Source of the DNA: Fistulifera solaris | Lineage: Eukaryota > Bacillariophyta > Bacillariophyceae > Naviculales > Stauroneidaceae | Direction: 5' to 3' | Assembly (NCBI GenBank): GCA_030295235.1 | Contig: AP026132.1 | Coordinates: 124,001-188,000, forward strand | Length of the DNA stretch: 64,000 bases | Shown here: positions 1 through 64,000 of the stretch, one piece after another | Position numbering within the stretch: position 1 is the first letter of the stretch | Layout: every line of letters starts with the position of its first letter | The notes under the pieces: generated by a model | Told to the model about the DNA's origin: nothing | Databases searched by the model: none | The model's input: only the letters and a program-made list of their open reading frames with translations | Made by a program: the position numbers and the translations under genes

Positions 1-692
1 TATCAACTGAATCGCTTTCGATGCCGACCCAATCCCGCCAATCAAGGACGGAACAATGTCAACTTAGGACGTCCCATTCCTCCCTTGCACGAGTATTTGA
101 GTCACACGCCGTTTGATCACCCGACAGTCCGCAAAATCGAGCGTGTTTCCCCGTATTTTGATCGTATCGAAGTCATCAACATGGAACGAGGGAATTTACT
201 GGAACGGTTCTTTTGTGAAATACTCGATGCTAGCAAAACGTGTCAAAAACTGCAAGCAGGTCATTCTCCGTCCGCTGCAAATCAAGGCAAGACGCTCACA
301 TTCGATCGTCTTTCACAATATTTGATCGAACATAATCGGGTGAATTCGTCCCAAATTGATGATTTGCTGACAGAATTACGGATCAAAGTTCCCAATTACG
401 GAAAAGCCTCGAAAGAGTGTGCGGCATTGTCATTCATATTAGAGGAGCAAGAGAGGCTTAGCAATGATTCGAACCTAAAAAGGCTTCACTGATTTGTCCG
501 CCTCGCAACGTCACCGATCGACTGTTTCACTTCAGTGCCGAAACCGAACGCGCTTTGTTTCCCCTTGAATTTTCCCATGAGGCAATGTGGAATGATTTTG
601 CATCGAAATTGAATACAACTTTGTTTTGTGATGTTGATTTACAGGCTTATTTGCTTGCTAATGAAGCAGCGGGTGATGAAAACGCGCGTTAA
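1..692 (+). CDS. Unidentified protein, 3' part of a gene cut by the window edge
   Basis: The reading frame is open from base 1 with no start codon, so the gene begins outside the window. Frame 1 stays open to a TGA at 490-492. A second open stretch in frame 3 starts at 468 and ends with TAA at 690-692; it has coding-like composition (aromatic, acidic and aliphatic residues well mixed). The two parts probably belong to one protein joined by a one-base shift near 460-482 or by a short intron (a 95-base GT-AG interval 388-482 keeps frame, with a poor donor). I recognise no domain with confidence. The pattern RIEVINMERG followed by FFCEIL and a Cys faintly recalls diatom sulfotransferase-like proteins, but this is only a guess. 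Confidence 0.45.
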
Positions 693-1599
693 AATGGGCC
701 GTGAAATTATTAGTAAGTCAACGGTTGACGTACAGGGTCCTTTGGTACATTTTGAACGGTGTCATCGTCGGAGGCGAGCTCGAGGACAAGAAGGATCAAG
801 AAAAATATTGTACAAGTATCAAACTATTCTTCTCCTCATCTCAAACAACAACGAACTAATTTACTCAAACTAGTAATTGGATTATTGCCTTAAGTGGTCA
901 TTGTCAGGGCCGTAGTTGTAGTCGTGCAAAAACTTATCAAGTCTATGACTTCGGGACTGAAAACCGGTTGAGTCGTCGTCAAAAAAAGTATTCTACAATC
1001 TGTATGATAGTCAATAGAGCGACAACAACATAAAAAGCGTGATTTCTTTTAACAACAACATCCGGGTCAACGAGACTACTACAATCATAACTAAATAATT
1101 AATGAAGCTTGTTCAACAGTTTGCACACATAAACGACAATCACAACCAATGCAAAATCAAAGAGGCACTTCGAAAGTCTACGTAGGAGCTTAGTAACCGG
1201 AACTTTTCGAATCGAATATCGTCGATTCTCGGGTCCGAAAGCTGCCAAAGCCTAACTTATTGCAACAACCATTGTATTGACGATCAATGGAAGTCAAGAT
1301 ATTCTGCGAAACGAACAAATTGTATGTACCATTGTCGCTGGAAAAATTTGATTCATGATTGGAGTGCAGTCGTGGATAATTTCGTATACACTTTCAGCTA
1401 TAGTCAATTCAGCGTGCTTACGTCAAGACAGACGGAAATTCTGAATTTGTCTACTATGGACGTGCGGTGTAACGTACCCAGAAAATCTGGGAGATTCTAC
1501 ATGTTCGCGTAAATAATAACGCAAGACGAAAAACAACATCTCAAAAGGCTGCTACCAGTACAGGGCGAGACTTTTTGTTGAATTGATACTTTCATCATA
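693..1599. other. Intergenic region carrying a dispersed repeat
   Basis: No convincing gene is visible; short open frames here have no family features. The right part (about 1180-1480) is a copy of the dispersed repeat described at 23853-24400. The left part is AT-rich and unremarkable. Confidence 0.6.
1180..1480 (+). repeat. Diverged copy of the palindrome-headed dispersed repeat
   Basis: This stretch aligns by eye with 24180-24390. Shared blocks, in order, are a 'gaaacgctgctaaagc'-like block, 'tgcaacaac', 'cgaacgaa', 'tcgctggaa/tcgctcgtaa', then 'tttgattcatga', the imperfect palindrome around 1350-1370, 'atacacttt', 'ctatagt' and finally 'cagacggaaattctgaa'. Order and spacing are kept, so this is one homologous element and not scattered similarity. 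It has no coding capacity. Confidence 0.7.
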
Positions 1600-2196
1600 A
1601 TGCACAAGTTCTTGTTGCCATTTCTAGTTTTATTCCTGCACAGTGTTCGTATTCCAGCGTTCCGTGGCTCTCGTAGGACAAAAAGAAACATGGTTGTGAT
1701 GCACGCTTCATCGTTGACTACCACAATGATTCCTCGTGCGGCCGTTTCGGTCGTCGTACACTGTCAATGGTCTTCGCAAAACTACTATTTATTGGTGCAG
1801 CGAGGAAAGGAACCCGCGAAAGGCAAATGGTCCTTTCCGGGTGGCAAAATTGAATGGGGGGAATCGACACTGGCGGCGGCGGTCCGCGAATTACGCGAAG
1901 AAACGAAATGGGCCACCCATCATCATCCACTCGAATGGTATCCCGGTACGGTGTGTACGAGTGACTCGATTGGATCGACGTATCATTATTTGATAGCACA
2001 ATGTTATGCACAAGTGACATTCCCCGTTTCGGAATTGCCGGTCGTAGCGGCTGCGGATGATGCGGCCGATGTGGGGTGGTGGACGTTGGATGACATGGAG
2101 ACATTGGATACGACGCCCGGATTGAGTGAAGTGATACGACGTATCGCACTATTGTCACAACACGGAATGCTTCCCACCGTGTCTCTCGAAGAATAA
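1600..2196 (+). CDS. Nudix hydrolase, probably plastid-targeted
   Basis: A 198-residue protein that should hydrolyse a nucleoside diphosphate linked to another group; the substrate cannot be told from sequence. The Nudix box lies at about residues 82-104: GGKIEWGE, seven residues, then RELREET, which supplies the Arg and Glu residues that bind the metal. The usual Gly near the end of the box is Lys here (EETKW). The N-terminus is hydrophobic (LLPFLVLFLHSV) and is followed by IPAF and basic residues, which resembles a diatom plastid presequence (signal peptide, then an ASAF-like motif). It could instead enter the secretory route. The gene is intronless and intact, and ends about 110 bp from the convergent end of the giant BspA gene. 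Confidence 0.85.
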   Translation: MHKFLLPFLVLFLHSVRIPAFRGSRRTKRNMVVMHASSLTTTMIPRAAVSVVVHCQWSSQNYYLLVQRGKEPAKGKWSFPGGKIEWGESTLAAAVRELREETKWATHHHPLEWYPGTVCTSDSIGSTYHYLIAQCYAQVTFPVSELPVVAAADDAADVGWWTLDDMETLDTTPGLSEVIRRIALLSQHGMLPTVSLEE

Positions 2197-2309
2197 ACAC
2201 TCGTATTCTTGATGCACGTGATGGCTGGTAATGTTTATTCTATTGTACATTTGCTTTAATATTACAGATATTGCTCTTAAACTTTTCAAGAACGCGCTGA
2301 TAAAAGCCG

Positions 2310-5300
2310 CTATTCGGCGGCCCGATCAAATACATTCGAGTGCGGAGGGGGAGCCGCCAGCTCCAGCAGTTCCTGTGTACTCGTATCCAGCAGTGAATCC
2401 CACGCGAAGTAACTGGACTGGGAGTTGCATTCGAAACAGAAGGGGCCCGGAGGACTCAATTCCCAATCCACTTCCTCCATTTCTTCGCATTGCGTCAGGC
2501 GGAACATCTGTGTCGTGTCGACATCCGTGCGACCTTCGAGCTGTTCTCCCCAAATACAAAGGTTCTGTGCGAAAAAGCGACATCCTCGGAACATTTCTTT
2601 CATGCTACGGATGCTATCCAATTGCCAGGATGACAAATCTTGGTTGAACGCGGAGGCGGACAAGAACATTTGCTCCATACTCTGCACACGAGAGACATCC
2701 CAGTCGGATAAATCCGAGTTAAACGAAGATGCCCAAGAAAACATCCCGCTCATGTCCGTGACACTCGATACGCTCCATGACGATAGCTCGCTCGAAAAGG
2801 ACGTGGCCTGAGAGAACATTTTGACCGTGGTGGTTGCGTTGGAAACCGTCCAGCGGGACAAATCAGCATTGAATCGCGAGGCGCCTTCGAACATGGAAGT
2901 GAAATTGGTGACACTGGACACGTCCCAGTTGGACAAGTCCGCATTAAAGGAAGCGGCAGCACGAATACGGTTGCTGGAGAATAGCTCACTCAAGTCTCGA
3001 ATTCCAGAGAAGCACCAATTGCCGATCTCGTCTCCATATGTCGCTTCTAAGTATTCGAGAGTTTCTCCCAGCAAGTAAAGATCCACTGCATTGACAAGCT
3101 CTTCCTTCGATGAAAAGCACTTGACTGGAGCGGGTTTGGACGTTGGGCTTGATGTGGTGCTAGACGAGGGGCGGGATGTAGGCGGAGGTGGGGCGGACGA
3201 CGTTGGCTCCCCGGCAAACGCCCATATGTCTTGTCCTGAGAATACATCATCTACGAGGACTTCTTGAATGCTATTGCTGTCAAGTAAGGTACAAGTAGTT
3301 GTTGTTTCATCTTCTTGCAAACCCCTGCAATCGGCATTAAAACCAATAAATGGCAGATTTGTTGTTGAATTCGTGCCAAAGCAGATCTCACAAGAATTGC
3401 AAGCGATGCCATCAAACTCAATTTGGCATCGCAGTGCGAGGCCGTTGCGATTGTATTCGGTTGAGAAGCACGCATTCTCGTACCCTTGGGATCCACTCAG
3501 GTATTGCACGCATAATCTCTCCGACAAGTTGGAAGCTGCCCCTTCAATTGGTTCTCGTGACGTTGAAATAACGGTATCACCAGATGTGAACACATTGGTT
3601 CCGGAAACAACCGGCGCAATCGAAGCTGTCGGTGACGCTGCAGGAGACTTCGATGACGTTTGTGTTGGTGATGCTACAGGAGACTGCGACAGGGAGTCAA
3701 CCGTAGTCGGGCTTAAAGTTGTTGCCTGCGTGCTATTTGTTTCCTCATCGGACGAAATTGTTACAACTCTTGTGTCTGGGTCACGCAATGAAAGAACAAT
3801 TATAGCCACAGTCAGAGCGGCAATGGCAGCCAGCAACATGAGAATGATGCGCTTGAGGGGTATACCCCACATGCTTGATTGCTTATTGTAGTAGCTCTTG
3901 TCGGTTGGGTAGTTATCCCACGCATCATCTTGGCGATTGAACGAAGCTTTTTCATCATTTCGAATTGCAGAAGAAGGAGCGTGTTCAACCGACGCCTCGT
4001 AGTCCTTCTCATATTCATAATCGTAATCCTCTTCGCTATAGCCAGCATCGTCGTAGTTATTACCTTTTTCTCCTCCATAAGCAATCGCTCTTGATTGAAT
4101 TTGTTGATTGGGTACACTGTGTTCTCTTTCTGCTGCAGGTGATGGCTGGATAGGTCGTTCATAGTCGTCGAACGCAGGGAAGAACTCTGTATCGGTTTCA
4201 GGAAGCGATTCCCTTGCTTCCTGCGATGCTGAAAAATCCATTACGTATTCTGAGTGTTCAGATTTCTTCCAAGATCCAGAGGACTGGTCAGATGCTCTTG
4301 ATTCATTGCGACTTCTCAAAGAACTACTCCCACTTGCTTTGTTCCCAGCGTGCCGACTGAGTACACCTCTTTCTTCGTCAGAATCTGTAGGCGAGTCTTC
4401 ATCGTCGTAAAAGCTATCATTCTCATATGAAGTCTCCCGTTCATCGTCTTTTCTCAATGCTTTACTCTCATGATCAAAGCCAGGAGATAAATGCCTGGCG
4501 TACAACCCTTCACTATAATGGGCTGAGCTACTTTCATCGTCCCTTGATGAAGCCGATTGTGATTCGCTTCTGCTGCGGTAATCGTCTCCTGTCTCCCTAT
4601 CACTTTCATTTCTATCATCATCGTCGAGTCGTTGGGATCCGTCCCTATACCCATTGCCTCTGGGCTCACTATGTTCATCGTCGCCATAGGAACTATCATT
4701 TTCATACTCGTAATCGACGTTACGAGTAGCACAAGTCGCGTCTTTGTACCCGGTCTTTGTTTCGTCGTCTGCATATTGACTGAAGTGTGAAGTTTCGCTG
4801 TCATCGTCGTCGTCTCGGGCGCTTCTGTCTGTATAAGAGTTGACGTTTCCTTCAACGCTGTTTTCAGACGCCAATATTGCCTCTCTTGCCAACCACCTGT
4901 CATCTCCAATCACCACACCATTATCATTTTGAGCAATTTCGTCTTCGGAATCAAATTTACCGTGACCTCGCCTTCCCAGTCTATCACTGTCTGTGTGATT
5001 TGCAATTTCTCTTTCTCCGGCATCATCATCATCGACTTGAGATTCAGCGACAAAACTGACATTACTATAACCTTGGCTGTCCGACTTGAATTGGGATTTG
5101 TGCCTGTCCTCGATATCATTGCTATTTTGCGATCTGCCGCTGCTATCGGAATTCTCGAAATTGATGAAATGGTCCTCATCGTTATCTGACCCTTCATCGT
5201 CGCCATAAGCCCGGTCCGGAACGTAATTATTATCATAGCCTTCTTCGTCAACGTAAGCATCTTGATTGAAATGTGATCCTTTGCCGCTATGACCACTGCG

Positions 5301-8300
5301 TGCTGTAATGTCTTTTGTTTCTTCTGTGTCGCCGCCATATGCCGCGTTGTATTCTTCGTCTGCGAAACTTCCCTCGTCTCGACAATCGTTGTCGGGCTCG
5401 GACTCGGTATCAAACTCGAGACCGTTGTCAATACTTCGGCTAGACTGCGAACCGTCACTGCCCCCGTAACTGTTTGCATCCTTCTCATGGTTATAGTCGT
5501 GGGGCGCGCTCTCCTGCTCAGCGCCGTTGTATGATCCTGTAGTATCGCTGTTTGTCTCATCATAATCCCGATCGTCATGATAGTCTTTATCTTCATCGTC
5601 AACATTACAGCCAAACAATGATCTGTTAATGTAGTTGCCATCACGAGGTAAATTTTGTCCCCCTACCTCTGCGTTGTCGGCTTGATCTTCACGATCAGAT
5701 TCAGAGTTGAACTCTTTTGAAATTTCGATACTGTGGCTAGAATGTGATCCATTATTGCCCTTGTATTCGCCTGAGTCATTCTCGTCGGCGTCGGACTCGG
5801 ACTCGTCATTCTGCTTATCACTGTCGCATGATCCTTCTGCTTCGTTGTTTCTCTCATCATAACCCCGATCGTCATTATAGTCATTAATCTCATGGTCAAC
5901 ATCACGGCCGGAGAATGAACTATCATTGTAGTCGACATCATAAGCTGACTCTTGTCCCCCTGCTTCTGCTTTGTCGGCGAAGTCTCTTTGTCATTCTCAA
6001 CAAAAGTCGCGCTTTCTTGATTTTTACGATCAACTTCAGAGTTGGACTCCTGTAAATTGTCGATACTGTGGCTAGAATGTGATCCAAGGCAGCCCTTGTA
6101 TTCGCCTGAGTTTTTCTCATCGCCGTCTGATCCGTTGTACTGAGTTTCGTCATGACCTGATAACCGGCTTTCATTGTAATTCTTGTCTTGGTCCGGTTGG
6201 TCATAATCACAATATTCGTCGCTGACATCACGGCCAGAGTAGGATCTGTTGCTATTACTATAGTCCTGACCTCCGAATTCTTCTTCTTCGTCCTGTGAGT
6301 GGGCACCATGGGCAGTGTCGTACTTATCGTCGGCGAAACTAGCGTCGTCTTGACTCTCCTGATCGGAATCGGACTCAGGATCCGATGCAGACTCATGCGT
6401 GCTGTCAACATTGTGGCTAGATTGTGATCGATCACTGCCCCCGTAACCCCCATAGTCATCGGCGTTGTTGTCCTCGTCTTCGGATCCGGATTCCTCGCCA
6501 TCGTAAGAGCCTCCACTGTTCATATCCTCATTATAATCGTCATCTTCATTGTCAGCGCCACGGCTGCCATGAGAACCGTTGCTGTAATCGTCATAAACTC
6601 CTTCTACTTCTGCGTTTCCAGCATAAGATGCATGTGCATGGTGATCCGCGAGACGGGCATAATTATGATCATTGTCGTTAAATTCTGACCACGATCCAGT
6701 TGACTGTCCATCGCTGCCCTGATAGAGCTCTACGTCATCATGACTGCCTGTCGCTCCATCGTAAAGTTTGTTGCCGCGGTCTGATGGTCCGTCACCGGTG
6801 CTAGATTCGTCAATGTCTCCACCGTCGTTATAATCATCGCAATCATCATTGACGCTAATAGGATGTGATCCGTCACTGTAGTCTCCATCATAGTCTGATG
6901 CGTCACTGGCATCTTCCAAGTCATCGCATTCAGGTGCGTCGCATCCTTCACCGGCAAAGCTGTCGTTGTTCTGACTCTGGATATTTGAATTACTAAACTG
7001 GAGTTCCGAATTGCGTAGGCAGTCGATGTTTTGGCTTCCTTGCGATCCGTCATCGCTCTCACAGTCAACTGCGTCGTTTTCATCGCAGCCGCGCTCGTTG
7101 TATTGTCCGTTGCTACAAGTCTCATTATTGTGTAGATTCTCATTGCAAATATCTTCTTCCTCTCCAAATTCACGCCCGGAGTGCGATCCGTCGCTATAAT
7201 CACCACTACAATAAGATGCCTCACTGGCCTCTCCTAAGTCGTCGCAATCGATGGCGTTGCATCCTTCTTCGGCGAAACTGTCGTTGTTTTGACTCTGATC
7301 TATATATTGGGGTTCCGACTCGTGTATGCTTTCAATACTGGGGCTTGCTTGGGATCCATCGTTGCTCTCGTGGTCAACTGCATCGTTCTCATCACCGCTG
7401 TCTTCATTTATTTGATCATCGCTGCGCACCGAAACCTCTCCATCTCCATCACTATACGTCTCATCACGGTCCAGATTGTTATTTTGATCATCGAATTCAT
7501 CTTTGATAATACGACCGAAATCTGATCCTTCGCTGTAATCACCGTCATGACCTGACGCTCCTTCTTCATGTACGTCACCGTCCTCGGGCGCGCTGTAATC
7601 GTCGCGAGCGAAACTATTATTCTTTTGACTCTCTTGACTAGACTCAGATTCCCACTGGTGCGAATTGTCGACATTGTGACTTGATTGTGATTGATCGCCG
7701 ACTCCGTAGTCTTCTGCGTCTCTCTCGTCGTCGCGCGATTCACCGTAGTGTTCATCACCAGTCTCGTCAAAGTCCAAATCGTCATTGACATCATCATATT
7801 GAGGGTCGACATTACTGTCAACAGCGAATCCGTTGCTGAGTTCGCCGTCATGAGGTGCGGAACATTCTTCTTGGTCAAGTTTGGACTCGGACTCGGACTC
7901 GGATCCATGTCCATGGCTACTACCGCTAGAATGAGACCCGTCGCTGCCATAGTAATTGTCTGCAAGGTCATAGTGTCCATCACCGAATGTACTATCGTGG
8001 TCTTCATCTTCATATTCGTCCCCACCGTCAAGGCAAGAAGGCGAACCTCTGCTTTCATCGTTGTTTCCTTGATCGTCGTCGGCAAAGCTGCTATTACTTT
8101 GACAATCATTATCGGGCTCAGTATGCTGATCGATTCCTTTCAATTGGCTGAATTGTGATAAGCCACTGCAAGAAGCATTGGCTGTACTGCCGCGATGTCC
8201 TTCGTCGTTTACGTGTAAGTTGCTGGTGTTTCGAAATGATTGCGTGCGGTTGTTGTAAAAGTCTTCTTCATCTGCATAGTCATTACAAGCTTCGGAGACG

Positions 8301-11300
8301 CCATGAGAGAATTTTTGTCGGTTGGCGTTTCTGAAGACATTTCCGTAATGTGTGCATCATCGATGCAGCGACTAGAATCTTTAAAGCCATCATTGACTCC
8401 GTCCATTGTTTCATCTTTATTATTGTTGATTGTGTTTAAGCTTTCATTGCATGGTTCGCGGTCAAAACCTTCGCCGTAAGTGCCGTCTTGAGTTTCGTAC
8501 TGTTTGCCATCAAGGCTCGACTGGTTATTGTTGCTGCAAACCATACAATTGTCATTGTCTGCATCCTCTCTGCTATTTTCGGTATCGTTGTAATCGACAC
8601 CATTATTTTCTCTTTCGCAAAAGAGCCGCGCCTTGATTCGGATCCTACTTCACCCCCCGACGACAGTTGCTACAGTTTTCTTCATAATATCATGCTTGTA
8701 CTTGATGTCTTCATCGCCCATCGTTTGGTTCCCTGGTTCATGTTCGTATTCGTCGATGTCCTCGTCCATATCATTGCTTTCCAGACACCTACTACTACCG
8801 TCAGCGCTCGCTTGAGAACCCTGGCTGTAGCCTTCCTCATCGGCGTATCCGTTTTGTCCATCATATCTTGTATCGTCGAAGCTTCCGTCTTTATTGTCGA
8901 TAACTTGGACCAATTGCGGGCCAATACGATAAGCGAGCCCATCGGTAGCATCTCTTTCGAAAAATTTATTGTATTCTACAGTGTCCTGTAAAAGCATTGA
9001 CTCGCCATCGTTCGCTAAGGGTCTATCGCCTGAATAATCGTCTTCATGTGGTTCCCCGGTCATGCCATCGTCACAATCTGTGTTCGAAACGTCGTTGTAT
9101 TCAGCGCCATCGTATTCGTACTTCTTATCGCCAATCTCGCCCTCTGATTGGGAAGCGCCATTACAATCATTTTCGTCACCGAGCCCGCTTGAACAGTCTC
9201 GAGAATAATCTTTTTGGTGTTGAATATCATCGCAGTCACCGAGCCTGGCTTGTGATTCGCCGATGTTCTCATCAGCAACTGTATCCTTGATCTCGGACTC
9301 AACTTGGTGCCCTATATTGTCTTTGAAGCTTGATCCTGAAATTTTATTGTTATCAATACTTGAAGCAATGTCACTCTCAGAGTTGGCATCCGTTTCCCGC
9401 AAATCGCCCTCTAAATTATCGTTTCCATCGTGCTCGACAAGACTCGTCTGTGACGCATCGCTGTTGGCCCCATCGTGTTCTTCAGGGTCGTCACTACCAT
9501 TTACGTACTCGTTCGTAATGTCAAGGATTCCAGACTCGTTACCATCGTTCTCTGCCTGCGATACTTCTTCCCCAGCTTCGATTTCGGCCTCATGGTGACA
9601 AGCGCTGACATGCATTTTAAAGTCTCGGGTGTTTTCAGCAAAACCTTCAAAATGCTCGTGACATTCCTCTAAAGGTCGAGGTATCTTTGCTACGGTGATC
9701 TTATCAACGCCATTTTCATCCTCTTGGTCTGTCGAATCCAAAGTCTTGTTTGCTCTCATGCCATGATGACAACTTGATTGTGATTCATCCAGACACTCCA
9801 TCTCCTCCACAGGCCGATCGGCTTCGCGATCACTATACTCACCGTAAACCTCACTACTACCACCAACGTACCTTGATTCACCAATGACCTCCTCTTCAAT
9901 CCCATTTTCAACTTCTTCGTCCGTGTAAGAGGTATCCGTTGATTGCGCAGTATAGTCTTTGGTTGCTTGTGCTTCGTCATGGTTTTGTTGATCCTCCGAA
10001 ACGACTTCACTACCGTCGTCGACGCTGCCGTGATCATCGGCGCCATCACCAGTATTCCTGTTGTCGCCTAAACGTGACCCGTCACTCTCTTGATCCTCCT
10101 CTCTAGTCAAAGTTTCGTCTTCAACTTCTTCCTCGGTATAAGAAATCTCGTTGTCATTTCCATCGTTGTCGCGCCCGCTGGACCGTGACACGTCTATACA
10201 GTCCTCTTCCCATAACTCTCTGCTCGCTTCTTCGTCGCCTAGCAAACCGTCGCTTTCATCTTCATTGTCATCACTTTCTCTTGAAAGAGATTCGCTATGA
10301 TACTCCTCATCATCTTCCGATGGATCCTCTTCGTGCGTTTCTCCCCGGGCGGAACATTCACTGACACCATCCTCTTTCTCTAAAGCATCGTGCAGATTTT
10401 CCTCATCACTATCAGGCAGTTCGGTACTTGTCACTGAAAAACTGCTGTCAAAACTCGATGCTGAATACCGTGGATTTGCCGCCATTTCTCTCAAAGCGGT
10501 CATAAACTCTTCTTCTCGATCCGCAAATTGCTCTAGCAAGAAATCAAGATTACCCAACTGCTCCGGCATCACGTCAGCCACGAGCTTTTCTAGTTTGTTC
10601 CGACGAGCCACTTCGTCATCCTCTTCTTCATCACTGCTCGTGCCTGCCTCTGCCGCGTTTGGATTGCTGCATTCTGAAATATCGTGAGGGTAATGGTCTT
10701 TGGAAATATCATCGACATGAAGCGGCGTCGTTTGTGGGTTGTTAGCATCGCTTACTCCATGCCCCACGTCTGAGAGTTCAGTATCACGAGGTTTGGCCGA
10801 ATCATCTTGTACCGTAGCATGAACCTGAAGGAAAGTGTCCGCTTTGCTAGATGCAATTGACGATTCTGTCGACAGGGATTGCGATTGTGTTTGACCGGGA
10901 CTCGAGGTTTCTTCATGCTTGATAAAGGGGTCAGCCAGATCGTTTCCTCTTATATTCTCATTGCTCGTCACTAAGCTGCCTGCAACACTACTTTCTAAAG
11001 AATCGTCGATATCGTCTTGGTTACTGCGCGAATGACTGTTACGGCTGTCATCATCGCGTTCCGAGCCTCTCTGACTGTAATCTTGACTGTATGAATTTTG
11101 GCTCTGGTTGTCTCGATGGGAGCTGCTGTCATCTCTACGACGTCGTCTCCCACGTCTATGAGTACTTTCCTTATCCGATTGATGGGAAGCGCTACCGTCC
11201 TGGCTCATTGCACTCCGACTACCGGCATCGGTGTCACTATACAAGCCCCCGCTTCCTTGACTGTCATCCACCATTTCATGAATAGGTTTGTGACTGCTCA

Positions 11301-11841
11301 GACTATTGTCGTCAACCATGTGATGGGAACTATCCTGGCTGTCATCAACAAGGTATGTTTGCCCCTCTTGACCCCGGCTATCGTTGTAACTTGTTTCGCT
11401 GACGTCAAAGGACTCCTCCTGCATCGATCTGTCCTGCCCACTGTCACTCATAATGCTGTGACTCTCCTTTGAGTAGCTTTGGTCGCTATAGCTGTTGTTA
11501 CTACTATCCCTGGAACCTCCATCGTTGTAACTGCGATTGTCGTCCGAACTGTGTTCCGAAATGTGGTGGTGACTTTCTTCGTCGAAGTACTCGCCATCGC
11601 TCTCGGCAGATGATACACTGGTCTGATCGCCGCTGTATTTCTTGCGAATGAGCAGATTGTTGTCACCGATTCGACCGTTTCCAGCGTCTTGTGTGTCTTC
11701 GCTGAGAATACTGTAGTCATCAATCGGGGGAATGAATCTTTTTTCCCCGGCATTACAAGATTCTTTTGTTAGGATCAGATAACGAACTAGGACTTGTTTA
11801 GAGAGTCGGGGATGCTTTTCGTTGAGTTCAATTGCATCCAA
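2310..11841 (-). CDS. Giant Ser/Asp-rich membrane protein with C-terminal BspA-like (DUF285) repeats
   Basis: I read 11841 to 2310 as one gene of about 3,170 residues. It is made of open stretches 11841-8650, 8544-8290, about 8290-5980 and about 5980-2310, which follow each other with shifts only at short homopolymers (C6 at 8653-8658, T4 at 8606-8609, T5 at 8312-8316, and a T3 near 5980). With one base changed per run the length is a multiple of three and the repeat motifs continue across each junction. The first ~2,600 residues are Ser, Asp, Glu, Asn, Gly and Tyr rich, with recurring modules containing SFAD, GSDGSHSSHS and YSGRD. Next come a membrane segment (IILMLLAAIAALTVAIIVL), a Ser/Thr/Pro linker, a Cys-rich module and DUF285 repeats (WDVSSVT...MF). 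No signal peptide is seen. The start is unresolved: 11841 is a TTG and no in-frame ATG lies upstream before a stop. An acceptor-like 'ttctccag' just upstream suggests a missing first exon. Function unknown; DUF285 repeats are usually surface-exposed. Confidence 0.75.
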
Positions 11842-12270
11842 ACAAACGGTTCCAAGAGCTGGAGAATAAAATGGATGAGGGCGAGAAGCGAGAAGTCACA
11901 AAAGGTCTCGTCGCACAAAAGTCACAGGCCTTACAAAAATCAATAGGGAGCGTGACTTCACCGCTACGACATGAAGGCTGTAAACAAGTGCATAACATTC
12001 ATGTGCCGGATTTTATAGCCCCGATTAGCAGTATAGTCATAACTGTAGGAATAATGCCCAGTGGACTTTCATACTATTATGCGCTTAGTGAAAAAAGTCG
12101 AACAGATGTACAACGGACATTGTCTTGTGATACATTGTGTACAGTAGTCGATCTTAGCGTTTCCGTTCAAGATTGTTTCGACAAAATCTCCTTAAACCCT
12201 GAACCCCAATGTTCTTGAAAAACTAGGTATGAAAGACGTTAACATTCTATCAAAAATTAGCCTTAGCAAC
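11842..12270. other. Intergenic region between two BspA-like genes
   Basis: About 430 bp between the start of the giant gene and the end of the next BspA-like gene on the same strand. A 128-codon plus-strand frame here has no family features and overlaps the likely promoter. I see no regulatory site I can name. Confidence 0.5.
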
Positions 12271-15200
12271 TCAGAAGCCACAGCGAAAGCAAAACGGACT
12301 AGGTGGACTCAAAGAAAAGTCGATTTCGCTTGTAGTAGGGCATTGTGTGAGACTGAATACTGTTGACGCATTTACGATTCGTCCCTCCAGTTGATCGGCC
12401 CAGGAGCACAAGTCTTGAGAGAAAAAGCGAGCTCCGCGAAACATTTCATTGAACGATTCGAGACTACCCAAATCCCATGAGGAAAGGTCAATGTTATAAG
12501 CGGACGCTGAAAAGAACATCTGATCCATCTTTCTAACACTTGATACGTCCCAGGAAGAAATATCTGCGTTGAAAGACGATGCCCTTGAAAACATGCCGGT
12601 CATGTCCGTCACGGATGAAACATTCCATGACGATATGTCACCGGTAAAAGAGGTTGCTTGGTTGAACATATTGGCCGTACTTGTGACCGAGGATACATCC
12701 CAACCGGATAAATCCGAATTAAAAGTGGACGCACCCTCGAACATGGATGTTAGGTCAGTGGCTCCCGAAACATCCCATCCTGATAAATCTCCATTGAACG
12801 TCGCCGCAGAGGGAGACCGAGAGAGAGAAAACAGGAAACTGAGGTCTTCAACATTGGAAATGCACCAATCTCCAATGTAAGACCCTCCATTGACACTGTT
12901 ACCAGCAATGAATTGATCCACGGCTAGTATAAGGTCGTCCCTTGAGGAAAAACAGTCGTCGGTTGAATTGGGAGCTAGAGTAGGAGCGATCGTCTCGTTC
13001 AGTGTTGAGTTATCCGTTGGAGCAACAACTGGCGCAGATGTTACGGTCGGCCAAATATCTTGATCGGAAAATGCTGGCCCCACTAAGAAATCTTGGATGT
13101 TATCCTCCGTGAGCTCTGTGCAGTTCGTGGGATCGCCACAGTCAGTCTCGAAACCGACGTATGGGAGATTACTTTCTTGAATTGTGCCAAAGCAAATGGA
13201 ACATGTGCCACAGCTACTACCGTCGTATTCGATCATACACCGAATTGCTAGTCCATTTCGATTGTAAATAGTGGAGAAACAGGCTTCCTCGTACTGCTCC
13301 GAACCGGCCAAATATTTGACACACAATTTCTCAGATAGATCAGAACTTGTCCCTTCGATTGGCTCTCGCGAACTTTGTATCTTAGCGTCCCCTGATATGT
13401 AAACGTTATCTGGCAAGAGGGTCGGAGGTATTGTTTCTACGGGAGCACGTGTCGGTGGATTGGACGTGACATTAGTCACAGTTGGAGTTGTTGTCGAGTT
13501 GCCGACATTGTCGATACTGATGGGAGTGGTGCTCGAGTCGCGTCCCCTCACGATCAATATTATAATGACCACCAAAAGTATGAGTACAAGGCCAATGTAG
13601 CCATAGTGGCTTTTGCCGGGCCAGAAAGAATCTCCCTTAGGACCCTCTTTCCTGTCTGTGAAGTGTTCGTCAGAGTTAGATTTCGTTTTGCTCCACAGCT
13701 GAAATGAATTCAGAAAATCAAAAAAGCGTGGTGTATTTCTGGCGCCGTTATTCTCTCTTTTTGATAAACTTGTGCTTCGACGTCATCATCACTGCTATTA
13801 GATTTACTCCCGAAAGCATCAACGGCATGATCATCCTCAGCAACAACGCGAGCATGCTGCTCATCGAAGTTGCTTTCCTGAAAATTAAATCCATATACAT
13901 TTTCGGAAGCCTTGGCGCTCTCATAACTTGGGCTTTCTGACCTATATCCGTGTGACGATGGATTCCATTCGACATCATGCACGTCTGACATTGGGCCATC
14001 ATTGAACTGATTAGAAAATTCCGTGAATTTATATTGCTCGTGGGAGTCACTAGCACTTCTATCAGAGTTGTCTGCATCACCATCTTCAATCGTACCACGA
14101 CCATCAATCTCGATGGAACTCGCAGCCGATTCACTTTCCGAAAGCTCGCGATGTCTCTCCCTTGTTGAACTTTCATTGTCGTCATCATAGCGAGTATCGT
14201 CTTCGTGACGGTTCGTTTCAAGACTTGGTTCTGAGTAATCTCTGTCTCTGTCTGAATATTTATTATCACTTGGATCCGAGAATTCTTCAGCCGTTCGCCG
14301 TTTCTCGTCAATGGAGAGATTTTCTCCATCGCTGTAATTCTCTGAATAATCTTCATTAATGTCTACGTGCGCTGCCTCGTATTTTCCGTTAGCTGCTGAG
14401 CTCTCCTCATCATCTGTAGTGTCATCCGAATGTTCTTCATTGGCCTCGACTTCAAGTGTCACACGATTCTGGTGTTCTGTTGAACTTTCATCGTCATCAT
14501 TTTCGTCATCACCATATTCCCTTGTATATTTATAGTCGCCGTGCATCAAATCTTTCTCGTCTACATTATGTAAGCTCTCGTCGTCGTAATCACTACTCGG
14601 ATCTTTTTGGTAAGCTTCCACAGTCTCGACATCTTTGCTTGAAATATCTTTAAAAGTTGATCTTTCACCGTCGTAGCTACCACGCTCTCCTCCACTTTCC
14701 TCGTCCGATTCGTCATTGGATACGGAGTAGTCTCTGTTTCCAGCCAAATTACCGGCGTCGTAGATCCCACTTGTACGGTCCTCGGTCTCTTCGTCTCTAT
14801 TCATGGATTCGTCCTCATCGCTACGGCTTGTCGAATCTTCTCCGCTTCTTCTATTCTTTTGTTGATTTAATTCAACCGGATCTTCGTCACCGGTCAAATC
14901 CTCCTCCTCTTCATCGAAATTGCTGTCTTGCTTACCGCCACTCTCACCATCCGCTCCGATTGAGCCTTCATTATGGTTGATACTATCGACATTCTCACCG
15001 CCTCGTGATTCAATTGGTATTGTCTGATCTACACTCTCCGATGAGGATTCGTCGTGAGCTTCCTGCTCTCTCTGTGGTGCCTCCGCACGGTTGTCGTCCT
15101 CTTGAAGACCTATGTCATCATTCGAGCTTTCGTCCTGGTCACTGTTGTCTCTTGAAACAATAGGAATTGACTCACTTTGATCTTCGACTTCATTATCTAT

Positions 15201-15941
15201 GCTTTCTTTTACAGCTGAACTTGGTTGATCCTCATACCGATCGTCGTCAATTGAGCTTTCGTCAGAACTGCCACTCCTGTCGAAAGTAGTTCCTTCATTT
15301 TTACTTTCTGTATGCTGAAGTTCCTGCGCTTGATCATGATCTGCTTCTCCATCGGAGCTTTCATCGTAGTCGCTGCTGCCGTCCTCAGAGTCAGTTTTAT
15401 TTTCCACAGCAGGTGGAGGCAAGATATTCTCATTTTGATCCTCGCCTCCATTTGAGCTTTCGTCTTGATTTACTTCTCCATTCGAGCTTTCGTCGTAGTC
15501 GCTGCTGCCGGAGGAATGCCCCTTATTTTTCACGTTAACTGGTGAACGTCTTTCATCTTCGCCAGAATCATCGTCTCCATACGAACGATCACTGGAGTAG
15601 CTGCCGTCATCTTCCTTTTCCTCAAGCGATCCCCGCTGATCCTCCTCTTCATAGGATCGACTATCGTCTTCTTCTTCGCTGCTACTTCCCGAGTATTTGC
15701 CCCTCCGTTCGATAGGTGACGGCGGATCCTCGTCATCATACGAGCCATCGTCGGACGCACTGCTTCCATCGGAATAATTTCCCTTCCTTTCAATCGGTAA
15801 GGGCTCTTCATCGGAATCCTCGTCGCCGCTACTGCCGTCGGAATAGTGTCCTCTGGAGGCTCGCCGCTCGTCTTCTTCCGATGACGAGCTATGATCGTCG
15901 TCGTCTTCATCACTACTGCTATCGGAATAACCTTGACGCAT
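12271..15941 (-). CDS. Acidic Ser-rich membrane protein with BspA-like (DUF285) repeats, two exons
   Basis: Exon 1 is 15941-13770 (724 residues from ATG) and exon 2 is 13698-12271 (475 residues plus stop). The 71-bp intron ends in a pyrimidine-rich acceptor (ttcatttcag) and joins the frames exactly at a codon boundary; a donor 12 bases upstream would also keep frame. The order matches the giant neighbour: a long acidic Ser/Asp/Glu region with internal repeats (YSDGSS and DYDESS motifs), a single membrane segment (YIGLVLILLVVIIILIV), a Thr/Pro linker, a Cys-rich module (SREPIEG, YNRNGLA, GTCSICFG) and at least five DUF285 repeats (FNSDLSGWDVSSVT type). About 1,199 residues in all. It has no signal peptide, so a type II orientation is possible. 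The frame is intact, unlike the neighbour. It is clearly a paralogue of the 2310-11841 gene, as the Cys module is nearly alignable residue by residue. Confidence 0.82.
13699..13769 (-). other. Intron in BspA-like gene
   Basis: GT-AG interval of 71 bp. Without removal the acidic frame hits TGA and the membrane segment is in another frame; with removal both join in phase 0. The acceptor tract is strongly pyrimidine-rich; the donor (gtttat) is weak. Confidence 0.65.
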
Positions 15942-17246
15942 CTTTCAACCGCTTTGACTAAACGATGGTGTGTCTTTTGATAAAATGCAAGGGAGATTGC
16001 TCGAATGTATGTGAAACAAAAGCGCTTGGTTCTGTTCTCCTTTAGGTAATGAAATGAATTGACAACTTGAATGAGTTCTTTGAAAATTTTCAGGGTGTAT
16101 TTTTGTTCTGTTCCGCCGAAACCGCAAAGACCTATTTTCGAAGTCCGCTCATGACTGAAAATCAGCCACGGTCAAAACGGACAACACATTGCGGCTATAG
16201 TAAGTTTTGGAAGTTCGCCGTTTTGGAGGATCCTCGACGTAAGACATGAGTAAATGAGGGAATCACTAAACATTAACCTAAAACACAAATTTACCTAAGC
16301 TAGGCACTTGTATCTGATCGTTAGAGCCAAAATAATAAAGGTAAAAGACAAAAAAATCAGATTGCCCATGGAGACCGGGACATTTAACCAAAGGAAAAAG
16401 GTCTCCGCGCTTATTTTGTTCCCGTCTTGATCCCATCTACTGAGGTTGTAGTCAACAAGTGCCTCTTGCAGCATCTGCACAACACGCCACGATTGTTTAC
16501 GTCGGAAATCATTTGACATTGTCCGCTTCTGTATTCACTATAGACACAGAGTGTTGGTTTACAGGGTTCACGACTGCATTTCAGTCCTGAATTGAAATTG
16601 CGTCAAGTCCGTAAATGACCACTGTCTTCCGTCTAACGTGCTAAATCGTGAACCCACAGGCCTCAATACTAATAAAAATATCTCGTGCACCATTTTCAAG
16701 ACGCAAATTGCTAGTCACGTCGCAAATACTTGCGAACCGACGTCTTTTAGTTTTTGACAATGGTTTAAAGTGTATGCGACCTTTTACCATGACTGGATTT
16801 CAGTCACGAACCAATAGAATTTGAAATTTGAGGGGACGAAAAGTGGCACTTCATCTTGAGTTTATTACTCTACAGCAACTCGAAACACCAATAACACTTA
16901 GAAGGTAACATTGAAATGCCACCTTTTCCTTTCTAGCCTACTTCGGTAGCGCCACAAATTCCGCAATCAAAGAACGAATGAATACCAGGTACACCATTAA
17001 TAATTGGTCGCACCAACACCCGTGAAGAAGGCGGACGACCGACAAACGCGCGATTCTCGTCGCTTTTTTTCTTTTCGTCTCTTTCGCTCGTCCTCTCTCG
17101 AAAAGCAACCAAGCGGACGAGATGATGACGATGAACAACTAGTTACTAAACAATAGATTCATTTTCCTTCATTATTTTTACTCACAATCTACGCTTACTT
17201 GTCTGCGGCACAAACATAATCCTTTCTACACTTTAGCAATTCAAAA
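15942..17246. other. Intergenic region with diverged repeat copies
   Basis: About 1.3 kb with no strong gene. Three copies of the imperfect palindrome CATGACTG-N5-CAGTCA(T/C)G are seen near 16149-16171, 16562-16582 and 16787-16808. The first is followed by 'cggacaacacatt...ctatagtaagt', the same downstream block as at 24066. The end of the region is the presumed promoter of the lipoyl-like gene. Confidence 0.55.
16295..16519 (-). CDS. Possible small single-pass membrane protein (74 residues)
   Basis: An ATG-started frame of 74 codons. The first 45 residues are soluble and mixed (RRKQSWRVVQMLQEALVDYN) and the last 25 form a clear hydrophobic segment (LIFLSFTFIILALTI) ending in a short basic tail, as in tail-anchored proteins. 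I do not recognise a family. It sits in a repeat-bearing intergenic region, so it may be chance. Confidence 0.25.
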   Translation of the reverse strand: MSNDFRRKQSWRVVQMLQEALVDYNLSRWDQDGNKISAETFFLWLNVPVSMGNLIFLSFTFIILALTIRYKCLA

Positions 17247-17636
17247 ATGGCGTGTTCCGCAGCATTATTTCAACTATCTCGACGAATGGGAAGGATGAGT
17301 TCTCTGCACTCGTTACGGTCGTTCCCCAAACGATCGTTCGTAAGTGACCATGACGATATTGACAAAAGTCTCTTTACGGAAGAAATCAAAATTAAAATGC
17401 CCGACATGGGAGAAGGAGAAGGAAAGATTTTGGAGTGGTACAAAGAAGAAGGAGATGTAGTGAAGCGCGGAGACGTTCTTTGTGACATTGAAACTGCAGA
17501 TTTCACGTTCGGAATGGAGACGGATGACGAGCAATTGGGAATTATGGGATCCATATTAGTTCCAGCGCCTTCGGAAATGATACCCGATGGAAAAACAATT
17601 TGTATCGTTCTGCACAAACCAAATCATCGCGATTGA
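17247..17636 (+). CDS. Mitochondrial lipoyl-like domain protein lacking the lipoyl lysine
   Basis: A 129-residue protein. Residues 1-40 look like a mitochondrial presequence (Arg, Ser and Leu rich, no acidic residues until SDHDD). Residues 47-125 form one biotinyl/lipoyl-type domain: IKMPDMGEGEGKILEWYKEE, GDVVKRGDVLCDIET, then a C-terminal half ending in DGKTICIV. In 2-oxoacid dehydrogenase E2 proteins the swinging Lys lies in ETDKA; here the turn reads ETADFTF and no Lys is at that place. It therefore probably cannot be lipoylated in the usual way. No E1/E3-binding or catalytic domain follows, so it is not a complete E2. It might be a structural or regulatory relative (compare subunit-binding or GcvH-like single domains). 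The frame is intact. Confidence 0.75.
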   Translation: MACSAALFQLSRRMGRMSSLHSLRSFPKRSFVSDHDDIDKSLFTEEIKIKMPDMGEGEGKILEWYKEEGDVVKRGDVLCDIETADFTFGMETDDEQLGIMGSILVPAPSEMIPDGKTICIVLHKPNHRD

Positions 17637-17798
17637 TCGAGAAGTAGAGTTTACGCGTGATGCAATACAATTGAATGAATGCTGAATGATCAAGTTATCG
17701 GGATTGCTAGTTAATTTACTAAAGAAAAATTAGTCAACTCATTTCTTTTTAGAAATAGTAGCTTCAAAAAGAAGAATTAAGCACACAGAGGTATCGTT

Positions 17799-19395
17799 TT
17801 AACAGCTGGGAGCGTTCATGACAGGATCTTGCGGATGATACACAACGTTCTGTTCCGCCGCACTGATTTTCTTCGTCGGCATACTGGTGACTGGTTCATC
17901 CTGTCCATCATTGAGCATTTCTTCACGACGCATCAGACAATACCGCTTTTCGTGACATCCGTACGCGTGAGGTGTCAGTTCAATCACATTGTTCAGCGGA
18001 ATGCTCACATAGGGAGCCTCTTTGCGATCCAAACCCATAAAGTAAGCGTACAAGATGCGCAATATGCCTTGATGACCGACAATGAGAACGGGTTCTCGGG
18101 TTCGTTCCATCTCTTGTGCGAGGGGCTCGAGTCGCAACGTCACGTCCATGTACGATTCACCACGGGGATATCGGTACGTGAGCTTGTCTTCCTGGCGGCG
18201 ATTGAATTCTTCCGGATACACTTGTTCAATGTCTTTGTAGGTCATACCATCACAGACACCGGCATACAATTCGTCCAGATTGCGACGAGCCATGGGTCGG
18301 AATTGCACCCATTCACCCGTATCTCCATTGTCCCATTTATACTTGAATTTCGAATGATCAATGAATTGCGTGGTTTCTTTCGTACGTCGTAATGTACTGG
18401 TCCACAATCGACAAGGTTGCTGTACTTCGCTTTCTTCGCCCGTGTTAGGATCTACCACTTTTCTGACGCCGATATGATCTCTGGCAAAGTCCGCCAACCG
18501 CCGCGCGTATTCTTTCCCTGCTGGAGTTAAACCCGAATCACCTCCGATCTTTCCCAGCAGATTGTATTCCGATTGGCCATGTCGTGTCAAGTAAAATGTT
18601 CTTGTTTGAGTGTGTAGATTCATGATGAAATGCACTACTTTTAGCGGTAAATAACCCCGAATATTGTTGACTGTGCGCAGTCGCAGAACAAAAGATGGCA
18701 ATGAGAACATACGATTTGCAAAAGACAAAAACATTGCATTGCAACGTACCGATAAAACGTTTACTGTTGATAATTTTAATGTGCGGTCCTTCATTTTCCT
18801 CCAATGTCTCGTAGACCGACATGTAATGGTCCCGACGGCGTTTAAAATCCGCGACTGCAGCTTCGGGTTCTAAATCACGATAGTCGGGTGTATTGAGCTT
18901 GACGCGACGAATGTTTTCTTCCAGTAGCTTTGAAAGAAAAAGTGAAAGCAAAGGAAAATGTGTGTGAGGAGAACAATTCAATAGAAAAGGCACAAAACGG
19001 CTTCTTTCAACACTTCTTTCTCTTTGAATACTTACTTGTTCATTGTCACAAAGACTTTCAAGAAAGATAATTTTGGCACCAATGCCACTCGATTTGAGCG
19101 ACTGCATGAGATATTCCCGACGTTCTTTAGTGCCGTTGGTGGCATCAAAAGCCGCGACACGGACGCCTTCCTGTTTCATGTAGGCAATCAAATCATCTAG
19201 GGCGGCATTGCAAGCCTTGATACGCGATGACGAACCTTCTTCATTGGTGGGATCGTAAAACGAAGCGGGCATGGTGGCCCCAAACAGTTGACGACGATAA
19301 TCGCCCGCATTGAAGATTTGCGACGGAATGTCGTGAAAGAAGGAAAGGAAACGGCAAATACGCTTCGCAATGTGTGTTTTGCCTTTATGAATGAC

Positions 19396-19426
<31 letters not shown>

Positions 19427-19723
19427 GAAATGAGAATTAAATGGGAAGAACAAGCAAAGAAGAAGAGACGAAACTGTCGGAAATTGCATCTTTTCCGTCG
19501 CATTCTGCGTTCTTCACTTACCCGTCGCCGGCAACCCTACCATTAAAATAATGAGCTTATCACTGGCCGTCGTACCAATGACTTCCAAAGGCGTCGCATT
19601 TTCTCCTTCCGGCAAACGATGGGGCATGGGATTGTCAATTCGAACGACGGGAGGAAGCTCTTCGTTGGGACGCACATCTTGCACGGCCGAAGACGCCGGG
19701 ACGGCGGACATGGGCATTTGCAT
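17799..19723 (-). CDS. PFKFB: Bifunctional 6-phosphofructo-2-kinase / fructose-2,6-bisphosphatase
   Basis: Makes and breaks fructose 2,6-bisphosphate, the signal that sets glycolysis against gluconeogenesis in the cytosol. Exons are 19723-19522, 19382-19036, 18927-18750 and 18670-17799; all introns are GT-AG with donors gtaagt/gtacgt and all phases agree, giving 532 residues with no break. The kinase half has the P-loop GLPATGKTHIAKR split by intron 1, then FDATNGTKERRE and FLESLCDNEQ. The phosphatase half has RHGQSEYN (phospho-His site), the Glu in ELYAGVCDGMTY and the second catalytic His in VLIVGHQGILR. Both active sites look intact, so a true bifunctional enzyme is expected. The N-terminal ~45 residues are unique. 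The start ATG at 19723 is the first in frame after stops. Confidence 0.93.
19383..19521 (-). other. PFKFB intron 1 with an (AAT)n microsatellite
   Basis: A 139-bp GT-AG intron inside the P-loop codon for Gly. It holds about ten AAT units at 19395-19424 on the plus strand (ATT on the coding strand). Confidence 0.85.
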
Positions 19724-20035
19724 AATTAAAGTGAGATTTTATTTCGCAGAGAATGACGAAACTTAACACAAATGTAACTTTAAGAATATCTAACTCGACT
19801 CGAACGATGAACGACAACTCCGTACCGGTATGTTTTGTTGTTGCTTTGGTTTTTCCTCTTCAACAACGGCACCTGCCATCTTTTCTTGCGCGAAAAACGT
19901 GGCGCGTCAGATCGGTTGGGACAATGGAAGCCCTCGATGACGCTTTGCACTTAACGCGACAGAAGTTGATAGTACAGGATAGTACTTCAAGCCCCTTACT
20001 GCTTGCATACAACGGTTTTCGTTATTCACTGGAAC
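19724..20035. other. 5' flank of PFKFB, no gene seen
   Basis: The region between the PFKFB start codon and the minisatellite. It should hold the PFKFB promoter and 5' UTR. A plus-strand frame of 111 codons (19753-20088) runs into the repeat and shows no family feature. Confidence 0.45.
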
Positions 20036-20452
20036 AATTTCATTCATACAGAAAATCTGGGGAGCTCCAGAAATTCTGGACAAGTTAAGTTACATTATTA
20101 CAGAAAAAAATTCTGGGGCAATCCAGAAATTCTGGACCAGTTGTATTTCATTCATACAGAAAATCATCTGGGGCGGTCCAGAAATTCTGGACCAGGTGTA
20201 TTTCATTCATGCAGAAATTTTTGGGCGGTCCAGAAATTCTGGACCAGTTGTATTTCATTCATACAGAAGAGCGGGGGCGGTCCAGAAATTCTGGACCTGT
20301 TGTATTTCATTCTTGCAGAAAATCCGGGGAGGTCCGAAAATTCTGGACCAGATGCATTTCATTCATACAGAAAATAATCATCTGGGCGGTCCAGAAATTC
20401 TGGACCAGTTGTATTTCATTCTTACAGAATATCTGGGGCGGTCCAGAAATTG
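20036..20452. repeat. Minisatellite array of ~52-62-bp units, each with a 19-bp palindrome
   Basis: About eight tandem units. The conserved core is ggtccagaaattctggacc, an inverted repeat with 9-bp arms and one central base, followed by agttgtatttcattcatacag, which holds a second small inverted repeat (TGTAT...ATACA), and an aaatctgggg spacer of variable length. The last unit is cut after 'ccagaaatt' where the 228-bp array starts. Open frames across it are repetitive shadows. Confidence 0.9.
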
Positions 20453-21450
20453 CCCATCATCAATGCGAAAGATTTTCGGATCCAAGAATCGATACATTGC
20501 GTTTTGAATGATGATGATATTTCGTAACATCACCGTCAATACCAATACAATTGATCATACCCTTAATGCTAGCATTTGTGGACTTCATTGTTGCCGATTC
20601 ATTTATTATCGAATTTCGATCGTGACTCAAGTTCAGTCAAGAATTGCTTGAACTATCACTTTGATCCTATAGTGAATTTGCGGGTGATCGATGCGAAAGC
20701 TTTTCGGATCCAAGAAACGATACATTGCGTTTTGAATGATGATGATATTTCGTAACATCACCGTCAATACCAATACAATTGATCATACACTTAATGCTAG
20801 CATTTGTGGACTTCATTGTTGCCGATTCATTTATTATCGAATTTCGATCGTGACTCAAGTTCAGTCAAGGATTGCTTGAACTATCACTTTGATCCTATAG
20901 TGAATTTGCCGGTGATCGATGCGAAAGCTTTTCAGATCCAAGAAACGATACAATGCGTTTTGAATGATGATGATATTTCGTAACATCACCGTCAATACCA
21001 ATACAATTGATCATACACTTAATGCTAGCATTTGTGGACTTCATTGTTGCCGATTCATTTATTATCGAATTTCGATCGTGACTCAAGTTCAGTCAAGGAT
21101 TGCTTGAACTATCACTTTGATCCTATAGTGAATTTGCCGGTGATCGATGCGAAAGCTTTTCAGATCCAAGAAACGATACAATGCGTTTTGAATGATGATG
21201 ATATTTCGTAACATCACCGTCAATACCAATACAATTGATCATACCCTTAATGCTAGCATTTGTGAACTTAATTGTTGCCGATTCATTTAGTTTCGTGTTT
21301 CGATCGTGACTCAAGTTCAGTCAAGAATTGCTTGAACCATCACTTTATTCCTATAGTGAATTTTCCGGTGATCGATACGAAAGCTTTTCGGATCCAAGAA
21401 ACGACACATTGCGTTTTGAATGATGATGATATTATTTCGTAGCATCACCG
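20452..21450. repeat. Tandem array of 228-bp units, about 4.3 copies
   Basis: Unit starts recur at about 20457, 20685, 20913, 21141 and 21369, exactly 228 bp apart, with few differences between copies. Each unit carries gtgactcaagttcagtca, then 'cttgaactatcactttgatcctatagtgaattt', the same head as the dispersed repeat at 23853. The 63-codon minus-strand frame repeated in each unit is a by-product of the tandem structure. Confidence 0.92.
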
Positions 21451-21459
21451 TGAGGACCG

Positions 21460-21575
21460 TACCGCGGTTTCGTACCGTAGGGCTTCGTACATTTTTGACG
21501 TACGAAACTTTTTCTACGAAGCAACTTCCTAACGGAAATCGCCTTTTTCGTAGATTTCGTACGATTCACGAGAAT
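21460..21575. repeat. Cluster of TTCGTA/TACGAA hexamers
   Basis: Within about 110 bp the hexamer TTCGTA or its complement occurs at least six times (tttcgtacc, cttcgtac, gtacgaaac, ctacgaag, ttttcgtag, tttcgtacg), just beyond the 228-bp array. Meaning unknown. Confidence 0.5.
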
Positions 21576-21788
21576 TCGGGTCTCATGATCAGAAGCGTAT
21601 CACCATGATAATTTTCATTGCAAAGCAGTCGCTATGAAACAAAGAAAACTTATTTATTTAGCATTGTTCAACATAATTCGGACCGCGATAATATCAAGGG
21701 ATGTTCTTTGCGCATTGAAATTTGCTTTACCAGGTAATATGCGACGGAGACGACGACGACCGCATTTGCTTCTTTCTGGGACGGCCTG

Positions 21789-21998
21789 GGAATTTTGGAC
21801 CAGATGTATTTCATTATTCATAAAGAAAACGTGGGGTGGTCCAGAATGACTAGTTGTAATTCATTCTTTTTTAAAGAAAATCATCTGGGGAGGTCCAGAA
21901 ATTCTGGACCAGTTGTACTTTATTCATACAGAAAATCTGGGGCGGTCCTGAAATCTTGGACTAAATGCATTATTTCATTCTTACAGAAAACAGTCCCG
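21789..21998. repeat. Second, degenerate block of the palindromic minisatellite
   Basis: Three to four diverged units of the 20036-20452 minisatellite (ttggaccag..gtatttcatt, ggtccagaaattctggacc, catacagaaaatctgggg). It lies on the far side of the 228-bp array, so the array looks inserted into, or expanded within, an older minisatellite. Confidence 0.8.
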
Positions 21999-22107
21999 GA
22001 AAAGGTGGAACACCCGAAATAGACTATTGAAAGCAGCAATGTTTGCCACAGAATTCTAGCACAGTACAAATCGTCTAGGTAGTTGTTCCCAAACCAGCAC
22101 TAAACAT

Positions 22108-23475
22108 TCAAAATGACACCATGATTGAGAAGAAGCAAGCACATTGGAACGCATTCATCGTTAAATAGCTCAGAAAGGATATACTAGCTAGATTGTTACG
22201 CTTTCTCTTTACAAGGAACACAAAAGGACCCTGGATGGTCGCCGACATGTCCGGATCCCTTGGATCCAGACACGGAGTCAAATGAAACATATGCGTCACA
22301 TTGGCTTTTCGAGGAAGCGATTGACGCCAAGCACACAAATCCCGTTGCAATGCCGATTTTTCAAACATGTGCGGCGCCCGAATCAAATTGACCACGGACC
22401 ATTGGGACAAATCTTGGTCAAACCGTTTTGCTTCTTGAAACATACTGCTCATATCGTGCACCAAAGAGACTCGCCATTCGCCGATACTTCTATTGAATTG
22501 ATGCGCATGACGAAACATGGAATGCATCGTGCGGACATTGGAAACATCCCACGTGGATACATTCCCATTGAACTTTGTGGCCGAAAAGAACATATGTTGC
22601 ATATTGGTCACCTTCGAGGTCTTCCATGCCGACAAATCTTGATCGAACGCGTACGCTTGGGAAAACGTCAAGGACATGCGCGTCACGCGTTCCGTATTCC
22701 AAGCCGATATATTTTGCTGAAACACCAAGGCACCGGCAAACATGCGATCCATGGTCGTGAGTGCCGACGTATCCCAATCGGCGATGGAACCATTGAACCG
22801 GTGCGCGCCTTGGAAGAGACTGGACATGTCGGTGACACGCGATGTATTCCACGACGACAAGTCTTGATCAAAGACTTGGGCTCCTTGAAACATTTTACGG
22901 AACGTGGTGGCGTGACTGACATCCCACGACGACAAATCGGCATTGAAGGACCGGGCATTGGGATTGCGGTCGACCGAGAAGATTGCCGTGAAATTCGTGA
23001 CGGCCGATACATTCCATGTCCCAATTGGCCAGCCGTACACTTGTGAGACAGTATGAGACGGATGACCTCGCACCAGATATTCGTCTACGGCTGCTTGCAG
23101 TTCTTCCGTAGAAGAAAAGGGGTGAAATGAGGTTTTCTGTGTTTGTGATGACCGATCGAGTGGGCTTGTACCGGGCGCAACTGCGTCACGTGGTGTTAGA
23201 GAAGAATGTTCTAAAGGAACAGAATTGCCGACGTAATAGTTTTGCATCATGCCGAATAAATGGGTCTGGAAATACCACGACAAGTATATACCGGACAAAG
23301 TTCCTAAAATATGACCCAAAAGTTCCGCTCTTCTTATTATTTGTTTCTTTTTTTCCGTTTCGCCGTTGACGACGCTTCGAAGATGTTGTAACTGCGCCTT
23401 CCAGGCTCGGACCTGCAATTGGTTGACGCGACGCACCAAGTCATCGTCTGTGGATTGTTGTGTATTTCCTCGCAT
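22108..23475 (-). CDS. BspA-like (DUF285) membrane protein, short form
   Basis: A 455-residue intronless protein from ATG at 23475. Residues 1-45 are polar and basic, residues 49-66 form one membrane segment (LLGHILGTLSGIYLSWYF), and residues 130-400 carry about ten DUF285 repeats of ~24 residues with the pattern FN.D.S.WDVS.VT.M..MF. It lacks both the long acidic region and the Cys-rich module of the two paralogues at 2.3-15.9 kb. The last ~40 residues are Cys/Phe rich and not repeat-like. Topology resembles a type II membrane protein with the repeats in the lumen or outside the cell. Function unknown; in bacteria BspA repeats take part in adhesion. Confidence 0.82.
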   Translation of the reverse strand: MRGNTQQSTDDDLVRRVNQLQVRAWKAQLQHLRSVVNGETEKKKQIIRRAELLGHILGTLSGIYLSWYFQTHLFGMMQNYYVGNSVPLEHSSLTPRDAVAPGTSPLDRSSQTQKTSFHPFSSTEELQAAVDEYLVRGHPSHTVSQVYGWPIGTWNVSAVTNFTAIFSVDRNPNARSFNADLSSWDVSHATTFRKMFQGAQVFDQDLSSWNTSRVTDMSSLFQGAHRFNGSIADWDTSALTTMDRMFAGALVFQQNISAWNTERVTRMSLTFSQAYAFDQDLSAWKTSKVTNMQHMFFSATKFNGNVSTWDVSNVRTMHSMFRHAHQFNRSIGEWRVSLVHDMSSMFQEAKRFDQDLSQWSVVNLIRAPHMFEKSALQRDLCAWRQSLPRKANVTHMFHLTPCLDPRDPDMSATIQGPFVFLVKRKRNNLASISFLSYLTMNAFQCACFFSIMVSF

Positions 23476-24746
23476 GGCATTGAAAGATAACTAGTTGAAA
23501 GCAAGACTATTATCATTAGTCTAATTGCCTTGCGCTTTTGCGTCTCGACAAAACAACTTTTTACATCCGGAGATCCCAAACAATAGCCAATAGCTCGTCT
23601 TACAGAATTTCCGTAAGTTTAAAAATAATGCTCAGATTTTCTGTTCGCAGAAAGACACATCACAAAGAATTTCCGTGTGACTCGAACTGTTGCTGTTGTC
23701 TTGAACGTGATTGTCTTCCAATGAGTGCCCAACTGCTGGCTAGCACCTTATGAGGCGGAGAAGTGAATGTACAATAGGTGAATCATCATCTTATTCATTA
23801 CTAGACTAGCAAAAGTAAAATGTTAGTGAGAAGACAATCTTCACCGAACTTATGACTTATGACTGAAATGCAGTCATGGTCTCCTTGAACCATCACTTTG
23901 GGTCTATAGTAAAATCCGGAAGACAACGTTTCGCAAGACTCTTCGACGTAAAATAGAATGACGTGTAATGCAAACGCTGCTAAAGCCTATTGCATTGTAA
24001 CACGACACATGGAGCTTAAAAACTGGCTGAACGAACGAATAGGCAGCACTATCGCTCGAAAGAATATTGATTCATGGCTGAGTTGCAGTCACGGCGAAAT
24101 GCGGACAACGCACTCTGGTCCATAGTAAGTACTCCGTACACGGGAGACAACGTTTCGCAAGACTCTGCGACGTAAAATAGAATGACGTGTAATGGAAACG
24201 CTGCTAAAGCTTATTTCTATGCAACAACGATAAATATATTTAAGACATTTTACTGAACGAACGTATCGTAGGCAGCATGGTCGCTCGTAAGAATTTGATT
24301 CATGACTGAATTGCAGTCGTGGAAAATTTGAGATACACTTTGTACTATAGTAAATACTGTTGTATTATTAGGAGGCAGACGGAAATTCTGAACTGCTGTG
24401 TGTTCTCGCAATTAACGACGCTCTTCTTTTCTTTCACAGAGGCTGCTGTTGCCATGAACGTGACTTGAAAAATGGGTGTTCTGAACTCCTTCCATTGATT
24501 GCCCGTTGATCTTGGTGCTGTTGTCACCTTTCCAGCTACTACATGCAAAAAGGAAATGTAGTGCGTATTTGGTGCGTATAGAACCCCGATGCAAACTCGT
24601 GATTGATGGTCTCGTGACCCGTTGAAGTTGTGACTTTTATTTCTGCGCCTCGCATCGCTTTGGATGTCCCACCCGTCTCTTTCGTCTTTTTTACCTCGCA
24701 ATCTCTATCTCGACTCCTCTACGTATTGCATTGAAAGTGAAGAAGT
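23476..24746. other. Repeat-bearing intergenic region upstream of the golgin gene
   Basis: About 1.27 kb without a convincing gene. Its centre is the dispersed repeat doublet; the last ~300 bp should hold the golgin promoter. Short frames here are not supported. Confidence 0.55.
23853..24400 (+). repeat. Two or more tandem copies of the palindrome-headed ~230-245-bp repeat
   Basis: Heads lie at about 23857 (tatgactgaaatgcagtcatgg), 24068 (catggctgagttgcagtcacgg) and 24297 (catgactgaattgcagtcgtgg). Each is followed by 'ctatagtaa' or 'ccatagtaa' 25-45 bp later. The 23857 and 24068 copies then share 'gacaacgtttcgcaagactct.cgacgtaaaatagaatgacgtgtaatg', so the unit is about 210-230 bp. The first copy's 'cttgaaccatcacttt..tctatagt' also matches the 228-bp array at 20.5-21.4 kb. 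Confidence 0.8.
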
Positions 24747-27700
24747 ATGTGGAATTTAACAGATTTGGCGAAACGAGCCCAAGAATTGCAAGAACAAGCC
24801 AATTTAGCGGCTTCGACGTTCTCGGTGGTAAGTCACTTTTGGCGGTGAGCTGTTTTGTTTCTTTCTTATGCCATTTATTGCGCGAAAACAGCACTTGATA
24901 ATGAAGGTTTATCTCACAGATCATTTCCTTCTACGAACATACCATTATCACTCGTCCTTTTTGAAAATACTTGCATTCGACAGACTTCGGGATTTTCATT
25001 GAATTTAGATGCCATGCAACAACAACAACACAACGAAACCACGGCCGCTTCGCCCGCAAGACCCGTCGAAACACCACCGATTCCACCGGACAGTCCAATG
25101 GATGGGACACCACCAATCGCCAACGGGAAAATGCCGGTGCCCCCACCTCAGAAGGAAGAGATTCCGATACCAACGACGGATGCGGAGGAGAACACAATAT
25201 ACGCTTCTAACACTTCAACAGCACCTGAGCCGATTCCTACAGGTAGCTCGGATCTCCCCACTACATCAGCATCCGAAATCACGGAGGATTCTGTTGCCGT
25301 ACAAAGTGAGATGGACACGAAGAATCAGGACACCGAAATACCGATCACAATACCCAATAATACTGATGAAGTTGGAGAGGACGTAAAACCGATTGAGCAA
25401 CATCCTGCCGAAATTGAAACGACGACTGAGAAAATTGAGGCAGACGAAATAAACGAAAGTCCGGATGAGACGGCACACGAAACAGCGTTGCCTACAAATG
25501 AATCCAGTCCACCAGTCATTCCAGAACGCTCGCCGCAAACGACAGTCCATTTACCGATAACAGAAACTAAGAAGCAATCACTGGTTCTCCTGGTATCGTC
25601 TTCCAATCAGTCGTTTCAGACAGCTCAAAACGCGACCGACACACTGTTACAATCCCGAAATATTCCGTACGAAACAATCGATATTGCAGACAAAGAAGCA
25701 AAAATAATGATTGATGATTTGCTTTCCGTGTCAGGGATCTCGGATGAATGTCCTCAGTTTTTCCTAGTCGATTTAACGACGGGGGAGGCGACATTTTGGG
25801 GTGACTACAGTCGATTTCAGAAATCAGTAGACAATAATCTGCTTGAAAAGGAGTTGTTTGGAAATCTACTTGACGAGGTTACTGAGTCCTCTCCTGAGAT
25901 TGACAATCCAACGATTAGCGAGTCAAAAGCAACAGAAAGCTCGTCACCAGAAGATGCCTTGCCGAATGGATCCCCAGAAAGCTTACTTGAACAATTCACT
26001 TTGCAACTTAAGCGACTCGAAGAGAATCACCAAGCAGAAATGTTAGATACCGAACGACGTCACGCACAGGAAATAGAATCGATCAGATCCTCTTTTAACC
26101 ACGATGAATGCGAGGCGACCCGGTTGCAATTAGAAGAACGGTTGATGGCTCAAATTCGGGAGAAAGAAGAACGCTTGCACGATGTCATGAAGAGGAATGA
26201 GGGATATCAATTGAAGCTAGATGTTTTGAAACGAGAAGTGGAAGGTACACAGGCTTTACTGGAAGCAAAGAAAGCAGATATGGGGAAATTCAGCGAAGAA
26301 AATTTGAAACATTTACGATTGTGGGAGAAAAGGGTAAATGAAGCAGAAGCGGAAATTGCGAAAGCGAAAGAGCACAGCAAGATGTTGGAAACTTCACTGG
26401 AAGATTCAAGAAAAGAGTTGTGTGTCGCCCTTGAACAACACGAAAAGTCACGCGGAAGGCTAAAAGAATTGGCGATTGAATTGAAAGCCCGTAGAGCAGA
26501 GTGCAGGCAGCTTCAAAACACTATCGATGAGATAACTAAGGAAAAAAAGCGCTTTGATCTCACAAGTTGAAGGTCTTGAATTTCAGCTTTCGGACAGAGA
26601 CAGAAGCGGATCGGAACGGTATGAAGAAATCGAAAAACTGCGCACGGAATTGTCGGTGGCGACAGCGGAAGTTGATAAATTGCAGAAGATCGTGAATGAC
26701 AAAGACGCTGACAACGAGAGAGTCCTTGCAGAGTACAAGAGAAAAACTCAAAGTGCTCTTGCCATGGCTAATTCGAGAACCGCATCTGCAATACAATCTA
26801 AGGAGGAAGCAGAGTTAGAAGCGCGAGCAGCGCGAAGTACAGCTGATTCCGCAATGGAGCGCGTTGTTCAAGCGGAGTTGACGAGTAAGGCTGCCGTTGT
26901 CGAGGCTCAGGCAACAGTAAAAGCCATGGCACTTGAAAGGGACGCGGCTTTGAAAAAACACGAAGAGTCCGTTGCTGTTCTTGAAGCAAAAACTGCGAGA
27001 ATAGAGCAGCTTCAAACTGAGCTTGTAGAGGCACTTGCTACTTTGAAAGGAAAAGAGGATGAGCTTGCAAAGCTATCATCAGACCTGTCAAACGAAAAAA
27101 CGACATCTTTGTCTTACCAAAAAGACCTCGTAGACTTGAATGCACGTATAAGTCTACTACGCGAAGAAGTAAAAACTCTGCGAGAAAAATTACGACACGC
27201 TGAAGATGCAGCTCCTTCACAAGCAGACCAACCTGATGATAAGAAACCTTCATTACAAAATGACGCGCAGTTGAGCAAAGAGGCCATTAATAGTAGTGCG
27301 GTTTCAATACTTCAGCAAGAGCTACGGGAGGCCAATCAGGAGATAACTGAATTGAAAGAAGCGTTGCAGAACGCTGTAGACATGAACGATAAAAACAAGA
27401 TGAATCAGGGGGAGGACACAGTTACAGCTGCAAGTACCGAATCCGACGGCCACGGAAACACTAATGGTAGCAACGACTCTATCCCTCTGTTTTACGCTAT
27501 GGAAAAGCAAGCTGAGCTAAATGTAGCTCGAAATGAAATAACACGCTTAGCTAATCTCCTTTCCAATGCACAGGCACAAAAAATGGAAGCTTTTGAAAAT
27601 GCCGAAGAGATGCGCAGGAAGATGGAAGATGCCGAAGCGCGATTAAAGCGTTTTGAAAAGCTTCGCCCGTCTTCAGGACGTGAAAGCACCGGTGATGCAC

Positions 27701-27975
27701 CAGATATCAGCACGCCTTCTCTTGAAGACAGCGGCGCTGTAAATATTGAATACCTGAAAAATATCATGCTCCGTTATCTCAATGCTACTTCGCTCTCGGA
27801 GAAGAGAGCACTGGTACCTGTCGTTGGAGCAGTGCTTTGTCTTACTAAGGAAGAACAGCAAAAAGCAATAGCTAGTCTCGAAGAGAGTGCTTCCATAGGG
27901 GGAGTAGGCAGCACGCTTTTTGGAAACATTCAGCGGAAAACTCATTTCGAAATAGATCATACTCGGAGTAAATAA
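24747..27975 (+). CDS. GRIP-domain golgin (coiled-coil Golgi tether)
   Basis: Exon 1 is 24747-24827 (27 residues, WNLTDLAKRAQELQEQANLA); a 156-bp GT-AG intron (24828-24983) follows; exon 2 runs to 27975. About 1,020 residues. After an acidic Pro/Thr-rich region (~residues 30-330) there are long heptad coiled coils. At the C-terminus NIEYLKNIMLRYL...KRALVPVVGAVL is a GRIP domain with the conserved Tyr that lets Arl1-GTP recruit golgins to the trans-Golgi. The frame shifts once, at an A7 run (26542-26548): one A fewer joins the two coiled-coil frames smoothly. A consensus error is likely, since both halves are well kept. Expected role: vesicle tethering at the Golgi. The short exon 1 helix resembles the N-termini of TMF-type golgins, which I cannot prove. 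Confidence 0.85.
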
Positions 27976-28093
27976 TTTTGGCTACTGTAATAGCATCTTT
28001 GAGTATTTCGTCATTATAAACTTTAGAAAGTAGTCTTATTGATAGTGGGCAATTCGAACATACAAATGAATTATAAAAATAATCAACAATTTC
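27976..28093. other. Short 3' flank between two convergent genes
   Basis: Only about 118 bp separates the golgin stop from the zinc-finger protein stop on the other strand, so the two transcripts probably overlap or share the terminator region. Confidence 0.5.
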
Positions 28094-29841
28094 TCAGTGG
28101 TTGCAAGTCGACCCATGAATACGAGACCAGATTTTGTCAAAGAAAACCTTTCTCCAGCCAGGCTCGAGTCTCGGCGATTTTCCCTTTTCTTCCTTGAGAG
28201 TAAGAAGTTGGTCTTTGATCTGCGAAGGGCACTTCCGGCATTTTAGAAGATGAGCGTGAATGTTCTGCGACGTCGAGTTCGTCGCAAGACTTTTGGCTGT
28301 GATAGGAAAGTACTTCCCCAAGCCGGCGTGGCCGTTACAATGGCGGCACTGAAATCCTGGGTAGCCGACAGGTCCTTTGGACCGAGCAACAAAGCGGTCG
28401 GCTTCCGTGAAGTGGCAACCTTCAACTTGGCGCATCAAAAAGTACACGTAAGGAGGAACCATCTCCACGTCCTCAGGATAAACAATATGTTCACCATCCT
28501 GAATCGATTTCATCTCGTTCTGGCCAATGCCATTCCTTTGCTGGGCAAGTCGAGCTTCCCCACTGGACATACCGGATGGTTGAGAAAACACCAACATCTG
28601 TCGTTGGTCCACAGAGAGGCGGGCAGGATCACGTGCAAAGCGGACGCCTTCCGGCGTTTCAATCAAACCAAGAGCCTTCGCAGAATCGGCCCAATACTGT
28701 CGAGTGCTGGGACTCCATGAGGTCTCCGTTTGGAGTTCTTTCAACTTCGCCTTTACGTCGACTGGAATCTCGCAGCATTGTTCGACGTGGACACACTGCC
28801 AGCGCTGGACACAGTCGAAGATGTCTGTCAGAGTCGTCGGATAAGTAACAGCAGCTTCTTGTTTTTCTGTTTCCGGTTGAGTTTTGCAAAACGACAGCAA
28901 ATGCCGACCTGATATGCGGCAACGGATTTGGATACATCATGGCTAACTTCCTCTTTAGCAGAAGCAACTGCAAAGGCTTCCACACATCGTTCCCTGATGA
29001 AGCAACATGAAGGACTAAGCCAATCCGCATCACGATCTTTCATGGCGAGTGAAAGACTTCCTGCAAACCAGTGTCCAGCCGCCGCAAAGGATTGACGCCC
29101 TGGAGATTGGGGCGAAACGAACGAATTTCTCAGGACTGGTTGTTGGAGTCGTTGATCCGAGTACATGGGTGACGCAGGAGGAATACCCCAAGGCCCCGCA
29201 GTTTTGCGAGCTTCATACGCTAGCCGGGCCCGACAACCTTGCTCATGGGCGCAGGCTGCTTGGTACGTTGGAAACGCTGCCACGTTACAGTAGTCACAAA
29301 CCCACGGACCCGGAGAGGGAGGAACCGAAGGATGTCTATGAAATGAATGAAACGGAGGATGATTTCGGTTCAAAAGCCACGGCGCCGGAGGGCTTCTCAT
29401 GGGCGTTTGCATCATAACAGGTGGGAACGCCGGCGGCATTGCGGGAGGGGGTCCCACGCGCGGAGGAAACGAGTATCTCCGCGGCCCCATTCGAATGTTG
29501 GGCGCAAATGTGACGCGTCGACTCAGGGGCGATCGCACCTCGGGTGACAAGGGGGCACTCTCATTTTTGGGCGACCGCGCTTCCCACGAAAAGATGCTGC
29601 CTTCATCCACGCTCTCGGTTTCTCGACTCATGGTATGAACAATGTTTGGCTTGTCTCGTTCTTCCGGCTCAAAGTTTGTCCCGGCCAGAGAAGCGAGAGC
29701 AAATGCAGATGCCAACTCACTCGCACCGACCTGTGCGTCGTCTTTCGGCGTCTTTTGGACCTTGTTCGCGGGCATTGTCATCGTTTCATCATCCTCATCT
29801 CGTTCCTTGCGTTTTTCAACGCGAAAAGGTAGCACATTCAT
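28094..29841 (-). CDS. Diatom zinc-finger protein with a 'QVGI.CRFC' module
   Basis: About 582 residues from ATG at 29841. After a low-complexity Pro-rich N-terminus, residues ~180-205 hold a C2HC-type finger (CDYCNVAAF...CAHEQGC). Then comes a module (LSPSCCFIRERCVEAFA, YQVGICCRF..C) typical of a diatom-expanded nuclear family, and a C-terminal finger (CRHCNG...HAHLLKCRKCP). The frame changes at an A4 run (28888-28891 on the plus strand): one more base joins CCRF to the following Cys as in the family motif and makes the length a multiple of three. Family members are thought to be DNA-binding or chromatin proteins, but I know of no proven role. A nuclear site is inferred. Confidence 0.7.
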
Positions 29842-30580
29842 GATCAATTGTTGTGCAATAGCCAAGTCCTAATCGAAGTAGAACAGGGAGTGAAACAAAA
29901 TGATGCGAGGACCACAACCTGTGGGCAAAAAACCTTGCATCGTTTCATGGATCCGTTTCTACCCAAGTTTTCAACTGATGATAGATAGAACGGCTTTGGT
30001 ACTTGGGGAAGAGTGAAATTTTTGCGAGAGTATGCGTTGATGATTTGTATTTCAAGAAAGGGTGCGCCGAATTTTGTGCAACGACTGTAGATGAAGAAAA
30101 TGTCGCCCCCTGTCTTGAGTTGGGCGCGCCAAACAAGTTTTGTATCATGCATTTGAATTGAAATACTTAAGAAATCGCAAGATTTCGCGGATTTATTGGA
30201 CACGATAATACACCAAGCAATTTGGAGTTAAGCGTTATTAAAGCGTTAATGAAGAGCCGTTGCTCGTCCGTTCTTGAGCAGTCAAGACTATAAGTACTCT
30301 TTTATGTATTACGTCATGCTTATGAATAAGCCTACGGGACTGAAGAACGCGCTTTTTTTCTTGAGCGTTCCTCGTCCCGCCAGTCTGTCCGTCGTAAGAA
30401 CAAGATGCAGCTGTTTTGTTAACCTTACCGTGATGAAATATGAAAGTGGGTGCGCAACGCAACACAACAGTTCCATTTTGCAGTTCACTCCTATTATTTG
30501 TTTAAACTGTATCTAACACCCCCAAAGCAAGTTTATTTCTATCACTAAAACCCTTACAGAAAAGAAGAAAGAAGGCAACA
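29842..30580. other. Divergent promoter region between the zinc-finger gene and SKP1
   Basis: About 740 bp between two genes pointing away from each other. Minus-strand frames at 29945-30465 have no family support. No core promoter element can be named with confidence. Confidence 0.5.
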
Positions 30581-31285
30581 ATGGACGTCGAAGAAGCAAC
30601 TGTCAACTTGGTGAGTCATTTTTGTCGAAAGCGGAAAAGATTTCGATGCGCTGCTCTGCAATGCGCGGTACTAACTCTTTTTTGTTTTCTTTTGCTATTC
30701 TTTATAGATTAGCAAAGACGGAGATTCGTTCCCTGTCTCGATCGGTGTCGCGAAAATGTCGGAATTAGTTCGCAGCATGATGGATGGTAAGAAGAATTGC
30801 AATGAGAAGCTTTCTGTTCTTGTTATTTGAGATCTTTTTCCTTTTGATAGAAACTCAACAGACTCACACTTCCATTTCTCACCACAGAGGACGAAAATGA
30901 AGACGAAAACAGCTCCATGGAAATCCCTCTGCCGAACGTCAAGTCGGAGGTTCTCCAGAAAGTCATTGAGTTCTGCCAGCACCACTTGGCCGAACCCATG
31001 AACGAGATTGAAAAGCCCCTCAAGAGTCAAAAGATGAGCGATGTCGTGCAAAAGTGGTACGCGGACTTTGTTGAACTCGAACAAGTCCTGCTCTTTGAAT
31101 TGATTCTCGCGGCCAACTACATGGATATCAAGCCGTTGCTGGATTTGACCTGTGCGACCGTCGCGAGCATGATCAAGGGCAAATCTCCCGAAGATATTCG
31201 TGCGACCTTCAATATTACCAATGATTTTTCTCCGGAAGAGGAAGCACAAGTCCGTGAAGAGAACAAGTGGTGCGAGGATGCGTAA
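30581..31285 (+). CDS. SKP1: SKP1, adaptor of SCF ubiquitin ligases
   Basis: Exons 30581-30610, 30708-30786 and 30888-31285 join in phase (0, then 1) to give 168 residues, the usual SKP1 length. It links cullin-1 to F-box proteins in SCF E3 ligases. The N-terminal BTB/POZ-like part reads [18 protein letters not shown], then an acidic loop and [21 protein letters not shown]. The C-terminal helices include [20 protein letters not shown] and end in the typical [14 protein letters not shown] that contacts F-box proteins. Introns are GT-AG with gtgagt and gtaaga donors. The frame is intact. An F-box-like gene starts at 63.5 kb in the same window, but they are not neighbours. Confidence 0.95.
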
Positions 31286-31507
31286 ATTTGTAGGAGTCTT
31301 GTCTATTGGAAGACTTGTGGGTTGATGGACTTTCTATCTCGCTGGGGCGATAGGTGAGCTATATTCGCTTGTGCTTTTCTGAGAAGTGAATCAACTATAT
31401 TGACGCAATAAGGATCGAATATTTATACATATGAACTCTAGAAAAACGTCTCTACATTTTAGCGGGCCGTATGCACATGTACGTTTCTTCCGGAGGAAAA
31501 TCTTCTG
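31286..31507. other. Convergent 3' flank of SKP1 and PRORP
   Basis: About 220 bp between two stop codons on opposite strands; no gene. Confidence 0.6.
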
Positions 31508-33263
31508 CTACAAACGCACCATCCAAAAACGATTCACGTCTCCTCGTTTGACTAGGGGTACCACTAACCCATCTTCAACACGCTGTATTCGTCGACTGTA
31601 GATTTCGGGATAGGTCAGTATTAGTTCACGTCGTCTCTCTTTTCCATCATGCTTCCATGCACCTAATTGAAAATGAACCTGGTGTCGATCCTTCCAACGC
31701 AAAAAAGAACGCGGAGCCAGCATTTGAAAATGATGATCGCGCATCTCATCATTCGTCAGCACCAACGTTCCAGGACCGGCTACCAGTGCCGCTTGCATCC
31801 AAAACCAATCATCATTCATGTCGCGGGGTGTCTGATACAGTAGGCCGTGGTCCATCCATCGTTGCACGAGTGGTTGGACACTTTCGGGCATGAAATGACG
31901 TGCGAAATGGCGGCAATGCATCACCAATAATACTGACTTTCCTTGCTCGAGAAAATGCTGCACGGCCCAATTAATTTGATGGTAATCGACGTGTTTCGGA
32001 GAACCGGGAAAGTTGGTTTCAAAATAGCCGACGTTCGCACCATCAATGACCACATCAATCGTCTGACCGTCCGACAATCGTCGTGATAAATAATCTGTGA
32101 ACTGTTTCCAACATTGTTGTCGTTCTCCTGTATTCAAGACCGTCTTTTTCCGACCTTTGCGACCACCCTGATAATCTGATGTGTCGTTTTCCAATTTCCC
32201 CGAACTCGCAATCGTTTCGTTCATTTCTTTCATTTGCGCCCAAGCCATGCTGGACAGTTCGACCGGACGCAGTGGCGCGTCTTGTAAACAACCCGATAGT
32301 AATTTACCGGACGATGGATTGATACCGACATTTTCGGATACATCCCAATGAGTGTGACATTGCACCGGTCCAAGTAACACGGCTGGTTCTGCGTGAGGTT
32401 GTATTTCTTGCATCCAGCGATGTATGGTATCATTCTTCTCCGCGAATGCCTCTGGTAGAATCGCAAACTCGGACTGAAACCAGGATCGGATCGCTTGACA
32501 CGTCTCCTGACAAGGTACTAAAATATCTTCTGCCAAATCCGATAGTACACGTTCAAAAACACGTGCGTTCCCTGTCGCCGTAGCACATTGCAATAAATTC
32601 ACATACTCCTTTTCCGATAAAACGAGTCCTTGTTGCGACAATCGATGCCATACCCGTACCGCCGCTCCCAAATCTCCTTCATGACAGTACGCCAACAATG
32701 TCGCGGAATACAACCGCAATTTCGGCTTGCATTGAGCCACCTGTTCGGCTTCGGCCAAGAGTTCTTCCGCACGCGTCGTATCCTGGACTTTGAGGTGCAC
32801 TTTGATCAAGGCCGAATAGGCCGTTTCCGTGAGGGGGAATCCGAGTGATTGCATATGCTCGTAAAGACGTTTGGCATAGTTCAAACGCGTTTCAAGGTCG
32901 ACTACCGCATCTGGGAATGGTTGGGTCGTGGGTTTGCCTTTTCCGGCCGATTGTGAATTGTTTTGTGTTGCCTTGGGTGTGCCGACGTGCAAACTTCGTT
33001 GACCAAGACCATCGCATAAACTCAGTAGATTGTAAAAGGATTGGGCTTCAATTTTCAAACTGCTTTGACATGCTTCTTCATAGGCCTTTATGGCCTTTTA
33101 GTAGATCATTGTTGGAACAACAATCTTGCACCAGACGGCGAAAGGCGAGAACGTCCGGCTCCACTTTTTTGTTGCCGATCTTGGGCTTCTTTGTCTCAAT
33201 TATAGAGTCCTTGGCGGGTCGTTTCTGTCCCGCCGTACTGCTACAACGATTTGGATCTGTCAT
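31508..33263 (-). CDS. PRORP: Protein-only RNase P (PRORP), nuclear type
   Basis: Cuts the 5' leader from pre-tRNA without RNA. About 584 residues from ATG at 33263. Residues ~15-35 are a bipartite basic nuclear signal (KRPAKDS...KKPKIGNKK). Residues ~40-260 are pentatricopeptide-like helices (TAYSALIKVHLKVQDTTRAE, YVNLLQCATATGNARVFERV). The NYN nuclease domain has its acidic residues in VVIDGANVGYF, MNDDWFWMQ and LTNDEMRDHHF. The structural zinc site seems absent: no CxxC before the nuclease domain, and the C-terminal His and Cys positions read VVPL and FWMV where plant PRORP has HVPV and WMC. The frame shifts once at 33094-33099 (CC/T4 on the plus strand); one base fewer gives an exact multiple of three. 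No organelle presequence is seen. Confidence 0.92.
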
Positions 33264-34832
33264 CTTCGTAGAGTTTTAATAAAACTTTCCGTGTTCTTAG
33301 GATGTCAGAAGGAAAAGCTTTCTCTTCGACATGCTTCATTTTTTTCGTTTTTGTTCGTTCAAGCGAAAAAATTCGTGGATCGCAAGGAGCTGCATTACTA
33401 TAGCGTAATGTGTAGCTCTGGACGAGACGGAACCCAACTCGATTGCAATCCCGGCAATGGTCAACCTTGTTTTTTTGATTTCATTTAGTATAGTAAAAGG
33501 AACAAAGGATGGTACTGCAGTCGAAATTGCTTTGTTGTGATGTCAAAGGCGACGTTTGGTTTTTGTGAAAGGCATCGCGACAAATGAAACAATTGTGATT
33601 TGTGATTCATGACCTACTGTACAATCCAGTCTTGGCTGGCGTAAACTAACACTCCGTTTCATAATAAAAATTCAAGGTGTCGATCCTCGGATTTTCGACG
33701 TGACAAATAAAAGAAACTCTTAACAAGTACTTCAGAATCATCATTGTTGCGACTTTACTTACCCGTAATTCTAATGATATTCGCAGTTGAATGGCAATGG
33801 ACGGATGCGAGAGACGCAAAACGGTACCCTTTGTTGTTCGGTTCATGACTACTGTACAATCCAGTCTTGGCTGGCGTAAACTAACACTCCGTTTCATAAT
33901 AAAAATTCAAGGTGTCGATCCTCGGATTTTCGACGTGACAAATAAAAGAAACTCTTAACAAGTAGTTCAGAATCATCATTGTTGCGACTTTACTTACCCG
34001 TAATTCTAATGATATTCGCAGTTGAATGGCAATGGACGGATGCGAGAGACGCAAAACGGTACCCTTTGTTGTTCGGTTCATGACTACTGTACAATCCAGT
34101 CTTGGCTGGCGTAAACTAACACTCCGTTTGATAGTAAAAATTCAAGGTGTCGATCCTCGGATTTTCGACGTGACAAATAAAAGAAACTCTTAACAAGTAG
34201 TTCAGAATCATCATTGTTGCGACTTTACTTACCCGCAATTCTAATGATATTCGCAGTTGAATGACAATGGACGGATGCGAGAGACACAAAACGGAACCCT
34301 TTGTTGTTCGGTTCATGACCTACTGTACAATCCAGTCTTGGCTGGCGTAAACTAACACTCCGTTTGATAGTAAAAATTCAAGGTGTCGATCCTCGGATTT
34401 TTCGACGTGACAAATAAAAGAAACTCTTAACAAGTAGTTCAGAATCATCATTGTTGCGACTTTACTTACCCGTAATTCTAATGATATTCGCAATTGAATG
34501 ACAATGGACGGATGCGAGAGACGCAAAACGGAACCTTTGTTGTTCGGTTCATGACTACTGTACAATCCAGTCTTGGCTGGCGTAAGCCAACACCCCGCGT
34601 CATAGACCTCGAGTGAAGTCTCAAGGATTCGCAAAAAATGGCTAAAATGTAGACCTATTTTCACCTCATTTTTTATTTAATTAAAGCTTTGAACAACGAG
34701 CTCTTTAATCTTACCTAATCATTTCAAGTTTCAAGTATTTAATTATCTTCTAATTTATTTATTTATGTATGTTATCAGTGAAGCTTGGATAGACTACTGG
34801 TACCATACTTATTTATCACCAAACAAGATCAG
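33264..34832. other. Intergenic region, mostly tandem repeat
   Basis: No gene seen. The first ~340 bp would hold the PRORP promoter; the rest is the 235/236-bp repeat and an AT-rich 3' flank of the M3 peptidase gene. Confidence 0.6.
33607..34600. repeat. Tandem array of 235/236-bp units, about 4.2 copies
   Basis: The block 'actgtacaatccagtcttggctggcg' recurs at about 33615, 33851, 34086, 34322 and 34557. Copies differ at only a few positions, so the array is young. Each unit contains 'ttcatgac(c)tactgtac' and 'cagtcttgg'. The 66-83-codon minus-strand frames repeated in each unit are not genes. Confidence 0.93.
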
Positions 34833-37040
34833 TTACGCGAAACCATTATGACGCAACAGGGCATCGGGGCTCGGTTCGCGTCCTCGAAATTGCTTGAACA
34901 CTTCCATGGGATTTTCACCGCCACCCAAACTGAGCACCGTCTCGCGGAATTTCATCCCAATTTGTCTCACGGCCTCTTCATTGTCGAGGCCGACTTCTTC
35001 AAAAGCACTAAATGCATCCGCGCTCATCACTTCCGCCCATTTGTAGCTGTAGTAACCAGCGGCATAGCCGCCCGCAAAAATATGCGAAAAGCTACACAAG
35101 AAGCGATCGTCGGGCAACGGCAACAAATACGGAGTGTACTTGGCCGCCACCCGGTGCTGCACATCGAAAATCGATTCTCCCTCTCCCTTTTCTCCCGCTT
35201 CCGCGTCAAAGCTCGAATGCAGCTCCAGGTCGACTTGTCCAAATACCAGTTGACGACACGACATCATTCCCGCTCCGTACACACGTTGTTGCTTCAACTT
35301 TTGGAACATCTCTTCGGGCATCGGTTCACCCGTTTCCCAGTGTTTCGCGAAACCGTAAATAGTGGCACGATCGTAGCACCAGTTCTCCATGAACTGGGAC
35401 GGAAGTTCGACGGCATCCCATTCCACACCATTAATTCCTGAAACATCTCCAACCGTCACAGTCGTCAGCATATGCTGAAGACCATGGCCAAACTCGTGAA
35501 ACAAGGTTTCGACTTCACGAAAGGTCATCAGAGACGGTTGCGATCCCACTCGGGGGAGAGCCATTGCACGTCAAGTACGCCACAGGCACATGACGGTTCA
35601 CGGCCTCACTTTTCCCAATGCAAACATCCATCCAGGCTCCACCTTGTTTATCTTCTGGACGGGAATACGGATCGAGAAAGAAACTGGCAATATGCTGGTT
35701 CGTTGCTTTGTCGTACACTTTGTAAAAGCTCACATCCGGATGCCACACCTGCGCTTCACCATTGGCAGCTTTGACTTCAATGTTGAAAATGCGCGATACC
35801 AAGGCAAACATACCATCCAAAACCGCCGGCAACGCAAAGTACGGGCGCGTTTCTTCTTCCGTCAATTCGAATTTCGATTCTTTCAATCGTTCACTCCAGT
35901 ACGTGATATCCCACGCTTGTAATTTCTCCAGGTACTCTTCTCCTCCTTGGGCACGGGCCAGAGCGGTAATTTCTTCCAATTCTTGTTCGGCCGCCGGCAA
36001 CGCCCGCGCGGCCACCAAATCGGTCAATTCGGTCACGGCCTCGACACTGGGCGCCATTTTGGAAGCGAGACTCAATTCCGCATAATTGGCAAATCCCAAC
36101 AGCTTTGCCATTTCTGCCTTGAGTTTCAATGTTTCGTAAATGATAGGAATGTTGTTCTTTTCGGCACGGCATTCCGACGCCCGCGACAAGTACGCGCGAT
36201 AAATGGTTTCCCGAATGGTCCGATCGTTCATATGCGACATGACGGCGACGTAGGATGGCATATCGAGCGTGATTCTCCACGGTCCCTGGACCGGATCGAC
36301 CTCGGTTTGAGTAAAAGCCGCATGCGCACCGGCCCACAAGGCCTTGGCACTGTCGGGAACACCTTCAACTTGTGCCGGATCGTCTATCGTCAGTGAATAT
36401 TGCTTGGTTTCATCCAAAACATTGTTACTAAACGTGGTCGACAATTGCGCCAATTTCATTTGAATTTCATTGAATCGTTCCTTGTCGGCACCATCCAATC
36501 CGACACCCCCAATTGCATGGCCCGAAGTGAATTGGATATGGCCCGTTGTTGCGGTCGTGTTGTGCTTTGGATTGTTTGTAAAGCATCAAAGACGGGCTTA
36601 CTTTGCGAGAAACGACTCATGGCTTGTACAATTTTGGGTTGATTCTGTTCGTACGCTTGTCGCAAGGTGTCTCCATTGCGCACACCATTCAAATGTCCGG
36701 CGACACCCCACACGAAACTCAGTGGAAACTGAATGCGTTCGATTTCCGGCAAGACTTGATCGTATGCGGTTGGCTTTTTGGAAGAAGAGAGGCTGTCTTC
36801 CAGAGCGGTAAATTGTTCTTCCATTGCGACCAACAGTGTTTCGACGGCGGGTGTCAAAAATTCCGGTTCGAGTTGTTCAAATTGCGGAAGATCGTCTTGT
36901 AACAAAAAAGGATTGGTCGTTGTAGCAGTTTCGGTCGACGCCGTCGAGAAACGCTTCACTGGGGATCGAGACGCCCCGACCACCGAAAAGGCGTCCGTCG
37001 AGGAGAGCCAAAGAAGCGATGTAGCAACGGTCCATTTCAT
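34833..37040 (-). CDS. M3 family zinc oligopeptidase (oligopeptidase A / organellar oligopeptidase), plastid-targeted
   Basis: Degrades short peptides such as cleaved transit peptides. About 735 residues from ATG at 37040. The N-terminus is a signal peptide followed by TDAFSVV, an ASAF-like motif, then an Arg/Ser/Thr-rich stretch, as in diatom plastid presequences. The catalytic core has HEFGHGLQH (two His ligands and the Glu base) and a downstream Glu in [10 protein letters not shown], and [22 protein letters not shown] is typical of M3 enzymes. The frame changes twice, at C5 36506-36510 and G5 35552-35556; correcting both keeps the total a multiple of three and restores the motif LTCNGSP...[15 protein letters not shown]. 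It is divergent from psb27, another plastid gene. Confidence 0.9.
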
Positions 37041-37480
37041 GATTAAATAGGTTTTATTTTAAAATGATGGTGAAAAAAGTGAATCAAGAGTGAGAAAGAG
37101 AGAACGCTGGAAGGTCAATTCTCTTCCTTCATCGATGATGATCTTTCTCGCTTCTCATCAACAACAAAAACAATTGACGCAACGAGAACGACGTGGAAAA
37201 GGCGCAAAAACGGAGATCTCGTTGACTGTCGACTCCAAAGTAGTGACACATTGACTCCCGAATGTCGCATTCACGGATACGCCGAACACGTCACTCTGCT
37301 GTTGCAGTGTCGGACCGTGATCAGCTGTTTTGCTGACTGTGCAAGATGTCGTTTTTGACTGACGATGATGACAGCAACCCAAAAGCATCGGATCCGAAGT
37401 GTCACTTCGTCGTCTGCCGTGTTATTTATTGTTGACTTACTTGTTACTAGAATTCATCTCTGGTTGTATTACAAAGGAAC
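37041..37480. promoter_or_regulatory. Shared divergent promoter region of the M3 peptidase and psb27
   Basis: 440 bp between two start codons that point away from each other; both products look plastid-targeted. It contains direct 'gatgatgatgac'-like stretches and no convincing gene. Promoter function is inferred from position only. Confidence 0.5.
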
Positions 37481-38164
37481 ATGGTGAAACGTACTATTCT
37501 CCTATTAGCGGCCTTGACGGCATCCACATCGGCCTTCACGCCTCTTCAAACGGTGCGTCCTAAAGAGTTGCTGTCCAACGATCCGATTCTCATCTCGAGG
37601 CATCGTTAGTGTCACCTTCGATCTCTTTCTTTCTGTATCTATCGATTCGGCATACGCAATACACATTCCTCATACTTTCGTTTCGTTTCCATTATTTATT
37701 CTTGACACAGGATACGGCACGCCGCAACTTTTTGCAAAACACAGCGACCGCCGGCGCCGCGCTCGTCCTTCTCCCCACTGCCCCCGCGTGGGCGGAATTG
37801 GAAGTCCCTCCCAAAGTACCGAATACACTTTTCCTACCGATTGGGGCTTGACCTTCAAGTACGAAGAAGACGCCGCCAAAGTTCGTAAACACATGCTCAT
37901 TGCCACCGCCTTGGCGAAGGGAGCCCCGATATGGAAGATTTTGGCAAGAATTTGAAAAAGGAAATGGTCGATTTTGTTTCGTACTATCGTCGATTCCCCA
38001 AAGTCGCCGGTAAACCCTCTTTCAGTACGCTCTATACGTCCATCAATGTGGTAGCGGGACATTACACGTCGTACGGATACAAGTATCCGTTGCCGGAAAA
38101 GAGACGCAAGCGATTGTATCAAGAATATGCCGAAATTGAAAAGTCACTCAAACGTGGTCGTTAA
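37481..38164 (+). CDS. psb27: Psb27, thylakoid lumen photosystem II assembly factor
   Basis: Helps assembly and repair of photosystem II, binding CP43 on the lumen side before the oxygen-evolving cluster forms. Exon 1 37481-37552 codes for a signal peptide ending in TSAFTP, the diatom plastid motif. A 158-bp GT-AG intron follows. Exon 2 37711-38164 starts with a twin-arginine lumen signal (ARRNFLQN...AWA). The mature part has the Psb27 signature DFVSYYRRFPKVAGKPSF and GHYTSYG..YPLPEKRRKRL, ending in KSLKRGR. About 175 residues. Two one-base gaps (T4 at 37829-37832; a G at 37928) break the frame; adding one base each gives an exact multiple of three. Confidence 0.93.
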
Positions 38165-38445
38165 AATTCGAGTGATGCGACTAGCGAGAAGTAGTAACGA
38201 AAAAGCCAAACGCAAGCACTAAAATCGCTAGTTTTTTTCGTGTCATGCTATTATTTCGTTTGTTCTCTTGGTTACTCAAATGTAGGCGAGCGACGCGTAG
38301 GCTAGGCAAATGTGGCGACGATAATTTATTATGATTCAGAATACGAGTGGCGACGATTCATTCATTGCGCAACACACAAAGATTATTCGTTATCTACACT
38401 TTAGGTAAATCAACTCGTTTTCACTATTTTCCACGAAAATTTAGA
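38165..38445. other. Convergent 3' flank of psb27 and the transporter gene
   Basis: About 280 bp between stop codons on opposite strands. No gene seen. Confidence 0.6.
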
Positions 38446-39612
38446 TTACTTGGCTTCTTGACTTTGCGCCGCTCGTTGATTCGCGGATCGGATCTTGGCA
38501 TACGAATACAGAAAGCCTCCGCAGAGACTGACGGAAATAAAGAACCAGGTCTTGGAATCAATGACACTGTCAAAGATCAGGTAACCCAAAATGGCCACGG
38601 GAATTTTGTTCAAAGAACCGACAATGGCGTAAGTGGAAGGACCCGTGACGGACACACAATGGAGTGACGCAAAGTTGAGAAAGAATCCGATGAAACCCGC
38701 AAAGGCATTCTTGCCGGCATAATCCCAAGTGTGGACTTGTTCCGCATTCAGAAACGTGGCCAATTCACCATTGAGAAAGGCCACCGGCAACAACAATGCC
38801 ACACAGAGGACATTATTCACAAAGACCATGCCGAATTTGGACAACTTAATGTTTTGGGTCGCGAATTTCATGTACAAGACGTAACTGCTCGTCGCCAAAC
38901 AGTTGGCCACCATCCAAAAACAAGCCCGTGGCCGTGACATGAATATCATTCTGTGCCGCCGCGACGGCTCCCAAGAACATGACGGCAAAGGCGGCCATCG
39001 CCAGACCCTCCGGTTGACTGTCAAAAAGATGTAATCCCCGGCCGTCGTAATAATGTTGGTGACATTCTTGAACACCGTGACCATGGGCACCGAGTTGGTT
39101 TCCAATGACACCATTCCGGTAAAGAGCATGAGACAAAAAAAGACGTTGACGGGTGCCCACGCTTTGGCGGTTTCCCAATTCAACGGAGGGTACTGGACCC
39201 AATGCATCATCCGGCAGATTTCGACACTGACGGCGGCAATGATGGCTTGAAAGACGACGAGGAGTACATTGAGGTTTCCATCAATCAAGTGATTGTAACT
39301 GAAGAACAAGAAGAAGAAGTAGAAGAATTGAGAAATTCCTTCGAAAAGACGAAAGAAGAAAAACATTCGAGAGGCAGTCTTACCTACTCGCCAGACTCTT
39401 ATTCACCAGAATCATACTGACACTACAGAAACTGTAAAGGTACACGACGCTATGGCTTTGATGGACCCCGACGATACCAAGGATGTTTGCTTCACATCCT
39501 TGGTAATCAAGGGAGCCGGCGGTTCCTTGTTGGGTGAAGTGTGGGGATGACGATGCAACAAATGATGTTGCAATTCGACATCTTCGTGATCTTCTTCCTC
39601 ACGCGGTGACAT
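38446..39612 (-). CDS. GDP-mannose-type nucleotide sugar transporter (Vrg4/GONST family)
   Basis: Exchanges a nucleotide sugar for the nucleoside monophosphate across the Golgi membrane. Exon 1 39612-39384 and exon 2 39298-38446 are separated by an 85-bp intron (gtaaga; pyrimidine-rich acceptor). About 360 residues with roughly ten membrane segments. Family landmarks are MILVNKSLAS, FKNVTNII, YVLYMKFA and GSLNKIPVAILGYLIF (the GALNK-like nucleotide-sugar motif). Three one-base run differences occur (A3 39436-39438, A5 39023-39027, A5 38916-38920). The last two compensate each other, leaving a short wrong-frame stretch between them; correcting all three gives exactly 361 codons. The N-terminal ~45 residues are acidic and His-rich and should face the cytosol. 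GDP-mannose is the best guess for substrate. Confidence 0.85.
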
Positions 39613-40208
39613 TGTAGGACGGAAGGAGGAATACAACCGAATTGTGTTAATTGATAGCCAGCAATGCAATGCAATGCAATGCAATGAATTCTTCGAGTGT
39701 GTTTTTCCTTCCGGATCTTCGTAGGATGCTCGAAAATCTGTGAAAGGAGGTTTCAGATGGTTTCGCTGATTATCAATTAATTCTTGTTGGATGATTATTA
39801 TTTCTTCTTCGTCGTCCACGGATCAAAATGTTGGTTGGGAGCCAAACTTGTGAATGGCCAAAAACAGGAATTTTCAGTTGGTGGGAGTCGGCCGTCCATC
39901 GTGTTGGAAAAGGCGAGGAGTGCGCGCAGTGTCGGGTCTTGTAAACAAACGGTTGGCCGATTTCGAGGAGCACGCGGACGAGGATGACGTTTTGTCGTGA
40001 CTCAACAAGTCATGAGTGGTGATGCTTTAACCATGCTACACATCGATCCATAGTCTACATTGAGACTGCCGCCTACAACTCATTGCACAGTCGAATACCA
40101 TACCTTTACTCGTTACGTCAGCAATTGGCACCTCAAGGCCGCATCGAGCGCTGCTGCTCCTCTCACCATGGGATTGCCGCTGCTTCAAATTACAATACAG
40201 CATCCATC
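39613..40208. other. Divergent promoter region between the transporter and NDUFS8
   Basis: About 600 bp without a supported gene. It holds five GCAAT units at 39661-39685 and an inverted repeat GTGACT-caaca-AGTCAT at about 39998-40015. Confidence 0.5.
39661..39685. repeat. (GCAAT)5 microsatellite
   Basis: Five perfect pentanucleotide units, seen directly, in the 5' flank of the transporter gene. Confidence 0.95.
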
Positions 40209-40950
40209 ATGAGTCTGCACATTGCCATTCGACGCTCATCCAAACTATTGTTCTATCCCAAGACTAGCGCCGTAGCTACCCTGACGGGCCGATCGTTCAG
40301 TACCAAGCCCAGTACGAATGATTTGGAAAAGCCCGTCTTGAAAGACAATATCCTTCCGGTACGATACTTTGTTGCATCTTCTACTCGGTTCTTGTTTTTT
40401 TGCCTCTTAAGTATTCAACATCATCAACTCATCTCCTTCAACAAAACACACAGACTCCGTGGAGCGAAGTCTTGGACAATTCCTCGAAAGTCTTCTTTTG
40501 ACGGAAATCATGCGGGCCTTTTTACTCGCCGGAGAAGCCTTTTTCAAACCCAAGGCTACCATCAATTACCCCTTTGAGCACGGTGCACTGAGTCCACGCT
40601 TTCGTGGAGAACACGCCTTGCGTCGGTATCCGTCGGGAGAAGAACGGTGCATTGCGTGCAAACTGTGTGAAGCCGCTTGCCCCGCGCAAGCCATTTCCAT
40701 TGAAGTGGCGGAACGGGAAGATGGGGCACGTCGGACCACGCGGTACGATATTGATATGACGAAATGTATTTATTGTGGATTTTGTCAAGAAGCCTGTCCG
40801 GTGGATGCGATTGTGGAAGGACCGAACTTTGAATTTGCGACCGAGACGCACGAAGAACTCTTGTACGATAAGGAAAAGTTGCTATCGAATGGTGATAAGT
40901 GGGAACGACAGATTGCCAAGAATTTGATGAGTGAGCATTTGTATCGTTAA
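40209..40950 (+). CDS. NDUFS8: NDUFS8 (TYKY, 23 kDa), iron-sulfur subunit of mitochondrial complex I
   Basis: Carries two 4Fe-4S clusters (N6a and N6b) in the electron path to ubiquinone. Exon 1 40209-40358 codes for a mitochondrial presequence ([15 protein letters not shown]). A 95-bp GT-AG intron follows, and exon 2 is 40454-40950. The two CxxCxxCxxxCP motifs are [12 protein letters not shown] and [12 protein letters not shown]. The highly conserved blocks [20 protein letters not shown] and [11 protein letters not shown] are present. About 215 residues, normal for the family. The two exons are one base out of phase at the splice junction; one extra G before the donor (GG at 40358-40359) would fix it and make 648 bases. 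The true ATG is 40209; the open frame further upstream begins with TTG. Confidence 0.95.
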
Positions 40951-42521
40951 AAATAGGGTAGTTTGGCGGACTTGCTTTGTAAAAATCTTAGAACGAGATC
41001 TTGTCGTTTCCACTCATTTTCATTGAGACTCGTTTAATTTGATGAGCCACCTTTTGTTTATTGAACACCTTGAACATCCTACTTTAGCTGTGAACTTTCA
41101 GTATAATGGGATACTTAGCTTTACAGAAATAGAGTTAACGAAAAAAATTCACCTGTGGTCAAGGCCAACCGCAAGTCATTGAACCGTTTCGACAGGAACA
41201 TTTATTAGCTGTGCAAGAAGCTTCAAGCTTGAACGTCTCACATGTTTTATTCAGCGTTTGGGAAAGCATGATGCTCCGTAAATGGCAATAGAATTCGCGA
41301 AACAAAGCAGAATGGTGACGACAGACAAGCGCCTTGTTGTAAATATGTATGAAAGGCTTGGTCGTTGTATAGCGCGCGGAATTTGATCAATTATGAGGAA
41401 TCTGTCGAAAAGGATGAGGCGATCCCTCGGTTGAGGCACGAAAAGGCACTGTTTCCTGCCGACCATCGAAAAGTATTCAAAGTAACCTCGACACTATTCT
41501 TGGAGAATCCCATAGCGTTCATAGTGCTGTCTTCGATGGTTACTTTGTCTTCTAAAGACATGGACCTCAAACTAAGAATTTCGTTCGTCGGCGACATTCT
41601 TTCGGGAGTTGGCTTAAAGACACGACGTTCCATTGAAGGATTGTATCGCGCGGCACCCGAGAAGTATTCAACACTCATCTTTGCTTTAATCAAACTTTAG
41701 AGGTTGCAAATGAGAATTGAGTTACACTTGCTTGGCCGAAATTTGTGAGGCTGGTTAGAAATGTGATGCGGGATGGAGATGGAGGCAAATTTTTTGGTGC
41801 ATCGGCGAATTTGAAATTGGAAAATTGGAACCCCTAACCGTCCATTTCTCCTAAATTTCTAATTGACTATGATTTTTTGTGTACTTCTTTTCGTGTTGTG
41901 CGAAGCTTTCCACGATTGTGAAACTGTCAATTTCGCCAAAAGTAGAAACAGTTGATCTATACAAAGCGATCGTACCGGTATTGGAACTATGCGCGATGAT
42001 TATTACTCGCTTGGATTACAAACCCGAAGCATTGCATTGAAGAAGTTACCATCGATAGACACTTCGAAGGAATGATTTTAAGCAGAAATATAGACCGTCG
42101 CAAACTTCGTCGTCGACTTGATTTATAGGCCTATTATGGGACCGTCGCTGGCTCCTCGCTCATTTAAGACTATGAACGCAAGGAGAATCTAGAATTTTGG
42201 ACACGAAAACTGTTTGCTTATGAAGGATAAGTTCGCTTTTACCATGACTATGGATGTAAAACCAGTGGGCTTAAAATTAATTAGAAGTAGATGGCTTCTT
42301 CAAATGGTTAAACAAATACTTGACTAAGCGATCATCTTTGGCTCGAAAATAGCATATTCACATCTAGAAACTCAACTAATCGGATTTCTGGACTGAGGCG
42401 TTCTAAAGATTTGGTCAAACACTCCATGGAAGTATGCCAAAAGAAGGTTGTACCATGGCGACGTCTCGTAATGCGTCAAGAAAAGCTAGATCCATTGCAG
42501 CACCGCTGTAGATGAAAGATA
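40951..42521. other. Large intergenic region, no supported gene
   Basis: About 1.57 kb. Two overlapping frames on opposite strands at 41365-41700 compete and neither has family features. The rest is AT-rich. I see no tandem repeat. Confidence 0.5.
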
Positions 42522-43045
42522 TCAATCCATCTTGTCCAAGGGTCTGTTGAAACCATGCTTTCGATTCATGTACTGTCTATACTTTCGTGCTTTATTCTTG
42601 GAGGCAGCTCCTTTGGCAGAAGTCGTGTGATTGTCTTCAACTTTTTGACCTTTCGTGGACCCGAATCCACTGGTAAACCCCAATAAAGCACGCATCTGCT
42701 CCTCCTCGTCCATTTCTTCAAGTTCCTCCGGATTTACTGCAATAATTTGTTCTTGAGGTCCTTTCTTTTCTTGGCCGCTTCGTTCGACAGATCTTGATCC
42801 AAGGCTGCTGCAATTTGGCGTTCTTCTTGTTCGTTTTCTGCACGCAAGCGGGCCATCCGAGCTCTTCGTTCCTCTTCCAGTTTATTGTTGTACATTTCCC
42901 CTTTCTCTTCGGAAGGACTTCTCGATCGTTCTCTGCCGCGCCTGGCATTTTCATTATGATTCCCTTCGTACCTGTCTCCTCTTCGTCTCTTTGCATCGTG
43001 ATACCGGTCATCTCGACGGTGATCGTAGGAAGGCGGGCGGTCCAT
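42522..43045 (-). CDS. SNRNP27: SNRNP27-like U4/U6.U5 tri-snRNP protein
   Basis: A splicing factor of the tri-snRNP. About 174 residues from ATG at 43045. The N-terminal half is Arg/Ser/Asp rich (DHRRDDRYHDAKRRRGDRY, RERSRSPSEEK). The C-terminal signature is MRALLGFTSGFGSTKGQKVE and then ARKYRQYMNRKHGFNRPLD, the defining motif of the family. The frame shifts in the T-rich run 42762-42769 (plus strand). One more base there joins the acidic/basic middle to NPEELEEMDEEEQ and gives 175 codons including stop. Intronless. Confidence 0.92.
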
Positions 43046-43372
43046 TATAAACTAGTCTATTGGTTTGTTGTGTTTACTTTGTTTAAGCTTCACTTTATCT
43101 ATGCATCTGCAACGTCGACGTTATTATGCTGCCCCGTCCGATTTGCTGTTGTTTTTGTTGTTGTGTGTGTTCAGTGTTCAGGGCAGTAAAAATGCAGCAA
43201 AGATTCCGTATTCCCTTTCACACTATAACGCCTAAAACCTAAAACGGAGTAAATAATAATCTAGGGTTACCTGGTACCTTGCCTGGTACACTAGGCGATC
43301 GCGAACACTGCGACCGCCCATACTATCTATAGATCTCTAAAGCACAATCAAAGACGTTTCTAGTCAAATGAA
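43046..43372. other. Short intergenic region
   Basis: About 330 bp between SNRNP27 and the RCC1-like gene on the same strand; probably the SNRNP27 promoter. No gene seen. Confidence 0.5.
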
Positions 43373-44870
43373 TCATGGATCTGTGACAACGACCGAATGG
43401 ACCCAACTCCGATGCACCTCGCGAATGGTCATGTCACTATCTTGCAGTAGCAACTGATCGAGCCACGGTGGCGTAAACAAGGCGTATTCCTGTATCTCCG
43501 GATCTTTCCACAAATGAACTTGATGGACAGTACGCCCGCTATTTCCAACAATGGTGGTTCGATCCATGTGGGCGGCAAACTGGCGTACCGGCATTTCAAT
43601 CACACCCGCAGGTACCAGTTGCACCGGCACATGGATGGGTACTTTGTCATCGGAGGCGACACCGACCGCCCAAACACTACCATCTTCCATTGACATGGCC
43701 GTGTGGTGGGAGCCACACGCAATTTTCTCAACACGCAGAGTCGGGGGTAACCCATGTAGTACAAATGGCAACAATGCGTCCGAAGCAATCTTCTTCCCCA
43801 CATCGTCCCCAAATGCCGGTAGAACATGTTTTCCCCAAATCAAGACACGATTATCGTCTGTCAATGCAGCGGAATGGATCAGTCCTGCCGCAACTTGTCG
43901 AACTTTGCCGATTCTCTCGTATACTGGTTTGCTGTTTCCTTCAAATGCGGCCACGACATCTTCCCTGACCCGTAAAGGAAAATGTCTTTTTGACAGGAAG
44001 CGCCGTGTGGGACTCTCCCAGGATTACTTCTTGACCCAACTGGCCCCGTTCGCCTTTACCCCAACAGAAAACTTCACCTTCCGAGTTCAAACAAATCGCG
44101 TGCTGCAATCCTAATTCCACCTGGGTAATGGGAAAGGATTGCTCCATCTGCGCCCGTGGACCTTCCGCAAACTCGGACGATAAACCAGTGACTCGCGTGG
44201 GGTGCCACAAATTATTTACCGTATAACCACTTCCACATTGCCCATATCCGTTGAGACCAAATGCGTAAAGGTGACCTTCGGTCGTAATGAATGCCGTAAA
44301 ACCCGCGGAACAAGCTACTGTAACAGGTTGATGGACGTTTCCTGCGGCCGCTTCCACTGCCGTCAAGGTAGACAATATCGACTGCGATCGAGCAGCTTCC
44401 CATCCTTTTGCATCGGGTGATAACGAATCCGATAACCATGACACCAAACTCCCTACCAATTCCGTCGGATTGAAGAGATCGATGCCTCTCGATTCTGTCT
44501 TCAGTTTGGGCGAGTCTAAAATGGTGGATTCAACCGTTTGTCGCACCGAATAGTCACGAATCATTTTGGGAAGACGTTTGAGACGCAGCAGTGCCGAAAA
44601 GTCATGAGGACGCCCCGTCAAGAGGAGTTCTCGATCTGGCGTCAAAACCGCCGTGTGTCCCCAACCGGTGGCCACTGAATGAACGGGGCCCGTATACATT
44701 GGTTTTAGGTTTGTAACAAAATCTTCTTCATCATCGTAATGTCCTGGAATATCTTCTTGAAAATTGCCAATCCCCAACGCACCCGTCCACGCTTCTCCCA
44801 CCGCATACACCGCGAACTGCCTCGTGTTCGGTCGAAGTTTTCGTTTGATACCGCCACGCGCGCTGATCAT
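43373..44870 (-). CDS. RCC1-repeat protein
   Basis: About 498 residues from ATG at 44870. It has a series of RCC1 blades, e.g. VYAVGEAWTGALGIGNF, SVATGWGHTAVLTPDRELLLTG, FGLNGYGQCGSG, VELGLQHAICLNSEGEVFCW, GKGERGQLGQ, AAGLIHSAALTDDNRVLIWG and CGSHHTAMSMEDGSVWAVG. RCC1 folds are seven-bladed propellers; roles range from Ran nucleotide exchange to unrelated scaffolds, and nothing here shows which. The frame shifts at T5 43987-43991 (plus strand); one base fewer gives 499 codons and joins LPVK to RHFPLRVRED. No presequence is evident. A mitochondrial or cytosolic role cannot be excluded. Confidence 0.85.
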
Positions 44871-45449
44871 ACTAAACTTTTATAAAAGATGCCTTTCTCT
44901 GCTTTGTTGCTGGCCATTGGTGATGCCGCACTCGTTCTCTTTCTCTTTTGCCGTGGTCGTTGTTTTCGTGATGATGTATGATGCGATTTGTCATGGCTCA
45001 CTCAACTAGAGTTGGGGTTCAGATGTCGAAAACTTGTTAAAAACTTGACCGGCACTTGATTGGTTAAGTCCAAAACAAAACTTGGTACCCGAAGAACGCT
45101 GTCGTCCTAAACAGCTGTTGAGTATTTGGCTGTAAGAACATGGTTTGATAGCCAAGAATTTTCCGAGAATACTGTCTATTATGGCGGCTGTCGGCCCTAC
45201 ACGACACCTTACAAGAACGCCGCGCACGCCGATCGCGACATCGCGCAAATACGTCCATCGTTCGTCGTTCGAAAATGCCTATCGTGAGGATACACACGAG
45301 TTGACTTGTTATCGATGGAGAGCAGGCCCGTCGCTGTTTACGACACCATTTCCGTGCCCATGCATTCAAACAACACTTTGTCTTTTTGACATTCTTTCTA
45401 AATAGAATTTCTAAATAGAAAGTCACGATAACAACTAGAAATCAACAGC
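44871..45449. other. Intergenic region, no supported gene
   Basis: About 580 bp upstream of both the RCC1-like gene and the small gene at 45450. A plus-strand frame at 45145-45405 lacks family features. Confidence 0.45.
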
Positions 45450-45821
45450 ATGAGTCGTGAAATACAACGACGAAACTCCAAACAGCGTTTGGACGATGGA
45501 TGGGTGGACAGCATGGTCGAAGTCGCCAAGGTGTGCAACAATCTATTTACGAAGCAATGTAATCTTTGCAACATATATACCAACAAGCAAGTCGAATACG
45601 AATGGCGACAAGAAAAAACACTGCAAAGTAGTAGTAGTCCAGTCGAACGCGCCTTACAAAAAGTGGACCACGGCAACCTGGAAGTTCACCTCTATCGCCA
45701 GTTTCTGTTTGACGAAGAATCGGTGATTGCGGGAGCCAGTCTGCGTGAGGACGAAACATCGATTCAGCGCATGGGAAGTCAAGACGGAGAGCGAAGTGTA
45801 CTGACGCACGGAACCAACTAA
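45450..45821 (+). CDS. Small hypothetical protein (123 residues)
   Basis: An ATG frame of 123 residues with balanced composition. It has a basic N-terminus (SREIQRRNSKQRLDDGW), three Cys as CNNLFTKQCNLC and an acidic/Gln C-terminus. No membrane segment or signal peptide. I do not recognise a family. It ends 60 bp from the convergent PP2A B'' gene. It overlaps shorter frames on the other strand, but its composition is the most protein-like. Confidence 0.4.
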   Translation: MSREIQRRNSKQRLDDGWVDSMVEVAKVCNNLFTKQCNLCNIYTNKQVEYEWRQEKTLQSSSSPVERALQKVDHGNLEVHLYRQFLFDEESVIAGASLREDETSIQRMGSQDGERSVLTHGTN

Positions 45822-45884
45822 CTACGAATGAAGCGAAGAAACCAGAAGGCCCCTTCTTTGAAGCGCTTTCTATATTGTAACTTT

Positions 45885-47628
45885 TCAACCTGTGAACTCG
45901 TATTCATAAATAATTATAACCAGTGTTCTGTAAATGTAAACTCTCGGCTTTTTCATTTCATTCCATTCCTCTACTTCGTTTTCAAAAGGAGCTTCACTGG
46001 ATACGGCACCATCAAAATCACCGTTTCCGCGAGGACGATTGTCATCGTACTCTTCATCGTCTACCGTCACCCAATCAATCTCCATGGCTTCCTCTTCACG
46101 GGCTTCTTCCTCCATCGCTAATCTCTTGTAATCCAAGCAAGCAAATCGATCCCAGTCACAATCAAACTCATCTTCACGCTTTTGCCGTTCCATGAAAGGA
46201 TCTCGTTGTTCAAACATCAGATACTTGTTCAGGTTGAATAACGCATCGAACAAAGCTCCAGAAACTTGACAACATTCGGGTTGCAAAAAATCTTCCGCCA
46301 CCAAATGCTCCGTACTGGCCGGTTTAATCATATCCATCATTTGGCAAAGCATGTCCTCGAACTGAACGATTTCGTGGCCCATACACTGCATTCGGTGGAG
46401 CTGCACTGCGTAAAACGATCGCATTTCCATGTTATTCAATTTACCGTCACCATCCACATCGACGCAACTGAACCAGTAACGCACACTGACTTCATTGCTT
46501 TTGTCTTCTTCCGATAGCATAAAATAGATGAAATCTTCGTAACTCAAGTAATCTCGATTCGGGTTCGGTGGATTGAAGGGTCGGGGCGCCGCATCGAAAA
46601 TCCGATCCACAATCATGTGAGACAGGGAATGATCCCCGTATTTGAGTAAATCTTCTCGCGTGATGCGGTAATCGCGGTCGTGATCCAGTTCCCAAAAGCG
46701 ACAATAGAGTACATAAAAGTGCTCGTAACTGAGAAAGCGCGTGACATTGTTGATGTCTTCTTCTTCGTCGACTTGTTGAAAGGCTTGCAGTAGATCCGAT
46801 CGTCGTATTTGCCGGCTCGTGATGCGACCGGAATGGCACTTGTCAACACTGTAAAAGATACGAGTAATGACGGTGACAGCATATTTCTCCTGAAACTCAG
46901 CGTGACTCGACAAAAACTCGAGACCGGGATGATCGTTCAACAACGCCTTGATGAAGGGCAAAAAGTCATCGCGGAGAATAAAGTCATGTTCCGGTTTTTT
47001 GACCAACCGAAAGAAGCGATCCGATACATCGTACGGTTCCATTTCTTGCTTCCAATACCACTCGAGCATACGAAAAGTCACCACTTCCATCGGCGATTGA
47101 TGCTCCCCGAAGGCCTCATTCCACAAATCCAAGATCCGCTGATAGAGTGGCTGATTGAAAAACGAAGGGAACCGACAGACTTCTTTCGTAATACGAACAA
47201 AGGCATCGTGCGTCAAATATTTTCGTTCTAACTTCTGCGACTGTGGGTCGTCTTCCGATGTGACCGAACTGACGGAACCCGGTGAAGTCAAGGGCGGATC
47301 TTGACCCAATTCGTTGAAAATAACCTTCGCGTGATCGCGAGCACAGGTATTATTCTCGCGTGACTCTTCGTCGTCTTTTCTTTTCCTCTTCGAGCGGTTC
47401 CCATTGTTCGTGTGGTTGCGGTGCGGTGAAACGTCGTCGACGTCGTTCCTCGTTGCCGCGCGGATAAAAGGGAGGAATGATGACCGAACTGGGTGTCGAA
47501 TCCTGTTTCGTTTTCGCTTCTTCTTGAGCATGATAACGTTCAATCCATTGCAAGACTTGTTCGTACACGTCGTCGGAGGTGAGCCACGAGACGAGTAGTT
47601 CGTCCATTTTCACTGCGGAATACGCCAT
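45885..47628 (-). CDS. Protein phosphatase 2A regulatory subunit B'' (PR72/PPP2R3 family)
   Basis: Directs PP2A to substrates and makes it Ca2+ sensitive. About 580 residues from ATG at 47628. The conserved region runs from FVRITKEVCRFPSFFNQPLY through LRDDFLPFIKALLNDHPGLE and LLQAFQQVDEEEDINN, where B'' proteins match well. Two EF-hand-like loops are seen: DHDRDYRITREDL and DVDGDGKLNNMEM (the second is canonical). YLSYEDFIYFMLSEEDK is also typical. The C-terminus is acidic. The frame shifts at T4 47376-47379 (plus strand), just after a Lys/Arg-rich stretch; one base fewer gives 581 codons. The N-terminal ~90 residues (DELLVSWLTSDDVYEQVLQW) are less conserved. Confidence 0.93.
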
Positions 47629-48228
47629 GATGAAGGAGCGTCAGTTACTGCCGTGTCGTTGCGCAATTTACTATCCTTTTGTTTAGAAGGACTTCCCAGA
47701 GAGTATGTAAGGCAAAACAGAAAGGAAGAACGAAAGAATGCTTCAACAACTGTATAATGATGAACGTTGCAAAATGGTCGTCTTTTTTTTTGCGTTTTGC
47801 TGCGGTACTCGTTACTATAACTTTTGCTCCACAAACTTGTTCCGTGATTAATCAGGAACTAAAACCAAATAGAGGTTCACGTAACGATGCGATTCTATTA
47901 TAGCACTGTTAGGGAGGCGCATAAAAAATGAGGCCATCGCTCTTGTCTATCATACGTTGTGCTGTTTTCGACCACAAAAAGTAGACCAAACAAAGAACTA
48001 ATGGAAGAACAAGTCTATGTTGTCAACCTCCTTTGAAAGCTCTCACGTTGGGAGGGTTCTTCCTAAGGATGGTACACGACCGTGGATTTGAAATTATAAA
48101 AGCATGCTCAAGGCTCCCTCTAGAACTCTCTGTCACAGAGCAATAATTTCTCAAGAATTGTTTAGCAGACATCTTCACTTCAAGTTGCTACAAAGATGTG
48201 ACTGACATCTAAGAGAGATAAAGGCTTC
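47629..48228. other. Intergenic region, no supported gene
   Basis: About 600 bp between the PP2A B'' start and the end of the HSP70 relic. Nothing recognised. Confidence 0.5.
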
Positions 48229-50023
48229 TTAATGGTTTGACTCGAACCAGTTGTTGGCTTGATGGCTACCCCACATCGGCTTTGTCATCAATAAGATCCA
48301 CTTAATCTGAGAGTTTGTACATTTCCAAAGTTCCGTAACCATGCCCTCGCTTTCTTCCCGGGAAAGTAGACGGAGTCCCTTGTCGTGGGATACGGTGACC
48401 TTCTTCTCCTTCCCAGTGGACCTCTCAATGGCACTGACGGTAACCGCATCGTCCGCATCCACATACACGGTGACATCGATTTGGGGCTGCCCCGAGGCCA
48501 ACGGCAAAACCCCGTCCAAGCGGAACTCTCCGAGAAAGTTGTTGTCCTTTGTCATGGAATGTTCGCCGAAAATCCGGATCAGTACGCTCGGTAGGATATC
48601 CTTGCACACGGAAAAGGTCAGAGTCTTTTTGCAGGGAATGTGATTGTTTTGCCGGATAAACGTAATCATCCTCCCTCCGATACTTTCAACTCCGAGTGAG
48701 AATGGAGCAACATCGAGCAACAAAATCTCGGAGAGTTTCTCACTCTTCACACCCGAAAGAAGTGCCGCCTTTACGGTGGCTCCGAACGTGACAGCCTCGT
48801 TGGGGTTGACCCGTTTACAAAGCTCCATCCCATCGAAAAATGCCGAAGGCATGGATTGAAGTTTGGGAATACGAGTCGATCCGCCGACCAGAACAACCTC
48901 GTGTACCTGATCTTTGGGCATTTTTGAGTCACGCAATATCTGCTCACAAATACCGATACACTTTTCGAAGTAATCCATTCAAAGAGCTTCGAATCGAAAA
49001 CGAGTGATAGTTGCCAAGAAATCAATACCATCATACAGTGAAAGAATGTCAATGTGCTTCTGAGAAGAGAACGATAAAGTAATCTTCGCGACGCTCACAA
49101 GCCTGTAAACGGCACATCGAACTGTAATTGTGCGATATGTCCCGGTGATGGAGACGCTGAAACTCCTTCACAAAGTAGTCCACCATGCGATTGTCAATAT
49201 CTTCGCCCCAAACTTCGTGTCTCCCGCTGACGCTTTCACCGTATATTTCATCGTCCAAGGTGAGCAAGGAAATGTCCAAACAACCGCCACCCCAGTCGAA
49301 AATGAGCACATTTTTCTCGCAGCCCCTATGATCAATACCGTTAGCATTAGCAGCAGCCGTCGGCTCGTTAATGAGACGAAGAACATTCAAACCAGCGATC
49401 GAAGCAGCACACTTCGTAGCTTGACGCTGAGCGTCATTGAAACAAGCAGGGACACTAATGACGGCATTCTTGACTTCTTTTCAAGATATGCTTCGGTAAT
49501 CTCTTTCATTTCCATCAATATCATGGCACAAATTTCTTCAGCTTGAAAATGTCGCTCTTCTCCTTTGTAATGTGCCTTGATGATCGGGTTATCGCAAGGC
49601 CCGAAACAACGTCAAACGGCCAGTGTGTCATATTCGATTGGACAGCAGGATCCGTAAATTTGCGTCCTATAAGACGCTTGGCCGAAAATAGTATTTCGTG
49701 CATTCGCTGCATTCTGAGACATTGCGGCATCGCCCATGAGACGCTCCGTTTCGTTGAAGGCAACGTCGAAGGGATTGGCGTCGACCATGATAGTCGGTAA
49801 TGATTTCGACGCGATTGTTGCGCCATACACCCACACAACAATTAGTCGTTCCAAGGTCGATTCCTACAGTTTGTCCTGCGACTGGTGAAGATAATAAGAG
49901 AGTGAGTAGGGAATTTTGGTGTAACTGGAAATAAAAAGCTGTCCTTGGTAATGCCGAAGGCCCAGAAACTATTCGTCGTTAACAGGATGCACCCTAATTC
50001 GAATACTTACCCGGCATGATCAT
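48229..50023 (-). pseudogene. HSP70 family relic (probably a decayed copy)
   Basis: Recognisable HSP70 blocks lie in order on the minus strand: [20 protein letters not shown] (49.86 kb), [105 protein letters not shown] and LLLDVAPFSLGVESIGG. A first exon at 50023-50011 and a 129-bp GT-AG intron (50010-49882) are kept. Unlike other genes here, breaks are not only at homopolymers: there is an in-frame TGA just before MDYFEKC (about 48979-48981), the TTPSYVAF block is eroded to NPFDVAF, the DLGGGTFD motif reads DWGGGCLD, and the lid domain is cut short (~100 residues missing). About five frame changes in all. A divergent HSP70 with assembly errors remains possible. Confidence 0.75.
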
Positions 50024-50259
50024 TACTTCGTTGCATCAATCTTTCACTCTTTAACGTTCACGTACTTCCTTATTAATAAAGTTTGAATACTTTCTTGCCA
50101 GCAATGCTTTAATGGAAGGAAAGGCTGCTGAATGATCTGCGGTTTTGAAGTGAAAACGAGCCGGGAAAATGACGAGGCCAAAAGAAAAGGGTTCGCGGTT
50201 TTTTCGTATGCGAAGTATGTGATGTCATAACTCATGACCCAGAAGCAAGAAACAACACA
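50024..50259. other. Short gap upstream of the HSP70 relic
   Basis: No gene seen; 240 bp. Confidence 0.4.
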
Positions 50260-50373
50260 GATTTGCAAGAGGTCGATAGCTACCGGGTACCACCATTTCT
50301 CGCAGCACTGGTGATCAATAAGCTCCGGATTGTGGCAGCTCATGATGCTACTGTGCAGTCCATTATGAAAAGG
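50260..50373 (+). pseudogene. Fragment of the MYND-family gene (C-terminal helix region only)
   Basis: In one frame this reads DLQEVDSY, then FLAALVINKLRIVAAHDAT, which matches FLVALLIIKLRIVAAIDAT of the copy at 53.8 kb. No MYND finger or start lies before it. It is an isolated relic about 1.3 kb upstream of the main MYND cluster. Confidence 0.7.
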
Positions 50374-50778
50374 CGTGATGTCCGCTAATGTAAGTCCGAG
50401 GCTCTTTGACGCTTACAACTGTATGATGAGTTTCTATCGTATACAATGCTTATCTCGAGTGGCATTTGCCTACTATCATCTTTGCTTTGCGGACAAGAAA
50501 ACGTCTTACTTGGTATCCGGGTTTCCAGCGTACTTGGTTCGATCAGGGAGCGTCGTGACAAGCATGAACGCGACGAAATAGCATCAGTTTGCACTTATAA
50601 TAGAGCAACGTCGGATGTAAGATTGAATTATAAATCATAGTGTAGCGTTGGCATGCACAGATACACTAAGTCAATTATCGTAATGCTCATTGAAAGGATA
50701 AACAATGACGAGTTCATTCAAAGGTTACAAGGCATGGTTGCAGGCCGGAACACGAGGGAAACCAGTATTCAAAACTAA

Positions 50779-51240
50779 CTAGTGATCAGTCGTTGATTCG
50801 GTGAGGGGCTGGACTTTGATCGTGGGAAAAGTGACTTGCACCGTGTCCGCAATCTCCTCCCTTTCCCGCCGTCTTCCCGAATCCACATAATAGCAATAAT
50901 ACACCGTCTTGGTTACAACTTCGAGCTCGTGCTCCTGGCAGATACACAAATCTGCGCGCATCGGATTCTTCATTCGTTTTCGTAGTTTCAACCGCTTCAG
51001 CCATTCTTTACGGATGCAATCTTTCTTGGCGAGGTTCAGGAGCATTTCCTTCTTCATCGATCGTTTGGGTGTGCTCTGCGCCCCCCGGCAATCGCTTGAA
51101 CGCACCCGAATAGTTTTTATTGTTGTGTTTACAGGATGGCACGCAGCATTTGGTGTTGTAGCTGGGTGGAGGACGGGGTTTGTTTAATTTTGTGACAGTC
51201 AAGGCGCCGTCATTGGTGGGAGGATGTGCACGGTTGACAT
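50779..51240 (-). CDS. THAP-like zinc-finger protein
   Basis: About 153 residues. The N-terminal half shows a C2CH pattern like a THAP domain: KCCVPSCKHN, then a central Trp (RKEWLKRLKL), and CICQEHELE as the closing C-x2-H. THAP domains bind DNA through one zinc and occur in P-element transposases and host regulators. No transposase domain follows, so it could be a host gene derived from a transposon or a short free-standing factor. The frame shifts at C6 51081-51086 (plus strand), and probably at a CC near 51213, which would connect to the ATG at 51240; both corrections together give exactly 154 codons. The C-terminal part has VYYCYYVDSGRRREREE and no other known motif. Confidence 0.6.
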
Positions 51241-51635
51241 GGTTTGTCGGCGTCGCTTTTTGTCCCCGACGCTCGCTGGAATGAGATCCATCCTCTTCCG
51301 AAAGGAAAATGTAGAAGGCAGGATTAATTTCGCTTTGGAATAGTCTAAAATTGAGGTAATGATGCGATTGAGTTTATCATGTCGCCGAAAGGCGAAAAAC
51401 AACGCAATAAATTTTTCAAAACGTCGTCATTGGAGACCCGGATCACAGAGTCAACGGAAATACGTCAATTTTTACATAACAATAATCGAGTGACATAGTG
51501 TCGAAACGGTTATCACCTATGAAACCTCATTTTTGTCCGTGTCGCGCGTTATCATCCACAATAAAATAAAACGATCGCTACCAGGTATTCGCGATAAAAA
51601 CGCAATCTTATCTGATTTTTGTTACTGAAATAAGG
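51241..51635. other. Intergenic region between the THAP-like gene and MYND copy 1
   Basis: About 395 bp between divergent genes. The frame of the THAP gene is open further upstream but without a Met. No other gene seen. Confidence 0.45.
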
Positions 51636-52736
51636 ATGACCGACATAGATGACCTACCCTTGTACGAAGGAAAGGATCCTGAGTTGCTGGAAGCGCCCTC
51701 GCTGCTTTGTTTGCTTAGAAACTCCGGCCAAGCTCTTGCGATGCTCACGCTGTCAGTTAGCCTGGTATTGCAGCGCAACCTGTCAAAAAGTGCATTACGA
51801 GAAACATAGCTTCTTGTGTAAAAACATCGCCAAGGATCAGAAGCGTGCCGTCCAAGAAAAAGCTCGACTCTGCGCTGCCTTTGGCGAAAATATCTTCGAG
51901 ACCGAGGCTGGAAACTTTTATGGCTTGACAGAAACATATAATTACTTGGATATGACGAATGCTTTGATTAGCTGGACTTGTTCTATCGCTTACCAAAGCA
52001 ACGTGAAGCAAGTGTGGGAAAAGTCTCTTTTCTACAATTAGAGCATCTTCGGTTGGTGCTCTCGATCGCATGCGGTATCGATTACCATTCTTCTTGCTAC
52101 AGATGAATCGCTGACGATGGCGCTGTTTCGTTCATTTGACACTGGGTGAAGCTGAAGGATTTCGGGGATACTTTTCCGGATTGGGTTTATGATCTTCATA
52201 GAAACAGCAATGAAGGCGATTGGATCTACCCAGCGAAGTTGATTGCCGATACTCAGACATTTTCAAGGACGTTTTGGGAGGATGAGCTAGAAGAGGTGGA
52301 TCTATCATTTCTTGTAGCGCTTTTGATTATCAAGCTACAAATTTTGGCGGCTCAAGACTTAGCTACACGGTACATTGACTTTGCATTCGGAAGGGATTTC
52401 CGGACAGCGTATCCAGGAAGTGCGGCCTTTGATTGAAGAATTGGTAATTGGTCAGGATGTGGATTTGGATAGTCAGCGAGCGCAAGCCCAGCGGTTATTT
52501 AATATGATTCATTGGAAGAATCCTTCCATGCTTCCTGCAATAGTGAATCCGAGACCAATAATGAGTCAGCGCCCCCAAATAGAGTTTTGCACAGAGAAAT
52601 CAGACCTGGACACCCCTCCGAAGTTCAAGTGATTCTCAACTACGGCAAGGTTACCTTTCATTGAGTACCAGGTGCACTTGGTATGCTTGTGGCACGTTTT
52701 GGCGAGAATCCGGTTTATAACTGGTCTATGGACTAA
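51636..52736 (+). pseudogene. MYND zinc-finger family, copy 1 (probably decayed)
   Basis: Starts at ATG 51636 (TDIDDLPLYEGKDPELLEA). The MYND finger is complete: CFVCLETPAKLLRCSRC, AWYCSATCQ, then HYEKHSFLC. Downstream are the family blocks ETEAGNFYGL, SNVKQVWEKSLFY, HLRLGALDRM, GDWIYP, FLVALLIIKLQ and GQRIQEVRPLIEELV. Three or more frame changes are present (one at CCC near 51695). In addition, the family block FI-R-Y-W reads FI-stop-HW near 52135-52140, where CGA would become TGA, and another stop lies in the last block before VPGALG. These nonsense changes are not run-length errors, so I call it decayed. Confidence 0.7.
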
Positions 52737-53770
52737 ACTGAGGCAGAAGGGGAGAACTGTTAAGTCTGTTCATGCCTTCGAGCATTCGGTGGGTGTGCTA
52801 ATGAGAACCTCGTGTCTAGTTTTCAAATAAAGTGAACCTATAGTTATTCAGGTTGCAACTAAAGGTATTTTAGATCTAAGGAGTCTCTTGCAAAGATGAG
52901 AGACGTAGTCTCCGACTCCTCCTCCTCAACTGACTTTCAAGTCCGGGCACCGTGGCTTTCGTTTGCATAAGCTATCAGTCGAATATTTTGATGCTTTTGA
53001 TGTTATAAATTCTGCTGTTGTCATCGATGCTATACGTTGCTGAATAAATTTGTGATCATTTGTAACCAGAATATTAGACTCTCAAAGTGTAGTTTTCATG
53101 AGATGTGACATAATTCACTTCAGTCCCGGTAAATTGCCAACGCATATCCGCGATGATGAAAGCGATGAAGGGCAAAAAGCTGCGTTTTCGACCGCCATGA
53201 TGAGCATGCAGCCATAAACACTGTCATTTACCAGTAAAACACGAAGATGCTGCTCGAAAGCGTTGCGGAACTTGTTATCTCGGGCGTTTTGATGACGAGG
53301 CTGATAGATGCACGAGGACACACGACCCTCATCCCACGACGACTCCTCCTCTGGCAGTGCCGTAGCTGCAGTTGTCTCGCGATGATCCTTGACAAAGCGG
53401 CAAAGCGCTTGGCATTTGCGATGAGACCGATGATGTTTTTGTTGTGTAACGGAGATTTCATTTGTGTCGAAAACCGCACTGCACATAACGTTTTTTTTTG
53501 ATTTCGAGTAACGGAAAAACTTTTGTCGTGTGAGATGAAAGAACAGTTTGTGAAGCTTTCGATTGATAGTTTTTGACAGACGACAACTGAGTTTTTAAAC
53601 GGGGAACGTTCCTAAAAACACCTATTCATTCCTTCTTTGACATAAATCGCGCGAAACTCAAGCTACGCGGCAAAACCGGAAAGTAGTCACGTGACTGGCG
53701 AGAAGGAAAAAAGGGTCTACCGACACCGACACAAAGTTGAGAGTTGGCTCTTGTCATAGCTACCGAAACA
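52737..53770. other. Intergenic region, one weak open frame
   Basis: About 1.03 kb. A 123-codon minus-strand frame at 53115-53486 has no recognised motif and competes with frames on both strands. The last ~100 bp are similar to the region before the copy at 55838 (for example 'gcgcgaaactcaagctac...cggcaaaacc' against 'gggcgaaacctgagctac...cgcaaaacc'), so promoter sequence was duplicated with the gene. Confidence 0.55.
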
Positions 53771-54872
53771 ATGACGAATGAGGCTCAGTTAGCAATATGC
53801 CAAGGGATTGATGCGGAACTATCGGAACATCCTCGGTGCTCATCTTGCTTCCACACACCAGCCACCAAGTTGTTGCGATGTTCGCGTTGTTATGAAGCCT
53901 GGTACTGCAACACTGTATGCCAGAAAAAGCACTTTGCAAGGCATCGCGACTTGTGTCAAATAATAGCCTTTTTTCAAGAAAACGTTTCGACAAGAAGAAC
54001 GCATCCTCCGGTCTGCTTTGGGGGATCGTTTGTTTGAGACGGATATTGGAAGCTTTTGGGAGGTGGAGCAGGCATTGCCGTACATGCAAGCCACCTATGA
54101 TCTGACAAACTGGTATTGGGCTATCGGTCTAGAATGCAACGTGAAAGAAGTTTGGGAGCGGGGACTTTTTCATTTGTTGGAGCTTCTTCGGCCAGGTGCT
54201 ACCGATCACACGGCAGCGCAAATGCGAGTGCCATTCTTCTTGTTGAACTAAATCGGGATGACGATGCTTATACTTTTGTTCGCTACTGGGTGCAGCTGGA
54301 CGATGCTATTGATTCGATTCCAGGTGTCGTGACAGATGCTCACCGAAATAGCAAAAGAGGCGATTGGATTTACCCACGTCAAACTAACTGTCGATTCTTT
54401 GACATATTTCAAGACATTTCGAAGGAGGACCCGCACCTGATGGAGCTTGCTTTTCTTGTGACACTTCTCATCATCAAGCTTCGTATTGTTGCGGCTATCG
54501 ATGCTACTTTGCAGTCGGTTGAGCTTGCATTCGAAGGTGCAGCTGGACAGCGTATTCAAGAGGTAAAAACCTTAGTACAAGGAATGCTCATTCGTGATGA
54601 TGTGAATTTGGAATATCAACGAGAACAGGTCCATAGATTGTTGGATGCTATTGACAAGAACAATCCTACTATGCTTCCTATTCTGCTTAATCCGGACGCC
54701 CCTTGACAGTCGGCCTCCGCCTCCACCTCATCTGATCGTTCGGGTCAACCCTCCGATCGTATACTGCTTTTCATCTTTGGGCGCAAGGTCCTTCTATCGG
54801 ATCCCAGGCTCGGTTGATTTGTTGAAGGAGCACCTTGGGCGCAAGCCATTGGGTCACAAGCATATGGAATGA
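53771..54872 (+). CDS. MYND zinc-finger family, copy 2
   Basis: About 365 residues from ATG 53771. The MYND finger is near residues 20-60: CSSCFHTPATKLLRCSRC, AWYCNTVCQ, HFARHRDLC. MYND fingers bind proline-rich peptides in partner proteins. There is no SET domain, so this is not a SMYD methyltransferase. The conserved C-terminal region contains FETDIGSFWEVEQALPYMQA, NVKEVWERGLFH, RYWVQLDDAID, GDWIYPRQTNCRFFDIFQD, FLVTLLIIKLRIVAA, GQRIQEVKTL and NNPTMLPILLNP. It is read in several frames with a few one-base shifts; no nonsense change was seen inside a conserved block. It looks like one of the better-kept copies. Confidence 0.72.
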
Positions 54873-55837
54873 GTCAGGACGGAGGACGAATAGCTGTCCT
54901 TATAGTGGCTAGTCAATTCAGAAGAGTGATTTGAATCACAATATTTTAGAGGATTATTAATTAGCTATGGTGCGTTTTCGACTGCATTGAGATACCTCCA
55001 TCAATGCATGTATGCTGTTGCTGTAAAAAAGTTGCTGCTGAATGAATGGCTTAACTACCTTACACTTAGTGACTAGGACACGACTCATTTTCAGGCGGGA
55101 CTGATTGTTGCAACGGAAACAAAAAAAAATGAAATGCTGGTGGCGGTGTAATATTCGCGAAAGAACGACGATGAACGACAATACAATAACACCCATGTAC
55201 AAAGTAAAGGCACCTCGTTGTTTCCAGTGCCTCAGAACTCCGGACAAGCTATTATGGTGCTCACTCTGTCACGTAGCGTGGTATTGCAGCGCAATTGAGC
55301 GCGATGCGACCCCTATGGTGACGCGATAAACACTTGGAGTTTTTCGTTAACCATGATCTACGTCACAGTCACACGCTGTGAAGTGACAAAAGACAACGAA
55401 AGTGGTTGAGTCTGACGAATATTCGATGAGGAGGAGGCGTCGTATGTTCGACCAGCGCAATGCGAAAGTTCTTTTCTCTTTCTTATTGTTGACTTTCTTT
55501 TCACGCTAACGCAAGGTTATTCCACTCAACGCCACAGGAAGAAATTTCGTCAGCGAGATAAACGTCTCCAAAATAATCAACAGAAAACAGAAAGTAACTG
55601 CTGAGTTGTGCGCGGGAAAGTTCCTAAAGCTCTATTTACACGAGCAACGTACACTTTACTAACGCACGTATTTTAAGTCGGGCGAAACCTGAGCTACACC
55701 GCAAAACCAGTGAGTTTCCGCGTGATTGACGAGAAGAAAGGGCATTGAAACCGACACAAATTTGAGCGCCACCGCCGCCGGCGACGACCCTCCAGTCATA
55801 CTTGCCGAAAGTTGGCGAACGGGGTGCAGTTATAGCC
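54873..55837. other. Spacer in the MYND cluster
   Basis: Holds the partial MYND fragment at 55171-55329 and, at its end, the duplicated upstream region shared with copy 2 (aagttcctaaa... and ctgagctac...gcaaaacc blocks). No complete gene. Confidence 0.55.
55171..55329 (+). pseudogene. MYND fragment (first half of the finger only)
   Basis: Reads YKVKAPRCFQCLRTPDKLLWCSLCHVAWYCSA split over two motifs: CFQCLRTPDKLLWCSLC and AWYCSA. It then leaves the family at IERDATP and stops at 55329; no C-terminal family block follows for 500 bp. It is a truncated copy related to copy 1. Confidence 0.7.
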
Positions 55838-56937
55838 ATGTGCGAATGTATCGGTGCAGTATTATGGGACGAGCCTCGGTGCTTATCTTGCTTCCACACA
55901 CCAGCTACCAAGTTGTTGCGATGTTCGCGCTGCCGTGAAGCCTGGTACTGCAACACCGTCTGCCAGAGGAAAGACTACGCAAGTCATCGTGAGTTTTGTA
56001 AACAAATATCTCTTTGCAAGGAAACTCTTTGACAAGAGGAACTCATTCTCTGGTCCACTGTGGGGGATAGTTTGTTTGAGACACACACTCGAGACTTTGG
56101 GGAGTGTGTCGACGCAGTGCTGTACATGCAAGCCCTACATGACTTGTCATGCTGGTATTGGATTGCCGGTATGGAAAGCAATGTGAAAGAAGTTTGGGAG
56201 CGGGGACTTTTTCACACATTGGAGTTTCTTCGGCTTGGGGGCAACCGATCACATTGGAGTGCGGCACCGTGCTCCTTTCATCTTGCTGAACCTACATCGT
56301 GATGACGATGCTTATACTTTCGTTCGTTACTGGGCGCACCGGGTGATGGATTCGCTTATACCGTTCCAGGCATCGTGACAGATGCGCGCCGAAACAGTAA
56401 AGTCGGTGATTGGATCTACCCACGTGAAACTAACTGTCGATACTTGGACATTTTTCAAGACATTTGGACGGGAGGACCCGCATCTGATGGAGCTTTCTTT
56501 TCTTGTGACGCTCCTTATCATTAAACTTTGTATTGTGGCTGCGTTTGACGCTACTATGCGTTCAGTTGAGCTTGTTTTGGAAGGTACAGCTGGAGAGCAT
56601 GATGAGGAGATCAAATCGTTGATACAAGGAACGATAATTCGTGACGATGTGAACGTGGAATGTCAACGAGCAGGTCCACAAACTCTTGGATGCTATCGAT
56701 AGGAATAACCCTTCCATGCTTCCTGCTCTGGTTGATCCGACACCTTTGACTACTCAGCCTCCGCCGCCGATTCATCTCATCTTTCGGGGTCACCCTTCCG
56801 ATGCGTATGCTACCGTGTCTCTTTGCGGAAGGTCCTTTTATCGAGTGCCAGGCGACAGTAAAACTGTTAGAGCAACGCGTTGGTCGCAAGCCAGTGTACA
56901 ATTACAATATGTCGCCAATTGGGGAAAAGATGAATAA
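55838..56937 (+). CDS. MYND zinc-finger family, copy 3
   Basis: Starts at ATG 55838. The MYND finger is CLSCFHTPATKLLRCSRC, AWYCNTVCQ, YASHREFC. Downstream are ETHTRDFGECVDAVLYMQAL, SNVKEVWERGLFHTLEFLRL, RDDDAYTF, GDWIYPRETNCRYLDIFQD, FLVTLLIIKL and NNPSMLPALVDP, ending in SFYRVPGD. It is closest to copy 2; even the 5' flank is similar, so the two are probably a duplicated pair. Several one-base shifts interrupt the frame, and a final tail (YNMSP) lies in another frame. Status uncertain: either a real gene with consensus errors or an early pseudogene. Confidence 0.65.
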
Positions 56938-57325
56938 CCGCCCGTATAATGGATACTAGTAGACCTAATCAAGTTGATCGTGCAACTCGAATGCATCGTA
57001 CTCCAGGATCCCAAGTTTATTAATTGACAACATGGACTACGAATTTCGACTAACCCATTAGGTAATACATGCCATTGAAATTAGTCTACACTTATTATCT
57101 TGTTGATAGTGTTGTTGGGAATCGTCGTTTTGCTCGATCCAAACGTGTCCGTGCATTGGCGTGACTCAGCAGATGTGCAGTCCCGGATGTTGTAGAATAA
57201 AGATCGTCGTCGCTTTTATTATTATTGTTCATTATTTCCAGTTTGCATGAGGTAATCCTCTTGCAATTTGCAATACAAAAAGATAATTTAAAGCATAACA
57301 TCCCCTGATAGTTGCATTAGGAAGA
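56938..57325. other. Spacer between MYND copies 3 and 4
   Basis: About 390 bp, AT-rich; promoter of copy 4 by position. No gene seen. Confidence 0.5.
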
Positions 57326-58483
57326 ATGGGAAGCGACGCATTTAAGTCAATGTACGAAGGAAAAGATCCTCTTCTGCAGGACGAACCGAGCTGCTATCAT
57401 TGCTCCGTCAAGCCGACGACCAAGTTGTTGAGATGCTCACGCTGTCACGTTGCTTGGTATTGCACCCCAACCTGTCAAAAAGCGCACCATAAGAAGCATC
57501 GCTTCTTGTGTATGGAAATTGATAAATACACAAAACTTCGTTGATGACGAGGGAAACAGACTCTGTGCAGCACTGGGTGCGAACATCTTTGAGACTGAGA
57601 TCGGCAACTTTTGGGGCTTATTACCTGCGACAGCAACCTACATGGATCTCACGAGCCTTAGCAAACTGGTATTCGTCGCTTGCTCTCGAGTGCAATGTGA
57701 AAGAAGTTTGGGAGAAAGCGCTCTATCATCAATTGGAGCATTTGCAGCTGGGTGTGCTGGATCGGATGGACGCGCGATTGCGAGTGCCCTTCTTTTTGTT
57801 GTACATGAATCGCGACGACGGCGCGTTTACATTCATTCGCTACTGGGTGGAGACAAAAGAGGTTTTGGAGACAAATCCAGATGCGGTGTTTGAACGTCAC
57901 AGAAACAGCAAATCCGGCGATTGGCTTTACCCGCGTGAAACCGATGCTCGATATCTGGACATTTTTGATCAAGTACCGGGTGACTTAATACAAGAAATGG
58001 AGCTTCCTTTTCTTGTAGCACTTTTTCTCATAAAGCTTAGCATAGTGGCGTCTCACGACGATGCTACTGAATCCATGGATATTGGCGTTCAAAACCACCG
58101 GAGGGCAGCGTATTCAAGAGGTGCAATCGGCAATCGCAGAAATGTTGGTTCGTCAAGATGTGGATGCGGAGAATCAACGCCGACAAATTTATTGGCTCTT
58201 GTTTTTGATTCATCGGAGGAACCCGCACATGCTGCCGGGTCTAACCAATCCAGCACCCTACTTCAATCGACCGCCGCCCACGGACCGTATTGCGGGTGAG
58301 CCTTCCGAAGTTAGCATGTGTTTGTTGGATTGCAAGGTCGCTTTCTATCGGGTGCCAGCGGCACCCGAAATACTGAAAAAACATTTTGGCAGCAATCGAG
58401 TCGTCTGCACCGACGAGGCCACGAATTGGTTGCTGAAAACAGAAGTTAGCGCAATTCGGTACAGGTTTGTGAATGAAAGATGA
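57326..58483 (+). CDS. MYND zinc-finger family, copy 4 (best preserved)
   Basis: About 385 residues from ATG 57326. The MYND finger is CYHCSVKPTTKLLRCSRC, AWYCTPTCQ, HHKKHRFLC. The long middle block (NWYSSLALECNVKEVWEKAL, VPFFLLYMNRDDGAFTF, RYWVETKEVLE, GDWLYPRETDARYLDIF, FLVALFLIKLSIVA) is open in one frame of 252 codons, and the end (GQRIQEVQSAIAEMLVRQD, NPHMLPGLTNP, AFYRVPAAPEILKKHFG) is in one frame too. Only three shifts are seen, two at homopolymers (A4 near 57533, GG near 58085) and one near 57650. I take this as the reference member. The region after the finger is all-helical in look and has no known domain name. Confidence 0.78.
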
Positions 58484-59210
58484 GCATTTATGTGATGATT
58501 AATGAGGATATGGCATGCACCTGTCTCTAATTGCCGGTGAAAGCTGACCTGCATACCTCGTACGCCGTGAAGTTCAGAAGTCACATGGCAACTACAGAAC
58601 TGTTAATGGGGAGAACGTTAAACAGACAAAATGTTGACTAGAGGCCTATCATTTGGACTCCATTTTATACCTTTAAAGAGCCTTTAACGACTCATATTCC
58701 GTACGGAGTAGTGAAACTAGTCTAAGTCTATCAGACGTCGTCTTGCGGCTTAGGTCCCAACCTAGGTGCTTCACTAGAGGTGGGCAAGCGACTATAAAGT
58801 CTTCTTAGGCGGTAGGTAAATCCTACTAATCAATGAGTTATTATTTAGTTTTTATTGTTAGTCTAAGTCTATCTTGTCATCATAGTTTTGGCTAGATTTA
58901 AATCACGTAACTGGTAAAAATGAGGTTTTGAGATGTCGCACGGTGCGGTATAGTCACCAACGGAGAGAGGAGTTTCTTTATTTAAAGCTTTTAGCCGTTG
59001 TAGCGCGCACGTCTTTTCGCGGCATCAGAACTAACCTTACCGGCTACGCCGGGTACTGATTTGACGCCTTTATTTATTTGGTTTGCGCGTGATTGATGCT
59101 CAATGCGATGTCGACTTTGACAAAAGAAATGAAAGCTGGAAAGTCAATTGCAATAAGCAGGAGAACTCTTGAATCAAAATCCGACTCTATTAGTCATACA
59201 GAAGAACAGA
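58484..59210. other. Spacer between MYND copies 4 and 5
   Basis: About 730 bp. 'gtctaagtctatc' occurs twice (near 58722 and 58860). No gene seen. Confidence 0.5.
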
Positions 59211-60312
59211 ATGGTAGATAACGATCTAAACATCAACAGAGATCGATTGCCGATGTACGAAGGAAAAGATCCGTTTCTGCGTGAAGAACCGTGCTGCTTG
59301 CATTGTTTCAAGACACCCGACACAAAGTTAGTGAAATGCTCACGCTGTCAAATAGCCTGGTATTGCAACGAAACCTGTCAAAAGAGCACTTTCCGAAACA
59401 TCGTGACTTCTGTAAGCACGTATCGGAATGCCACATAAAGGTTCAACTTATGAAGGAGTATCTTCGCTCCGAGCCGCAGGAAAGCGTGTTTGAGACAGAT
59501 ATCGGCAATTTTTGGGGCAGGGAAGACACCATACCTTTTATGCAATCGACCTTTATGTTAGCCAGCTGGTACTTTGTTGCCGCCCACGAAAGCGACATCC
59601 GAGAAGTTCTAGAAAAGGCGCTCTTTGTTCTTCTAGAGCATCTTCGATTGGGGCGTTCTCGATGAAAGAGAAGCACGATGGCGAGCACCTTTCTTTCTCT
59701 TGTCTTTGAATCGTGACGATGATGCGTATTCGTTCATTCGTTATTGGGTGCGGTTCAAGGAATTGTTAGATTTAGATCAAGATGATTTTCAAATTCCGAT
59801 AACTATTTGAACAGCAAAGAAGGTGATTGGATCTACCCCCGTGAAACCGATTGTCGATATTTGGACGTTTTTCAAGACATCTGGTCAAACGAAAATGCGC
59901 AGGAGACGGAGCTTGCTTTTCTGGTTGCACTCCTAATCATCAAGCTTCGAATTGTGGCGGCTCACGGCAGCCAAGTTTTCGATTGAACTTGCATTGGGAG
60001 GCGTAGCTGGACAGCGTATTCAGGAAGTGCAACCAGCAATCGAAGAGATGGTTATTCGTCAGGATGCGGACGTGGAAGGTCAACGAGCAAGTCCATCGGT
60101 TAATGGGCGTGATTCATGACAAGAATCCGTCAGTGCTCCTTGCCTTACTGAATCCGAGACCTGTTATGGAGGAGTCTAAACCAAAGTCTGGTGTCCCTTC
60201 CGATGTCCATAGAATACTCATGGACTGCAAAGCCGTTTATTATCGGGTGCCAGAAGCAGTCGAACTACTTAAGGAGCGCTTGGGCAGCATTCAATCCTCG
60301 GTTATTGCTTAA
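59211..60312 (+). CDS. MYND zinc-finger family, copy 5
   Basis: Starts at ATG 59211; YEGKDPFLREEPCC matches copies 1 and 4. The MYND finger is CLHCFKTPDTKLVKCSRC, AWYCNETCQ, HFPKHRDFC (the His/Cys part is in a second frame after an A4 run near 59385). Family blocks follow: ETDIGNFWGREDTIPFMQST, EVLEKALFVLLEHLRLG, RDDDAYSFIRYWV, GDWIYPRETDCRYLDVFQDI, FLVALLIIKLRIVAAH, GQRIQEVQPAIEEMVIRQD and a tail with VYYRVPEAVELLKERLG. About five or six shifts, mostly at short runs. More interrupted than copy 4, so it may be a young pseudogene. Confidence 0.65.
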
Positions 60313-60471
60313 GTCTTTTGCTTTTCCTATGGTCCGACAAGATATGAGGTACCGGAGTAATAAATAAGGCTTTAAAGCAAACTAGGAATAAGTTGATGTG
60401 TGGAGACAAGCAACATATCGACTCCACAGTAATTTCATAGAAACAGCATATTCACGCATAAATGACTATAA

Positions 60472-62794
60472 TCAGTCTTCCTCTTTTATCTTGGCAACGG
60501 GTAATTCCGGTGTTGCCCACTTGTAAGCATACTGCCAGGCTGGATACATATCTTGACATCGCTGGAGCTCCGATGGCTTGTAAAGCTCTCTTAAACGATG
60601 CAAAACCTGACCCACCACTGGCACGGAAAATGCGTTTCCAATAAGACGCATACAATATTCTTTTTGATTATAATGCAACAGCTAAAAAACAAGCAGCAAG
60701 TGAGGAAAGGGATGTGATGAGGAATGGTTTGCCGTTCATGCACTTACTGCTTGCTGTCCCGGTGACCCCTTTCTGCTTGGTGGCGGGGCAAGCTTGATTG
60801 AAGGTGGACATCCCTTTTCGAAACTGAAAGGCATTGCATCGTTTTTGAACGGTCGGCCCAAAAAGTTTCCCGCAAAACAATGCAGTTCCGGAGGCAGCAT
60901 TTCACGCCAGTCCTTCTCAAGTGGCCAAGTCTCTGCATCTTGTCCCTCCTTTTCACAACTATACTTGTTACAAAGCGCATACCCTTGACAATACAGAAGA
61001 TCAAAGAGCATAGACACTAATATGGGGCAAAAGTGAGAAACCAGTCTAACCGTTTCGATTGCAGACTTACCTGGCTCGCTGACGTATCCTTCCGGGTACC
61101 CCATGATTCGCTCTCGTTCTGCCACATTGTAGCACCGCATAAGGTACCTTCCCTTTTGCTTGGATGTACTTTGAAGATTTGCATGCGAGTGTCTTCAAGA
61201 CGTCCCTTGCTTGCCATGAAGGTATGTGCCTTAATCCGACGCTCTTCGGTGTCGTCCCCATCCTGAAATGGAAGCATTTGTGCAGGAACGTAGTCGTCAT
61301 CCAAACAACTCTTTAATGACGCAATGCAGCCTCGCTCTTCTTCTGATGGATCTGAGTACGGAATGTTCGTGAAAAATGACGTCTTCTTCGACCGGGCGAA
61401 AATTCCCACGCATCGATCTCGATGGGGTCCCACTTAAATCCAAATGCGGCCGAGATCTTGCTCAATTCTGATGGCATTTCATTCTCTAAAGACTCGTTCC
61501 TCGTTTCGTGGAGGTCATTGCCAGCCGAACTGTCCTTCCGTTTTAATGCCTTCCCAGTTTTGGTTGAAATTCTTTCTTTTCATAGTCTTCTCTGTCTGAT
61601 ATGACAACATTCTCTATCATGACGTGCAAGTCACGGGCTTTTTTGTTCGCGTTTGATGCTCTGGAAGAGCTTTCCCGTCAAAAGCATGTACTCGCCGTAC
61701 TTTCCCTTCGTTCCCTCTCTCTTGGCATTGACGCGGCTATAGTCGACACAGGGAGGGCCTCCGGTAATCAAATCGATTCCTCCTGCTAGCGATGATCATA
61801 ATGAGAATCCAAAAAGTTGCGTACGAAAAGATACAACATTGCACGTACCATTCTGTATATGCTTCACCGCAAAGGCGCGAAAAACTTTGTCATCCGAAGA
61901 ATCAAAGATATCTTCAAAGCGATCGTAGTAAACATGTTCGATTCCATCATCCGAGATCTTCCATTTCGATAGTCGCGCGTAGCCGCCGTCAAAATTACAA
62001 TCGGGTCCCATGTTCTTGGCTCGCTTTTGCTTGGCAAACTGGCGCAGCGACTCTACAAAAGCAAAGTCATGGTTCATACGAGTAACGAATGTCGCGACTT
62101 GATCGTGTTCGACGTGGATCACTTTCTTAATGGGAATATTCAATCGTTTGAGAACAACCAGTGCCGTTCCTGTACCACCAAACAGATCCAGAACTACCAA
62201 GCCTTCCTTTCGCTTGCACTCGGTTTGAATTTGAAAGCGCTTCATAACTTCTTCTGCATAAGAGTCATTCGTCATGAGTAAAGAACCTGGCAACGGCAAG
62301 TCACCCATATTGAAATAGCCCGACTCGAGGCGATTTCCTTTCTCGATTGATTCATTCGCTTCAACCGCCGTCACATAAACGTCGACGCTTTTCTTCTCGG
62401 TAAAGTCTATACTATCATTTGCCTGCACTTGCATCCCACCGTGACAGCAAAGACGATGAAAATGATCTGTATTGCATGAAAGGAACACACCATCGCACGG
62501 AATGTATTCATCATTGTACGCATCGAATATAAGCTTCGTTTTTCTCTTCGGTGAGCAATGACACACGGCACAACAGAAAGGGAAGCTCCGCTCAATTTCT
62601 TCATCTGTCTCTATTCGTTTCACATCGTCGTCGACATTGTCGTTCTGCGTGCGTTTGAGTTGTTGCCGTTCCGGAGCAGATTCCTCCTCGACTTCCGAGT
62701 CGTCGTCGTCGTCGTCCGGGGATGAATCTACATCGTCCACGGGTAGTTTTTGTTTATGAAAGTACGTAAGACGCTGTCGTTTGGGTCCGGCCAT
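60472..62794 (-). CDS. DNMT3: DNMT3-like DNA (cytosine-5) methyltransferase
   Basis: About 712 residues. Exons 62794-61849, 61782-61071, 61016-60748 and 60681-60472, with three GT-AG introns of 66, 54 and 66 bp. The N-terminus is basic/acidic, then Cys/His rich (CAVCHCSPK...CNTDHFHRLCCH). Methyltransferase motifs follow in order: I (VLDLFGGTGTALVVLKRLNI), IV with the catalytic Cys (GGPPCVDYSRVN), VI (HVMIENV), VIII-like (IDA...FSPGRRRR), IX (RYLMRCYNVAERERIMGYPE) and X (IGNAFSVPVV). The DNMT3-type order and motif I are the reason for the name. Exon 2 has four one-base run differences (T6 61639-61644, T4 61557-61560, A5 61372-61376, one near 61160); correcting them restores the motifs and the phase at every splice site. 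The catalytic site is intact, so a working de novo methyltransferase is plausible. Confidence 0.88.
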
Positions 62795-63491
62795 GGTTAT
62801 GTTTCTTTTCCTTTTAGAAATTCAATGGTTTGCAAAACGAAGGAAAGGATGAACGAGCAAGCGATTGAAGTACAATGCAAATGAACGAAATAATGGCTCT
62901 TATTGTTGCTTATTTGGCTATATCGATAGAGCTGGAAAATGCGTCTCGTGACGGAAATCAGTGACGTCTCTTTATTGTGTAGAATTCGTACGAGACGCTA
63001 CGGCAGATGACGGGCGCCCCGCCACGCTGTTTTCTACACCCTGTTCCAAATAAGAGTCAATATTTTTTAAAAACTAACTAGGATCAACCTCTTTGATGAG
63101 AATGTTCATGCCATTATTATTGGTGGGTTCTTTTATGCTTTGTGTTCTACAGCTATTACGCAAAACAGGTGCTGAAGCTGTGTTTAGCTTCCGATACTTG
63201 TTTGAATCTGGGACTAAAACTCTCTATTTAAAGACTATCTGGTCCCTCGTTAAGGTTATAGATAGCCCCGTACCATGTATACCTTACCGGTACAAAATAT
63301 TACAGTAACTATAATGAGAAATGTGTTGCGTACTGAGCGAGTAGCATGAAAAAGAACAAGGCGAAAAACTGTTAAGGAAAAGAAAAAGTCCGCTTGCTGT
63401 CATTCATGTAAATATTTCTTATTTCTTCCGTAACGCATTCACTTGTACGTGTGTTGAGAGTCTTATCAACTCCCGCAAACTCGACCGCACC
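62795..63491. other. Divergent promoter region between DNMT3 and the F-box-like gene
   Basis: About 700 bp between genes that point away from each other. A 71-codon plus-strand frame at 63093-63308 starts with a hydrophobic stretch but has no further support. Confidence 0.5.
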
Positions 63492-64000
63492 ATGTCGACA
63501 GAAATTCACGAGGACCCGAATGACGACTCCTCCTCGCTCAGCATGATTCCTTCCTTGTTAACACTCCCGTTCGATTGCCGCATCGCCATTTTGCAATGCG
63601 TCCCGAATCTTTCCGATATTGCTTGTACGTGTCGACAGTTGCGGCACGAACGGAATCATCCGTCCCTCGATCCAACGAGAACTGTCACCGTCAGGTTCCG
63701 CGGACCGACTTCGGGGGAAACTTTAGTACAGAGTTTGAAGCAGATGAAAGAGGCTCTCGGAAAGACCGGTTTTCCCCTGGAATTGCAACTCACGGGGTCT
63801 CCCTTTGTCATCCCGACAGATTTCAGTCGCTTTTCGCATTTCGTTCGTCAATGGAGTCTTCCGCAAGTGCGATTGCTCGATTTGTCGAATCGCATTGCGG
63901 AGGATGACGAACCGAAACGGATTGATATTAGTGTCCTCATGTTTCTCGCCATGGTGTTACCCAATTTACTCGAAATTGCATGCAAACCAACCAGTTTTCC
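63492..64000 (+). CDS. F-box/leucine-rich-like protein, 5' part cut by the window edge
   Basis: Open from ATG 63492 to the end of the window (169 residues). Residues ~20-50 (PSLLTLPFDCRIAILQCVPN, LSDIACTCRQLRHE) fit an F-box-like helix pair: the LP..C...IL..... L......C..L order is typical. Next come leucine-spaced stretches (FVRQWSLPQVRLLDLSNRIA, LMFLAMVLPNLLEIA) that could start a leucine-rich repeat. If it is an F-box protein, it would pair with SKP1. The Ser/Asp-rich first 18 residues are low complexity. The frame is intact so far. Confidence 0.5.
   Translation, partial: MSTEIHEDPNDDSSSLSMIPSLLTLPFDCRIAILQCVPNLSDIACTCRQLRHERNHPSLDPTRTVTVRFRGPTSGETLVQSLKQMKEALGKTGFPLELQLTGSPFVIPTDFSRFSHFVRQWSLPQVRLLDLSNRIAEDDEPKRIDISVLMFLAMVLPNLLEIACKPTSF

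What the first reader, a model, noticed from the sequence alone, without database searches (positions are those of the whole stretch)
2310..11841. A single ~9.5-kb gene for a ~3,170-residue acidic DUF285 membrane protein
Neighbouring open stretches share the same repeat modules (SFAD..., GSDGSHSSHS, YSGRD), and the modules continue across each junction once the frame is followed. At 8650 the stop lies in a C6 run and a T4 run 45 bases on compensates, so even that stop is probably not real. Total length after corrections is a multiple of three. A polyanionic Ser/Asp region of ~2,600 residues next to a membrane anchor and surface repeats is unusual and suggests mineral or cation binding, or a charged brush.
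Basis: partly seen in the sequence, partly recalled or inferred. Interest (0 to 1): 0.75.

Follow-up and report, generated by a model that had tools for sequence, protein, structure and literature searches.

The report
Giant acidic-tailed diatom membrane protein
The split open frames are very probably one real diatom gene, broken only by single-letter errors in the genome assembly; it would encode a membrane protein of about 3,150 residues whose enormous negatively charged tail more likely sits inside the cell than on its surface.

Summary
The window is from the allodiploid diatom Fistulifera solaris: published target sites of both apt homoeologs are present. A homoeologous copy on contig C16 shows it. 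Of 33 indels between the copies inside the coding region, 26 are multiples of three and 7 are single bases. No break is shared; each is bridged by an open frame in the other copy. Chaperonin genes in the same assembly show frame changes at a similar rate. The start is ATG 11753, not 11841; about 3,148 residues.

Anatomy, N to C: a polyanionic tail of about 2,630 residues (2,615 analysed, net -513) with one predicted three-helix module and degenerate ~106-residue repeats; one transmembrane helix; a Thr/Ser/Pro stalk; a Cys-rich module; a DUF285 solenoid. dN/dS is 0.07-0.18 in DUF285 and Cys module, 0.49 in the tail. The role (surface receptor or adhesin with a cytosolic polyelectrolyte tail) is inferred.

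The parts
2310..11753 (-). Whole coding region of gene 1 (ATG 11753-11751 to stop 2312-2310), about 3,148 residues once the single-base breaks are stepped over
   Evidence: Homoeolog alignment; open frames; indel statistics
11575..11753 (-). Conserved N-terminal segment (first ~60 residues, 95-100% identical between homoeologs in 40-residue windows; no signal peptide seen); no other place in the genome at E <= 1
3855..11753 (-). Polyanionic tail, about 2,630 residues (2,615 analysed: net charge -513; C16 copy 2,641 analysed: -484), dN/dS 0.49 over 2,404 codons
10447..10638 (-). Predicted three-helix module inside the acidic tail, with weaker relatives elsewhere in this genome
   Evidence: (7 other places, some of them likely homoeolog pairs, E 3e-5 to 2e-3), alignment, AlphaFold pLDDT about 87 over most of the helices
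5181..7882 (-). Degenerate array of ~106-residue acidic repeats (SFA..., DYSDGS), spanning the 5990 frame break
   Evidence: (43 of 1,081 pairs above shuffle maximum; 35 of 1,081 in C16)
3792..3848 (-). Single transmembrane helix IILMLLAAIAALTVAIIVL; Kyte-Doolittle 3.16, next best window 0.87
3600..3791 (-). Thr/Ser/Pro-rich stalk
   Evidence: Sequence
3219..3599 (-). Cys-rich module, 127 residues; six places in the genome: the gene 1 and gene 2 pairs, and a partial match (residues 6-74) on C19 and C20, behind a signal-peptide-like leader on C19 (C20 not read)
   Evidence: dN/dS 0.18
2313..3122 (-). DUF285 region (solenoid), dN/dS 0.07
   Evidence: Pfam; AlphaFold; Foldseek to giant-virus and phage BspA-family proteins
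11740..11740 (-). Frame break, one base short in an A6 run (private to C15)
8620..8658 (-). Compensating pair of single-base differences (G6 run, T4 run) that creates the stop at 8650 (private to C15)
8315..8315 (-). Frame break at an A5 run (private to C15)
5990..5990 (-). Frame break, one base short (private to C15; not in a long run)
12271..15941 (-). Gene 2, shorter tandem paralogue (about 1,226 residues): acidic tail (724 residues analysed, net -166), membrane helix, Cys module, DUF285; also split by a frame break

Best explanation
One intact nuclear gene of Fistulifera solaris (11753 to 2310, minus strand, no intron needed), seen as four open frames because the assembly carries single-base indels. 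It encodes a type II (N-inside) single-pass membrane protein of about 3,148 residues. Outside the membrane: a Thr/Ser/Pro stalk, a Cys-rich module and a DUF285 solenoid that serves as the recognition or adhesion surface. Inside: a very long, low-complexity, polyanionic tail with one folded three-helix module. Most likely mechanism: the DUF285 head binds something on the cell's own wall or mucilage, a neighbour or a surface, and the tail acts as a long cytosolic polyelectrolyte that keeps cationic partners or Ca2+ near the membrane and offers the three-helix module as a docking site for a partner shared with other diatom proteins. Shown: open frame in one copy or the other along the whole length, composition, domain order, one membrane helix, selection pattern. 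Inferred: that the breaks are assembly errors (about 0.88), topology (about 0.75), docking, ligand binding and cellular role (about 0.4).
For: Homoeolog on C16, 85% identical. 26 of 33 coding indels are multiples of three, the other 7 all single bases. No break is shared and each is bridged by an open frame in the other copy: C16 frames of 894, 1,678 and 640 codons, C15 frames of 1,081 and 1,226. Substitutions at codon positions 1, 2, 3: 12.2, 12.3, 19.5%. dN/dS 0.49 in the tail (2,404 codons), 0.13 from the juxtamembrane part to the end (635 codons), 0.07 in DUF285. Control: 46 PF00118 chaperonin hits, 33.6 kb, 12 frame changes without room for an intron, 8 of them clean (overlap or gap of at most 14 bases); without contigs C60 and C61 9 in 29.7 kb, the 8 clean ones among them. 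Here: 5 visible frame changes plus one cancelling pair in 18.9 kb of both copies. An F. solaris assembly of like size is named Fsolaris_ONT_v03reference. Topology: no signal peptide, one helix, Cys module behind a leader on C19, helical module in three fetched frames with no hydrophobic window above 1.32. Module predicted as three helices.
Against: No reads, transcripts or peptides were seen. Tail segments 9.2-8.66 and 8.6-8.3 kb show no codon-phase bias and dN/dS 0.96 and 0.77, and 4 of the 7 single-base differences (9219, 8658, 8620, 8315) lie in or at the edges of this tenth of the gene. Phase bias is weak also at 10.0-9.2 and 6.0-5.0 kb. The 5990 break is not in a long homopolymer. Flank charge is weak evidence: N-flank against C-flank (15 residues each) +3/-1 in C15 gene 1, +2/+1 in C16, +1/0 in gene 2. 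Only three of seven other places with the helical module were read; beside the L059 frame lies an overlapping upstream frame that may belong to it. No ligand or partner evidence.
Confidence: 0.6

Rival explanations
1. Same single gene, but the acidic part is outside (or in the silica deposition vesicle lumen) and binds cations, polyamines or silica as a charged brush.
For: Acidic, Ser-rich composition; silicalemma-associated proteins (PMC5647440, passages) have Ser-rich lumenal parts for which polyamine contacts are proposed; flank charge does not decide the topology firmly; sequons in the C16 tail slightly above shuffled (38 vs 31.5 +- 4.6).
Against: No signal peptide seen; the Cys module follows a leader elsewhere; 1 KxxK in the tail; sequons in the C15 tail as shuffled (33 vs 32.3 +- 5.3); SxD/E sites fewer than shuffled (69 vs 99.4 +- 8.2).
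Confidence: 0.14
2. A recently disabled gene: the frame breaks are real mutations and the locus is a young pseudogene, in one or both subgenomes.
For: Five single-base differences on the C15 side and two on the C16 side; dN/dS near 1 at 9.2-8.3 kb, where 4 of the 7 cluster.
Against: Head under strong constraint between subgenomes (dN/dS 0.07); all 26 indels longer than one base keep the frame; chaperonin genes in the same assembly show frame changes at a similar rate and the M3-like peptidase at 34.8-36.6 kb is broken too.
Confidence: 0.1
3. Two or more separate genes: soluble acidic proteins upstream and a shorter acidic DUF285 membrane protein (5990-2310) downstream.
For: Open frames as assembled; different dN/dS in tail and head.
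Against: C16 reads without a stop across the sites matching 8658, 8620, 8315 and 5990 in one frame of 1,678 codons; repeats span 5990; gene 2 next door has the same tail-helix-head order.
Confidence: 0.04
4. Frame breaks are programmed ribosomal frameshifts or short introns.
For: Six of the seven lie in or beside runs of four or more equal bases (by eye).
Against: No break is shared between the homoeologs and each is in frame in the other copy; single-base differences leave no room for introns.
Confidence: 0.02

Closest known systems
DUF285 (PF03382) / PARCEL repeat membrane proteins
   Same: Tandem DUF285 repeats on one side of a single membrane helix, mostly predicted external (PMC2996958, passages); fold match to BspA-family proteins of giant viruses and phages
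   Different: A tail of about 2,630 acidic residues, a Cys module and a three-helix module; none of these is in the passages read
Diatom DUF285 proteins in general
   Same: DUF285 is the only DUF among the top 100 diatom Pfams in the metatranscriptome and abundant at high latitudes (PMC11992049, passages); this genome has at least 197 DUF285 matches
   Different: The Cys module is confined to six places here. Of eight fetched DUF285 loci of 3.3 kb, six gave a row (L001 and L003-L007; L005 and L006 overlap) and in none was the frame acidic (D+E 0.06-0.13); a full survey was not possible
Transmembrane LRR proteins MRP2/MRM2 of Pseudo-nitzschia multistriata
   Same: Membrane helix plus LRR domain without a recognised kinase; proposed pheromone receptors or adhesion molecules (PMC6261938, passages)
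   Different: Different repeat family; sequences not compared; no giant tail described in the passages
Silicalemma-associated proteins (SAPs)
   Same: Single helix with a Ser-rich part (PMC5647440, passages)
   Different: SAPs have a signal peptide, a lumenal Ser-rich N-terminus and a shorter cytosolic C-terminus: the opposite orientation

Membership tests
DUF285 (PF03382) | Profile score over the curated cut-off | tested here: met
   166.2 bits, cut-off 25, two stretches
DUF285 (PF03382) | Solenoid of short repeats | tested here: met
   Model pLDDT 65-95 in residues 161-370 of the head except one block of 44; 38 BFVD matches at E <= 0.001, many named BspA-family; no PDB match at E <= 0.001
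PARCEL bitopic membrane protein | Repeats on one side of a membrane helix, mostly outside | tested here: inconclusive
   One helix, DUF285 wholly C-terminal to it; sidedness inferred
PARCEL bitopic membrane protein | Match to the PARCEL 25-residue HMM and dyad symmetry of its DNA | not tested
   Their HMM is not at hand; the paper says it generally corresponds to DUF285
Silicalemma-associated proteins | N-terminal signal peptide | tested here: not met
   No hydrophobic N-terminus; one hydrophobic window in the protein (Kyte-Doolittle scan from residue ~6 on; no signal-peptide program at hand)
Silicalemma-associated proteins | 28-residue conserved cytosolic domain after the helix | not tested
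   SAP sequences not compared
Silaffin/cingulin-type silica proteins | KxxK motifs | tested here: not met
   1 KxxK in the tail
LRR receptor kinases | Protein kinase domain | tested here: not met
   Pfam finds only DUF285 in the three large frames of gene 1, E <= 0.1

The most novel reading that the evidence does not exclude
Gene 1 and gene 2 define an undescribed class of diatom cell-surface proteins in which an external DUF285 head is coupled through one helix to a giant cytosolic polyelectrolyte (hundreds to thousands of residues, net charge in the hundreds), in gene 1 with a three-helix docking module. The tail would work by charge and length, as a cytosolic brush or tether that gathers cationic proteins or Ca2+ at the membrane when the head is engaged.
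Probability: 0.3. Interest if true: 0.62.

Novelty: new variant of a known kind. Interest (0 to 1): 0.42.

Why it matters
DUF285 is among the most transcribed domain families of ocean diatoms and is still called enigmatic (PMC11992049, passages). A member with an interpretable architecture, strong selection on the head and a conserved module in the tail gives a concrete handle (topology, partner, ligand) in a diatom for which genome editing is published (PMC13276009, start of abstract and passages). It also shows that genes in this assembly, chaperonins included, are often split by single bases, so giant genes in it are easily missed.

Tried and rejected
Introns or programmed frameshifts at the breaks: rejected, since each is a single base against an open homoeolog and no site is shared. 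Relatives of the head in PDB by sequence (0 matches) and by fold (none at E <= 0.001), and of the three-helix module by fold (none at E <= 10): nothing. Viral contigs for the Cys module (38 pattern matches, none confirmed) or the three-helix module (94, none confirmed): nothing. Pfam on those two modules: only sub-threshold matches. Tandem Repeats Finder: no arrays. Self-BLAST of the tail gave no rows, a test that proved blind; lag autocorrelation did not exceed shuffles (best 0.130 in C15 and 0.127 in C16, best of 200 shuffles 0.141 in each); Smith-Waterman on segments did show the repeats. CK2-like sites are not above shuffled (121 vs 123.1). Paper searches: DUF285 + diatom, 3 papers; BspA-like + Phaeodactylum, 0; Fistulifera solaris + genome assembly, 64, 20 listed; Fistulifera/allodiploid/homoeolog, 51, 20 listed; Fistulifera solaris since 2022, 91, 25 listed; diatom + BspA + leucine-rich repeat, 1; diatom + leucine-rich repeat + receptor-like + transmembrane, 28, 15 listed; silicalemma + transmembrane protein + acidic + diatom, 6; diatom + type II membrane protein, 8. 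In these listings no title named this architecture; six papers were opened, by passages only.

Full report
What the sequence is. The window lies at C15:124001-188000 of a 51.7-Mb, 61-contig genome. A published CRISPR target of the Fistulifera solaris apt genes occurs exactly twice, on C38 and C39, and two further targets with homoeolog-specific PAMs match one copy each (target table in passages of PMC13276009). The organism is therefore F. solaris or something extremely close, an oleaginous pennate diatom with an allodiploid genome (raphid: recalled). PMC12159174 (passages) gives an F. solaris assembly row that reads as 62 contigs and 52 Mb and cites Fsolaris_ONT_v03reference. That ONT means nanopore reads, and that homopolymer indels are their typical error, is recalled knowledge; that the window comes from that assembly is inferred from the similar size.

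One gene or several. The minus strand shows open frames 11895-8650, 8649-8209, 8356-5663 and 5990-2310. A homoeologous copy lies on C16 at about 109.8-119.4 kb. There the frames are 894, 1,678 and 640 codons, with breaks at other places. In the aligned coding region there are 33 indels: 26 are multiples of three, 7 are single bases, and none has any other length. Five single-base differences fall to C15 (window 11740, 8658, 8620, 8315, 5990) and two to C16 (at window 9219 and 4236); the assignment follows from which copy loses the frame. All but the one at 5990 lie in or beside a run of four or more equal bases (by eye). No break is shared, and each is read through in the other copy. The C16 copy opens with ATG at 119317, matching ATG 11753 in the window. 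Upstream of it indels are 5, 5, 2 and 1 bases long, and no usable ATG lies at 11841.

Is the breakage special to this gene? It does not look so. In 46 PF00118 chaperonin hits (33.6 kb) there are 12 frame changes without room for an intron; 8 are clean (overlap or gap of at most 14 bases), 4 are overlaps of 37-283 bases that may be something else. Leaving out contigs C60 and C61 gives 9 in 29.7 kb, the 8 clean ones among them. In three cases (C1, C3, C15) the copy on the neighbouring contig, which I take as the homoeolog, is a single intact hit. This gene has 5 visible frame changes and one cancelling pair in 18.9 kb of the two copies. The M3-like peptidase at 34.8-36.6 kb (family by recall) has two single-base differences and one of 5 bases. 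The breaks are therefore most simply assembly errors. I saw no reads, so this stays an inference.

Selection. Substitutions by codon position are 12.2, 12.3 and 19.5%. dN/dS (Nei-Gojobori) is 0.49 over 2,404 codons of the tail and 0.13 over 635 codons from the juxtamembrane part to the end: 0.18 in the Cys module and 0.07 in DUF285. Against this reading, two stretches (9.2-8.66 kb, 183 codons, and 8.6-8.3 kb, 91 codons) have dN/dS 0.96 and 0.77 and no phase bias; 10.0-9.2 and 6.0-5.0 kb have little; and 4 of the 7 single-base differences lie in or at the edges of 9.22-8.31 kb. The stretch is still open in C16, acidic, and otherwise has only in-frame indels, and a real frameshift there would cost the conserved head, so I take it as relaxed spacer.

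Anatomy. Tail: 2,615 residues analysed (about 20 fewer than the whole, left out at the start and at the breaks), 26.7% D+E, 7.1% K+R, 14.3% S, net -513; C16 copy net -484 over 2,641; 50 of 52 blocks of 50 residues are net negative. Identity between homoeologs is highest at the first 60 residues, at the helical module, near residues 1,140 and 2,380 and from ~2,460 on. The helical module (10447-10638) has seven other places in the genome besides the two copies, E 3e-5 to 2e-3. The three that were fetched are an SYDDEEGSRSY-repeat frame (33% D+E), a Glu-rich frame (42%) and a frame with LDxLIEAGDW repeats (17%); none has a hydrophobic window above 1.32, against 3.16 for the helix of gene 1. AlphaFold gives three helices, mean pLDDT 80, about 87 in most of the helices. 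Repeats of about 106 residues lie between residues ~1,270 and ~2,170; tested by 1,081 segment pairs against shuffles, with 43 (C15) and 35 (C16) above the shuffle maximum. Head: one membrane helix, a Thr/Ser/Pro stalk, the Cys module found in six places, and DUF285. In the head model (mean pLDDT 57) the DUF285 part is confident and the Cys module is not. Gene 2 (12271-15941) repeats the plan at about 1,226 residues.

Topology. No signal peptide is seen and there is a single hydrophobic window. On C19 the partial Cys module follows a hydrophobic leader, MTRTFFLLSLLVVGTQAS (by eye). Flank charges (15 residues each side) are +3/-1 in C15 gene 1, +2/+1 in C16 and +1/0 in gene 2, the right sign for N-inside but weak. 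Together these favour N-inside with the head outside, about 0.75.

Function. DUF285 is a solenoid repeat, mostly predicted external in membrane proteins (PMC2996958, passages), highly transcribed in diatoms and likened in shape to antifreeze proteins (PMC11992049, passages). The head is the conserved part and so the likely binding surface. A cytosolic polyanion of this length would hold many counter-ions and cationic proteins at the membrane, and the three-helix module would add a specific contact. Adhesion or sensing is my first choice (0.4). Mineral binding in the silica vesicle would need the opposite topology.

Novelty. The DUF285 membrane protein is a known kind. The giant polyanionic tail with a docking module, and the Cys module, are a variant that I did not find in the searches listed under Tried and rejected. 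Those searches cover open-access papers only.

Noticed in passing
window 12271-15941: Tandem paralogue of the same plan, about 1,226 residues, acidic tail net -166, broken by one frame change in C15 and at least two in C16.
   Followed up: partly
window 47633-63374: About 15.7 kb without a match at the corresponding place in C16 (C16 151172 to 152250); holds four to five copies of a ~2-kb unit (51.7-60.2 kb) with a Cys pattern that looks like MYND zinc fingers (by recall) and a fragmented HSP70-like gene at 48.2-50 kb.
   Followed up: partly
window 34836-36585: M3-like peptidase (by recall) split by two single-base differences and one of 5 bases against C16; used as a control.
   Followed up: yes
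L059 (C16:289401-292200): Acidic open frame with long SYDDEEGSRSY repeats and the three-helix module; an overlapping upstream frame has an amphipathic VGxxVxxGVQ-like repeat that recalls lipid-droplet proteins (by recall).
   Followed up: no
L056 (C19:882501-885500), 573-1028 minus: Short protein with a signal-peptide-like leader and part of the Cys module; a match also on C20:795208.
   Followed up: partly
G000, e.g. contigs C7/C8, C17/C18, C1, C2: At least 197 DUF285 matches, in dense clusters (the best 150 listed).
   Followed up: no
window 8315-9220: Tail stretch without codon-phase bias and with dN/dS near 1, holding or bordering 4 of the 7 single-base differences, though open in C16 and otherwise with in-frame indels.
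   Followed up: partly
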